A stretch of DNA of 47,153 bases from NCBI GenBank assembly GCA_026003395.1, contig BPHE01000016.1, positions 1-47,153 of the forward strand, read 5' to 3'. The notes below the pieces were generated by a model. It did no database searches and was not told the origin of the DNA. It saw nothing but the letters and a program-made list of their open reading frames with translations. Source of the stretch: Vicingaceae bacterium. Lineage in GTDB: Bacteria; Bacteroidota; Bacteroidia; Flavobacteriales_E; Vicingaceae. Of this stretch, positions 1-47,153 are shown in pieces. The position numbers and the translations under genes were made by a program. The number at the start of each line of letters is the position of its first letter. Positions within the stretch are counted from its first letter, which is position 1.

Positions 1-18
1 AAAATAAAAGACAACTTA

Positions 19-26
19 TACATTTG
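19..26 (+). promoter_or_regulatory. putative -7 box for the PorV/PorQ-family gene
   Basis: TACATTTG matches the Bacteroidota -7 consensus TAnnTTTG exactly. It ends 14 bases before the ATG at 41. The expected TTG (-33) box would lie outside the window, so only half of the promoter can be judged. Confidence 0.45.
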
Positions 27-40
27 ATAAAAGTGGTTAT

Positions 41-1120
41 ATGATAAAAAAGTCAAAATTTTTAATAGGGTTAATGGCTTGTATCGCCCTACAGAGCGTA
101 AAAGCCGGTAATGAAGACAGAACAGGGGAAGCCGGCGGTCAACAGTTATTAATCAACCCCTGGGCAAGAACATCAGCATTAGGAGGTGCAAATACTGCAT
201 ATATCAGAGGCGTTGAGGCATTGTTTACTAATGTTGCAGGTCTTGCTTTTACACGTAAAACCGAGATACTGTTTAATCATACACGTTATCTGGTTTCTTC
301 AGGTATAAATATAAATTCATTTGCGTTGGGTCAAAGATTAAGCGAAACAAGCACATTAGGATTAAGTGTTATTTCATTTGATTTTGGCGATATACCTATT
401 ACTACGGTTCAATTACCCGAAGGAGGAAGTGGTTTTTTCAGACCCTCTTACATGAACATCAATGTAGCTTATGCAAAAGAATTTTCAAACAGTATCTACG
501 GGGGAATAAATGTCAAAATGTTGTCCGAACAAATATCAAATGTAAGAAGTCAGGGTTTTGCTTTTGATGCCGGAATCCGTTATGTAACCGGAGAATATGA
601 CAGAATTAAGTTCGGTATTTCATTAAAAAACATTGGCCCTCCGATGAAATTTTCTGGAGACGGATTGGCTTTTAGAAATACCAATATCAATACCGGTGTC
701 AGCTCTACTGAAGAGCATCGTTCGGCACAATTTGAACTTCCTTCTTTATTAAATATTGGGGCGTCTTATGACTTTTTTATCAATCCTACCATTGATTCTT
801 TAAATGATGAAATATCTTCGGATCATAAAATCATTGCATCAGTGAATTTTACCTCAAATTCGTTTACAAGAGATCAATATAGAATCGGGTTGGAATATTC
901 ACTAAAAAACATGTTTTATCTTCGTACCGGTTATGTTTTTGAAAGAAAAGCACAAAACAGTCCGGAAAATATAATGTCTGCTCATTGGGGACCTTCATTT
1001 GGTTTGGGTTTTTACCGTCCAATAAATAGAAATGGTTCAACTATAGGAATTGATTATTCTTACAGGTTTTCTAATCCTTTTATGGGAACACATACCATAG
1101 GGGTTCGTATAGATTTATAA
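41..1120 (+). CDS. PorV/PorQ family outer-membrane beta-barrel protein
   Basis: This is a predicted outer-membrane protein of 359 residues. It begins with a signal peptide (positive start, hydrophobic stretch, cleavage probably after VKAG near residue 23). The mature N-terminus has the NPWARTSALGGANTAY segment typical of the PorV/PorQ (FadL-like) family. The rest alternates short amphipathic strands and turns, and the C-terminus ends in strand-like sequence (HTIGVRIDL). Family members act with the type IX secretion system; PorV shuttles cargo to the attachment complex. This copy resembles the generic PorV/PorQ group rather than PorV or PorQ proper, so the exact role is not assigned. A TACATTTG promoter box lies just upstream, and a hairpin follows the stop codon before greA. 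Confidence 0.85.
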   Translation: MIKKSKFLIGLMACIALQSVKAGNEDRTGEAGGQQLLINPWARTSALGGANTAYIRGVEALFTNVAGLAFTRKTEILFNHTRYLVSSGININSFALGQRLSETSTLGLSVISFDFGDIPITTVQLPEGGSGFFRPSYMNINVAYAKEFSNSIYGGINVKMLSEQISNVRSQGFAFDAGIRYVTGEYDRIKFGISLKNIGPPMKFSGDGLAFRNTNINTGVSSTEEHRSAQFELPSLLNIGASYDFFINPTIDSLNDEISSDHKIIASVNFTSNSFTRDQYRIGLEYSLKNMFYLRTGYVFERKAQNSPENIMSAHWGPSFGLGFYRPINRNGSTIGIDYSYRFSNPFMGTHTIGVRIDL

Positions 1121-1129
1121 AAAATTTAT

Positions 1130-1137
1130 TATATTTG
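1130..1137 (+). promoter_or_regulatory. putative -7 box upstream of greA
   Basis: TATATTTG matches TAnnTTTG exactly and is followed by C, as is common in this phylum. No clear TTG lies 19 bases upstream. If this box is used, transcription would start near 1143 and run through the hairpin at 1146-1176 before reaching greA. Confidence 0.45.
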
Positions 1138-1145
1138 CGTAATTG

Positions 1146-1176
1146 AAACAGAGAACTTCAGTGGGGTTCTCTGTTT
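1146..1176 (+). terminator. hairpin between porV-like gene and greA (terminator or leader attenuator)
   Basis: AAACAGAGAAC (1146-1156) pairs perfectly with GTTCTCTGTTT (1166-1176), giving an 11-base-pair stem and a 9-base loop. It is followed by TATTTTGATT. It can act as the terminator of the upstream gene. Because a promoter-like box lies just before it, it may instead sit in the greA leader. Confidence 0.6.
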
Positions 1177-1207
1177 TATTTTGATTAATATTTAAAATAT
1201 TTAACTT

Positions 1208-1682
1208 ATGTCACAATCACAATATTTTACACAAGAAGGCCTGAATAAGTTAAAGGAAGAACTAAAGTATCTAAAAAACGTAGAAAGGCCTAAAATTTCA
1301 AAGCAAATTGCCGAAGCCAGGGAAAAAGGCGATTTGTCGGAAAATGCCGAATATGATGCAGCAAAAGAAGCTCAAGGGCTGCTAGAATTAAAAATTGCCC
1401 AATTGGAAAATATTATTGCCAATGCTAAAATCATTGATGAATCGAAGTTGGATACCAGTAAAGTGTCCATATCTGACCAAGGTTAAAATAAAAAATCTTG
1501 CCAACAATATGGTTATGGAGTATACATTGGTTTCTGAAAAAGAAGCCAATTTGGCACAGAAAAAAATTTCTGTTGAATCTCCCATAGGAAAAGGCTTGTT
1601 GGGAAAGAAAAAAGGTGAAGTTGTCGAGATTGTAACACCTGCAGGAAAGGTTAAATTTGAAATTTTGGAAATAAGCTTGTAA
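1208..1682 (+). pseudogene. greA: transcription elongation factor GreA, split by a one-base insertion
   Basis: GreA rescues backtracked RNA polymerase by stimulating transcript cleavage. The N-terminal coiled coil is read from 1208, with the GDLSENAEYDAAKEAQ tip motif carrying the acidic residues. The frame runs through ESKLDTSKVSI and then stops at 1484-1486. The C-terminal FKBP-like domain (KVKIKNLANNMVMEYTLVSE, then SPIGKGLLGKKKGEVVEI) is in the next frame from about 1473 to 1682. Removing one base near 1472 gives SKVSI-LTKVKIKN and a 157-residue protein, the normal GreA length. Every domain is otherwise intact, so a sequencing or assembly error is at least as likely as a real mutation. 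The HIT gene starts one base after the stop codon. Confidence 0.85.
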
Positions 1683-1683
1683 T

Positions 1684-2073
1684 ATGGCTTCGATATTCAC
1701 AAAAATAATCAAAGGGGAGTTACCTTGCCATAAAATCGCTGAAAATGAGCATTGTATAGCTTTTTTGGATATTTTCCCTCTTAAAAAAGGACATACTTTG
1801 GTAGTTCCCAAAAAAGAAATTGATTTGATTTTTGATTTGCCTGATAAAGAATATAGCGAATTATGGATGTTTGCTAAAGACATTGCCAAGAAAATTAAGA
1901 AAGCAGTGCCGTGTCAACGTGTAGGAATTGCAGTTGTTGGCATGGAAGTTCCTCATGCACATATACATTTAATTCCTTTGGATAATATTGACGATATAAA
2001 TTTTTCACGTCCAAAACTGAAATTGACTCCTGAAGAACTAGAGGAAATTGCTCAAAAAATTAAAAATGCCTGA
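1684..2073 (+). CDS. HIT family nucleotide-binding protein
   Basis: This 129-residue protein belongs to the histidine triad superfamily (HINT/Fhit-like nucleoside phosphate hydrolases and transferases). The start CxIFxKIIxGELPxxKIxE is typical, and the signature HAHIHLIP near residues 91-98 supplies the catalytic histidines. Family members hydrolyse AMP-linked substrates such as AMP-lysine or dinucleoside polyphosphates; the substrate here is unknown. In place of the usual Cys-x-Ile-Phe start it has ASIF, so one common zinc-site cysteine is missing. It starts one base after greA and is probably co-transcribed with it. Confidence 0.9.
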   Translation: MASIFTKIIKGELPCHKIAENEHCIAFLDIFPLKKGHTLVVPKKEIDLIFDLPDKEYSELWMFAKDIAKKIKKAVPCQRVGIAVVGMEVPHAHIHLIPLDNIDDINFSRPKLKLTPEELEEIAQKIKNA

Positions 2074-2082
2074 AATGGTTAT

Positions 2083-3442
2083 TTACTCCTGATTTCCGGA
2101 AGGAATTTGATTATTGTGTAATTTAATGACTTTGATAGATTTTATCTTTTTTCGGTCTGCCGATTCAATTACAAATTGATAATCGTCAAATGTAATTTTT
2201 TCGTTTTTCTGTGGAATTTTACCCATCAATTCCATAATAAATCCTCCAATGGTTTCTGACTCGCCTTTGTGTTTCTCAAAGTTTTCGGAATCTTCAATCT
2301 GCATAATTCTGTAAAAGTCCTTTAGAGGGGTTTTCCCTTCAAAAATATAGGTGTCATCATCGATAATAGAGTAAAAAACTTCCTCGTCATCATATTCGTC
2401 GGTGATTTCGCCGACAATTTCTTCAAGAACATCTTCGAGCGTAATTATTCCCGGAACAGCACCAAATTCGTCCACAACAATGGCCATATGCATTTTTCTT
2501 TTCTGAAAATCTCTCAGCAAATCATCAAGTTTTTTATTTTCAGGTACAAAAAAAGGATCTCTCAAAAATTTTTGCCATTCAAAATCTTTATTTTGGTCAA
2601 GATATGGTAATAAATCCTTAATGTATAATACTCCTACGATATTGTCGAAAGTTTCTTTATAGACCGGAATGCGTGAATATCCGCAATCTCTGATAAAGTC
2701 AAGCACTTCATCATAAGGGGTATTAATAATCCAATGCAGCGACATCAATGCGAGGTTTCATCACTTGCTTAACAGAAATGTCACCAAATTTGACAATACC
2801 TTCCAAAATTTTTTGCTCTTCTTGATGAGTGCCAATGTCTTCGGTGATATTGATGGCTTTTTCCAATTCGTTTTTTGTGATTTTTATTCCTTTTTTCCTG
2901 AATTTTTTATGAATAAAACCGGAAATGACTAATAATAATGCAGAAAAGGGTGAGAGTAATTTAAAAAGAAGATAAATAGGAGGAGCCATTAAATGGGCAA
3001 ATTGAAGGATATTTTTTGAAGCAATCACTTTTGGCAAAATCTCGCCGAAAATTAAAATAATTGATGTGATAACTCCCAATTCGAAAAAAATACGGCCATA
3101 AGGATGACTAAATGAAAGATATGTTTGTATGATGGTGGAAGAAATAAGGACAATGGCAATATTGATAAAGTTATTGCTTATCAAAATAGTGGCAAGCAAT
3201 TTTTGCGGATTGTTTATCAAAAATTTGATGTATTTTAAGTTGGAACGGTCATCATAGTCCTCGATGGCCGATTTTTCAGAAGCTGATAATGAAAAGTAAG
3301 AAATTTCGGATGCAGAAACCAACCCTGATGCAATAATCAATAAACATAAAATAGCCAATAAAGCCCAAAAAGAAGAGTCAGGGCTTTGGGCAAGATAAAC
3401 AAATAATAAATCCTTAAAAATATGAGAGGGCGGTTCGTCCAA
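2083..3442 (-). pseudogene. gldE: gliding motility-associated protein GldE (CorC/HlyC-like), split by a one-base insertion
   Basis: GldE is a membrane protein with a DUF21 domain, two CBS domains and a CorC_HlyC domain, associated with gliding and type IX secretion in this phylum. The upstream part (3442 to 2723, 239 residues) holds the DUF21 membrane segments, including FGEILPKVIASKN, and ends at a stop just after MKPRIDVAALD. The downstream part (2748 to 2083) continues in another frame with NTPYDEVLDFIRDCGYSRIPVY, the CBS pair (DEFGAVPGIITLEDVLEEIVGEI) and the C-terminal TransporterAssoc/CorC domain. Dropping one base near 2728 joins them as VAALD-INTPYDEV, about 452 residues. It follows ssb by 11 bases, an order known from flavobacteria. 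Confidence 0.82.
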
Positions 3443-3453
3443 TTTTTTTAATT

Positions 3454-3921
3454 TTAAAATGGCAAATCGTCCTCTTCAATAGAGGATTCAAAATCGGAAT
3501 TTATGGCAGGTTCATTATTTAAGTCGGGTTTGTTTTGTTGTGTTGAATTGCCGGATTGATTTTGAACAGATGAATCATCTTCAAAATCATCCCTGCGGCC
3601 AAGCATGATAAAATTATCTACTTCAATTTCTGTGATATAACGTGTGGCATTATCTTTATCAGTATAGGAGCGAGTTTTAATCTTGCCTTCTATGTAAAGC
3701 TGGCGACCTTTTTTAACGTATTTTTCCACAATTTCTGCCTGGTTTCTCCATACCACTATATTGTGCCATGTGGTGTTTTCTACTCTTTGACCGCTTTTGT
3801 CGGTGTATGATTCCGAGGTGGCCAAGGGGAATTTGGCCAACTTTGTTCCGTTGTCAAGCGTAATTACTTCAGGGTCTTTTCCAACATTTCCTACTAAAAT
3901 AACTTTATTGATACTTGCCAT
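3454..3921 (-). CDS. ssb: single-stranded DNA-binding protein, full length with acidic tip
   Basis: This 155-residue SSB binds and protects single-stranded DNA in replication and repair. The OB fold covers about residues 1-112, with the VILVGNVGKDPEV start and WHNIVVW strand. It is followed by a polar, Gln/Asn-rich disordered linker and the C-terminal tip EEDDLPF, the docking site for partners such as exonuclease I, RecO and helicases. It lies 5 bases after a second ssb copy and 11 bases before gldE, so all three are probably one transcript. This copy looks like the functional housekeeping SSB. Confidence 0.95.
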   Translation of the reverse strand: MASINKVILVGNVGKDPEVITLDNGTKLAKFPLATSESYTDKSGQRVENTTWHNIVVWRNQAEIVEKYVKKGRQLYIEGKIKTRSYTDKDNATRYITEIEVDNFIMLGRRDDFEDDSSVQNQSGNSTQQNKPDLNNEPAINSDFESSIEEDDLPF

Positions 3922-3926
3922 AGTTT

Positions 3927-4289
3927 TTATGATTGGTTTTCAGTTTTTTGTGAATCGTCTCTTTTGCCTAATAATATAAAGTTTTCGGCTTCAATTTCGG
4001 TAACATAGCGCGTTGCATTGTCTTTATCCGTGTATGACCTTGTTTTGATTTTACCTTCTATATAAACTTGTTTGCCTTTGGAGATAAGTTTTTGGGCAGC
4101 TTGAGCAAGGCCTCTCCACATAACAATAGTGTGCCAGGTGGTTTGGTCTACACGATTACCGTCCTTATCAGTAAAACTTTCGCTGGTAGCCAAAGGGAAC
4201 TTAACGAGAGTGGTACCGCTATCCAGTTGAATTACTTCAGGGTCTTTACCCACATTGCCTATAAGCATTACTTTGTTTAAGCCGGACAT
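3927..4289 (-). CDS. second single-stranded DNA-binding protein, lacking the acidic C-terminal tip
   Basis: This 120-residue SSB-like protein consists almost only of the OB fold. By eye it is about 70% identical to the neighbouring SSB over 111 residues, and both share an identical block from YIEGK to NATRY. It ends in DDSQKTENQS, with no linker and no DDLPF tip. An SSB of this type could bind DNA, and perhaps form mixed tetramers, but should not recruit the usual partner enzymes. It is the first gene of the ssb-ssb-gldE group and sits behind a near-consensus promoter. It probably arose by tandem duplication and is not obviously decaying. Confidence 0.92.
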   Translation of the reverse strand: MSGLNKVMLIGNVGKDPEVIQLDSGTTLVKFPLATSESFTDKDGNRVDQTTWHTIVMWRGLAQAAQKLISKGKQVYIEGKIKTRSYTDKDNATRYVTEIEAENFILLGKRDDSQKTENQS

Positions 4290-4310
4290 AAAACTGAATT
4301 AAATCTATCA

Positions 4311-4340
4311 CAAACTTAAAAAAAATTGTAAGAACTGCAA
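4311..4340 (-). promoter_or_regulatory. promoter of the ssb-ssb-gldE transcript
   Basis: On the minus strand, TTG (4340-4338), a 19-base spacer and TAAGTTTG (4318-4311) match the Bacteroidota consensus exactly. The box ends 21 bases before the ATG at 4289. A second TAAGTTTG lies at 4369-4362 but has no TTG at the right distance. Confidence 0.7.
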
Positions 4341-4532
4341 ATTTTTTAACAATCAATAAAACAAACTTAGATAAAACATCATTTATACATAAACAGGATA
4401 AATATTTCATCGCTGTAATTTTAGAAGTTAATTTTCGCAAAATTGGTAGTATCCGAAATTGTGTTATGACATTTTAATTTTATTTTAAATTTATTCATTT
4501 TTTAAGAAGAAATTTCTTTTTAGGATTAAACA

Positions 4533-7500
4533 CTAATCAAAAAGCTCTTTTAACATATCAAAATCTAAATTTTTCACAAAATGTTCGTCATTTTTAATAA
4601 TGTTTGACGCGGTAATTTTCTTTTTGTTTTGCAGATTCAATATTTTTTCTTCAATAGAATCCTTACAAATCATTCTGTAGGCAAATACGCTTTTGGTTTG
4701 TCCAATTCTATATGTTCTGTCAATAGCTTGATTTTCAACTGCCGGATTCCACCATGGGTCAACAATATATACATAGTCAGCGGCAGTAATGTTTAACCCG
4801 GCTCCTCCTGCTTTTAAACTGATTAGAAACACTCTGATGTTTTCATTGTTTTGAAAATTGTTGACTATGTCCATTCTTCGACTAGCAGAAGTTTTTCCAT
4901 CAAGATAATAATAGAGTATATTGTTCTCATCAAGCTTTTCTTCTATTAGTTTTAGCATAGAGGTAAATTGAGAAAATATCAACAATTTATGATTAGAGGT
5001 TTTTTCTTTGATATGTATCAATAATTCTTTTATTTTGCCGGATTCTTTTGTCAAAACATGTTCGTCCTTCAGTAGGAAGGGAGAGTCACATATCATTCGG
5101 AGTTGAGTCAAAGCTTTGAGAATAAACATACTTGACTTGTTAATACCATTTTCGTTAATTTGATCAAATACACTTTTTCTGAATATATTTCTGTATGCAT
5201 CATAAATTTTTCTTTGTTCTGTATGCATCTCACAATAAATTATACTCTCAGTTTTGGGTGGCAATTCTTTTGCCACTTGTTCTTTTGTTCTTCTAAGTAT
5301 AAAGGGACTTATCATTTTTTGCAACTTTTGTGAAGTTGTTAAATCTTTATTCCGATCGATAGGAATAGAGAAATTTTTTTTGAACTTGTCAATTGAACCG
5401 AAAAATCCCGGATTAACAAAATTCATTTGGGCATATAGGTCTAATGTATTGTTCTCTATGGGCGTTCCTGAGAGTGCGATTTTATTTTTCCCTTTGAGTC
5501 TTATAGCTGCTTTGTATCTATTAGATGTAGTGTTTTTTATTGCTTGGGATTCATCCAGAATAATATAATGAAATTGAACCTGCTCAAGAAGCGACAAATC
5601 ATTAATAACAGTGTTATAAGTTGTAAGTATAACTTCGTATTTATTCAGTTTTTTTATATCTTTTATTGTCTTTATACGTTTTGAGCCATAATGAAAATAA
5701 GTTTTTAGGGACGGACAAAACTTGTTTATCTCTGATTGCCAATTAAATAACAGCGTCTTAGGAACAACAATTAAATTTGGGCATTTGGATTTATTTTTAA
5801 CTAGCTCTAAGAAACTGATAATTTGCAAAGTTTTACCCAACCCCATATCATCAGCCAGTATTCCTCCCCAGTTCATTTCATCCAAAAACTTCAACCATTT
5901 TACACCTTCTTTTTGATAATTTCTCAAACTTGCAAGAATGCTTTTGGGTAGGTTTATATCTTCTATTTTCCTCAACTGTTCCAGTTTCTCTTTTTTTTCA
6001 TTTATTTCTTTTATGATGTCTGCTTTAGCATCGTCTTTGAATAACTCTTCAACGATGAGAAATTTTAATTTTGAAATTTTAATGTGATTGTTATCATCAA
6101 TTTCGCCCAATTTGAGATATTCGTTTAACTTTTCCAACCACTCGTCAGATAACCGTCCTATGCTACCATCTTTTAATTGAATAAATTTGTTTTTGTTTAA
6201 AATTGCTTTTTTGATATCTTTCAACGAAACAATCTCACTGCCAAATGACAAATTGACATTTACATCAAACCAATCAATACCGGAGCTAATGTGTGCAGTG
6301 ATTTTAGAAGGAAATGGCGAATATTTGATTTTTTTCAGCTCTTTTAATCCAAATATCTCGATATTGTTTTGTCCAAGTAGTTCAAAGAATTCATAAATCC
6401 ATAAATTTTTTTCCAATTCGTCGGCCGGGAATTTATAGATTTTATATCTCTTCTGGTTCTCGAAATATGGATGTATTGAGGCAATAAAGTTATTAAAATC
6501 AGATTCGAATTCTTCATCTCTTTTAAATTCCGTTATAATGTTATGGTTAATCTTATATATATTTCCGCGAAATGAAAGTTTGACGGAAATATTTTGATCA
6601 TACTCAACTTGAGGAGTGATGATGAGATTGTCGTCTTCTTCGGTCAAGTATATTTGTTTTTTTTGTGGCAATAATTGAATGCTTTCAATCTGATATGGAA
6701 AGGATGTGTCGAATGAAAGTTTCCATTTTTTTGACAGTGATAAAATAACTTTGTCGGTTAGAATTTCTATATACTCACTTTTGAAATAAATGGGTTTTGA
6801 AAATTTGTTTATTAAATCAAAATCTTCATTTTCTAAAAAATAAATCTTGTTTTCTTTTGGATAATAAAAACCAGGACGAATTAATTCTGATTCCTTTAAT
6901 GCTTCATAGACAGGAACAGTTGTGTCGTTGAGTTTAAACATCGGATTTATTTTGATTAAGTCAACTTCTTCATCTTTTGATAATTCAAAGAAAATTTCTG
7001 CTGAAAAGTTTTCGTCAATTAAAACAGGTTTTAAATGTTTTTTTGAAATTTTCAATGATTTATATTTAATTAGATTTAAGTTAAAAGAATTGTGAGTATT
7101 AATGAGAATGTGTGTTTCATTTTTAAGCATTTGGAATATGTTCTTGTATGTATCGTGTAAATTTTCCATTTCGTCCCATTCAAAATTTTGTATGTTCAAT
7201 ATAATTTTATTTAACTTAAAAATATTCATCAACAAATTTTCCTGTGCCGGACTTAATTTGATATTTCTCAAATGCGGATCATCAAAATCATACAATAACT
7301 TATAAGAACTTAGGGAATTTTTAGTTTTTAACGGCCTGCCATAGGCAGGTATAATTCCGTAAATCGAATGTTCCAAAAGATTTCTTTTATACTCAAATTT
7401 CTGTAAAATAAATGCAAGACGGAGATCAGAGATTGATTTACCTTCGAGATAAGGCAGGTCCTGCGTTAAATATTCGATACTTGTGAGTATGTTTTTGTCA

Positions 7501-8351
7501 TTGGCAGTATGAATAAAATTTTCATATTCGTCTTTTTTTCGGACTTGAATTGTAAAATTTTGTTCATCAATATAAAATTCAAAAATTTTATCAAATAACT
7601 GTTTATCTTTTAATTTGTATTTTCGAATAGTTTTGTTCATTAATTTTTCATAAGTATCAGGACTAAAAAATTCTTTTAAAAACTTGGGATTCTTTTTTGC
7701 AATGTTGACCAATATTTCCTTTTCATAAATATTCAAGGGATAATTTTTATCGTATTTATCCTTATAATTATGCGTATTGACAAAATATTTGTCACCCTTT
7801 TTGAAAATGACAACTTCTTTGGATCTGTCAAAAAATTCTTTTATTGTAAAAGTAATTTTTTTCGAAATGTCTACACTTACAAATGTTTCTTTAAAATAAA
7901 AAAAACTTCTATTACACAAACTTTTAATTAATTGGACCTTCAAATTTTCTGCAGATGGAATTTCAAATGGTTCATTTTTTTTTCTTACAGTGATTCTTGA
8001 TTTAGTTTTTAATAAATAGGTGTATTTGGTTAGTTTCGAACGGTTGTTTAAGATATCTTTAAGGTGCATCAATGCCGCTATTGAATGCTTGCAATATTCA
8101 GACCAATTGTATGGGCAATTACAATCTACCGATATTTTACTCTTTGTAAAGTCTTTTATAATTATTTCATACCGATCGGTGCCATAAGCATGATATCTGG
8201 CATATCCATTTTCAGGTTCAAGCTCAATTAACTCCAATGAATTTTGGTTCAAAATATCTTTGGCTCTCGAGTAAATCTCCGACAAAGCCTTATCAATGAT
8301 TTTTTGAATATTTTGAATAGCAATGATTTTTGTTTGATTTCTTTTTGCCAT
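4533..8351 (-). CDS. large SWIM zinc-finger SNF2/Rad54-type helicase
   Basis: This 1272-residue cytoplasmic ATPase belongs to the bacterial SNF2 (HepA/RapA-like) group. A SWIM zinc finger near the N-terminus has C77, C79, C87 and H89 (CNC-x7-CKH). A long central region is not recognisable. The C-terminal third is the SNF2 motor: Walker A DDMGLGKT near residue 834, Walker B as LDESQ, motif III LSGTPIENN, the helicase C region LLIFSQFTSMLK, and motif VI DRTYRIGQT near residue 1215. Such proteins translocate along DNA and remodel protein-DNA or transcription complexes; the target is unknown. It is transcribed alone. It is rich in Lys, Asn and Ile and looks more AT-rich than its neighbours, which could mean separate origin, but nothing flanks it like a mobile element. 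Confidence 0.92.
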   Translation of the reverse strand: MAKRNQTKIIAIQNIQKIIDKALSEIYSRAKDILNQNSLELIELEPENGYARYHAYGTDRYEIIIKDFTKSKISVDCNCPYNWSEYCKHSIAALMHLKDILNNRSKLTKYTYLLKTKSRITVRKKNEPFEIPSAENLKVQLIKSLCNRSFFYFKETFVSVDISKKITFTIKEFFDRSKEVVIFKKGDKYFVNTHNYKDKYDKNYPLNIYEKEILVNIAKKNPKFLKEFFSPDTYEKLMNKTIRKYKLKDKQLFDKIFEFYIDEQNFTIQVRKKDEYENFIHTANDKNILTSIEYLTQDLPYLEGKSISDLRLAFILQKFEYKRNLLEHSIYGIIPAYGRPLKTKNSLSSYKLLYDFDDPHLRNIKLSPAQENLLMNIFKLNKIILNIQNFEWDEMENLHDTYKNIFQMLKNETHILINTHNSFNLNLIKYKSLKISKKHLKPVLIDENFSAEIFFELSKDEEVDLIKINPMFKLNDTTVPVYEALKESELIRPGFYYPKENKIYFLENEDFDLINKFSKPIYFKSEYIEILTDKVILSLSKKWKLSFDTSFPYQIESIQLLPQKKQIYLTEEDDNLIITPQVEYDQNISVKLSFRGNIYKINHNIITEFKRDEEFESDFNNFIASIHPYFENQKRYKIYKFPADELEKNLWIYEFFELLGQNNIEIFGLKELKKIKYSPFPSKITAHISSGIDWFDVNVNLSFGSEIVSLKDIKKAILNKNKFIQLKDGSIGRLSDEWLEKLNEYLKLGEIDDNNHIKISKLKFLIVEELFKDDAKADIIKEINEKKEKLEQLRKIEDINLPKSILASLRNYQKEGVKWLKFLDEMNWGGILADDMGLGKTLQIISFLELVKNKSKCPNLIVVPKTLLFNWQSEINKFCPSLKTYFHYGSKRIKTIKDIKKLNKYEVILTTYNTVINDLSLLEQVQFHYIILDESQAIKNTTSNRYKAAIRLKGKNKIALSGTPIENNTLDLYAQMNFVNPGFFGSIDKFKKNFSIPIDRNKDLTTSQKLQKMISPFILRRTKEQVAKELPPKTESIIYCEMHTEQRKIYDAYRNIFRKSVFDQINENGINKSSMFILKALTQLRMICDSPFLLKDEHVLTKESGKIKELLIHIKEKTSNHKLLIFSQFTSMLKLIEEKLDENNILYYYLDGKTSASRRMDIVNNFQNNENIRVFLISLKAGGAGLNITAADYVYIVDPWWNPAVENQAIDRTYRIGQTKSVFAYRMICKDSIEEKILNLQNKKKITASNIIKNDEHFVKNLDFDMLKELFD
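7346..7360. repeat. CCTGCC/GGCAGG short palindrome inside the SNF2 gene
   Basis: CCTGCC-ata-GGCAGG lies inside the helicase reading frame and encodes IPAYGRP on the minus strand. It stands out as a GC-rich patch in AT-rich DNA. Only one copy is seen in this window. Confidence 0.4.
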
Positions 8352-8513
8352 AGAAAATATTTTTTAACAAAAATTACAAACAAGTTTTCCGGACAAACTC
8401 AATTGTTCATATGAAATTTTCCCCGATATATCAAACATTACTAAATTCAACATTTTATTTCATAATACAAAAATGATAAAAAATCTTACAAGACAGAATA
8501 AAAACATTTAGTT

Positions 8514-8521
8514 TACCTTTG
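8514..8521 (+). promoter_or_regulatory. putative -7 box of the OsmC gene
   Basis: TACCTTTG matches TAnnTTTG exactly and ends 12 bases before the ATG at 8534. The TTG inside this box could be mistaken for an earlier start codon at 8519. The box argues that translation begins at 8534. Confidence 0.5.
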
Positions 8522-8533
8522 CAAAAAAACGAT

Positions 8534-8941
8534 ATGGAAATTAATCTTATCTGGGATGGGGGAATGAAATTTCATTCCTTGATAAATGGACATACTGTGA
8601 TTGTGGATGCTGATGGGTCAGTGGGGGGATCCGACCAGGGGCCAAGGCCTAAACCATTGATGTTGGTCGCTCTTGCCGGATGCACAGGAATGGATGTGGT
8701 GTCTTTGCTGAAAAAAATGAAAGTCAATTACGATTCTTTACAAATTAACATAATGGCCGAATTGACAGAAGAACATCCCAAAATTTTCAAGAATGTGCAT
8801 ATTGTATATGAGTTTGGCGGGAAAGGCATCGATAAAGATAAAGTAAAAAAAGCGGTGGATCTTTCACAAGAAAAATATTGCGGAGTAAGTGCCATGTTCA
8901 GGCATTTTGCCCGGCTGACCTACGAAATACGTTATTTGTAA
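8534..8941 (+). CDS. OsmC family protein (putative peroxiredoxin-like)
   Basis: This 135-residue protein of the OsmC/Ohr superfamily reduces organic hydroperoxides, or acts as a related thiol-dependent enzyme, in the cytoplasm. Both conserved cysteines are present: one in LAGCTGMDVVSLL and one in QEKYCGVSAMF. The body has the expected order of N-terminal strands, helix, second strand set and second cysteine helix. It belongs to the YhfA-like subgroup by its GCTGMD motif, whose substrate is poorly known. The start was set at ATG 8534 rather than the in-frame TTG at 8519, because that TTG lies in a promoter box. Confidence 0.88.
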   Translation: MEINLIWDGGMKFHSLINGHTVIVDADGSVGGSDQGPRPKPLMLVALAGCTGMDVVSLLKKMKVNYDSLQINIMAELTEEHPKIFKNVHIVYEFGGKGIDKDKVKKAVDLSQEKYCGVSAMFRHFARLTYEIRYL

Positions 8942-8972
8942 GGCGTTTGCAATAGTTAACACTGCAATAATG

Positions 8973-9002
8973 TTGAATTTTGTTTTACTATGGTTAATTT
9001 TA
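8973..9002 (+). promoter_or_regulatory. promoter of the enoyl-CoA hydratase gene
   Basis: TTG (8973-8975), a 19-base spacer and TAATTTTA (8995-9002) match the phylum consensus in all but the last base. The box ends 16 bases before the ATG at 9019. Confidence 0.55.
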
Positions 9003-9018
9003 CACAAAATATTATCAT

Positions 9019-9801
9019 ATGAATTACAAAAATTTGCTATTGGAAAAAGACAACGGTATTGCTTTGATTACCATTAACCGTCCGGAACAATTAAATGCAT
9101 TGAACCGCGAAACCATAGCAGAGCTGCATGATGCTCTGGATGCCTGTGAGCGAGACAGTGATGTGAAGGTAATTATTCTCACAGGAAGTGGTACAAAAGC
9201 ATTTGTGGCAGGTGCCGATATCAAAGAGTTTTATCGATTTACCCCTGAGGAAGGACGCCAATTAAGTGCCAATGGTCAAAAACAATTGTTTGATTTTGTT
9301 GAAAACCTTTCAAAACCTGTCATTGCAGCCATCAATGGATATGCCCTTGGAGGAGGACTGGAGTTGGCCATGAGTTGTCATATCCGTATTGCCTCAGATA
9401 ATGCAAGAATGGGCCTTCCGGAAGTTTCTTTGGGAGTCATTCCCGGTTATGGCGGAACACAACGTTTGCCTCGCCTAGTAGGAAAGGGAAAGGCGTGTGA
9501 AATGATTTTTACCGGAGAAATGATACAGGCTGCCGATGCCCTGCAGTGGGGATTGGTAAATCATGTCACAACTCAAGATAAGTTAATGGATTATTGCAAG
9601 GAATTGGCTGCCAAAATAATGAAAAACTCCATGGTGGCTATAGCTTCGGCCATTCGGGCAATCAATGCGGCATATGACAAAAAGGCAAATGGTTTTGAGG
9701 TTGAAATTGAAGAATTTGGCAAATGTTTTGGCACTGAAGATTTTAAAGAAGGTACAAATGCTTTTGTAGAAAAGCGAAAACCAAATTTCCCCGGAAAATA
9801 A
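9019..9801 (+). CDS. enoyl-CoA hydratase/crotonase family protein
   Basis: This 260-residue crotonase-fold enzyme, most likely a short-chain enoyl-CoA hydratase (3-hydroxybutyryl-CoA dehydratase type), adds water to trans-2-enoyl-CoA in fatty acid or amino acid degradation. The oxyanion-hole segments are AGADIKEF near residue 66 and GYALGGGLELAMSCHIRIAS near residue 110. Both catalytic glutamates are visible, one in GGLELA and one in GLPEVSLGVIPGYGGTQRL. Length is normal for a stand-alone hydratase. It is monocistronic by its own promoter; the M28 peptidase gene follows after 67 bases. Substrate preference cannot be read from the sequence. Confidence 0.92.
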   Translation: MNYKNLLLEKDNGIALITINRPEQLNALNRETIAELHDALDACERDSDVKVIILTGSGTKAFVAGADIKEFYRFTPEEGRQLSANGQKQLFDFVENLSKPVIAAINGYALGGGLELAMSCHIRIASDNARMGLPEVSLGVIPGYGGTQRLPRLVGKGKACEMIFTGEMIQAADALQWGLVNHVTTQDKLMDYCKELAAKIMKNSMVAIASAIRAINAAYDKKANGFEVEIEEFGKCFGTEDFKEGTNAFVEKRKPNFPGK

Positions 9802-9868
9802 ATTTTTACTTTTTGAAAATTTTTTGTATTTTCCACAGAATGATTACTAACCTTAAAAACTTTAACCA

Positions 9869-11506
9869 ATGAAATTTAACAGGATTGCTTATTTTTTATT
9901 CGTATTATTGTTTTTTTCTTATTTCAACCTAAATTCACAGAATGAAAAATTGATCCGGTCAAGCGTGGAATATTTGGCTTCGGATCAACTGAAAGGGAGA
10001 TACACTTCCAGCAAAGAGGAGTTGAAAGCCGCTCGATATATTGCAAGTCGTTTTAAAAAAGCAGGTCTTATTCCCTATAATGGTTTTACCGATTATTTGA
10101 TTCCGTTTGAATGGGAAGATTTGGAAAAAACATCCCGTCAATTTATCCGTTGGAAAAACCTTCAATGGGACGAAAGCGACTCATTGTTTCCGCTAATTTA
10201 TAGCAATGATCAAGAGGTGAAAGGCCCTGTCATGTATTATGGTGATGTGTCCATTCAGGAATTTACTGATGATACTGAAGGAAATGAGGCGCGAGGAGAT
10301 ATTGTGGCTATCAACATAGATTTTTTCAAAAACAATCCTCATGTTGCCGGTGATCTTGATGCAATCAAAGCTGCAAGAAGGGTTGTTGAAAAAGGAGCGA
10401 TCGGAATAGTTTTTTATACAACAAGATACAAAGACGAATTTAAAAGAGAATATAAAGCAAAATCGCCTGCATGGGGTGTGCCTGTTTTTTTTGCTGCATT
10501 TGATCTGAAAAAAATTGTCCCTGAAAATGACACATTGCTTTTGCACAGCGAAATAAAAAGAACCAAAAAAAAGAGTTATAACGTGGCTGGATTTAAGAAC
10601 AACGGATCAGACAAAACAATCATCATAGGTGCACACTATGATCATTTGGGCATGGGAGGAGAAAACTCATTGCACAGAGGAAACCCTGAGATTCATAATG
10701 GAGCCGATGACAATGCCAGCGGTGTGGCCGGCATGATTTATTTGGCCGAATTATTGTCGAAAAAACAAAACTCCCGGTTTAATTATCTTTTTATTGCTTT
10801 CTCGGGAGAAGAACTTGGTTTGTTGGGATCGTCCTCCTTTGTCAAACAGATTGAGGATAAATACAAAAAACAATGGTTTTGCATGATTAATTTCGATATG
10901 ATAGGGCGACTTGACAAACAAAGCAAAAAATTGGCCGTTTATGGCACCGGCACTGCCGGCGAGTGGAAAACAATCATAGATAAAACCAATCCCGGATTTC
11001 AACTAAACTTTCATGAAGATGGTGTGGGACCTTCGGATCATACTTCATTTTATTTGGAAAATCTGCCCGTATTGCATTTTTTCACCGGACAACATGCCGA
11101 TTATCACAAACCTACCGACGATGTCGATAAATTAAATATTGAGGGTATCAAAGAAATATCTGATTGGGTGGGTGCAATCATTGACGTGTTGGAGAAAAAT
11201 CCTGTGTTGACTTTTCAAAAAACAGCTTCGGGCACAAGCGACAATGTGCGTTTTAAGGTGACGTTAGGAATAATACCCGATTATGTTTTTTCGGGAAAAG
11301 GAGTAAGAATAGATGGTATTATTGATGATCGCCCGGCACAAAAAGCCGGATTGCAAAAAGGAGATATTATTTTGCAACTTGGGGAATTCGAAGTGATCGA
11401 TATGCAAACTTACATGAAGGCTCTGGGGAAATTTGAAAAAGGTCAAACGGTTGATGTTGTGGTGGACAGGAACGGCAATGTTTTCAAAACAAACGTGACA
11501 TTTTGA
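9869..11506 (+). CDS. M28 family zinc aminopeptidase with C-terminal PDZ domain
   Basis: This exported 545-residue metallopeptidase has a signal peptide over residues 1-24 (cleavage near NSQN). A PA-like insertion follows at about residues 95-215. The M28 catalytic domain has the co-catalytic zinc ligands in GAHYDHLGMGG (near 255), NGADDNASGVAG (near 278), AFSGEELGLLGS (catalytic Glu and Glu ligand), NFDMIGRL and the final His in HADYHKPTDD. A PDZ domain occupies about residues 450-545 (GVRIDGIIDDRPAQKAGLQKGDII). It probably trims peptides in the periplasm or at the cell surface; no type IX sorting domain is seen. gpsA begins three bases after the stop codon, suggesting co-transcription. Confidence 0.92.
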   Translation: MKFNRIAYFLFVLLFFSYFNLNSQNEKLIRSSVEYLASDQLKGRYTSSKEELKAARYIASRFKKAGLIPYNGFTDYLIPFEWEDLEKTSRQFIRWKNLQWDESDSLFPLIYSNDQEVKGPVMYYGDVSIQEFTDDTEGNEARGDIVAINIDFFKNNPHVAGDLDAIKAARRVVEKGAIGIVFYTTRYKDEFKREYKAKSPAWGVPVFFAAFDLKKIVPENDTLLLHSEIKRTKKKSYNVAGFKNNGSDKTIIIGAHYDHLGMGGENSLHRGNPEIHNGADDNASGVAGMIYLAELLSKKQNSRFNYLFIAFSGEELGLLGSSSFVKQIEDKYKKQWFCMINFDMIGRLDKQSKKLAVYGTGTAGEWKTIIDKTNPGFQLNFHEDGVGPSDHTSFYLENLPVLHFFTGQHADYHKPTDDVDKLNIEGIKEISDWVGAIIDVLEKNPVLTFQKTASGTSDNVRFKVTLGIIPDYVFSGKGVRIDGIIDDRPAQKAGLQKGDIILQLGEFEVIDMQTYMKALGKFEKGQTVDVVVDRNGNVFKTNVTF

Positions 11507-11508
11507 TC

Positions 11509-12501
11509 ATGAACGAGAGAGTAGGAGTATTAGGTTCAGGAAGTTGGGCCACGGCATTGGTGAAAATATTGTCAGAAAATGAAGATACTGTCAATTGGTG
11601 GATTAGAAACTACCGGACGTTGGACTATATTAAACAATATGGGCATAATCCCAATTACTTGAGTTCTGCGTCTTTAAACGTAAATAAACTTAATCTTTAT
11701 CAAGATGTCGAAAAATTTTTGGAAGACACTGATATTATTGTGGTTGCAGTGCCTGCAGCTTTTTTGCATCAAACTTTAAACCCATTGCCAAAAAAACTCT
11801 GGGAAGGAAAGAAAATTGTTTCCGCCATTAAAGGCATGATACCGGAATTTCACAGCATTCCTGCACGTTATTATCACAAGCAATGGGGCATACCATACGA
11901 AGACATAGCCATGATTTCGGGTCCATGCCATGCCGAAGAGGTGGCTATGGAAAAATTGTCATATCTGACAGTTGCTTCTGAAAATACCGGATATGCAGAA
12001 AAAGTGGCTTCAAAAATTCGTTGCCGTTTTGTCAAATCCACAGTGTCGGACGATTTATTTGGCACAGAGCTTTCGGCTATCATGAAAAATATTTATGCAT
12101 TGTGTGCAGGCATATATCATGGTTTGGGATACGGCGATAATTTCCAGGCCGTTTTAATTTCTAATTCCATCCAAGAGATTGAAAGGTTTGTCGATGCCGT
12201 TAATCCCATTCACAGGGATGTGAAAACCTCGGCATATCTTGGAGATCTTTTGGTGACAGCATATTCACAGTTTTCCCGTAACCGCACTTTTGGAAGCATG
12301 ATTGGGAAAGGATATTCGGTCAAAACAGCCCAATTGGAATTAAACATGACAGCCGAAGGATACTATGCCGTAAAGAGCATCATCGAAATCAACAAAAAGT
12401 TTAATGTGGATATACCCATTTGCATGGCAGTTTACCGCGTCTTGTATGAAAAAATATCTCCCTGGGTAGAGATGCAACTGTTAACACAAAAACTTTCATG
12501 A
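11509..12501 (+). CDS. gpsA: NAD(P)H-dependent glycerol-3-phosphate dehydrogenase
   Basis: GpsA reduces dihydroxyacetone phosphate to sn-glycerol 3-phosphate for phospholipid synthesis. The 330-residue protein starts with the Rossmann motif VGVLGSGSWATALV. It carries the substrate-site segments SGPCHAEEVAME and the catalytic-lysine region ELSAIMKNIYALCAGI, followed by GLGYGDNFQA. The start is ATG 11509. An in-frame TTG at 11503 overlaps the previous stop codon and is less likely. The stop overlaps the next gene's ATG by four bases (ATGA), so the peptidase, gpsA and tsaC genes form a tight operon. Confidence 0.95.
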   Translation: MNERVGVLGSGSWATALVKILSENEDTVNWWIRNYRTLDYIKQYGHNPNYLSSASLNVNKLNLYQDVEKFLEDTDIIVVAVPAAFLHQTLNPLPKKLWEGKKIVSAIKGMIPEFHSIPARYYHKQWGIPYEDIAMISGPCHAEEVAMEKLSYLTVASENTGYAEKVASKIRCRFVKSTVSDDLFGTELSAIMKNIYALCAGIYHGLGYGDNFQAVLISNSIQEIERFVDAVNPIHRDVKTSAYLGDLLVTAYSQFSRNRTFGSMIGKGYSVKTAQLELNMTAEGYYAVKSIIEINKKFNVDIPICMAVYRVLYEKISPWVEMQLLTQKLS

Positions 12502-13517
12502 ATACCACAATAATTGAAATCAAAGGTCCGCATGAAAGAGATAAAATCTTGCAGGCCGCCCGTTTTATAGTAGAAGGGCATACGGTGGTTTTTCCCACCG
12601 AAACGGTTTATGGCATAGGTGCGGATGCATTTAACGCCGGAGCGGTAAAAAAAATTTTTGAAACAAAAAATCGTCCACAGGACAATCCCTTGATAGTGCA
12701 TATAGCCACTTTTGAACAATTTTTGGAAATTTCCTCAATGGCTGATGAGCAATTGCTTGAGGTGCTAAGAAAATTTTGGCCGGGCCCTTTGACTGTCATA
12801 GTGCCTCACAAAGGAAATATTCCTGCTATGGTGACCACCGGGTTGCCGACCGTTGGTATACGTATGCCCGGTCATATTGTCGCCAGGGAGATAATCAAAG
12901 AATCGGGACGTCCTGTGGCCGCTCCTTCAGCCAATTTTTCAGGGGAGCCCTCATCCACAAGGTTTGAGCATGTTTTGCAAGATTTTCAAGGGAAAGTGCC
13001 TTGTATTGTCAAAAGCTTCGAACCGGAGATTGGCATGGAGTCGACGGTTTTGGATGTAACTTCTCAACCATGGAGAATTTTGAGGCCGGGATATATTTCG
13101 GCAAAGGAGATATCGGATTTTTCCGGTTTACCGGTGGTATATGCCAAAAAATCGGATGGAGACAAGCCTCTTTCTCCCGGAATGAAATACCGTCATTATG
13201 CTCCCAAAAAACCTTTGTTTGTTTTTTCATCTGATAGCCCGGAAGAATTGTTGAAAGCGTTATTTCAAACAAAAAAACCGAAAAGATTCTGGATTGTTTC
13301 AAAGGATTTTCCCATAGAAACATATTTCTCTCCACAAGATACCGTCATAAACTATCACGATGGTGAAGATTTGATAAAAAATCTTTACTACTGGTTGAAA
13401 GAATCAGACCGTTTGAATCCGGATTATATACTGCTTGAATATCCTGAAGGACTATCACCCGAAAAAGACATATTGCTCAGAAACCGTCTTGAAAAAGCCG
13501 CAAATGAATTTTTGTAA
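12498..13517 (+). CDS. threonylcarbamoyl-AMP synthase (Sua5/YrdC/YwlC family)
   Basis: This enzyme makes threonylcarbamoyl-AMP from threonine, bicarbonate and ATP, the first step of the t6A37 modification of ANN-decoding tRNAs. At 339 residues it is the long Sua5 form. The YrdC domain (about residues 10-200) carries FPTETVYGIGADAFN, KNRPQDNPLIVHI and APSANFSGEPSSTR. The C-terminal Sua5 domain (about 215-339) is reached through the conserved linker SPGMKYRHYAPKKPL. It overlaps gpsA by four bases. A hairpin covers the stop codon. Confidence 0.94.
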   Translation: MNTTIIEIKGPHERDKILQAARFIVEGHTVVFPTETVYGIGADAFNAGAVKKIFETKNRPQDNPLIVHIATFEQFLEISSMADEQLLEVLRKFWPGPLTVIVPHKGNIPAMVTTGLPTVGIRMPGHIVAREIIKESGRPVAAPSANFSGEPSSTRFEHVLQDFQGKVPCIVKSFEPEIGMESTVLDVTSQPWRILRPGYISAKEISDFSGLPVVYAKKSDGDKPLSPGMKYRHYAPKKPLFVFSSDSPEELLKALFQTKKPKRFWIVSKDFPIETYFSPQDTVINYHDGEDLIKNLYYWLKESDRLNPDYILLEYPEGLSPEKDILLRNRLEKAANEFL

Positions 13518-13544
13518 GAAAATCACTGTAGCAATGGTTTTCTT
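13516..13544 (+). terminator. hairpin at the end of the peptidase-gpsA-tsaC operon
   Basis: AAGAAAATCA (13516-13525) pairs with TGGTTTTCTT (13535-13544), including one G-U pair, around a 9-base loop. It overlaps the stop codon. There is no long T tract after it, so termination strength is uncertain. Confidence 0.4.
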
Positions 13545-13607
13545 AAGAGATAGCGAACTTATGACCGGAAATTGATATCAAAAAATTCGATTAATTAAAT
13601 TCTGACT

Positions 13608-13615
13608 TAAATTTG
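13608..13615 (+). promoter_or_regulatory. putative -7 box for the lipoprotein-dnaG-clc operon
   Basis: TAAATTTG matches the consensus exactly. A near match to the -33 box (TTC) lies about 19 bases upstream, at 13586-13588. The ATG at 13685 is 69 bases further on. Confidence 0.4.
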
Positions 13616-13684
13616 TTGCATAAATATTTTAAAGTAACAGATAATTCAATAAAAATGCTGTCTTATAATTTGTTATCTTTACGC

Positions 13685-14119
13685 ATGAAAGTGTTTTTAA
13701 TAATTATCACACAGTTGATATGTTTTATCATTTTGACAGCATGTCAAAACGAAAAACCGGTCAAAGAAATTGTAGAAAAGTTTCCGGATGGTAAGGTAAA
13801 GAAGGAGGTGTTTTACCTGAAGCAACAGGACAAAAAAGAACCGGTTAAAGAAATAGAATATTATTCCAATGGAAAAATAAAACTTGAAGGAACTTACAAA
13901 AACGGCAAAATGCACGGAAAGTGGAAAGTTTATTATGAAAATGGCATGGTTTGGAGCGAAGGTGAATATGTTGACGGATTGCGCGAAGGATATTCAAAAG
14001 TTTACTATCCAAGCGGAAAATTGCAATTTGAAGGCGAGTATAAAAAGGGCCAACGTACCGGTACATGGAAATTTTATACGCCCGACGGTAAAGTACAAAA
14101 AATTGTCAGTTTCCAATGA
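13685..14119 (+). CDS. MORN/YwqK-repeat lipoprotein
   Basis: This predicted lipoprotein of 144 residues has a hydrophobic signal followed by the lipobox LTAC, giving a lipidated Cys near residue 20. The mature part has at least three repeats of the form YYxNGKxxxEGxYKxGKxxGxWKxY, the MORN-like unit of the YwqK antitoxin family. Despite that family name there is no toxin next to it. In Bacteroidota such repeat lipoproteins are common and of unknown role. An in-frame start at 13613 would add 24 residues and hide the lipoprotein signal, so 13685 is preferred. Its stop overlaps the dnaG start by four bases. Confidence 0.8.
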   Translation: MKVFLIIITQLICFIILTACQNEKPVKEIVEKFPDGKVKKEVFYLKQQDKKEPVKEIEYYSNGKIKLEGTYKNGKMHGKWKVYYENGMVWSEGEYVDGLREGYSKVYYPSGKLQFEGEYKKGQRTGTWKFYTPDGKVQKIVSFQ

Positions 14120-16101
14120 TCGACCAACAAACCATAGATCGCATCTTTGAATCGGCAGATATTGTAGATGTTGTTTCGACGTTTGTGCAACTCAAACGTA
14201 GAGGCAGCAACTGGATAGGATTGTGCCCTTTTCATGACGAAAAAACCCCTTCGTTTACCGTCAATCCCGTCAAGGGCATTTATAAGTGCTTTGGATGTGG
14301 CAAGGGAGGCAATGCTGTGACATTTATCATGGAACACGAAAAACTTACCTATCCCGAAGCATTGAGGTTTTTGGCCAAAAAATACAATATACCCATTGAA
14401 GAAAGCGAAGAACAAAACGAAGAAAGACAACAAAAAAAGAGTTTACGGGATCAACTCTATCATGTTCATCAATTGGCTCATGGGTTTTATGTAAAACAAC
14501 TCTGGGAAACCGATGAAGGCAGAAGCGTGGGATTGGGATATTTTCTCGAAAGAGGAATGTCAGAAAATACCATCAAAACCTTTGGATTGGGATACAGTCC
14601 TGCAGATAAAACGGCATTGATTCAATACCTCTTGAAAAATGGTATTGAAGAAACCTTAATCGAACAGTCGGGAATCGGGGTGAGGTATGGCCAAACACTT
14701 GTCGACAGGTTCCATGACAGGGTGATTTTTCCTTTACAAAACATTACCGGAAGAGTGATAGGTTTTGCCGGACGGATATTGGTTAAAACCGACAAAGCCA
14801 AATATGTCAATTCCCCCGAAACTTTGATTTACGAAAAAGGAAAATACCTGTTTGGTCTTTATTATTCCAAAAATGCCATAGTAAAAAACGCAAAAGCATT
14901 TTTGGTAGAAGGTTATATGGATTTTCTGTCGCTATATGAAAGCGGTATAACCAATGTGGTGGCCGGATCGGGCACAGCATTCACATCCGAACAGATTAAA
15001 TTGTTGAAAAGGTTTACAAAACACATAACATTGATCTATGACTCAGATGCGGCTGGATATAACGCAGCCGAAAAAGCCGCCCATGCATTGTTGTTTGAAG
15101 ATCTGGATGTTTCAATAGTGCCACTACCGGCCGGAGAAGACCCCGACTCCCTGGCAAAAAAGTTAATGCCCGGTGAGTTGCAAAATTACGTTTCAACAAA
15201 CGAACAGGATTTCATTCTTTATCAACTGTCTAAATTGCCTCCGGCTGATCGTATGGAGCCGCGCCAAAAGAGAGATGCTGTAAATCAGCTTTTGCAATCC
15301 GTGGCATGTATCAAGGATGTGATACTTCGGAGCTCGTATATTCAAAAAATTGCTGCAAAACTCCGGGTTGACGAAAGTGCACTTTCATTGGAAGCACACA
15401 AGTTGCATCTCAAATTAAAAGAAGAAACGCTCAACCGTCAAGCTCGCGAAAATCTTAAATTACCCTCCCCTACCCAGGGCGACGAAACAATTGAAAACGA
15501 AAGCTCAGAAGACGACCGGATCATAGCAGCAGCCGATCCACTTGTGGCCAATGCAGAAGCCGAATATCTGAGATTGTTAATCGAACATGGCGATAAGAAT
15601 GTAATTTTGACCTTGAACAACGACGGTCATAAAGAAGAAATAGAAATAAATGTGGCAGTTCAGATGATAATAGAGTTGGAAGAAGACGGATTTGAATTTT
15701 CGCACCCCCTCTACAAGAAGGTTTTTGATTTTTACAAGTCGCTGTATAAACAAAACATCGATCATCATGAAATTGTAAAAAAAATAAAAACTCATAACGA
15801 TGCAGAATTTGTAAATTTATATGTTTCTTTGACGGAAAATAATTTTCAGCTTTCGGAAAAATGGAAAAAAGAATGGCATGTGGAAGTAACCGAGCGCGAT
15901 CAGTTTCTCGAAAGGGTTTTTGAACATGTGGTGAGGTCTTTTAAGATTGTAAAAATCAATGAGAAATTGGAAGTTTTGAGAAAAAAATTAAAAGAAACAC
16001 CCCAAGATTCAGAAGATATTCTTTTTATCATACAAGAAATAAACAAATACGAAAATTTTAAAAAAGAAATGGCCAAATCATTGGGATGGACCATCCTTTA
16101 A
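14116..16101 (+). CDS. dnaG: DNA primase
   Basis: DnaG makes RNA primers for DNA replication. The 661-residue protein has the CHC2 zinc-binding domain near residues 37-65 (CPFHDEKTPSF, then KCFGCGKGG). The RNA polymerase/TOPRIM core includes VEGYMDFLSLYESG (catalytic Glu) and IYDSDAAGYNAAEKAA (DxD). The C-terminal helicase-interaction region, from about residue 430, is charged and less conserved, as usual. The gene overlaps the upstream lipoprotein by four bases and the downstream ClC gene by 16 bases, which suggests translational coupling. Confidence 0.96.
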   Translation: MIDQQTIDRIFESADIVDVVSTFVQLKRRGSNWIGLCPFHDEKTPSFTVNPVKGIYKCFGCGKGGNAVTFIMEHEKLTYPEALRFLAKKYNIPIEESEEQNEERQQKKSLRDQLYHVHQLAHGFYVKQLWETDEGRSVGLGYFLERGMSENTIKTFGLGYSPADKTALIQYLLKNGIEETLIEQSGIGVRYGQTLVDRFHDRVIFPLQNITGRVIGFAGRILVKTDKAKYVNSPETLIYEKGKYLFGLYYSKNAIVKNAKAFLVEGYMDFLSLYESGITNVVAGSGTAFTSEQIKLLKRFTKHITLIYDSDAAGYNAAEKAAHALLFEDLDVSIVPLPAGEDPDSLAKKLMPGELQNYVSTNEQDFILYQLSKLPPADRMEPRQKRDAVNQLLQSVACIKDVILRSSYIQKIAAKLRVDESALSLEAHKLHLKLKEETLNRQARENLKLPSPTQGDETIENESSEDDRIIAAADPLVANAEAEYLRLLIEHGDKNVILTLNNDGHKEEIEINVAVQMIIELEEDGFEFSHPLYKKVFDFYKSLYKQNIDHHEIVKKIKTHNDAEFVNLYVSLTENNFQLSEKWKKEWHVEVTERDQFLERVFEHVVRSFKIVKINEKLEVLRKKLKETPQDSEDILFIIQEINKYENFKKEMAKSLGWTIL

Positions 16102-17882
16102 TCATAAAAAAACTAATTAACCGCATAATAATTTATACAAACCGGCTCATTGCCGGTAACGAAACACGCAAAATCATTGTTTTGTCGGTCTTAACAGGTA
16201 TTTTATCGGGAGTACTGGCTGTGTTGGTAAAACGATCGACAATTGCCGTGCATTGGTTGGTCAATTTGTTCAATACCATCGATTGGGGAAATTATTTTTA
16301 TTTCGTATCTCCATTGCTGGGTATAAGCATAACGGTGTTGATCGCACACAGGTTGTTAAAGAAAAAAGTTTCGCACGGCATTCCTTCCACTATCTATGCC
16401 ATTATCCGTAAAAAAAGCAGATTGCCCTTTCATGCCACTTACAGTTCGATGATCACCAGTTTGTTTACAGTCGGTTTTGGCGGATCGGTTGGATTAGAAG
16501 GACCTTCTGTTTCTACGGGAAGCGCCATAGGATCGGTGGTGGGAAGATTTTTCAATCAAAACTACAAAACCACCACGGTTTTGCTGGCGGCCGGAGCGGC
16601 AGGGGCCATTTCGGGCATTTTTTCTGCACCGGTAGGAGCCATGATTTTTGTATTGGAAATTTTTATGTTTGATTTTTCAGCTTCGTTTTTGTTGCCGGTG
16701 TTGTTATCCAGTTCTATGGCTGCGCTGACAAGCATGTTTATTTACGGAAAAGATGCCATATTCAAATTTAGTGTGCAGAGTTTTGCAATGAAAAATATCC
16801 CTTTATACATCATTTTGGGTATTTTGTGCGGCATGTATTCGGTGTATTTTGTAGATGTGGTCAAAAAAGTGGAAAAATTCAGCAACAAAAGAAAAACACG
16901 TCCGTGGAAAAGAATAATCGTTTATGGCATACCTTTGGGTTGGATGATTTTTTTTATCCCGCCTTTGTATGGCGAGGGCTATGAAGTGATCACAAGAATA
17001 GCCGGAGGTGATATCAAAGCATTGGTAGAGCACAGTATTTTTTATCATCAATGGAATAACGGATTATTGATGCTTGTTTTGATAGCAGGAATACTTTTTT
17101 TCAAGCCGTGGGCCACCTCATTGACATTTGCGGCCGGAGGGGTTGGTGGCATATTTGCCCCATCATTTTTTGCCGGAGGGATATTGGGATTTTTTTTGTT
17201 GTATATTTTACAACAATTTGCCGAATGGGATCAAATGGCTTTTGCCAACTTTACATTGGCAGGCATGGCCGGAGTTATGGCGGGTGTGATGCATACTCCT
17301 TTGACAGCCGTCTTTCTGGTGGCCGAACTGGCCAACGGATACAATATTTTCATTCCTTTGATGCTCACGGTGGCATTGTCCTATGCAACATCGCGCTATT
17401 TTAATCCCGAGTCGATTTATCAATGGCAGATGAAAAACGAAGGACTCAATGTGGCGGGGGTGAAAGAAAGTATTATTTCATTCAGCCATCATGCCAAAGA
17501 TATTTTAGAAAAAGATTTTGTACCTGTTTATGAAGACGAAACTTTGGGAAGCATGATCGAAAAAATAAAAATCTCCAGGCGGAACACATTTCCCGTAATT
17601 GACAGGGAAAATAATTTCAAAGGGGTATTGACGATCGATCAATTGAAAGATTATTTGTTTGACCGGACTAAATATGACATGCCTGTCAAACAATTGGTCC
17701 AAAAAACGGAAACATTGATTTATCCCTACCATACGTTGGATTACGTGTCAAAACAATTTCAAGCGACCAAACAATGGAACCTGCCGGTAGTAAGCAAAAA
17801 CGGAAAGTATCTCGGTTTTGTGTCAAGGTTTAAAGTAATGGAAAAGATAAAAGAAACACTTTTAAGGGAGAATGGATTTTAA
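16086..17882 (+). CDS. ClC family chloride channel/transporter with CBS domains
   Basis: This 598-residue inner-membrane protein has the ClC fold in residues 1-430 and a cytoplasmic CBS pair at about 465-595. The ion-binding loops are visible: HGIPSTI (N-terminal loop), GLEGPSVSTGSAIGS with the gating glutamate, and GGIFAPSFFAGGILG. Family members are either channels or chloride/proton antiporters; the residue at the proton-glutamate site could not be assigned by eye. The CBS pair (FVPVYEDETLGSMIEKI, then DYVSKQFQATKQWNLPVV) may bind nucleotides and regulate transport. It begins 16 bases inside dnaG, an unusual pairing of functions in one transcript. Confidence 0.94.
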   Translation: MDHPLIIKKLINRIIIYTNRLIAGNETRKIIVLSVLTGILSGVLAVLVKRSTIAVHWLVNLFNTIDWGNYFYFVSPLLGISITVLIAHRLLKKKVSHGIPSTIYAIIRKKSRLPFHATYSSMITSLFTVGFGGSVGLEGPSVSTGSAIGSVVGRFFNQNYKTTTVLLAAGAAGAISGIFSAPVGAMIFVLEIFMFDFSASFLLPVLLSSSMAALTSMFIYGKDAIFKFSVQSFAMKNIPLYIILGILCGMYSVYFVDVVKKVEKFSNKRKTRPWKRIIVYGIPLGWMIFFIPPLYGEGYEVITRIAGGDIKALVEHSIFYHQWNNGLLMLVLIAGILFFKPWATSLTFAAGGVGGIFAPSFFAGGILGFFLLYILQQFAEWDQMAFANFTLAGMAGVMAGVMHTPLTAVFLVAELANGYNIFIPLMLTVALSYATSRYFNPESIYQWQMKNEGLNVAGVKESIISFSHHAKDILEKDFVPVYEDETLGSMIEKIKISRRNTFPVIDRENNFKGVLTIDQLKDYLFDRTKYDMPVKQLVQKTETLIYPYHTLDYVSKQFQATKQWNLPVVSKNGKYLGFVSRFKVMEKIKETLLRENGF

Positions 17883-17920
17883 TATATCAGAAAAATTCAT
17901 GTATTTTTCTATTTTGAGGC

Positions 17921-17944
17921 ACTATTCACCGATAAAAATCAAAA
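17921..17944 (+). repeat. transposon-end-like repeat, copy 1 (left of the restriction-modification operon)
   Basis: ACTATTCACCGATAAAAATC begins here. Including the preceding C, it matches copy 2 (20807-20831) at 24 of 25 bases in the same orientation. The inverted copy at 21037-21056 matches 17 of 20 bases. The end lies 5 bases before the dpnM promoter box. Confidence 0.75.
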
Positions 17945-17949
17945 AATTG

Positions 17950-17957
17950 TAAATTTG
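17950..17957 (+). promoter_or_regulatory. putative -7 box of the restriction-modification operon
   Basis: TAAATTTG matches the consensus exactly. It lies 29 bases inside the tip of repeat copy 1. A similar box, TATATTTA, lies 32 bases inside the tip of copy 2 (20840-20847), so it may be part of the element's own end. No good TTG is seen 19 bases upstream. Confidence 0.45.
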
Positions 17958-17987
17958 CTTAACTTATAATGATAAAATTTAAGAAGG

Positions 17988-18911
17988 ATGGCAGAAAGAA
18001 TTGCGAAGCCATTTTTAAAATGGGCCGGAGGAAAAACACAAATTATACATCATATAAGAAAAGTTTTACCAAATTTTATCTATAACGAAAAGTTTACTTA
18101 TATTGAATCGTTTGTGGGTAGTGGTGCTGTTTTGTTTTGGATGCTAAACAACTTTCCAAATCTAAAAAAAGCCGTTATAAATGACATTAATGAAGACCTA
18201 ATAAATACTTACAAAGCAATAGCCTCTAAGCCAAAAGAATTGATCTCGATTCTTGAAATTCTACAATACGAATTTCACATGCTTGAAGGTCGAGATGAAG
18301 AAAAAAAAGAATATTACTATAAAAAAAGAGATCTTTACAATAAAAGACAAGAAGATCCTATCGTACAAGCCGCTTTGTTTATTTTCCTCAATCGCACTTG
18401 TTTCAATGGTCTTTATAGAGTAAACAGTAAAAATCAATTTAATGTGCCAATGGGCAGTTACAAGAGACCAACAATTTGTGATGAGGAAAATATTTTGGCT
18501 GTTAGTCGAGTGTTACAAAAAGTTGATATAATTTGTGGTGACTTTGAAGAAACGCTAAATTATGCGGAAAATAACACGCTGTTTTATTTTGACCCGCCTT
18601 ATAAACCTTTGAGCGAAACATCAAGTTTTAATTCTTATGCAAAAGAAAAGTTTAACGATGCCGATCAAATCAGATTAAGAGATTTTTGTCATAAGCTTGA
18701 TGCTTTAGGTTACACTTGGATTTTGAGTAATTCGGATGTAAAAGGTAAGGATAAGAACGATAATTTTTTTGACGACTTATATTCTGACTTCAATATTCAA
18801 AGAGTAGATGCAAGACGAAGCATTAATGCCAATCCGGAAAAAAGGGGCAAATTGAAAGAGTTATTAATTACCAATTATGTAACAATTCAAGAATATGTCA
18901 GATCAATTTAA
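17988..18911 (+). CDS. dpnM: GATC-specific adenine methyltransferase, DpnM/Dam type
   Basis: This 307-residue class-alpha N6-adenine methyltransferase of the D12 family transfers a methyl group from S-adenosylmethionine to the A of GATC. It carries FLKWAGGKTQII and FVGSGAVLFW (cofactor site) near the N-terminus, a central target-recognition region with LNRTCFNGLYRVN, and the catalytic DPPY near residue 200. It protects the host from the endonuclease encoded next. Its 3' end overlaps that gene by 17 bases. The specificity is inferred from family resemblance and the DpnII-type partner. Confidence 0.94.
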   Translation: MAERIAKPFLKWAGGKTQIIHHIRKVLPNFIYNEKFTYIESFVGSGAVLFWMLNNFPNLKKAVINDINEDLINTYKAIASKPKELISILEILQYEFHMLEGRDEEKKEYYYKKRDLYNKRQEDPIVQAALFIFLNRTCFNGLYRVNSKNQFNVPMGSYKRPTICDEENILAVSRVLQKVDIICGDFEETLNYAENNTLFYFDPPYKPLSETSSFNSYAKEKFNDADQIRLRDFCHKLDALGYTWILSNSDVKGKDKNDNFFDDLYSDFNIQRVDARRSINANPEKRGKLKELLITNYVTIQEYVRSI

Positions 18912-19734
18912 AACCTTCTTGTCGCAGTTATCAGAGACAAATGCTACTCTTGATTATTTCACGGATTTCGATAAAATAAAAACCAACGTAAATAAAATAG
19001 CCATCAAACTAAACCAACTTAATTATTTAATCGGAAAAGCAGATATTAAAAAAGCGATCCATGAACTATATGAAGAAAACCCTAAAGTTTTTGAAGTTTT
19101 AGATATTCTCATTGCTGTTCGCAAAAATAAAAATGCCAAGACCATTAACAACAAAGGCGAAATTGTGACGCTTGATTCTTATTTCACTTCTCCGGAAAGC
19201 ATTTGTGAATTTATTGAAGAAACCGGGTTAGGTGAAATTTTCCGAAATAAAGACATTAAAAACTTAGTTGATTACGTTTTTGGCATAGAAGTTGGGTTAG
19301 ACACAAACGCAAGAAAAAACAGGGGTGGTGAGAATATGTCTAAAGCCGTTTCAATATTTTTCGATAAAGCCAATGTCTTTTATAAAAAAGAAGTGACTAT
19401 AACCGAATTCCCAGAAATAGTGAGTTTGGGTGCAGATGTAAAACGTTTTGATTTTGTGATTAAAACAAAAAAGAAAACATATTTGATTGAAGCCAATTTT
19501 TACAATAGTGGTGGATCAAAACTTAATGAAACCGCCAGATCATATTCTGATCTTGCACAGAAAATCAATCAATACAAAAACTACGAGTTTGTTTGGATTA
19601 CAGACGGGCGGGGGTGGCTTTCGGCCAAGAATAAATTGGAAGAAGCATTCAATATAATTCCGAGTATCTATAATCTTAAAACCCTTGAAAACTTTATTGA
19701 AAAAGTAAGATTAGAAGAAATAGTGAAATTTTAA
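18895..19734 (+). CDS. dpnB: DpnII/MboI-type restriction endonuclease
   Basis: This 279-residue type II endonuclease, expected to cut unmethylated GATC, resembles R.DpnII along its whole length. Shared segments include NYLIG, NLVDYVFGIEVGLDTNARKNRGGE, VKRFDFVIK and LIEANFYNSGGSKLNETARSY, then FVWITDGRGW. The acidic residues in KRFDFVI (near residue 185) and LIEANFY (near 198) fit a PD-(D/E)xK-type active site. It starts within dpnM, so methylase and nuclease are translationally linked. No break or missing segment is visible. Confidence 0.95.
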   Translation: MSDQFKTFLSQLSETNATLDYFTDFDKIKTNVNKIAIKLNQLNYLIGKADIKKAIHELYEENPKVFEVLDILIAVRKNKNAKTINNKGEIVTLDSYFTSPESICEFIEETGLGEIFRNKDIKNLVDYVFGIEVGLDTNARKNRGGENMSKAVSIFFDKANVFYKKEVTITEFPEIVSLGADVKRFDFVIKTKKKTYLIEANFYNSGGSKLNETARSYSDLAQKINQYKNYEFVWITDGRGWLSAKNKLEEAFNIIPSIYNLKTLENFIEKVRLEEIVKF

Positions 19735-19736
19735 AT

Positions 19737-19851
19737 ATGCCAGCAAAAGAAGCTGCATAGTTTAGTTACGGCAAAAAGTGGAAAGAGTTAGATTCAATAA
19801 TGAGGTCTTATGGATTTTGAACAAATGACACTAAATAATTTAAAAAGATAA
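19737..19851 (+). other. intergenic stretch with small broken frames between dpnB and dpnA
   Basis: An ATG at 19737 opens MPAKEAA, then a TAG, then stays open in the same frame as FSYGKKWKELDSIMRSYGF. A second short frame begins at 19810 (MDFEQMTLNNLKR), and its stop directly touches the dpnA ATG. It may be the relic of a small gene or simply leader sequence. No function is recognised. Confidence 0.3.
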
Positions 19852-20757
19852 ATGCTTGTGCCTTATTTCAAATCTGAAGACAAAAACTTTTATCTCCTTA
19901 AAGGAGATACCATGGAGATTTTACCTCAGTTTGATCATAAATTCGATATGATTTTTGCCGACCCACCTTATTTCTTGTCTAATGACGGTCTGTCTGTTCA
20001 AAACGGACAAATCGTAAGTGTGAATAAGGGCAGCTGGGACAGATCTCACGGCTTTAAATTCATAAACGAATTCAATCGCAAATGGCTTTCATTGGTTCGT
20101 AAAAAAATGAAAGATGATGCAACTATTTGGATAAGCGGAACTATGCACAATATTTTTTCAATTGGCCAAGTTTTGATAGAATTAGACTTTAAAATTTTAA
20201 ATATCATCACCTGGGAAAAGACCAATCCTCCGCCAAATTTTTCGTGCCGATATTTTACCCATTCATCCGAGCAGATTATTTGGGCAAGAAAATCGGCCAA
20301 AGTTCCTCATTACTTCAATTATGATTTAATGAAACAACTTAATGGAGGAAAACAAATGAAAGATGTTTGGAAACTTCCTGCAATCGCACCATGGGAAAAA
20401 ACTTGTGGCAAACACCCAACACAAAAACCGCTTTCGCTTCTGACAAGAATAATTTTGGCTTCAACAAAACCAAATGCTTGGATTTTAGACCCATTTACAG
20501 GTAGTTCTACAACCGGTATTGCAGCAAACCTTCTAAACAGACGATTTTTAGGGATTGACCAAGAAGAAGAATTTTTAATAATTTCTAAAAATAGAAAACT
20601 TGAAATTGAGAACCCAAGAACGGCTGCTACATTTAGGCAGAAGATTGGTGGTTTCAACAACTCTAAAGAACTTGAAATATTTTTGATGAAAGAACCAATA
20701 GAAGAATATAAAACAGAACTAAACTTAATGTTAAAGAAAAAGAGTGACTCACAATAG
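19852..20757 (+). CDS. dpnA: second GATC methyltransferase, DpnA/M2.DpnII type
   Basis: This 301-residue class-beta DNA methyltransferase has the catalytic motif FADPPYFLSNDG first (near residue 36) and the cofactor motif WILDPFTGSSTTGIAA last (near residue 222). Between them lie TWEKTNPPPNFSCRYFTHS and GKHPTQKP, both typical of DpnA. In Streptococcus pneumoniae DpnA methylates GATC in single-stranded as well as double-stranded DNA, protecting incoming DNA during transformation. A second methylase of this class is the rule in DpnII and MboI systems. The ATG directly follows a stop codon in another frame. Confidence 0.94.
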   Translation: MLVPYFKSEDKNFYLLKGDTMEILPQFDHKFDMIFADPPYFLSNDGLSVQNGQIVSVNKGSWDRSHGFKFINEFNRKWLSLVRKKMKDDATIWISGTMHNIFSIGQVLIELDFKILNIITWEKTNPPPNFSCRYFTHSSEQIIWARKSAKVPHYFNYDLMKQLNGGKQMKDVWKLPAIAPWEKTCGKHPTQKPLSLLTRIILASTKPNAWILDPFTGSSTTGIAANLLNRRFLGIDQEEEFLIISKNRKLEIENPRTAATFRQKIGGFNNSKELEIFLMKEPIEEYKTELNLMLKKKSDSQ

Positions 20758-20806
20758 AATATAATAGAATATTAGGAGAAATAGCGGGTTGTGTGATAAT
20801 TTAATT

Positions 20807-20831
20807 CACTATTCTCCGATAAAAATCAAAA
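20807..20831 (+). repeat. transposon-end-like repeat, copy 2 (right of the restriction-modification operon)
   Basis: ACTATTCTCCGATAAAAATC starts at 20808. It is a direct repeat of copy 1 (24 of 25 bases) and forms an inverted pair with copy 3 (18 of 20 bases). Confidence 0.8.
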
Positions 20832-21056
20832 GTGGTAATTATATTTATCGAAAGTATTGTTCTTATGGAGATTGTTTTTAATGTAAGCCCCTCTTTTATT
20901 CTCTTTTTTTAATCAACTATTTAATGAAGCTCACAGTTGGGTGGTTGGTTTTCTTTTATCCAATCTTACTTAGGAATTTCAAGAAACTTGATTAAATGTT
21001 TGTAGCGGAACAAATGTAATCTGTAGAAACTTTCAAGGTTTTTATCGGACAATAGT
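20808..21056. mobile_element. candidate miniature inverted-repeat element (249 bases)
   Basis: The segment begins ACTATTCTCCGATAAAAA and ends TTTTTATCGGACAATAGT, terminal inverted repeats matching at 17 of 18 bases. It holds no intact gene. On the minus strand a short open stretch reading FRYKHLIKFLEIPK ends at a TAA and could be a transposase remnant, but I do not recognise it. No convincing target-site duplication is seen at the borders. Together with copy 1 at 17921 it brackets the restriction-modification genes. This segment accounts for most of the 367-base gene-free stretch from 20758 to 21124. Confidence 0.6.
21037..21056 (-). repeat. transposon-end-like repeat, copy 3 (inverted)
   Basis: On the minus strand this reads ACTATTGTCCGATAAAAACC. 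It is the inverted partner of copies 1 and 2. It ends 3 bases before the TTG box of the next gene's promoter. Confidence 0.75.
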
Positions 21057-21059
21057 TGT

Positions 21060-21089
21060 TTGGAAATAAAAACTTTTTCTTTATTATTG
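21060..21089 (+). promoter_or_regulatory. promoter of the secreted repeat protein gene
   Basis: TTG (21060-21062, preceded by T), a 19-base spacer and TATTATTG (21082-21089) match the consensus in all but one base. The ATG follows at 21125. Confidence 0.5.
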
Positions 21090-21124
21090 CAAATATTATG
21101 TGCAACTTAATAGAAAAAACGATT

Positions 21125-22495
21125 ATGAAAAAAGCTTTATTTTTTTGTGGTGCATTAGTTTTTAATGCATTTGTTTCTAATGCTCAAAGTTGGCAATTTG
21201 TTGGAAATCCCGGCTTTTCTTTGGTAGGGGTGAGCTCTTTGGATATGGAATTTGACAATAATGGCACACCGTATGTGGCTTATATTGAAAATATTTCAAC
21301 CAGAGCTGTCGTAAGAAAGTTTGATGGCAATGATTGGGTATTGGTGGGTGACTCTGCATTTTCTCCTGTATCGGCGGCTTATATTTCATTGGCGTTCAAT
21401 AGTGCCGGTGTTCCTTATGTTGCCTATTCCGATGGAAGCAATTCGGGCAAATTAAATGTAATGAAATTTAATGGCACCAATTGGGTCTATGTGGGTATAG
21501 CAGGAGTATCTGCCGGTGCTGTAGAATTTGTCGATCTGGCATTTAACAGCAATGATGAACCATATGTAGTTTTTAAAGATTGGGCAAATGGAGAAAAAGC
21601 CACAGTTCTAAAACATAATGGCACAATGTGGGTGAATGTCGGGAATCCGGGTTTTTCAGTCGGACAATCGAGATATAATAAAATAGTTATTGATACAAAC
21701 GATGTTCCTTATGTGGGATTTAGCGATTTAAGTTTTGGTGCAAAAGCGTCGGTGATGAAATTCGATGGCAATAATTGGGTGTTTGTGGTTGATACAACCA
21801 TATCAAACGGCACTGTGTATGATATCTCTATGAATGTTGATAACTCCAACGAAATAATGATTGCTTACATGGAGCCGGCTGCCGGTGGTAAGGCTGTAGT
21901 GAAAAAACTTTCCGGAAATACTTGGACGGATGTAGGAACATATGGGGTGTCTAATGGGCAAGTTTATTATACTTCTTTGGCAATTGACAATAATAATCAT
22001 CCCTTGGTAGGGTTTGCAGATGCAACTGTGAATACAAAATCTACAGTTTTGAAATACGACGGCAACAACTGGCAGGCTGTAGGTAATGCAGGATTTTCCA
22101 ACGGTACATCGCATTTTGTAAAACTTGCCGTTAGTCCAAACAACGATTATTACCTTGCCTTTGCCGATGATTCAAATAGTGTGATGAAGTCCTTGTCAGT
22201 TATGCGTTACGGTTATCCTGCGAGTATTGACAACATTTTGCAACATACTGGAAAATTGCAAGTTTATCCCAATCCTGCAAAAGATTTTGTAATGATTGAT
22301 TTACCCAACCCGTCTTCAATAATAAATGTAAAAATTATTGATTCCAAAGGGGGCCTTGTTAGCGAAATAAAAAGCATTGAAAATAACAAATTAGAACTTA
22401 ATATAGAAGAACTTCCTGAAGGAATTTATTTTGTTTTTGTCAATCAAAAGGATGCGACACAGCATGTTTGTAAATTTCTAAAAATAAGTCAATAG
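21125..22495 (+). CDS. secreted seven-repeat (probable beta-propeller) protein with type IX sorting domain
   Basis: This 456-residue exported protein has a signal peptide over residues 1-20 (cleavage after SNA). Seven imperfect repeats of about 47-50 residues follow, each with the pattern DGNNWVxVGxxGFSxG, then a strand SLAFDxNNxPYVAF and KAxVxKF. Seven units of this size suggest a seven-bladed beta-propeller. The C-terminal domain (about residues 375-456) starts LQVYPNPAKDFVMIDLP and ends VCKFLKISQ, the type A sorting signal that sends proteins through the type IX system to the cell surface. Ligand or enzymatic role is unknown. An in-frame ATG at 21056 would spoil the signal peptide, so 21125 is preferred. 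Confidence 0.88.
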   Translation: MKKALFFCGALVFNAFVSNAQSWQFVGNPGFSLVGVSSLDMEFDNNGTPYVAYIENISTRAVVRKFDGNDWVLVGDSAFSPVSAAYISLAFNSAGVPYVAYSDGSNSGKLNVMKFNGTNWVYVGIAGVSAGAVEFVDLAFNSNDEPYVVFKDWANGEKATVLKHNGTMWVNVGNPGFSVGQSRYNKIVIDTNDVPYVGFSDLSFGAKASVMKFDGNNWVFVVDTTISNGTVYDISMNVDNSNEIMIAYMEPAAGGKAVVKKLSGNTWTDVGTYGVSNGQVYYTSLAIDNNNHPLVGFADATVNTKSTVLKYDGNNWQAVGNAGFSNGTSHFVKLAVSPNNDYYLAFADDSNSVMKSLSVMRYGYPASIDNILQHTGKLQVYPNPAKDFVMIDLPNPSSIINVKIIDSKGGLVSEIKSIENNKLELNIEELPEGIYFVFVNQKDATQHVCKFLKISQ

Positions 22496-22510
22496 TTTTT
22501 TTGTTGTTTT

Positions 22511-22553
22511 AAAGGACTTTTGGGGTATAAATTTTAATTGCCTCAAAAACTTT
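22511..22553. terminator. hairpin between convergent genes
   Basis: AAAG-GAC-TTTTGGGG (22511-22525) pairs with CCTCAAAA-A-CTTT (22541-22553), with one G-U pair and a small internal loop. TTTATATTTATTTTT-like sequence follows on the plus strand. It can terminate the secreted-protein gene and perhaps also the opposite gene. Confidence 0.5.
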
Positions 22554-22562
22554 CTTTTATAT

Positions 22563-23699
22563 TTATTTTTCTACACGTTTTCTACAAGACAGACGTATGT
22601 TGCGTTCTTCCAAATAGTGTAAGATAAAATCATATGCGTCGGTATTTTGCCCCAGCACTTCAGGAGCAATCACTCCCGTTTGGTTGATTTTATTTTTTAC
22701 CAAAAGATGAAGAGCCGCGGCACAGGTAAAACCGGTTGTTCTTGACATAGAAGAAAATCCGGTATTGCGATCGCGTTGGTCGTAGAGAAAATATTCATAA
22801 GTTACTTTGGAATTTTTTTCGTTTTGTGTGATCAATATTTTCATCAAGGTAAATTCATCCTCATCAGGATTTAGTTGCCAATGTTTTCTCAACAAATGTT
22901 CTGTAACAGCTCTGGGAGCAATTTGATGATCTCCAATCATAATTTTATCTTCACTAAACAAACCAGTTATACCGAAAATTTCCATGAGTTGTGCATGTCC
23001 TGGATAGCGCAGTGTTTTTTCTTTCATATTCGGCACATCCAATGTGAAAAGAAGCGAACGCAAACCGTCTGAATTAAAAGCTTCCAACGTGCCAATGCCC
23101 GGAAAAAATACATACTCCCTTTCGCTTAAAGCCGGTTTGATGATTATTTTTCCGTTTTCTTTCATTCTTGCCGGTCTGGTATATTCTTCGATCACATCCG
23201 CCGGTGAAAAAGGCGCCTTGTACTCAAACGGCCATTTTCTCTCTTTAGGCAATCCGCCCACGTAACAGACAAACTCTTCAACTTGTGCTTTTGCATAATG
23301 TTGTCCAAGAATCAGATTGCTTAATCCCGGAGCTACACCTATATCGAATACCACCGTTGACCCATGTTCGATGGCCAATTCGTTTAAATCATTTGCATCT
23401 TCGGAAAAAAAAGAAATATCGGCTATTTTTTTATTCAGTTTGATCAATGCTTTTAGAGCATTGTAGCCAATATTACCGGGCAGGCAATTGACAAAAAATT
23501 CAAAATTTTGGGATACACGTTCCAGTCGTTCAGGGTGGGTTAAATCGCTCTGCAAGGTATCTATGCCCTCCCTTTGTAGGATTTTTAGTGCATCTTGATT
23601 GATATCCGCCACAGTTACATTGTAAAACTTTGAAAGGTCTCTGGCAATGACACTCCCAACCATTCCGGCACCCAAAACCAATACATTGATTTTTTCCAT
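22563..23699 (-). CDS. saccharopine dehydrogenase family protein
   Basis: This 378-residue oxidoreductase starts with the Rossmann motif INVLVLGAGMVGSVIARDL and the acidic end of strand 2 (VTVADIN). It follows the LYS9/saccharopine dehydrogenase layout: FVNCLPGNIGYNALKALI, then VVFDIGVAPGLSNLILG, then a C-terminal catalytic domain with FFPGIGTLEAFNSDGLRSL. Family members form or split saccharopine-like C-N linked amino acids in lysine metabolism, or carboxynorspermidine in polyamine synthesis. The substrate is not determined here. An upstream in-frame start (23756) adds 19 residues without homology; ATG 23699 places the nucleotide-binding fold at the N-terminus. Confidence 0.88.
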   Translation of the reverse strand: MEKINVLVLGAGMVGSVIARDLSKFYNVTVADINQDALKILQREGIDTLQSDLTHPERLERVSQNFEFFVNCLPGNIGYNALKALIKLNKKIADISFFSEDANDLNELAIEHGSTVVFDIGVAPGLSNLILGQHYAKAQVEEFVCYVGGLPKERKWPFEYKAPFSPADVIEEYTRPARMKENGKIIIKPALSEREYVFFPGIGTLEAFNSDGLRSLLFTLDVPNMKEKTLRYPGHAQLMEIFGITGLFSEDKIMIGDHQIAPRAVTEHLLRKHWQLNPDEDEFTLMKILITQNEKNSKVTYEYFLYDQRDRNTGFSSMSRTTGFTCAAALHLLVKNKINQTGVIAPEVLGQNTDAYDFILHYLEERNIRLSCRKRVEK

Positions 23700-23715
23700 A
23701 TTATTCAAATTTTTC

Positions 23716-23743
23716 CGAAAATAGAATTTCTTTAAAACTTCAA
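23716..23743 (-). promoter_or_regulatory. possible promoter of the saccharopine dehydrogenase-like gene
   Basis: On the minus strand TTG (23743-23741), 17 bases and TATTTTCG (23723-23716) resemble the consensus with one mismatch and a short spacer. The ATG is 16 bases further on. Confidence 0.35.
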
Positions 23744-23854
23744 TATTCTTCGACAAAATAATAGAAAAAACCGCTATAATCAGAAAATAAAAAGATTTTT
23801 TTATTTAGAATCGTTATAAATTAAGGGGTACATTAAAATTTTTTCAACAAAAAA

Positions 23855-23884
23855 TTGACAAAATATAACATTCTTTTAAATTTG
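23855..23884 (+). promoter_or_regulatory. promoter of the act-cox respiratory operon
   Basis: TTG (23855-23857), a 19-base spacer and TAAATTTG (23877-23884) match the Bacteroidota consensus exactly. It lies 14 bases before the first possible ATG of actA. No other promoter-like site is evident in the short gaps of the operon. Confidence 0.75.
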
Positions 23885-23898
23885 CTCGCAGTTAATCA

Positions 23899-25218
23899 AT
23901 GCCTATTATAAATGTCTTTATGAGAAATATATTAAAAATCAACGGGTTGCATAGAATTAAGGGGTTAATTCCATTGTTTTTTCTATGTTTTGTGGGGTTG
24001 GGCATACATGCGCAGGATATAGATCAGGCCGCTTTTTCCGAAGGTGAGAAGCTGTTTAAAGCCAATTGCGCATCTTGTCACGTGCCTACTGCCAAAAAGC
24101 TCATCGGGCCCGGTCTTGAAGGCATAACTCAAAAAAGAGATCGCGAATGGCTCTATAAGTGGATAAAAAACTCAACCGAGCTGATCAAATCCGGAGATAA
24201 AGATGCAGTAGCAATTTTTGAAGAGTACAACAAGGTTGTGATGCCTCCACAACCTTTGACCAATGAGCAGATTGACAAGGTTCTTTATTATGTTGAGAAT
24301 TATGCTGTAGCCCAGCAAAAACAAGGGGATAAACCATCAGACCAGCCGACTGCAAATCAAGTTACGGATACGAAAGAAGATTCAAGTGGTTGGTGGATAT
24401 GGATTAGCATCATTGTTCTTATAGCATTAATTATTGCTTTAAAATCGCTTTACTATCATTTGTTAAATCTCAAAAATGCCAAAGAAGGTTTGCCTCAAGT
24501 AGAAGAACCTTCCATTGTTGATGTGGTATTTGCATTAATACGGGAAAACAAAGCCGCCACTACGGTTGTGATTATTTTGATTCTATTGGTTTTGGTTAAA
24601 AAAGGGTGGGATGTATTGTTTAATATTGGCGTTTATCAAGGATATCAGCCGGTTCAGCCCATACAGTTTTCTCACCAGATACATGCAGGCATAAATAAAA
24701 TCGATTGTAATTACTGCCATAGTTCTGCAAGACACAGCAAGCATGCCGGCATACCTTCTGCAAATGTGTGTATGAACTGTCACAAAGTAATTCAAGAAGG
24801 TACGAATACGGGTACCGAAGAAATTGCAAAAATATACAAAGCCGTAGGTTTCGACCCACAAAAAGGCGAATACATCGCAGGTTATGAAGAAAAACCAATC
24901 AAATGGGTTAAAGTGCACAACCTGCCCGATCATGTATTTTTTAGCCATCAACAACATGTTGTAGCCGGGCAGATCGAATGTCAAACTTGTCATGGTCCTG
25001 TTCAAGATTCGTTCACTGTGGCAAAACAATGGGCACCTCTTACCATGAAATGGTGTATTGACTGCCATCGTGAGACCAAAGTACAGGATGCCGGAAATGG
25101 ATATTATGATGAATGGCATGCAAGATTGCCCAAGCATTTAAAAGAAATGTACATGAAAGACGGAAAAATCACTGTAAGCGAAATCGGTGGTTTGGAATGT
25201 GGAAAATGTCATTATTAA
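23899..25218 (+). CDS. actA: alternative complex III subunit A, multihaem cytochrome c (ActA)
   Basis: ActA passes electrons from the iron-sulfur subunit of alternative complex III toward cytochrome c or oxidase. The 439-residue protein has a signal segment (LIPLFFLCFVGLGIHAQ) and an N-terminal class I cytochrome c domain with CASCH and a VVMPP methionine. Two hydrophobic spans follow near residues 165-190 and 215-240. The C-terminal periplasmic domain carries five CxxCH motifs: CNYCH, CMNCH, CQTCH, CIDCH and CGKCH. Six haem sites are therefore predicted. ATG 23920 is an alternative start that gives a more usual signal peptide. It is the first gene of an eight-gene operon. Confidence 0.93.
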   Translation: MPIINVFMRNILKINGLHRIKGLIPLFFLCFVGLGIHAQDIDQAAFSEGEKLFKANCASCHVPTAKKLIGPGLEGITQKRDREWLYKWIKNSTELIKSGDKDAVAIFEEYNKVVMPPQPLTNEQIDKVLYYVENYAVAQQKQGDKPSDQPTANQVTDTKEDSSGWWIWISIIVLIALIIALKSLYYHLLNLKNAKEGLPQVEEPSIVDVVFALIRENKAATTVVIILILLVLVKKGWDVLFNIGVYQGYQPVQPIQFSHQIHAGINKIDCNYCHSSARHSKHAGIPSANVCMNCHKVIQEGTNTGTEEIAKIYKAVGFDPQKGEYIAGYEEKPIKWVKVHNLPDHVFFSHQQHVVAGQIECQTCHGPVQDSFTVAKQWAPLTMKWCIDCHRETKVQDAGNGYYDEWHARLPKHLKEMYMKDGKITVSEIGGLECGKCHY

Positions 25219-25242
25219 TATAAAAAAAGAATTTAATACCTT

Positions 25243-28200
25243 ATGGCAAATACAAAAAAATACTGGCAAGGGATTGAAGAAGTAAAACAAGATCCGGAAT
25301 TCTTGAAAAATTTAAATCAAGAATTTTCCGGCCAATCTGTTGAAGATTTTCTCCAAGATGAAAATTTGGTTCAATCCAATGTGAGTCGTCGCGATTTTCT
25401 GAAATTTCTCGGTTTCAGCATCACGGCAGCATCACTTGCCGCATGTGAAACGCCGGTGATTAAGTCGATACCTTATGCAGTTAAGCCCGAAGAAATTATT
25501 CCCGGGAAAGCCAATTGGTATGCAAGTGCTTACTATGATGGAAACGAATTTGGCGCCATACTGGTAAAAACGAGAGAAGGAAGACCTATTTTTATTCAAG
25601 GCAACAAGGAAGCCGGTGTATGGGGGGCAATCAATGCACGAATCAACTCGTCTGTATTGTCCCTTTACGATACCAACCGTTATCAAGCACCTTTGTTGAA
25701 TGGCAAAGAAACTACATGGGATCAATTGGACAAATGGGTGTCAGAACAATTAAATAAAGCTGTTGCATCCTCCAAGCCGGTTTATTTGGTTACACCCACG
25801 GTGATAAGCCCGTCTACCCAAGCAATTATTGATGCCTTTAAAGCAAAATATAGCGGAACTGAAGGTGAGCAAAAAATCAAACATGTTACATTTGATGCTG
25901 TTTCATATTCCGCCATTTTAAACGCACATCAAGAATCATTCGGGCGCAGAGTGATACCATCTTATGATTTTTCTAAAGCAAAAACCATTGTCGGCATCGG
26001 CGCCGATTTCCTTGCCAATTGGTTAAACTCGCCTGTTTACGCAGCACAATACGCCAAAACCCGCAAACCCGAAAATGGCCAAATGTCCAGACATTATCAA
26101 TTTGAATCTATCTTATCGGTCACCGGGGCCAATGCCGATGTCAGAATGGCGGTAAAACCTTCGCAATGGAAAGATGTGTTGGTTACATTATATAACAAAA
26201 TTTCGGTCAAACTTGGTGGTAGCAAACTTCCCGGAAAAGAAATCAACGATGCCCGTATTGATAGCGCTGCCGATGACTTGTTGAAAAGCAAAGGAGAATC
26301 TTTGGTCGTATGTGGATGGAACAACACCGATGCGCAAATTATTGTGAATGCTATCAACAGTATGTTGGGCAATTATGGCAAAACATTATCTATCGCCGAT
26401 CCTTTGCTAACCAAAAAAGGCGATGATAATGATGTGGTAAAATGGGTTTTGGAGGTTGAGAAAAATAATGCATCGGGGGTAATATTCTGGAATTGCGATC
26501 CTGTGTATACTCTTCCTGATGGTGACAAGTTGTCTGAAGCTTTACAAAAAATTGAGTTTACAGTAGCCATTGTCACCAAACCTAACGAAACTTCCGCTGT
26601 ATGTAAAGCAGTTGCACCTGACCATCATTATTTAGAATCTTGGGGAGACGCGCAACCCGCCACTTCTGTTTATTTTACAGCCCAACCGGTAATAGCACCA
26701 TTGTATAATACACGCCAATTTCAGGATTCATTGTTGAAATGGTCGGGAAATAGCGATTCATACGAAAATTTTTTGAAAAACTTTGCATTGCAAAATATTC
26801 TCAAAACACAAGATATACAACAATGGAACAAATTGCTCCATGACGGTATATTTAAACTGGAAGTAACCGAAAACAATTCAGATAATATAGCAGATGTAAA
26901 AGCTGCAGCCGATAACTTATCGAAATTCAAAAATGAGGGAGAGTGGGAGTTGGTTCTTTATCAAAACGTAACCGGAGGTGTAGGTCAATCATCAGATAAT
27001 CCCTGGTTGCAAGAATTGCCGGATCCCATAACCAAAATCACATGGGATAATTATGTAACCATCAATCCGGCTGATGCCAAAAAACTCAACTTAGCCACAC
27101 ATTATGGCGAAAAAAAACCTGCCGACATGGTTACGGTCACCGTTGGGAATAAAAAATTGACCTTGCCGGCAATTGCACAACCGGGACAGGCACCCGGAAC
27201 CCTGGGAATAGCTTTGGGATACGGACGCAAAGTCGGTAAAATGAAAGATCCTGTGGGTGTCAATGCTTTTGTGTTTTCTAAGTTGCAAGATAAAGGACGT
27301 GATTATGTTGCTGTGGCAACTCTCGAAAAAACCAATGAGACATATCCTATTGCTTCCACACAGACCCATTACACTATAATGGAAAGACACAGCATTATAC
27401 GTGAAACAGATTTGGAGACATTCAAAAACTCTGAAAAAGAAGTATATAATCCGACACATGTATTGAAAACACATGAGGGCGACAAACCGGTGAGTGAAAT
27501 ATCTCTTTGGCGCGAGCATCCTTATGAAGCATCGCATCAATGGGGTATGAGCATAGACCTGAATGCCTGCATCGGTTGTGGCGCATGTGTTACTTCATGC
27601 ATAAGCGAAAACAATACACCGGTGGTCGGAAAAGATGAAGTAAGAAGAATGCGTGAGATGCATTGGTTGAGGATAGATAGGTACTATTCTTCTGACATGA
27701 CCAAAGAAAAGGCAAAAGAGCAGGGATTGGGCAAAATAGCCATGTACAGAGCAATGGAAGAACCCGAGGACACCGATGTGGAAGTTGTTTTTCAACCTAT
27801 GATGTGTCAACATTGTAATCATGCACCCTGCGAAACCGTTTGTCCTGTTGCGGCTACAACACACAGTTTGGAAGGGTTGAATATGATGGCATATAACCGC
27901 TGTATAGGTACACGTTATTGTGCAAACAACTGTCCATATAAAGTACGCCGTTTCAACTGGTTTAACTACATGGCTTATGAAAAATTCAACGATTTTAACC
28001 CTTCTCAAGATGAAACGGCAAGATTGGTCTTGAATCCCGACGTTGTGGTGCGTTCTCGTGGGGTTATTGAAAAATGCTCCATGTGCATCCAAAGAATACA
28101 AGAAGGAAAACTCAAAGCCAAATCAGAAGGCCGTCCGGTTAAAGATGGTGAAATTCAAACTGCCTGTGCAGCTGCTTGCCCAACCAATGCGATTACATTT

Positions 28201-28341
28201 GGTGATTTGAACGACAAAAAATCACAAGTACGCAAAGAGAGCGAATCATCAAGGGCTTACCGTGTGATTGAAGAAGTAGGTACCAAACCGAATATTTATT
28301 ATCAAGTAAAAGTTAGAAACGGAATAAAAGTTAATGCTTAA
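25243..28341 (+). CDS. actB: alternative complex III subunit B, molybdopterin oxidoreductase-like iron-sulfur protein (ActB)
   Basis: At 1032 residues this is the fused form of ActB. Near residue 48 it has a twin-arginine-like signal (SRRDFLKFLGFSITAASLAACE), followed by a cysteine that may be lipidated. The large N-terminal domain resembles molybdopterin oxidoreductases; in characterised complexes it binds no molybdenum cofactor. The C-terminal ferredoxin-like domain, from about residue 765, carries CIGCGACVTSC, CQHCNHAPCETVCP, CIGTRYCANNCP, CSMC and CAAACP. These ligate several iron-sulfur clusters that carry electrons from quinol at ActC to ActA. It starts 24 bases after actA. Confidence 0.95.
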   Translation: MANTKKYWQGIEEVKQDPEFLKNLNQEFSGQSVEDFLQDENLVQSNVSRRDFLKFLGFSITAASLAACETPVIKSIPYAVKPEEIIPGKANWYASAYYDGNEFGAILVKTREGRPIFIQGNKEAGVWGAINARINSSVLSLYDTNRYQAPLLNGKETTWDQLDKWVSEQLNKAVASSKPVYLVTPTVISPSTQAIIDAFKAKYSGTEGEQKIKHVTFDAVSYSAILNAHQESFGRRVIPSYDFSKAKTIVGIGADFLANWLNSPVYAAQYAKTRKPENGQMSRHYQFESILSVTGANADVRMAVKPSQWKDVLVTLYNKISVKLGGSKLPGKEINDARIDSAADDLLKSKGESLVVCGWNNTDAQIIVNAINSMLGNYGKTLSIADPLLTKKGDDNDVVKWVLEVEKNNASGVIFWNCDPVYTLPDGDKLSEALQKIEFTVAIVTKPNETSAVCKAVAPDHHYLESWGDAQPATSVYFTAQPVIAPLYNTRQFQDSLLKWSGNSDSYENFLKNFALQNILKTQDIQQWNKLLHDGIFKLEVTENNSDNIADVKAAADNLSKFKNEGEWELVLYQNVTGGVGQSSDNPWLQELPDPITKITWDNYVTINPADAKKLNLATHYGEKKPADMVTVTVGNKKLTLPAIAQPGQAPGTLGIALGYGRKVGKMKDPVGVNAFVFSKLQDKGRDYVAVATLEKTNETYPIASTQTHYTIMERHSIIRETDLETFKNSEKEVYNPTHVLKTHEGDKPVSEISLWREHPYEASHQWGMSIDLNACIGCGACVTSCISENNTPVVGKDEVRRMREMHWLRIDRYYSSDMTKEKAKEQGLGKIAMYRAMEEPEDTDVEVVFQPMMCQHCNHAPCETVCPVAATTHSLEGLNMMAYNRCIGTRYCANNCPYKVRRFNWFNYMAYEKFNDFNPSQDETARLVLNPDVVVRSRGVIEKCSMCIQRIQEGKLKAKSEGRPVKDGEIQTACAAACPTNAITFGDLNDKKSQVRKESESSRAYRVIEEVGTKPNIYYQVKVRNGIKVNA

Positions 28342-28353
28342 AAATAGTGTACA

Positions 28354-29733
28354 ATGCATAAAGAATCTGCAATAAGAGAACCGTTGATTTTGGGCAATAA
28401 AACCTATGCCCAAATTACTGAGGATGTTTTGAAACCCGTCGAATCAAATGCATCAAAGTTATGGTATACGGTATTTACCATATCTGCATTGATAGCGTTG
28501 TATGGCATTGGTTTGATTGTATATTTGATCGGTACCGGTATTGGAGTTTGGGGGTTGAATAAAACCATCAATTGGGCTTGGGACATTACCAACTTCGTAT
28601 GGTGGGTCGGTATTGGTCACGCCGGTACATTGATTTCTGCGGTTTTATTGCTTTTCCGTCAAAAATGGAGAATGGCCATAAACCGCTCTGCAGAGGCCAT
28701 GACTATCTTTGCCGTTATCATGGCTGCCACTTTCCCGGGCATTCACATGGGACGTTTATGGGTTGGATATTGGGTTTTTCCTATTCCTAACCAGTTTGGT
28801 TCACTTTGGGTTAACTTCAATTCACCATTGTTGTGGGACGTTTTCGCAATTTCGACCTATTTTTCGGTTTCTTTGGTATTTTGGTATATTGGTTTGATAC
28901 CTGATTTCGCCACTATAAGAGATTATGTAAAAAGTCCGGTAAAAAAGAGAATATACGAAATATTGAGCTTTGGTTGGTCCGGACGTGCAAAAGATTGGAA
29001 CCGTTTTGAAGAGGTTTCGTTGGTATTGGCCGGATTAGCCACACCACTTGTGTTTTCGGTTCACTCTATCGTGTCTATGGACTTTGCTACTTCGGTCATT
29101 CCCGGTTGGCACACACCTATCTTCCCGCCTTATTTCGTTGCCGGAGCGATTTTCAGTGGTTTTGCCATGGTGCAAACATTGTTGTTGATCATGCGAAAAG
29201 CATATAAACTTGAAAGTTATGTCACGATTAAGCATATCGAATACATGAATATAGTGATTATCATCACCGGTTCCATTGTTGGTGTAGCATATCTTACAGA
29301 ACTTTTCATATCGTGGTATTCGGGAGTTGAATACGAATCTTATGCATTTATCAACCGTTTCTCAGGTCCTTATGCATGGTCCTATTGGAGCATGATGACT
29401 TGCAATGTTATTTCTCCACAATTGTTTTGGTTCAAAAAACTTAGAACCAATTTGGCATTTACCTTTATAATGTCAATTGTCATCAACATTGGTATGTGGT
29501 TTGAGCGTTTTGTTATTATAGTAACTTCACTGCACAGGGATTATCTGCCATCAAGCTGGGGTATGTTTCATCCTACTTTTGTGGATGTAGGCATTTTCAT
29601 TGGAACCATCGGAATTTTCTTTACTTTGTTCTTGTTATTTACTCGTGCATTTCCGGTATTGGCCTTGAATGAATTAAAAACAATTTTGAAATCAAGTGGA
29701 GATAATTATAAAAATTCAGCAAATCATCATTAA
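28354..29733 (+). CDS. actC: alternative complex III subunit C, NrfD-like quinol-binding membrane protein (ActC)
   Basis: This 459-residue inner-membrane protein of the NrfD/PsrC family has about ten hydrophobic spans. It opens with the family segment EPLILGNKTYAQITEDVLKP and contains WWVGIGHAGTLISAVLLL and FPGIHMGRLWVGYW, regions near the menaquinol site in the known complex. It probably oxidises menaquinol and passes electrons to ActB, perhaps with proton movement. It sits 12 bases after actB and 11 bases before actD. Confidence 0.95.
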   Translation: MHKESAIREPLILGNKTYAQITEDVLKPVESNASKLWYTVFTISALIALYGIGLIVYLIGTGIGVWGLNKTINWAWDITNFVWWVGIGHAGTLISAVLLLFRQKWRMAINRSAEAMTIFAVIMAATFPGIHMGRLWVGYWVFPIPNQFGSLWVNFNSPLLWDVFAISTYFSVSLVFWYIGLIPDFATIRDYVKSPVKKRIYEILSFGWSGRAKDWNRFEEVSLVLAGLATPLVFSVHSIVSMDFATSVIPGWHTPIFPPYFVAGAIFSGFAMVQTLLLIMRKAYKLESYVTIKHIEYMNIVIIITGSIVGVAYLTELFISWYSGVEYESYAFINRFSGPYAWSYWSMMTCNVISPQLFWFKKLRTNLAFTFIMSIVINIGMWFERFVIIVTSLHRDYLPSSWGMFHPTFVDVGIFIGTIGIFFTLFLLFTRAFPVLALNELKTILKSSGDNYKNSANHH

Positions 29734-29744
29734 TTCATAAATAT

Positions 29745-30272
29745 ATGAGCAAAAAGATAATATATGCCCTGTTTAATGACGACGAAGTAGTTTTGGATGT
29801 TTGTAAAGAATTGGTTTCAAAAGGGGTGTTTGTAAGAGATGTTTATTCTCCTTTTCCTATACATGGTTTGGATCCTGTCATAGGCATCAAAAAAACCCGT
29901 TTGGGCATCATGTCTTTTATCTACGGGATGATGGGGGTTACTCTGGCTTTGACGGGCATGTATTACATGATGATTTATGATTGGCCGATGATCATAGGAG
30001 GAAAGCCGAATTTCACATTTATTGAAAACCTTCCTGCATTTATTCCGGTCACATTCGAGTTTGGTGTATTATGTGCAGCACATTTGATGGCCATCACATT
30101 TTTGATTCGTAGTAAAGTTTTACCATTTTCAAAAGCCAGAAATCCATTTCCCGAAACTACCAACGATCACTTTGCCGTTGAAATCAGAGAAGAAGACAAT
30201 CATGGCGTAAACATGGATGATGTTTTGGAAATATTAAAAAATAAAGGAGCTGTTAAAATAGAACAAAAATAA
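29745..30272 (+). CDS. actD: alternative complex III subunit D (DUF3341)
   Basis: This 175-residue protein of the DUF3341 family has a soluble N-terminal half (YALFNDDEVVLDVCKELVSKG, then VYSPFPIHGLDP). Two hydrophobic spans follow at about residues 57-80 and 98-120, then a short charged tail. ActD packs against ActC in the known structure and has no cofactor. The close spacing (11 bases before, 3 after) fits co-translation with its complex. Confidence 0.93.
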   Translation: MSKKIIYALFNDDEVVLDVCKELVSKGVFVRDVYSPFPIHGLDPVIGIKKTRLGIMSFIYGMMGVTLALTGMYYMMIYDWPMIIGGKPNFTFIENLPAFIPVTFEFGVLCAAHLMAITFLIRSKVLPFSKARNPFPETTNDHFAVEIREEDNHGVNMDDVLEILKNKGAVKIEQK

Positions 30273-30275
30273 AAT

Positions 30276-30920
30276 ATGAAACGATCATTTTACATAGGGT
30301 CATTAATTGTTTTGATTGCCTGCAAATCAGAACCCAACAGTCCCGGGTTTGAATATATGCCCGATATGTACAGATCGCCTGCTGTGGAAGCGTATGTAGA
30401 TTATGGGCAAATCAAAGATCGTCCGAGGGAAGAATTGATGAATACTCCTTCGGCTCGCAAACCGGTGAAAGGAACCATACCCAGGGGATTTATGCCTTAC
30501 CCTTATCCAAATACTGATGAAGGATATGAATTGGCCGGTCAAAATTTAGTTAATCCTCTTGTCATAAATGATAAAAATCTGGCGGAAGGTAAAGAATTAT
30601 TCCGCATTTTTTGTAGTCATTGTCATGGAATTAAAGGGGATGGCAAAGGATCCATACAACATCCGGCTTATGGTGCCGTACCGGCTTTTACAGATACTGT
30701 AAAAAACCGAAGAAATGGAAGAAGTATGATGGAATTAAAGGCCGGGCACATTTATCATGTCATTACCTATGGATTAAATGCCATGGGTCCTCATGCTTCA
30801 CAAATTTTGCCTGAAGAACGCTGGAAAATCATTATGTATATTCAGGCCGAAATACAAGGAAAGAAAAATATGATGTTGGCTAATAGCGGAGAAAATATTG
30901 TAACGGAAAATAACAAATAA
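30276..30920 (+). CDS. actE: alternative complex III subunit E, monohaem cytochrome c lipoprotein (ActE)
   Basis: This 214-residue periplasmic cytochrome c is anchored by a lipobox (LIACKSEP, Cys near residue 16). The single haem motif is CSHCH near residue 112. A methionine in NAMGPHASQI may be the second axial ligand. The N-terminal region has the PRGFMPYPYPNTDEGYELAG segment typical of ActE. It is the likely electron exit to the oxidase. It begins 3 bases after actD. Confidence 0.94.
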   Translation: MKRSFYIGSLIVLIACKSEPNSPGFEYMPDMYRSPAVEAYVDYGQIKDRPREELMNTPSARKPVKGTIPRGFMPYPYPNTDEGYELAGQNLVNPLVINDKNLAEGKELFRIFCSHCHGIKGDGKGSIQHPAYGAVPAFTDTVKNRRNGRSMMELKAGHIYHVITYGLNAMGPHASQILPEERWKIIMYIQAEIQGKKNMMLANSGENIVTENNK

Positions 30921-30931
30921 AAGATTGAACG

Positions 30932-32146
30932 ATGGAATATAAAATGTCAAACCGTTTGAGAAATGCTTCCATTTTGATGATGATCATCGGATTGGTTGCA
31001 TTGGTGTATAGTTTTGTTACCGATCATGCTCCTCAAGGAGTCAATCATGAAAATTGGCACCATATGCGTTTTTGGGCCAATTTGTTATTCAATGGTTTTT
31101 ATTTTACGGGAATTGGACTTGGTGCTTTGTTTTTCCTTGCAGTACAATATGCTGCAGAAGTGGGCTGGTCGGTAGTTATTAAAAGAGTTGTGGAAGCTGT
31201 AAGTCAGTTTCTGCCTTATGGGGCGGCTGTGCTGGTGATTGTGTTCCTTGCGGCTACATTTCATGCAAATCATATTTACCATTGGTTGGACCATAGTTTA
31301 ATAGATCCTTCTAGCGACAAATATGATCCGATCATTGCCGGTAAAACGGCTTATCTCAATCCGTTTTTCTTTTGGTTCAGGACCTTGCTTTATTTGGGTG
31401 TTTGGATTTATTTTATGAAATGGTTCCGCCGGGCTTCATTGGAGGAAGATTTGGTTGGGGGGACCGAGATATATTTCAAAAGCCGTAAAATGGCTGCCAT
31501 TTTTCTCGTATTTTTTGCTGTCACCTCTTCTACTTCGGCATGGGATTGGTTGATGTCAATCGACACGCATTGGTTCAGTACCATGTATGGATGGTTGACA
31601 TTTGCAGGAATATGGGTCAGTGCAATGATTATGATTATTATCACCACATTATATTTAAAAGATCGAGGATACTTAAAAGAAGTCAACGAAAACCACCTCC
31701 ATGATCTGTCAAAATGGATGTTTGCTGTCAGTTTATTGTGGTGTTATTTATGGTTTTCCCAATTTATGTTGATTTGGTATTCCAATATTCCTGAAGAAGT
31801 AGTTTATTACATTCCCAGATTGCATGAATTCAAAGGATTCTTTTTAGGGACTTTTTTCATTAACTTTGCCTTCCCGTTTTTTATCTTGATGTCAAGAGAT
31901 GCAAAAAGACAACCTTTGTGGACCCTTCCGGTGGCTATCGTGTTGTTTTTCAGTTATTGGCTAAATATGTATGTATTTGTGTATCCGGGAACCGTTGGCG
32001 AACCGTTGTTTGGTTTCGGCGAAATTGGTGTGATGATAGGATTTTTGGGTTTGTTTTTGTTTGTGGTGCACAAATCATTGGAGAAAGCAAAATTGATTCC
32101 TGTCAATCATCCGTTTTTGGAAGAAAGTAAACATATTCATATATAA
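30932..32146 (+). CDS. actF: alternative complex III subunit F, second NrfD-like membrane protein (ActF)
   Basis: This 404-residue membrane protein with about ten spans is related to ActC/NrfD but lacks its quinol-site features. Marker segments are NHENWHHMRFWANLLFNGFYFTGIGLGA, SSTSAWDWLMSIDTHWFSTMYGW and LLWCYLWFSQFMLIWYSNIPEE. ActF is proposed to help with proton movement and assembly. It is followed by coxB after 20 bases, placing the whole alternative complex directly before the oxidase. Confidence 0.94.
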   Translation: MEYKMSNRLRNASILMMIIGLVALVYSFVTDHAPQGVNHENWHHMRFWANLLFNGFYFTGIGLGALFFLAVQYAAEVGWSVVIKRVVEAVSQFLPYGAAVLVIVFLAATFHANHIYHWLDHSLIDPSSDKYDPIIAGKTAYLNPFFFWFRTLLYLGVWIYFMKWFRRASLEEDLVGGTEIYFKSRKMAAIFLVFFAVTSSTSAWDWLMSIDTHWFSTMYGWLTFAGIWVSAMIMIIITTLYLKDRGYLKEVNENHLHDLSKWMFAVSLLWCYLWFSQFMLIWYSNIPEEVVYYIPRLHEFKGFFLGTFFINFAFPFFILMSRDAKRQPLWTLPVAIVLFFSYWLNMYVFVYPGTVGEPLFGFGEIGVMIGFLGLFLFVVHKSLEKAKLIPVNHPFLEESKHIHI

Positions 32147-32166
32147 TAGAATTTAAATAAAAATCC

Positions 32167-33144
32167 ATGAGTACAATAGTTTTTTTAGTAATTACGGTGT
32201 TGGTGATAGTGGCCATGGTTCAAATGGTTTCTATCTATGACTTGAGTAATGTCATCAAAGGGCGTAATAGTTATGAAGTTTCAGATGCAACAAACAAAAC
32301 TCAAGGATTCTTGTTTTTATGTTTTGTCATAGTTTATTTGCTTTCATTTTTTTGGCAAATTGCCAAATGGGGGAAATTTACTTTACCCGAGGCCGCCTCT
32401 GAGCACGGTCAAGAGATCGATTCCCTCATGATGCTTACATTAGTAATTATAAGCATCGTGTTTTTTGTGACTCACATATTCCTGGGGTGGTTTGCATTTA
32501 AGTATGCCGGGTCAAAAGACAAGAAAGCTCTTTATTACCCACACAATGATAAATTTGAATTGATATCTACTTCATCTGTGGCTCTTGGATTGACTATCAT
32601 TATTTTGTATGGGTTGACAGTATGGAATCATGTGATGAAACCTTTGCCTGCTGAGGCCGACAAAGAAATTATTGAAATTTATGCTAAGCAATTTGACTGG
32701 ACAGCAAGATATGCCGGAAAAGACAAACGTTTGGGCCGTGCGAATGTATACCTGATAGAAGGGGCAAATGCCTTGGGTGTTGATTCTACCGATGTCAACG
32801 CACATGACGACATTATCGTAAAAAGCGAATTTTATATTCCTGTGGGCAAACCGGTGGAATTTCGTTTTAGAAGCCAGGATGTCATTCATAGTGCATACAT
32901 GCCTCACTTCCGTGCTCAAATGAACTGTGTTCCGGGTATGGTAACTACCTTTCATTTTACACCCAAATATACTACCGAAGAGATGCGAGAAAAAACAGCC
33001 AATCCGCAATTTGATTACATATTGTTATGCAATAAAATTTGTGGTGCAGCCCACTATAATATGCAAATGACCATTAAAGTGGTGACAATGGAAGAATATG
33101 AAAAATGGCTGGCATCGCAAAATCAATTTATGGCAAGTAAATAA
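32167..33144 (+). CDS. coxB: cytochrome c oxidase subunit II
   Basis: This 325-residue subunit receives electrons at the binuclear CuA site. Three hydrophobic spans precede the periplasmic cupredoxin domain: one at the extreme N-terminus, then two typical ones around residues 45-65 and 85-108. CuA ligands are visible as VIHSAYMP and CNKICGAAHYNM (two Cys, His, Met). The extra N-terminal span is common in this phylum. Being next to the act genes, it probably forms a supercomplex with alternative complex III. Confidence 0.95.
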   Translation: MSTIVFLVITVLVIVAMVQMVSIYDLSNVIKGRNSYEVSDATNKTQGFLFLCFVIVYLLSFFWQIAKWGKFTLPEAASEHGQEIDSLMMLTLVIISIVFFVTHIFLGWFAFKYAGSKDKKALYYPHNDKFELISTSSVALGLTIIILYGLTVWNHVMKPLPAEADKEIIEIYAKQFDWTARYAGKDKRLGRANVYLIEGANALGVDSTDVNAHDDIIVKSEFYIPVGKPVEFRFRSQDVIHSAYMPHFRAQMNCVPGMVTTFHFTPKYTTEEMREKTANPQFDYILLCNKICGAAHYNMQMTIKVVTMEEYEKWLASQNQFMASK

Positions 33145-33164
33145 TAAAAATTAAGATTATAACT

Positions 33165-34940
33165 ATGAGCGAATTACATCACGATCCGAGAGAAGAAAAC
33201 GATTTCTTGTTTAAGTATGTGTTTAGCATGGATCATAAAATGATCGCTAAACAATTTTTGATAACAGGATTTTTAATGGGATTGGTAGGTCTGGTCATGT
33301 CTACCCTGTTTCGACTGCAATTGGGATGGCCCGGTGAGTCGTTCACTGCTTTTAAGGTTTTACTTGGAGAAACATGGGCTCCGGGAGGTGTACTCGAACC
33401 TGATAAATATTTGGCATTGGTGACCATTCATGGAACCATCATGGTGTTTTTTCTATTGACCGGTGGTTTGAGTGGTACGTTTGCCAATCTTCTCATTCCA
33501 TTGCAATGTGGAGCCAGAGATATGGCGTCTCCTTTTATAAACATGTTGTCTTATTGGTTTTTCTTACTCTCCAGTATAACTATGATTGCTTCATTGTTTG
33601 TGGAAGGAGGTCCGGCTTCTGCCGGTTGGACGGTATATCCTCCTCTCTCTGCTCTTCCTCAAGCCATACCCGGTTCGGGGCTGGGGATGACCTTATGGTT
33701 GATCAGCATGGCATTGTTTATCGTTTCTTCCTTGTTGGGTGGTTTGAATTATGTGGTTACAATCATTAACCACAGAACCAAAGGAATGAAAATGACCCGT
33801 TTACCTCTGACCATTTGGGCGCTTTTGGTAACAGCCATTTTGGGTATCCTATCTTTCCCTGTACTTCTCTCCGCTGCTTTGCTTTTAATTATGGACAGAA
33901 GTTTTGGAACAAGCTTTTATCTTTCTGACATATACATTGCCGGTACAGCTTTAGAATATAAAGGAGGAAGCCCTTTATTATTTGAGCATTTATTCTGGTT
34001 CTTAGGACACCCTGAGGTTTATATTGTTTTGTTACCGGCTCTGGGGATAACATCTGAAATTATTGCCACCAATGCACGTAAACCCATCTTTGGTTACAGG
34101 GCTATGGTTGGGTCAATTCTGGCAATAGGTTTCTTGTCCATGATTGTGTGGGCTCACCATATGTTTGTCACCGGAATGAATCCATTTTTGGGTTCGGTAT
34201 TTACCTTTACCACGCTCTTGATTGCCATTCCTTCTGCTGTGAAAGTATTTAATTATCTGGTTACTTTATGGAAAAGTAATATTCGCTATACTCCGGCTAT
34301 GTTGTTTTCCATAGGACTCGTTTCAACATTCATATCCGGAGGTCTTACCGGTATCGTTTTGGGAGACTCGGCTCTAGACATCAATGTGCATGATACTTAT
34401 TTCGTTGTAGCGCACTTTCATATTGTGATGGGTATGAGTGGTGTTTTTGGAATGATTGCCGGTGTGTACCATTGGTTTCCAAAGCTTTTTGGACGTATGA
34501 TGAACATGCCCCTTGGATACTTACATTTTTGGATCACTATAATTAGTGCTTATGGAGTGTTTTTCCCTATGCATTTCCTCGGATTGGCCGGCGTCCCCCG
34601 TCGTTATTACACCAATTCTGCCTTCCCCATGTTCGATAATTTGGTGGATCTAAATGAAATAGTATCGATATTTGCCATTTTGGGATTGGTCGGACAATTG
34701 ATTTTCATATTTAATTTTGTGTATAGTGCCATCAGGGGACCAAAAGCCCCCCAAAATCCATGGAAAGGCAATACCCTTGAATGGACTACCCCTGTGGAAC
34801 ATATACATGGCAACTGGCCCGGAGAAATTCCTACCGTATACCGTTGGGCTTATGATTATAGCAAACCCGGTAAACCCGAGGATTTTGTGCCTCAGACAGT
34901 ACCTCTCGAAGAAGGGGAAAAGGACGAAGGTCATTTATAG
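33165..34940 (+). CDS. coxA: cytochrome c oxidase subunit I
   Basis: This 591-residue haem-copper oxidase core has about twelve spans. The haem and CuB ligands are in VTIHGTIMVFF, LGHPEVYIVLLPALG (with the cross-linked Tyr and the proton-channel Glu), VWAHHMF and HDTYFVVAHFHIVMGM. The GHPEV glutamate and the lysine in IPSAVKVF fit an A1-type oxidase with both proton channels. It reduces oxygen to water and pumps protons. Subunit III and a subunit IV are not encoded next to it. Confidence 0.96.
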   Translation: MSELHHDPREENDFLFKYVFSMDHKMIAKQFLITGFLMGLVGLVMSTLFRLQLGWPGESFTAFKVLLGETWAPGGVLEPDKYLALVTIHGTIMVFFLLTGGLSGTFANLLIPLQCGARDMASPFINMLSYWFFLLSSITMIASLFVEGGPASAGWTVYPPLSALPQAIPGSGLGMTLWLISMALFIVSSLLGGLNYVVTIINHRTKGMKMTRLPLTIWALLVTAILGILSFPVLLSAALLLIMDRSFGTSFYLSDIYIAGTALEYKGGSPLLFEHLFWFLGHPEVYIVLLPALGITSEIIATNARKPIFGYRAMVGSILAIGFLSMIVWAHHMFVTGMNPFLGSVFTFTTLLIAIPSAVKVFNYLVTLWKSNIRYTPAMLFSIGLVSTFISGGLTGIVLGDSALDINVHDTYFVVAHFHIVMGMSGVFGMIAGVYHWFPKLFGRMMNMPLGYLHFWITIISAYGVFFPMHFLGLAGVPRRYYTNSAFPMFDNLVDLNEIVSIFAILGLVGQLIFIFNFVYSAIRGPKAPQNPWKGNTLEWTTPVEHIHGNWPGEIPTVYRWAYDYSKPGKPEDFVPQTVPLEEGEKDEGHL

Positions 34941-34941
34941 C

Positions 34942-35574
34942 ATGAAAAAAATTTTTTTCCGTGAAAAAAGCTGCCTGATTTATTGGGCGGCTTTTCTTGT
35001 TTTAAATATACATCTAAATCAACTTTTTTCTCAAGAAATTTATGAAAATAAAATAAAAAATTCGTTGAAAGAAAAAGGAACTCCACAAGTTAAATTAATC
35101 ACTAAACACGGGTTCTATATCAACCAATATTTCAAAACAAACGGAATAAAAGCCGGAATCAGTCACCTAAAAATTTTTTCCTATGGATTTTCATTTCAAT
35201 GGATATCGGGGTTTAAAAAAAGTTTGATTTTTGAAAATAATTTATGGGAAACACGATATCTATCCGCGTCATTATACTCAGATTTTGTTTTTCTTAAAAC
35301 TCGCCATTGGATTGCTGCCGTTCAACCGGAATTATCTCTTGGACATATGAACATGAAAAACCTTTCGGCTCCTGAATTACGAAATTCTTTCCTCCTTGTA
35401 TATGAACCTTACATGCACATACAGTATGTGTTTTGGAAATTTTTTTCTATTGGAACAGGTGTGGGATACAGAGTAAAATTGGTTAATTTTGGAGACAAAA
35501 CCAAAGGTATAAACTCCCCTTATTATTTGTTTAATTTGGGATTATTTTGGGAGGCCTTAAAAAAAGAACTATAG
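34942..35574 (+). CDS. small secreted protein of unknown function
   Basis: This 210-residue protein begins one base after the coxA stop codon. An N-terminal hydrophobic segment (CLIYWAAFLVLNIHLNQLFS) is a likely signal peptide with cleavage near residue 31. The mature part alternates hydrophobic and polar residues, has many aromatic residues and ends LFNLGLFWEALKKEL. That could be a small outer-membrane beta-barrel. I do not recognise a family. Being the ninth gene of the respiratory operon may be chance rather than function. A longer frame reaches back into coxA and is not credible as coding. Confidence 0.6.
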   Translation: MKKIFFREKSCLIYWAAFLVLNIHLNQLFSQEIYENKIKNSLKEKGTPQVKLITKHGFYINQYFKTNGIKAGISHLKIFSYGFSFQWISGFKKSLIFENNLWETRYLSASLYSDFVFLKTRHWIAAVQPELSLGHMNMKNLSAPELRNSFLLVYEPYMHIQYVFWKFFSIGTGVGYRVKLVNFGDKTKGINSPYYLFNLGLFWEALKKEL

Positions 35575-35577
35575 CCA

Positions 35578-36609
35578 ATGAATGAACATTTGGATCCGGA
35601 AGGAAAAAATTTTACGTTAAAGGATAAAGAAATTGAAAATATCCTCAGGCCATTGTCATTCCATGATTTTGCCGGACAAGACAATGTTATCGGCAATCTT
35701 AAAGTGTTTGTTGAAGCAGCTAAAAAACGTGGCGAGCCCCTGGATCATGTATTGTTGCATGGCCCGCCCGGTTTAGGAAAAACTACCTTGGCAAACATCA
35801 TTGCGCATGAACTGGGAGTAAATATAAAAATCACATCAGGACCAATTTTGGAAAAGCCCGGAGATTTGGCCGGTTTGTTAACTTCATTGGAAGAAGGCGA
35901 TGTGTTGTTTATTGATGAGATTCACCGACTTTCCAATATAGTGGAAGAATACCTTTATTCGGCCATGGAAGATTTTAAGATCGACATCATGATCGATAGT
36001 GGCCCGGCTGCCAGAAGTGTGCAAATTAACCTGAACAAATTTACATTAGTAGGTGCGACTACCCGTACCGGATTGCTCACTTCCCCACTGAGAGCCCGGT
36101 TTGGCATCAATTGCCGCCTGGAATTTTATCCTGCAGAGGTGTTAAAAAAGATAGTAAAACGATCGGCGGGGATTTTAGGTATATCCATTGATGATGATGC
36201 GGCATTGGAAATTGCATCCAGAAGCCGAGGCACTCCCAGAATTGCCAACGCCTTGCTCCGCAGAATAAGAGATTTTGCCCAGATCAAAGGCAGCGGTTCC
36301 ATCGATCTTCCTATTGTGGAATATGGCTTGAATGCTTTGAATGTCGATAAAGGCGGGTTGGATGAAATGGATATACGTATCCTTCGCACAATCATAGAAA
36401 ATTACAAAGGAGGCCCTGTAGGGTTGACAACGATAGCCACAGCAGTGTCAGAAGAAGCCGAAACAATCGAGGAAGTACACGAACCTTTTTTGATTCAGGA
36501 AGGATATCTTAAAAGAACTCCACGAGGCCGTCAGGCCACCGAAAAAGCATACAGGCATTTGGGCATTGCATTTCCGGGAACTGCCGGTACTTTGTTTGAC
36601 TTAACCTGA
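35578..36609 (+). CDS. ruvB: Holliday junction branch migration helicase RuvB
   Basis: RuvB is the hexameric motor that drives branch migration with RuvA. The 343-residue AAA+ protein has Walker [14 protein letters not shown], Walker [12 protein letters not shown], sensor GATTRTG and arginine finger SPLRARFG. The C-terminal winged helix includes [21 protein letters not shown]. Its stop codon overlaps the queG start by one base (TGATG). A cox-ruvB-queG order is, from memory, frequent in this phylum. Confidence 0.97.
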
Positions 36610-37559
36610 TGAAAAAAATCTCCAAACAACAATTAAAAATTTTAACAGATCTTGCCGGTCAGCTTGGATTTATGGAAATGTCCTGGCTGGATGCAAGAAT
36701 AGATCTTAGCGAATATAAATCACATTATATCCAATGGTTACAAAATCATTATCATGGTGAAATGGAGTATCTAACCAATCATTTGGACAAAAGGTTTGCA
36801 CCTTATAAGTTGATGGAAGGAGCAAAAACCATTTTTGTCTTTCTTCATTCTTATTTCCCGGCAAAAAATTATACTTTCAAATCTTATAAAATAGCCAGAT
36901 ATGCTTATGGAAAGGATTATCATAAGGTGCTAAAAAAAAAATTAAAAAAATGGGTGCAAATCCTTGAAGAAATGTGCGGCAATGTGCAATATCGCATTTT
37001 TACCGACTCTGCTCCACTATTGGAAAGACAGATTGCCCAAAAGGCAGGTTTGGGATGGATAGGCAAAAATTCTTTGCTTTTAAATCGGAAATATGGCTCT
37101 TATTTTTTTATAGCAGAGGTGATGTGTGATGTCGAATTGGATCATTATCCGGAAAATTATCATCCCGATCCATTTCAATATTGTGGGAGTTGTACTCGTT
37201 GTCTGGATGCATGTCCTACGAATGCCATTATTTCCGAAGGGGTGATCGATGCCAATTTGTGTATATCGCATGCAACGATAGAAAGCAAACAATCAACCAT
37301 TGACGACAATTTACAAGGAAAACTGTCCGGTTGGATATTTGGTTGCGATATATGTCAAGAAGTTTGTCCATGGAACAGATTTTCCATAGCACATAACGAA
37401 CCGGCATTTTTTCCGGTAAATCCCGAAATGTTTCAATGGTCAAAAGATGATTGGAAAAACATGGATAAAAACACCTTCGAAAAAATTTTTGCCGGAACCC
37501 CGCTCAGGAGAATGGGATACAATGGTCTTCAAAGAAATATCAAGGGAAACGAACCCTAA
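36609..37559 (+). CDS. queG: epoxyqueuosine reductase QueG
   Basis: QueG is a cobalamin and iron-sulfur enzyme that reduces epoxyqueuosine to queuosine in the wobble position of GUN-anticodon tRNAs. The 316-residue protein has the family segments AKTIFVFLHSYFP, YGKDYHKVLKKKLKKW, TDSAPLLERQIAQKAGLGWIGKNS and two cluster motifs, CGSCTRCLDACPTNAI and CDICQEVCPWN. It lacks the C-terminal HEAT-like repeat present in some homologues. Translation is probably coupled to ruvB. Confidence 0.96.
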   Translation: MKKISKQQLKILTDLAGQLGFMEMSWLDARIDLSEYKSHYIQWLQNHYHGEMEYLTNHLDKRFAPYKLMEGAKTIFVFLHSYFPAKNYTFKSYKIARYAYGKDYHKVLKKKLKKWVQILEEMCGNVQYRIFTDSAPLLERQIAQKAGLGWIGKNSLLLNRKYGSYFFIAEVMCDVELDHYPENYHPDPFQYCGSCTRCLDACPTNAIISEGVIDANLCISHATIESKQSTIDDNLQGKLSGWIFGCDICQEVCPWNRFSIAHNEPAFFPVNPEMFQWSKDDWKNMDKNTFEKIFAGTPLRRMGYNGLQRNIKGNEP

Positions 37560-37586
37560 TTATTTTAGAAAAACAAATAAATACAA

Positions 37587-38048
37587 ATGAAAAATAAAGC
37601 ACACACGGTTGAAGATTATATCAACAATCTGCCGGAAGAAAGAAAATCAATCATTAAAAAACTGAGAAAAGTTATTTTGGATAATTTGCCTGAGGGGTTT
37701 GAGGAAACAATTCAATATAATATGATAGGATATGTCGTTCCTCACACAATATACCCATCCGGTTATCATTGCAACCCCGACGAACCTTTGCCATTCATTC
37801 ATCTTGCTTCACAAAAGAATCATATGGCACTCTATCACATGGGCTTATATGCAGACAAAAATTTGATTGATTGGTTTTTGAATGAATATGCAAAACAGAT
37901 TTCCGGAAAACCAAATATGGGGAAAAGTTGCATCAGGTTTAAAAAAGAAAGCGATATACCCTATGAATTAATAGGTGAATTATGCAGACAAATAACACCA
38001 CAACAATGGATTACAATGTATGAAACAATCATTATACGAAAAAAGTGA
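37587..38048 (+). CDS. DUF1801 domain protein
   Basis: This 153-residue cytoplasmic protein has the YdhG/DUF1801 fold: VEDYINNLPEERKSIIKKLRKVI at the N-terminus, then EETIQYNMIGY, FIHLASQKNHMALYHMGLY and GKSCIRFKKESDIPYELI. The fold is frataxin-like, but no activity is established. It lies 27 bases after queG and may share its transcript. Confidence 0.85.
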   Translation: MKNKAHTVEDYINNLPEERKSIIKKLRKVILDNLPEGFEETIQYNMIGYVVPHTIYPSGYHCNPDEPLPFIHLASQKNHMALYHMGLYADKNLIDWFLNEYAKQISGKPNMGKSCIRFKKESDIPYELIGELCRQITPQQWITMYETIIIRKK

Positions 38049-38177
38049 ATAATCCGGGCAATGTTCCTATGTTCATTCTATTCGGTAATTAGAATTAAAA
38101 TTCATCTTTAGCAAAAAAATTTGTCAGGTTCATATGTCTTTCCATACTAATTTCAAGGAACCTAAAAATTATAACTT

Positions 38178-38609
38178 ATGAAAAAAATATTTGCTTTGGA
38201 AGACAAATTTAACCATCTCAAGGATGTATCGTTATTTTTTGTCAGAATTGTGCTAGCTTATGGATTTTATGGACCGGCCATGATGAAATGGTCTAATATT
38301 AACGGAGTGGCAGAATGGTTCTCAAGTATGGGATTACCCTTGCCCACATTGCAGGCCTACTTGGCTGCATCTGCAGAATTGTTGGGTGTGATTTTACTTC
38401 CTCTGGGTTTATTCACCCGTTGGATATCCATCCCTTTGATAATTACGATGATCGTAGCCATCAAAACCGTTCATTGGGACAATGGTTTTGAAGCTTCCAA
38501 CAATGGTTTTGAAATCCCCTTGTATTATATGCTCATGTTGATGGTCTTATTATCGCATGGTGCTGGCAAAATCAGTATAGACCATTGGTTAAGAAAAAAG
38601 TTTCATTGA
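38178..38609 (+). CDS. DoxX family membrane protein
   Basis: This 143-residue inner-membrane protein has four predicted spans. It carries the DoxX marks RIVLAYGFYGPAMMKW and EWFSSMGLPLPTLQAYLAASAELLGVILLPLGLFTRW. DoxX relatives are linked to redox stress or thiosulfate/quinone reactions, but most are unassigned. The segment VHWDNGFEASNNGFEIPLYYMLMLM is typical of the family. It lies 129 bases after the DUF1801 gene and no strong promoter is seen in that gap. Confidence 0.88.
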   Translation: MKKIFALEDKFNHLKDVSLFFVRIVLAYGFYGPAMMKWSNINGVAEWFSSMGLPLPTLQAYLAASAELLGVILLPLGLFTRWISIPLIITMIVAIKTVHWDNGFEASNNGFEIPLYYMLMLMVLLSHGAGKISIDHWLRKKFH

Positions 38610-38660
38610 TTTCATACTGAGTATTTATCTCAAAATAAAGTGCATGAGGTTTTTTAATTG

Positions 38661-38679
38661 CCTGATCTTTCAGGTCATT
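38661..38679 (+). terminator. short hairpin downstream of doxX
   Basis: CCTGA (38661-38665) and TCAGG (38670-38674) can pair around a four-base loop and are followed by TCATTTTTG. The stem is short, so this is a weak candidate. Confidence 0.35.
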
Positions 38680-38722
38680 TTTGCCGCTCTGAAAACATGG
38701 ATCTTGATAAAGTCACTTTGAG

Positions 38723-38745
38723 TAAACACTTTAGAGGAGTGTTTA
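38723..38745. other. perfect 8-base-pair hairpin upstream of dnaE
   Basis: TAAACACT (38723-38730) pairs with AGTGTTTA (38738-38745) around a seven-base loop. An A-rich, not T-rich, tract follows on the plus strand, so it is not a usual terminator for that strand. Confidence 0.4.
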
Positions 38746-38783
38746 TAAAAAAATAAAAAAATGTTTTCCTACACATGGCATTC

Positions 38784-38799
38784 GTCGTAAATTTACGAC
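38784..38799. promoter_or_regulatory. 16-base perfect palindrome over the putative dnaE promoter
   Basis: GTCGTAAATTTACGAC is a perfect palindrome. Its centre contains TAAATTTA, one base off the -7 consensus, and the dnaE ATG lies 18 bases further on. The symmetry and position fit an operator for a dimeric repressor, although no TTG box is found at the expected distance. Confidence 0.5.
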
Positions 38800-38816
38800 A
38801 CATAAAATTTAAAAGA

Positions 38817-41800
38817 ATGCCTGTATTTTCCCATTTACATGTACATACGCAGTATTCATTGCTTGACGGTGCTTCGGACATTAAAAAATTGATTAAAAAA
38901 GCTGTAGATGACGGCATGCCGGCTATTGCCATCACCGATCATGGCAATATGTTCGGAGTATTTGATTTTGTGGCCGAAGCCAATAAGTATAATTCCAAAG
39001 ATAAAAAAGTAATTAAACCCATAGTGGGCTGCGAGTTTTATTTGGTAGAAAACCGTTTTGAAAAGCAGTTTACAAGGGAGAAAAAAGATCAGCGCTTTCA
39101 TCAATTGCTATTGGCCAAAAATGAAGAAGGTTACCACAATCTGTCGAAACTTTGTTCGCTTGGCTACATAGAAGGACTTTATGGAAAATATCCCCGCATC
39201 GACAAAGAATTGTTGTTGAAATACCACAAAGGATTGATAGCCACAAGTTGTTGTCTGGCTGCCGAGATACCAAGAACCATTTTGCGTCAGGGAGAAAAAG
39301 AAGCTGAGGAAAAACTGAAATGGTGGATCGATTTGTTTGGGGACGATTATTATATAGAGCTTCAAAGACATCAAATACCGGACCAGGAAAAGGTCAATGC
39401 CGTATTGTTGAAGTTTGCCAAAAAATATAATATCAAAATCATTGCTTCAAACGATACGCATTACATTGACAAGGAAGATGCCCGTATTCACGACATTATG
39501 CTTTGTATCAATACAGGCGAACGCTTGTCAACACCAAAGATGAAAGAATTTACGGATGATGACGAATACCAAAAAGGTAAAAGATTTGCATTCTACAACG
39601 ATGAGTTTTATCTCAAGACCCAGGAAGAGATGAACAATCTTTTCAATGACCTGCCGGAAGCCATCGACAATACGAATGAAATTGTTGACAAGGTTGATTT
39701 TTTGAGTTTGGAAAAAGATATTATTCTACCGGTGTTTCCAATCCCCGATGAATTTAAGGTTCACGAAGACAATAATTTGAATCAATGGGAGTATCTAAAA
39801 CACATTACTTATGAAGGAGCCCGTAAGCGTTATGGAGAAATTACCCCGGAAATAGAAGAGCGCATCAATTTCGAGTTGTTTACTATCAAAAGCATGGGTT
39901 TTGCGGGATATTTTTTGATTGTATGGGATTTCATCAAGAAAGGCCGCGAAATGGGTGTTTTTATCGGACCCGGTCGGGGATCGGCAGCAGGATCGGTGGT
40001 GGCTTATTGTATCGGTATTACCAACATTGACCCAATCAAATACGGTTTGCTCTTTGAAAGGTTTTTAAACCCCGATCGAAAAAGTATGCCTGATATTGAT
40101 ACCGATTTTGATGATGAAGGACGGCAAAAGGTCATTGATTATGTCATCAAAAAATACGGAGAAAATCAAGTGGCACAAATTATCACTTACTCAACCATGG
40201 CCCCCAAAATGAGTGTGCGGGATGTTGCCAGAGTATATGACTTGCCTTTGTCCGAAAGCGATGCTTTGGCCAAACTCATTCCTGCAAAACCGGGCATAAC
40301 TTTTCAAAGAATTTTGCATGCCCCTTTGGAAGGAGAAGACAGTTTGAGCGATTCCAACAGGGAAGGCCTTCGGGGAGATGAAATTGAAAATATTAAATTG
40401 TTGCGTCAATACTATGCCGGAGATGACCTCAAAGCCAAAGTGTTGCAAGACGCCGAAAAACTTGAAGGCACCATCAGAGGAACCGGTGTGCATGCTGCCG
40501 GTGTGCTGATTGCACCAACCGACATCATGGATATCATCCCGGTTTGTACGGCAAAAGATTCAAATCTGCGTGTTTCACAGTTTGATGGAAGCATCATTGA
40601 AAGTGCCGGGATTATCAAAATGGATTTCTTGGGGCTAAAAAACCTTACGATTATTCGTGATACACTAAAATTAATCAAACAAAACCGCGGCATTGAAATA
40701 GACCTGGACAATCTACCGCTGGACGATAAAGAAACGTTTGAGATTTTTCAAAGAGGAGAAACCAACGGTATTTTCCAGTTTGAGTCGGACGGTATGAAAA
40801 AAAACCTCATGGAACTCAAACCCGATAAGTTTGAAGATCTGATAGCCATGAATGCTTTGTATCGTCCGGGACCGATGAAATATATCGAACATTTTATCAA
40901 ACGTAAACATGGTTTGGAAGAGATTACCTATGACCTTCCGGAGATGAAAGAATATCTGGAGGAGACCTATGGAATCACCGTTTATCAAGAACAAGTGATG
41001 CTATTGGCTCAAAAATTGGCCGGATTTACCAAAGGAGAAGCCGATACCTTGCGCAAAGCCATGGGGAAAAAACAAAAAAGTGTATTGGATAATTTGAAAG
41101 GTAAATTTTTGGAAAACGGTCAAAAAAATGGATATCCAATAGAAACACTTGAAAAAATATGGAGTGATTGGGAAGATTTTGCCAAGTATGCTTTCAATAA
41201 ATCCCATTCGACGTGCTACGCCATGCTGGCCTATCAAACTGCCTATCTCAAGGCCCACTATCCCAATGAATACATGGCGGCCGTGCTAACCCACAATCTC
41301 AATATAGATAAGATCGGTTTTTTTATTGAGGAATGTCAAAGAATGATGATTCCCCTGCTGGGCCCTGATATCAATGAGAGCGAGATACATTTTTCTGTCA
41401 ATCAAAATGGTGAAATCCGTTATGGATTGGCAGCGATCAAAGGTGTGGGAGAGGCAGTAGTAGAAGCAATCATTGAAGAACGAAGCAAAAACGGTCCCTT
41501 TAAATCGATTTTCGACTTGTGTAAGCGAATGCAAGGCAATAAAATCAACAAACGTGTGATCGAAAGCCTGGCTTATGCCGGTGCTTTAGATTGCTTTGGA
41601 TTGGACAGGGCACAATATTTCTACAAAGCCGATGAAAATGATCAAACTTTGATTGAAAAAGCCCTTCAATTTGCCTCAAAGCTTCAACCCAACCAGACCG
41701 TTGCCTTACCAACTCTTTTTGGAGAAGAAATAATGGAGGAAAACTTGCAAGAACCCGAAATTCCACAATGCGAACCATGGTCCAATCTGACCAGATTGAA

Positions 41801-42443
41801 TTACGAAAAAGAATATATCGGCTTTTATTTGACCGGACATCCTTTGGATCGCTATAAATTTTTTATCAACCAAAAAATTAAGGACGATATCGTTAAACTC
41901 AAAGAATTTCTTGCTGCAGCGCCTATCAATGATGCCGAACGAAAACGGAGCTATGAATTTCAATTGGCAGGGTTGATTACACATGTCGAACACAGGACCA
42001 ACAAAAATGATATGCCTTATGGGCGGTTTGTAATAGAGGATTACAAGGATAAACATGAATTTTCACTTTTTTCCGAAACATATCTAAAATTCAAACATTT
42101 GCTTGATTTGGGTCTGATGGTGTATATGACGGTTGAGGTGCGTTTTTACCAGGGATCTTTGCAGCCACGGGTTTATGTGAAACACATGGAACTTTTGGAA
42201 AAATTACCAGAATTGACCTGCCAAAAATTCTATATGGGCATAAAACTTAAAGACATAGACAGGGAGTTGAATGACAAAATATCGGAGATTATTCGTCAAC
42301 ACAAGGGATCTCAAGAGCTGGTCACTGTGATTATGCACAAACAACATAAATTCTCTTTTGTTTCAAAAAACAAAGTGAAAATTTCCCCGGATCTGGTGAA
42401 AGATCTTCAAAAACTTAAAAAGGTAGAGTTGGCTGTTAGGTGA
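38817..42443 (+). CDS. dnaE: DNA polymerase III alpha subunit
   Basis: This is the replicative polymerase subunit, 1208 residues from ATG 38817. The PHP domain starts at once (FSHLHVHTQYSLLDGASD, then AITDHGNMFG and SNDTHYIDKEDARIHDIML) and keeps several metal-site residues, so it may retain nuclease activity. The palm has GRGSAAGSVVAYCIGIT and the catalytic PDIDTDFDDEGR. The finger region, the HhH segment (INKRVIESLAYAGALD) and a C-terminal OB domain follow. The usual exonuclease subunit is separate. An in-frame ATG at 38775 would add 14 unrelated residues and overlap the palindrome. Confidence 0.96.
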   Translation: MPVFSHLHVHTQYSLLDGASDIKKLIKKAVDDGMPAIAITDHGNMFGVFDFVAEANKYNSKDKKVIKPIVGCEFYLVENRFEKQFTREKKDQRFHQLLLAKNEEGYHNLSKLCSLGYIEGLYGKYPRIDKELLLKYHKGLIATSCCLAAEIPRTILRQGEKEAEEKLKWWIDLFGDDYYIELQRHQIPDQEKVNAVLLKFAKKYNIKIIASNDTHYIDKEDARIHDIMLCINTGERLSTPKMKEFTDDDEYQKGKRFAFYNDEFYLKTQEEMNNLFNDLPEAIDNTNEIVDKVDFLSLEKDIILPVFPIPDEFKVHEDNNLNQWEYLKHITYEGARKRYGEITPEIEERINFELFTIKSMGFAGYFLIVWDFIKKGREMGVFIGPGRGSAAGSVVAYCIGITNIDPIKYGLLFERFLNPDRKSMPDIDTDFDDEGRQKVIDYVIKKYGENQVAQIITYSTMAPKMSVRDVARVYDLPLSESDALAKLIPAKPGITFQRILHAPLEGEDSLSDSNREGLRGDEIENIKLLRQYYAGDDLKAKVLQDAEKLEGTIRGTGVHAAGVLIAPTDIMDIIPVCTAKDSNLRVSQFDGSIIESAGIIKMDFLGLKNLTIIRDTLKLIKQNRGIEIDLDNLPLDDKETFEIFQRGETNGIFQFESDGMKKNLMELKPDKFEDLIAMNALYRPGPMKYIEHFIKRKHGLEEITYDLPEMKEYLEETYGITVYQEQVMLLAQKLAGFTKGEADTLRKAMGKKQKSVLDNLKGKFLENGQKNGYPIETLEKIWSDWEDFAKYAFNKSHSTCYAMLAYQTAYLKAHYPNEYMAAVLTHNLNIDKIGFFIEECQRMMIPLLGPDINESEIHFSVNQNGEIRYGLAAIKGVGEAVVEAIIEERSKNGPFKSIFDLCKRMQGNKINKRVIESLAYAGALDCFGLDRAQYFYKADENDQTLIEKALQFASKLQPNQTVALPTLFGEEIMEENLQEPEIPQCEPWSNLTRLNYEKEYIGFYLTGHPLDRYKFFINQKIKDDIVKLKEFLAAAPINDAERKRSYEFQLAGLITHVEHRTNKNDMPYGRFVIEDYKDKHEFSLFSETYLKFKHLLDLGLMVYMTVEVRFYQGSLQPRVYVKHMELLEKLPELTCQKFYMGIKLKDIDRELNDKISEIIRQHKGSQELVTVIMHKQHKFSFVSKNKVKISPDLVKDLQKLKKVELAVR

Positions 42444-42501
42444 TTATTTTAATTTTTGGAAAACGACTTTCGGATTGCCTGTAACATGTTGCCGGCCGGT
42501 T

Positions 42502-43983
42502 TCACAAGATGGATAGATGTTTATCTCTTGTTGTCCTCTGCCACAGAAAAACTCCAAATAGCACTAATATCAGGTTTTTCCATAAAAGGTGGATCCAACT
42601 GTTTGCCAAAAAATGAGGATTTTGCCAGATATAAACCATAGCAACCATGAATAAAGCAAATTCCACCAGAAAACTTTTTATGTCATAGGGCACACGAAAG
42701 TGTTTTTGACCAAGAAAATAAGAAACCAAAGCCATTGTCAAATAACAAACAAATGTTGTAATGGCTGCACCTGTATAGCCAACCTCAGGGATTAACAAAT
42801 AATTTAAAATCAGTGTTAACAATGCTCCTGCAATGGCAATCAAAGAACCATAAATGGTTTTATCGGTAAGTTTATACCAAACCGATAAGTTGAAATAAAC
42901 TCCAAGAAAAAAATTAGCCAAAATCAACCAGGGTACAATAACCAGTCCGGTCCTGTATGCCTCTCCCACAAAGTAACCAATCCAACTCAAATTGGCTACA
43001 ATTCCCAAAGCAACAAACAACATTACTTTAACAAAATATTTCATCACCAAGGCATATACTTCTTTATGATCACTGTCTTTTGATTTTTGAAAGAAAAACG
43101 GATCGGCGGCATATCTATAGGCCTGAATGATGATGGACATCAAAATGGCAATTTTATAGCATGCACCGTAGATGCCCACCTGTGCCAGTTTGTCCTCTGC
43201 ATCGCCCGGTGAAAGATATTTAATCATAGGCCGGTCGATGGTTTCATTCACGATGCCGGCCAATCCCATCACAGCCAATGGCCAGCCATAGTGTATCATC
43301 TTTGAAATCAGCGGTCTGTTTAGAATCAGTCGTGCCGTCTTTATTTGCGGCCATAAGCTGATCAGTAGAACGAATGAAGCCAGCAAGTTGGATAGAAAAA
43401 TATAACCTACTCCCAAAGAAGGGTCATACAACTTCGACCATATACCTCCATGGTGATCGCATAACCATGGAAGCCATAAGATAAAAAACAAATTGAACAA
43501 CACATTACACAGGATATTGGTCATTTTTATCAATGCAAATTTTACCGGACGGTTTTGGAGCCGCAACCTTGCAAGGGGAATGGCAGAGATGGCGTCAATG
43601 GCCAAAATACAGGCAAACCATACAACATACGTTTTGTATGGCACATCCAATCCATTGCTCAGCAATTGATGCAACCAATCCCTCAATAGAATGACCACTA
43701 TAATAAAACCGACAGAAATCAATGAAACAAACAACAAAGATTGACTGTAAACAACCGGTTCATCGTTTTTTTGAGAGAATCTGAAGTAGGCCGTTTCCAT
43801 GCCGAATGTCAGCAAAACTTGCAAAAATGCCACATAGGCATATAGTTCCGATACGATGCCATATTGTTCAGGGCTGAAGTAGTAGGTATAAAGCGGCACC
43901 AGCAAATAGTTGATAAACCTTGCCGCCATATTGGTTCCGCCATAGATCAAGGTTTGTCCTGCCAGTTTTTTTATCTGTCCCAT
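42502..43983 (-). CDS. polysaccharide/lipid-linked sugar flippase (MATE/Wzx superfamily)
   Basis: This 493-residue inner-membrane protein has about fourteen predicted spans. It begins KKLAGQTLIYGGTNMAARFINYLLVPLY, the usual start of the oligosaccharide flippase family. Other marks are EQYGIVSELYAYVAFLQVLLTFGMETAYFRF and an Asp/Glu-poor C-terminal half. It probably flips lipid-linked sugars for surface polysaccharide. No sugar-synthesis genes are nearby. It lies 17 bases after polA on the same strand and may be co-transcribed; it is convergent with dnaE. Confidence 0.9.
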   Translation of the reverse strand: MGQIKKLAGQTLIYGGTNMAARFINYLLVPLYTYYFSPEQYGIVSELYAYVAFLQVLLTFGMETAYFRFSQKNDEPVVYSQSLLFVSLISVGFIIVVILLRDWLHQLLSNGLDVPYKTYVVWFACILAIDAISAIPLARLRLQNRPVKFALIKMTNILCNVLFNLFFILWLPWLCDHHGGIWSKLYDPSLGVGYIFLSNLLASFVLLISLWPQIKTARLILNRPLISKMIHYGWPLAVMGLAGIVNETIDRPMIKYLSPGDAEDKLAQVGIYGACYKIAILMSIIIQAYRYAADPFFFQKSKDSDHKEVYALVMKYFVKVMLFVALGIVANLSWIGYFVGEAYRTGLVIVPWLILANFFLGVYFNLSVWYKLTDKTIYGSLIAIAGALLTLILNYLLIPEVGYTGAAITTFVCYLTMALVSYFLGQKHFRVPYDIKSFLVEFALFMVAMVYIWQNPHFLANSWIHLLWKNLILVLFGVFLWQRTTRDKHLSIL

Positions 43984-44000
43984 TTGTTTTTCTCACAAGG

Positions 44001-46769
44001 TTAATGCGCTTCCAGCCAATTTTTTCCTACTCCCACATCTACTACCAACGGCACTTTTAGTTGATAGGCATTTTCCATTTCGTGTTTTACCAGTTTTTTC
44101 ATTGTTTCCAATTCTTCATCTTCTACTTCAAACACAAGTTCGTCGTGTACCTGAAGGATCATGGAAGATTTCAATTTTTCTTCCTGTATTTTATGGAAGA
44201 TATTGATCATGGCAAGTTTGATAATGTCGGCTGCACTGCCTTGGATGGGCGAGTTGATGGCGTTACGTTCGGCAAAACCCCTTACTACCGAATTGCCCGA
44301 ATTAATGTCCCTTAAATAACGCCTGCGTCCTAAAACTGTTTCTACATAACCGTTTTCTCTGGCAAATGCAATCATTTTATCCATGTATTCTTTTATGCGG
44401 GGATATTTTTCAAAATATTGGTCTATTATTTCCTTGGCTTCGGTTTTGGAGATATTCAAGGCTTGAGATAATCCATAGGGTGTTTGTCCGTATATGATTC
44501 CGAAATTGACGGCTTTGGCTTTCGAACGCATCTCCCTTGTTACCTCGCTTTCGGCTACACCAAAAACACGTGCTGCCGTGGCTGCATGAATATCTTTGCC
44601 GGCAAGAAAATCGGCTATCATGTTTTCTTCTCCGCTCAAACTGGCAATGATTCTCAACTCTATTTGTGAATAATCAGCCGATAGTATCCATTGGTTCTTA
44701 TTTTCCGGCACGAATACCGAGCGCAATTTTCTGCCTTCTTCGGTTTTGATGGGTATGTTTTGCAGGTTCGGATTGTTCGAACTTAATCTGCCGGTAGCCG
44801 TCACCGCCTGCATAAATGAGGTATGTATCCGGCCTGTATGTGGATTGATGTAAGTAGGCAATGCATCGACGTAAGTGGTTTTAAGTTTTTTCAACATTCG
44901 GTATTCCAAAATTTTGTCGATCACCGGGTGTTTGTCCGACAGTTGTGTCAATACTTCTTCACCGGTGGCATATTGCCCGGTTTTGGTTTTTTTGGGTTTG
45001 TCCACTATTTTCAAATGATCAAACAACACTTCCCCCAATTGCTTAGGTGAATCGATGTTGAATTGCATCTGTGTGAGATCATAAATTTCGTTTTCGATTT
45101 TTTTCAGGCGTTCTTCCAATTCTTGTGAATATTGCTTGAGCCACTCTTCGTTGATTTTCACACCTTTTTGTTCCATGGCCGAAAGCACAAATACAATGGG
45201 CATCTCTACCTCATAAAACAATTTTTTCAGGGGTTGTTGGTTGGTCAATGGATCGAATTTCAGGTAAAGTTGAAGGGTTACATCGGCGTCCTCACAGGCA
45301 TAGCGGCTTAAAAGATCTTTCGGAACGTCTTTCATGCTTTTTTGATTTTTTCCCTTTTTCCCAATCAATGTCTCAATGGAAATGGGTTTGTAACCTAAAT
45401 ATACTTCCGAAAGATAATCCATGTTGTGTCGCATCTCTGGCTCCATCAAATAATGGGCAATCATAGTGTCGTAGGCGGGAGGAGCGACGTGTATCCCGTA
45501 TAAACTCAGGATATTCATGTCAAATTTTAAGTTATGTGCAATTTTCAATATCTTTTTGTTTTCCAATATGTTTTTCAATGCCCGGATAATCGCTTCTTGC
45601 AAATCTTGTTGTTCGGGCCAAAGAATGAAGTAACCTTCATGGGGCCTACAGGATAAAGATATGCCTACCAGCTGTGCGTTCAAATCATCGAGACCGGTTG
45701 TTTCCGTATCAAATGCCAATACGGATTGGTGTTGCAGGTTTTCGATCAGTCGTTCTAGTTCTTCGACATTTTCGATCAGGTGGTAGTTTTTATCGCTTTT
45801 CTCTATATCTGACACTTCCGGTGCAACATCGATCTCTTCTTGCGAAAACAAATCCATCTGCACTCCGGGAACGGTGGGTGTAATGTTTATTTCTTCTTTT
45901 AAAAGCCGTTTGGCCAGAGATTTAAATTCCAATTCCGAAAAAATGTCCAATAATTTTTCTTTGTCCGGTTGTTTTATTTTTAATTCCTCGGGGTCTACGT
46001 TCATGTTTATATCCGTTCTGATGGTGGCCAGTTCTTTTGACAACAATGCCTGATCATTAAACTCTTTCAATTTTTCCCCAAGTTTACCTTTGATATTATC
46101 GGCATTGGCCAGAATATTTTCAAGGTTTTTGTATTGTTTGATGAGTTTAACGGCAGTTTTTTCGCCTATGCCCGGCACACCGGGAATGTTGTCGGAGCTG
46201 TCACCTGCAAGAGCAAGCAAGTCGATGATTTGCTTTGGGTCGTCGATGGAAAATTTTTCTTTTACTTCTTTCACTCCCAAAATTTCGTGCCCATTTCCCA
46301 TTCTTGCCGGACGGTATATCAAAATATTTTCGTTGACCATCTGTGCCAAATCTTTGTCAGAGGTCATAATATATACTTTAAAACCATTGTTTGCCGCTTT
46401 TATGGCAAGGCAGGCCATTAGGTCGTCCGCTTCCAATCCGGGTTCTTCAAAGGTTTTGATGTTCATTGCCTTTAAAATCTCTTTGATATACGGCAAAGAT
46501 GCCACGATGTCTTCGGGGATCTGTTCTCTGTGGGCTTTGTAATCTTCATAAATTTCTTCTCGTTCGCCCGGACCTTCGCTGTCAAAAACGACGGCTATAT
46601 GGGTGGGTTTTTCTTTTTCAATCACTTCCGCTAAGGTGTTGAGGAATCCAAAAATGGCCGAGGTGTTAAATCCTTTTGAATTGATTCTCGGGTTTTTTGA
46701 AAAAGCAAAATAGGCACGGTAGATAAGTGCAAACGCATCTAAGATGAAAAGTTTTTTTTCTTCTTTCAT
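44001..46769 (-). CDS. polA: DNA polymerase I
   Basis: This 922-residue repair and Okazaki-fragment polymerase has all three domains. The 5' nuclease (about residues 1-290) has AVVFDSEGPGERE, GLEADDLMA and the helix-hairpin-helix GVPGIGEKTAVKLI. The 3'-5' exonuclease (about 330-510) keeps AFDTETTGL, AHNLKFDMN and YACEDADVT, so proofreading is probably active. The polymerase domain has LSADYSQIELR, RSKAKAVNFGIIYG and LQVHDELVFEVE. It overlaps the upstream chorismate-mutase-like gene by four bases. Confidence 0.97.
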   Translation of the reverse strand: MKEEKKLFILDAFALIYRAYFAFSKNPRINSKGFNTSAIFGFLNTLAEVIEKEKPTHIAVVFDSEGPGEREEIYEDYKAHREQIPEDIVASLPYIKEILKAMNIKTFEEPGLEADDLMACLAIKAANNGFKVYIMTSDKDLAQMVNENILIYRPARMGNGHEILGVKEVKEKFSIDDPKQIIDLLALAGDSSDNIPGVPGIGEKTAVKLIKQYKNLENILANADNIKGKLGEKLKEFNDQALLSKELATIRTDINMNVDPEELKIKQPDKEKLLDIFSELEFKSLAKRLLKEEINITPTVPGVQMDLFSQEEIDVAPEVSDIEKSDKNYHLIENVEELERLIENLQHQSVLAFDTETTGLDDLNAQLVGISLSCRPHEGYFILWPEQQDLQEAIIRALKNILENKKILKIAHNLKFDMNILSLYGIHVAPPAYDTMIAHYLMEPEMRHNMDYLSEVYLGYKPISIETLIGKKGKNQKSMKDVPKDLLSRYACEDADVTLQLYLKFDPLTNQQPLKKLFYEVEMPIVFVLSAMEQKGVKINEEWLKQYSQELEERLKKIENEIYDLTQMQFNIDSPKQLGEVLFDHLKIVDKPKKTKTGQYATGEEVLTQLSDKHPVIDKILEYRMLKKLKTTYVDALPTYINPHTGRIHTSFMQAVTATGRLSSNNPNLQNIPIKTEEGRKLRSVFVPENKNQWILSADYSQIELRIIASLSGEENMIADFLAGKDIHAATAARVFGVAESEVTREMRSKAKAVNFGIIYGQTPYGLSQALNISKTEAKEIIDQYFEKYPRIKEYMDKMIAFARENGYVETVLGRRRYLRDINSGNSVVRGFAERNAINSPIQGSAADIIKLAMINIFHKIQEEKLKSSMILQVHDELVFEVEDEELETMKKLVKHEMENAYQLKVPLVVDVGVGKNWLEAH

Positions 46770-47149
46770 GGTATCAATTTTAATATTTTGACGGCATTTT
46801 TTATTTGTTCTTTAATACTGCATCTGTGTATTTCTTCGAAAACAGAACGGGTGTAATCATCGCTTATTCGGAGTGTTTTTAATTTTTGTTCGAAATATGT
46901 GGGCTGTATGATGGGAATGGCTTGTTCGCATTTTATTTCACCGATTTTACTGATCATCTCTTTGCGCTTTTCCAAAAGATCTGCTATGGACCGGTCGATT
47001 TCCTTCAATGCCTGTCTGAAAGGTTGTAAAGAAGGATGATCTTCGGTATGTTTTTTTGTAAGTTCAATGGTGAATATTTTTCCGGATATGGTTTTTGCCG
47101 TAATTTGACGGGCAGGCAGAAGTGTCAAGAATTTTTTCAATGAAGTCAT
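46766..47149 (-). CDS. chorismate mutase-like (AroQ-fold) protein
   Basis: This 127-residue protein has an AroQ-type helical domain from about residue 43. FRQALKEIDRSIADLLEKRKEMISKIGEIK aligns with the first helix, keeping the Arg, Arg and Lys that contact chorismate. YFEQKL matches the next active-site region but has Phe in place of the usual Arg before the Glu. The C-terminal EEIHRCSIKEQ keeps the Gln. The first 42 residues are an extension without recognised homology. It may convert chorismate to prephenate, but the Arg-to-Phe change leaves room for another function. The start codon is 4 bases from the window edge, so a longer gene cannot be excluded. Confidence 0.65.
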   Translation of the reverse strand: MTSLKKFLTLLPARQITAKTISGKIFTIELTKKHTEDHPSLQPFRQALKEIDRSIADLLEKRKEMISKIGEIKCEQAIPIIQPTYFEQKLKTLRISDDYTRSVFEEIHRCSIKEQIKNAVKILKLIP

Positions 47150-47153
47150 GCTG

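What the first reader, a model, noticed from the sequence alone, without database searches (positions are those of the whole stretch)
17921..21056. DpnII-type restriction-modification operon bracketed by transposon-end-like repeats
Three copies of a roughly 20-base sequence lie around the restriction-modification genes: ACTATTCACCGATAAAAATC at 17921, ACTATTCTCCGATAAAAATC at 20808, and the inverted ACTATTGTCCGATAAAAACC ending at 21056. The first and third copies form terminal inverted repeats around a 3,136-base unit that contains the complete dpnM-dpnB-dpnA operon. The second copy makes a smaller nested unit. No transposase gene is present. The inference is a non-autonomous, trans-mobilised element carrying a restriction-modification cassette, or a cassette inserted beside a miniature element. 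Defence genes packaged between short transposon ends without a transposase would be a mobile defence unit worth describing.
Basis: partly seen in the sequence, partly recalled or inferred. Interest (0 to 1): 0.8.

Follow-up and report, generated by a model that had tools for sequence, protein, structure and literature searches.

The report
Restriction genes between insertion-sequence end remnants
A complete DNA-cutting defence operon sits between one bare end and one shrunken copy of a jumping gene whose full-length version survives elsewhere in the same genome, so it could in principle be moved as a passenger, but nothing shows that it has moved as a unit.

Summary
The three repeats are real and are ends of an insertion sequence. 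The same ends bound a 1,418-bp IS4-family element (IS4Sa-type ends) with an intact 405-aa transposase elsewhere in the genome. Window 20808-21056 is a 249-bp miniature derivative of that IS: about 233 bp of its left end plus a short inverted end. The copy at 17920-17944 is a solo 25-bp left end joined directly to the native promoter of an intact dpnM-dpnB-dpnA (GATC-type) operon. Ends 1 and 3 therefore do form inverted repeats around a transposase-free 3.1-kb unit, the layout of a "mobile insertion cassette". Movement as a unit is not shown: no target duplication, no second copy, and no empty site (no close relative is held). The first two copies are direct repeats, so a degraded IS-operon-IS arrangement, already described for restriction-modification systems, fits best. 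A second locus in the same genome has a similar layout: two direct left ends around a GmrSD-like pair, though an IS256-family element adjoins one end. No IS or MITE examined in this genome keeps a target duplication, so its absence does not decide. Verdict: observation confirmed, interpretation partly supported; a new member of a known kind.

The parts
17920..17944 (+). Solo left end (25 bp) of an IS4Sa-type insertion sequence: CACTATTCACCGATAAAAATCAAAA
   Evidence: The next 43 bp do not align to the IS better than shuffles do.
17945..17987 (+). Native leader of the restriction-modification operon; holds TAAATTTG at 17950-17957, which fits the Bacteroidota -7 box TAnnTTTG (box consensus from own knowledge)
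   Evidence: The stretch from about 17943 (AAAATTGTAAATTTG) is shared with many distant relatives of the operon.
17988..18911 (+). dpnM: D12-class (Dam-like) adenine methyltransferase, 307 aa
   Evidence: Pfam PF02086 E 4.7e-66; solved DpnM 2dpm E 4.4e-60
18895..19734 (+). dpnB: DpnII-family restriction endonuclease, 279 aa
   Evidence: Pfam PF04556 E 1.1e-99; 84% to the nearest homologue
19852..20757 (+). dpnA: second adenine methyltransferase, 301 aa
   Evidence: Pfam PF01555 E 6.1e-57
20807..20831 (+). Left end of the miniature element; direct repeat of 17920-17944
20808..21056 (+). 249-bp miniature derivative (MITE-like internal deletion) of the IS: about 233 bp of the IS left end, 82% identical, then an inverted end
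21037..21056 (-). Inverted end ACTATTGTCCGATAAAAACC, right end of the miniature element and outer right end of the 3.1-kb unit

Best explanation
A horizontally acquired DpnII-type restriction-modification operon lies between remnants of two same-orientation copies of an IS4Sa-subgroup insertion sequence. The left copy is cut down to its outermost 25 bp and the right copy to a 249-bp MITE. The outer ends (17920 and 21056) formally make a transposase-free unit with the layout of a mobile insertion cassette, which the intact transposase elsewhere in the genome could recognise in trans. Shown: the ends, the IS, the MITE, the intact operon and the junction. Inferred: that the solo end is a deletion product of a second IS copy, possibly through the AAAA shared at the junction. 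Not shown: that the 3.1-kb unit has transposed or can.
For: Same ends on a 1,418-bp IS with an open 405-aa transposase at C2:7025-8239 and a decayed copy on C4. IS4-family HMM NF033592 E 3e-62, DUF4372 + DDE_Tnp_1. Ends CA......T and 9-bp target duplications (seen in relative G010) match the IS4Sa subgroup (PMC2266710). The MITE aligns to the IS left end. Other MITEs occur in this genome and in G010. The operon's own promoter region starts where the IS end stops. Direct-orientation pairs of the same IS are also seen on C2 and C13. RM genes flanked by direct IS repeats are known, and IS-linked movement of an RM system was demonstrated in E. coli (PMC3031569).
Against: The left copy has only 25 bp, so a former full IS there is inferred. 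No target duplication is seen at either outer end. The coincidence that the deletion stopped right at the operon's promoter needs an A-run microhomology or selection. A simple solo end plus an unrelated MITE insertion explains the same letters.
Confidence: 0.45

Rival explanations
1. True mobile insertion cassette: the 3,136-bp unit (17920-21057) was inserted here in one step by the IS4Sa transposase acting in trans on the outer ends.
For: Inverted outer ends 17/20 identical, complete passenger operon, no internal transposase, intact cognate transposase in the genome. Mobile insertion cassettes mobilised in trans are known for the IS4 family (MIC231; cited in PMC3913671).
Against: Flanking 9-mers (ATTTTGAGG / GTTTGGAAA) agree at only 5 of 9. 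No second copy of the unit. The internal second left end is not needed by this model.
Confidence: 0.25
2. Coincidence: the operon arrived by another route; a MITE inserted downstream, and the solo end is an unrelated scar with no part in mobility.
For: MITEs and truncated ends occur elsewhere in this genome. Relatives of the operon sit in many contexts, including integron-like cassettes in Treponema.
Against: About ten left ends in 2.5 Mb make a tandem pair 2.9 kb apart unlikely by chance, and C13 has a second such pair. Copies 1 and 2 share the unusual C at position 7.
Confidence: 0.17
3. The operon was inserted into the left end of a resident MITE with a 25-bp target duplication, as described for other restriction-modification systems with longer duplications.
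For: 25-bp direct repeats lie tightly around the operon (43 bp before dpnM, 49 bp after dpnA) and share a private C at position 7.
Against: The repeat begins exactly at the IS terminus, which a random duplication need not do. Published duplications of this type are called long and variable (PMC3031569).
Confidence: 0.13

Closest known systems
Mobile insertion cassettes (MIC231; mic-qnrD)
   Same: Inverted IS-like ends, passenger gene(s), no transposase, trans-mobilisation possible
   Different: Cargo is a complete restriction-modification operon; ends are of IS4Sa type; no target duplication; extra internal left end; movement not shown
IS-flanked restriction-modification gene complexes (putative composite transposons)
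   Same: Restriction-modification genes between direct copies of one IS
   Different: Here both copies are degraded: one to 25 bp, one to a 249-bp MITE
IS4 family, IS4Sa subgroup, and its MITEs and solo ends
   Same: CA......T ends, 9-bp target duplications (in relative G010), YREK transposase, size 1,418 bp
   Different: Window copies carry no transposase and no target duplication
DpnII restriction-modification system
   Same: dpnM-dpnB-dpnA content and domains
   Different: Gene order M-B-A rather than the pneumococcal M-A-B (own knowledge); borders are IS remnants

Membership tests
Mobile insertion cassette | Inverted ends shared with a known or co-resident IS | tested here: met
Mobile insertion cassette | Passenger genes and no transposase between the ends | tested here: met
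Mobile insertion cassette | Cognate transposase available in the genome | tested here: met
   Open 405-aa transposase on C2; its activity is unknown
Mobile insertion cassette | Target-site duplication around the unit | tested here: inconclusive
   No 9-bp duplication (5/9 match); but none of the other elements with both ends examined in this genome has one either
Mobile insertion cassette | Evidence of movement: second copy or empty site | tested here: inconclusive
   Single copy; no relative close enough for an empty site
Composite transposon (IS-RM-IS) | Two IS copies flanking the cargo | tested here: inconclusive
   Direct-orientation remnants only, 25 bp and 249 bp
IS4 family, IS4Sa subgroup (the parent IS) | CA......T ends, 8-10 bp target duplication, YREK motif, 1,150-1,750 bp | tested here: met
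   CACTATTGT end; 9-bp duplications in relative G010; YKKRWQIELLFKQLK in the transposase; 1,418 bp. Assignment by these features, not by ISfinder.
DpnII restriction-modification system | DpnM-, DpnB- and DpnA-type genes together, all open | tested here: met
DpnII restriction-modification system | Cuts and methylates GATC | not testable with these tools
   Host GATC observed/expected 0.74, not exceptional among palindromic 4-mers

The most novel reading that the evidence does not exclude
This IS4Sa family repeatedly packages restriction genes: the DpnII operon here and a GmrSD-like pair on contig C13 are both bracketed by direct left ends, one of them solo, which would make a family of minimal trans-mobilised defence cassettes.
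Probability: 0.12. Interest if true: 0.6.

Novelty: new member of a known kind. Interest (0 to 1): 0.36.

Why it matters
If the unit moves, it shows how a whole restriction-modification operon could travel with only about 25 bp of transposon sequence on one side and a 249-bp MITE on the other, invisible to annotation pipelines that look for transposases. It would add a restriction cargo to the mobile-insertion-cassette class. As it stands, it is a well-preserved example of insertion-sequence scars around a defence operon.

Tried and rejected
Empty site: dnaG-ClC adjacency is kept in some family members, but proteins are only 40-44% identical and the downstream genes are not shared, so no site could be compared. 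A ClC scan of genome contigs found no relative. Contig C7 repeats window 1-16881 (99.9-100% identical, with one replaced stretch) but ends before the unit. IS ends in viral contigs: none. IS ends near 86 RM homologue loci: 4 hits at 4 mismatches versus 7 for a reversed control. Homology of the 43-bp leader to the IS: rejected. A general integron attC search around homologues: no excess over the control, and only the Treponema loci convincing. Target duplications at outer and inner ends: none. GATC avoidance: weak.

Full report
Observation. The 24 bases shared by the first two copies never occur in 100 shuffles of the window. Adding one base gives CACTATTC[A/T]CCGATAAAAATCAAAA at 17920-17944 and 20807-20831, in the same orientation. 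The third copy is inverted. Between copies 1 and 2 lies only the intact operon dpnM (17988-18911), dpnB (18895-19734), dpnA (19852-20757); all three are full-length family matches.

What the repeats are. The same ends occur about ten more times in the 2.54-Mb genome. They bound a 1,418-bp insertion sequence on C4 (transposase decayed, four stops) and on C2 (transposase open, 405 aa). The transposase is of the IS4 family (NF033592, E 3e-62; DUF4372 plus DDE_Tnp_1). By its CA......T termini, size and YREK motif it fits the IS4Sa subgroup, for which 8-10 bp duplications are reported (PMC2266710). I checked the duplication length in relative G010, where IS and MITE copies carry 9-bp duplications: TTTATAAAA (L097/L198), ATTATTTTA (L199), ATTAGAAAT (L206), ATTACCTTT (L211), ATATTTAGT (L186).

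The right-hand element. Window 20808-21056 aligns over its first 233 bases to the IS left end (82%), including the tail of the transposase gene, and ends in a short inverted end. It is a MITE-like internal deletion. Similar ones lie on C9 (274 bp) and C8 (447 bp), with further partial or short copies on C5, C7 and C13.

The left-hand end. Copy 1 is a solo end: the 43 bases after it are no more like the IS than shuffles are. They match instead the leader of related operons from many Bacteroidota, which share AAAATTGTAAATTTG from about window 17943 on. So an IS end is joined directly to the operon's own promoter region, with a run of A at the joint. That is compatible with a deletion between an IS copy and the operon, but an A-run in AT-rich DNA is weak evidence.

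Did the 3.1-kb unit move? Formally 17920-21057 has the layout of a mobile insertion cassette. The definition used for such cassettes adds a target duplication as the usual sign of transposition (PMC3913671). The flanking 9-mers here are ATTTTGAGG and GTTTGGAAA (5/9 alike), and the inner MITE alone has AATTTAATT and GTTTGGAAA (3/9). None of the other elements with both ends examined in this genome (C4, C2, C8, C9) shows a duplication either, so the test does not discriminate; lost duplications are common after recombination between copies or adjacent deletions (PMC11708052). The endonuclease gene is single-copy. No close relative is held: the same-family ClC proteins are at most about 44% identical, and the genes downstream of the unit are not shared. 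Contig C7 repeats the window's first 16.9 kb as a strain variant but stops about 1 kb short of the unit.

Direct repeats and a second locus. Among eight left ends found with a strict 25-mer, two are solo, and each has a same-orientation left end a few kilobases downstream: 2.9 kb here, and 5.1 kb on C13 with an IS256-family gene and two GmrSD_N genes between. On C13 the IS256-family element adjoins the solo end and no right end was seen, so that locus has its own ordinary explanation. On C2 two direct IS copies flank a duplicated rpsP-rimM segment. The family is thus often found in direct pairs, which fits a degraded IS-cargo-IS arrangement. Direct IS repeats around restriction-modification genes, and movement of such a system linked to IS copies, are described (PMC3031569).

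Origin of the operon. No member of the same family among the genomes searched carries the endonuclease, while homologues 75-84% identical occur across Bacteroidota; operon GC is 0.33 against 0.36-0.39 in the flanks. This points to horizontal acquisition. Homologues in three Treponema loci sit between attC-like repeats, so relatives use other vehicles too.

Verdict. Transposon ends, a cognate IS and a MITE are shown. A trans-mobilised restriction cassette is possible and not excluded, but a scarred IS-operon-IS region is at least as likely. It is a new member of a known kind.

Noticed in passing
G000:C13 (L056) 980-6249: Solo 31-bp IS left end, IS256-family transposase gene, two GmrSD_N (DUF262) genes, then a second left end with about 160 bp of MITE in the same orientation; 35-nt direct repeats at 89%.
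   Followed up: partly
L053 (G000:C2) 4578-8600: Two direct IS copies (one lacking its left 385 bp) flank rpsP-rimM, and rpsP is repeated after the second copy: a tandem duplication or an assembly join at the IS.
   Followed up: partly
window 1-16881 versus L049 (G000:C7 end): Contig C7 repeats this stretch at 99.9-100% identity; window 13517-13738 is replaced there by a 1,156-bp stretch with a different gene. The genome bin holds two strain variants.
   Followed up: partly
L151, L152, L156: Treponema DpnII operons flanked by attC-like repeats (GCATAAC...GTTATGC), i.e. integron-type cassettes.
   Followed up: partly
L108, L110, L111, L116, L120, L124: Upstream of DpnII operons in unrelated Bacteroidota lies a shared sequence GTTAGCCGACACCC...ACGAC.[AG]TGC; in L124 GCTAACA..GGTTTTGCAAAA occurs on both sides of the operon. 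Possibly another cassette junction.
   Followed up: partly
L050 / L117 (Sphingobacterium sp. CZ-2 chromosome): An 80% identical DpnII operon lies near a gene that looks like a tyrosine-type integrase (read from its sequence, no family search run).
   Followed up: no
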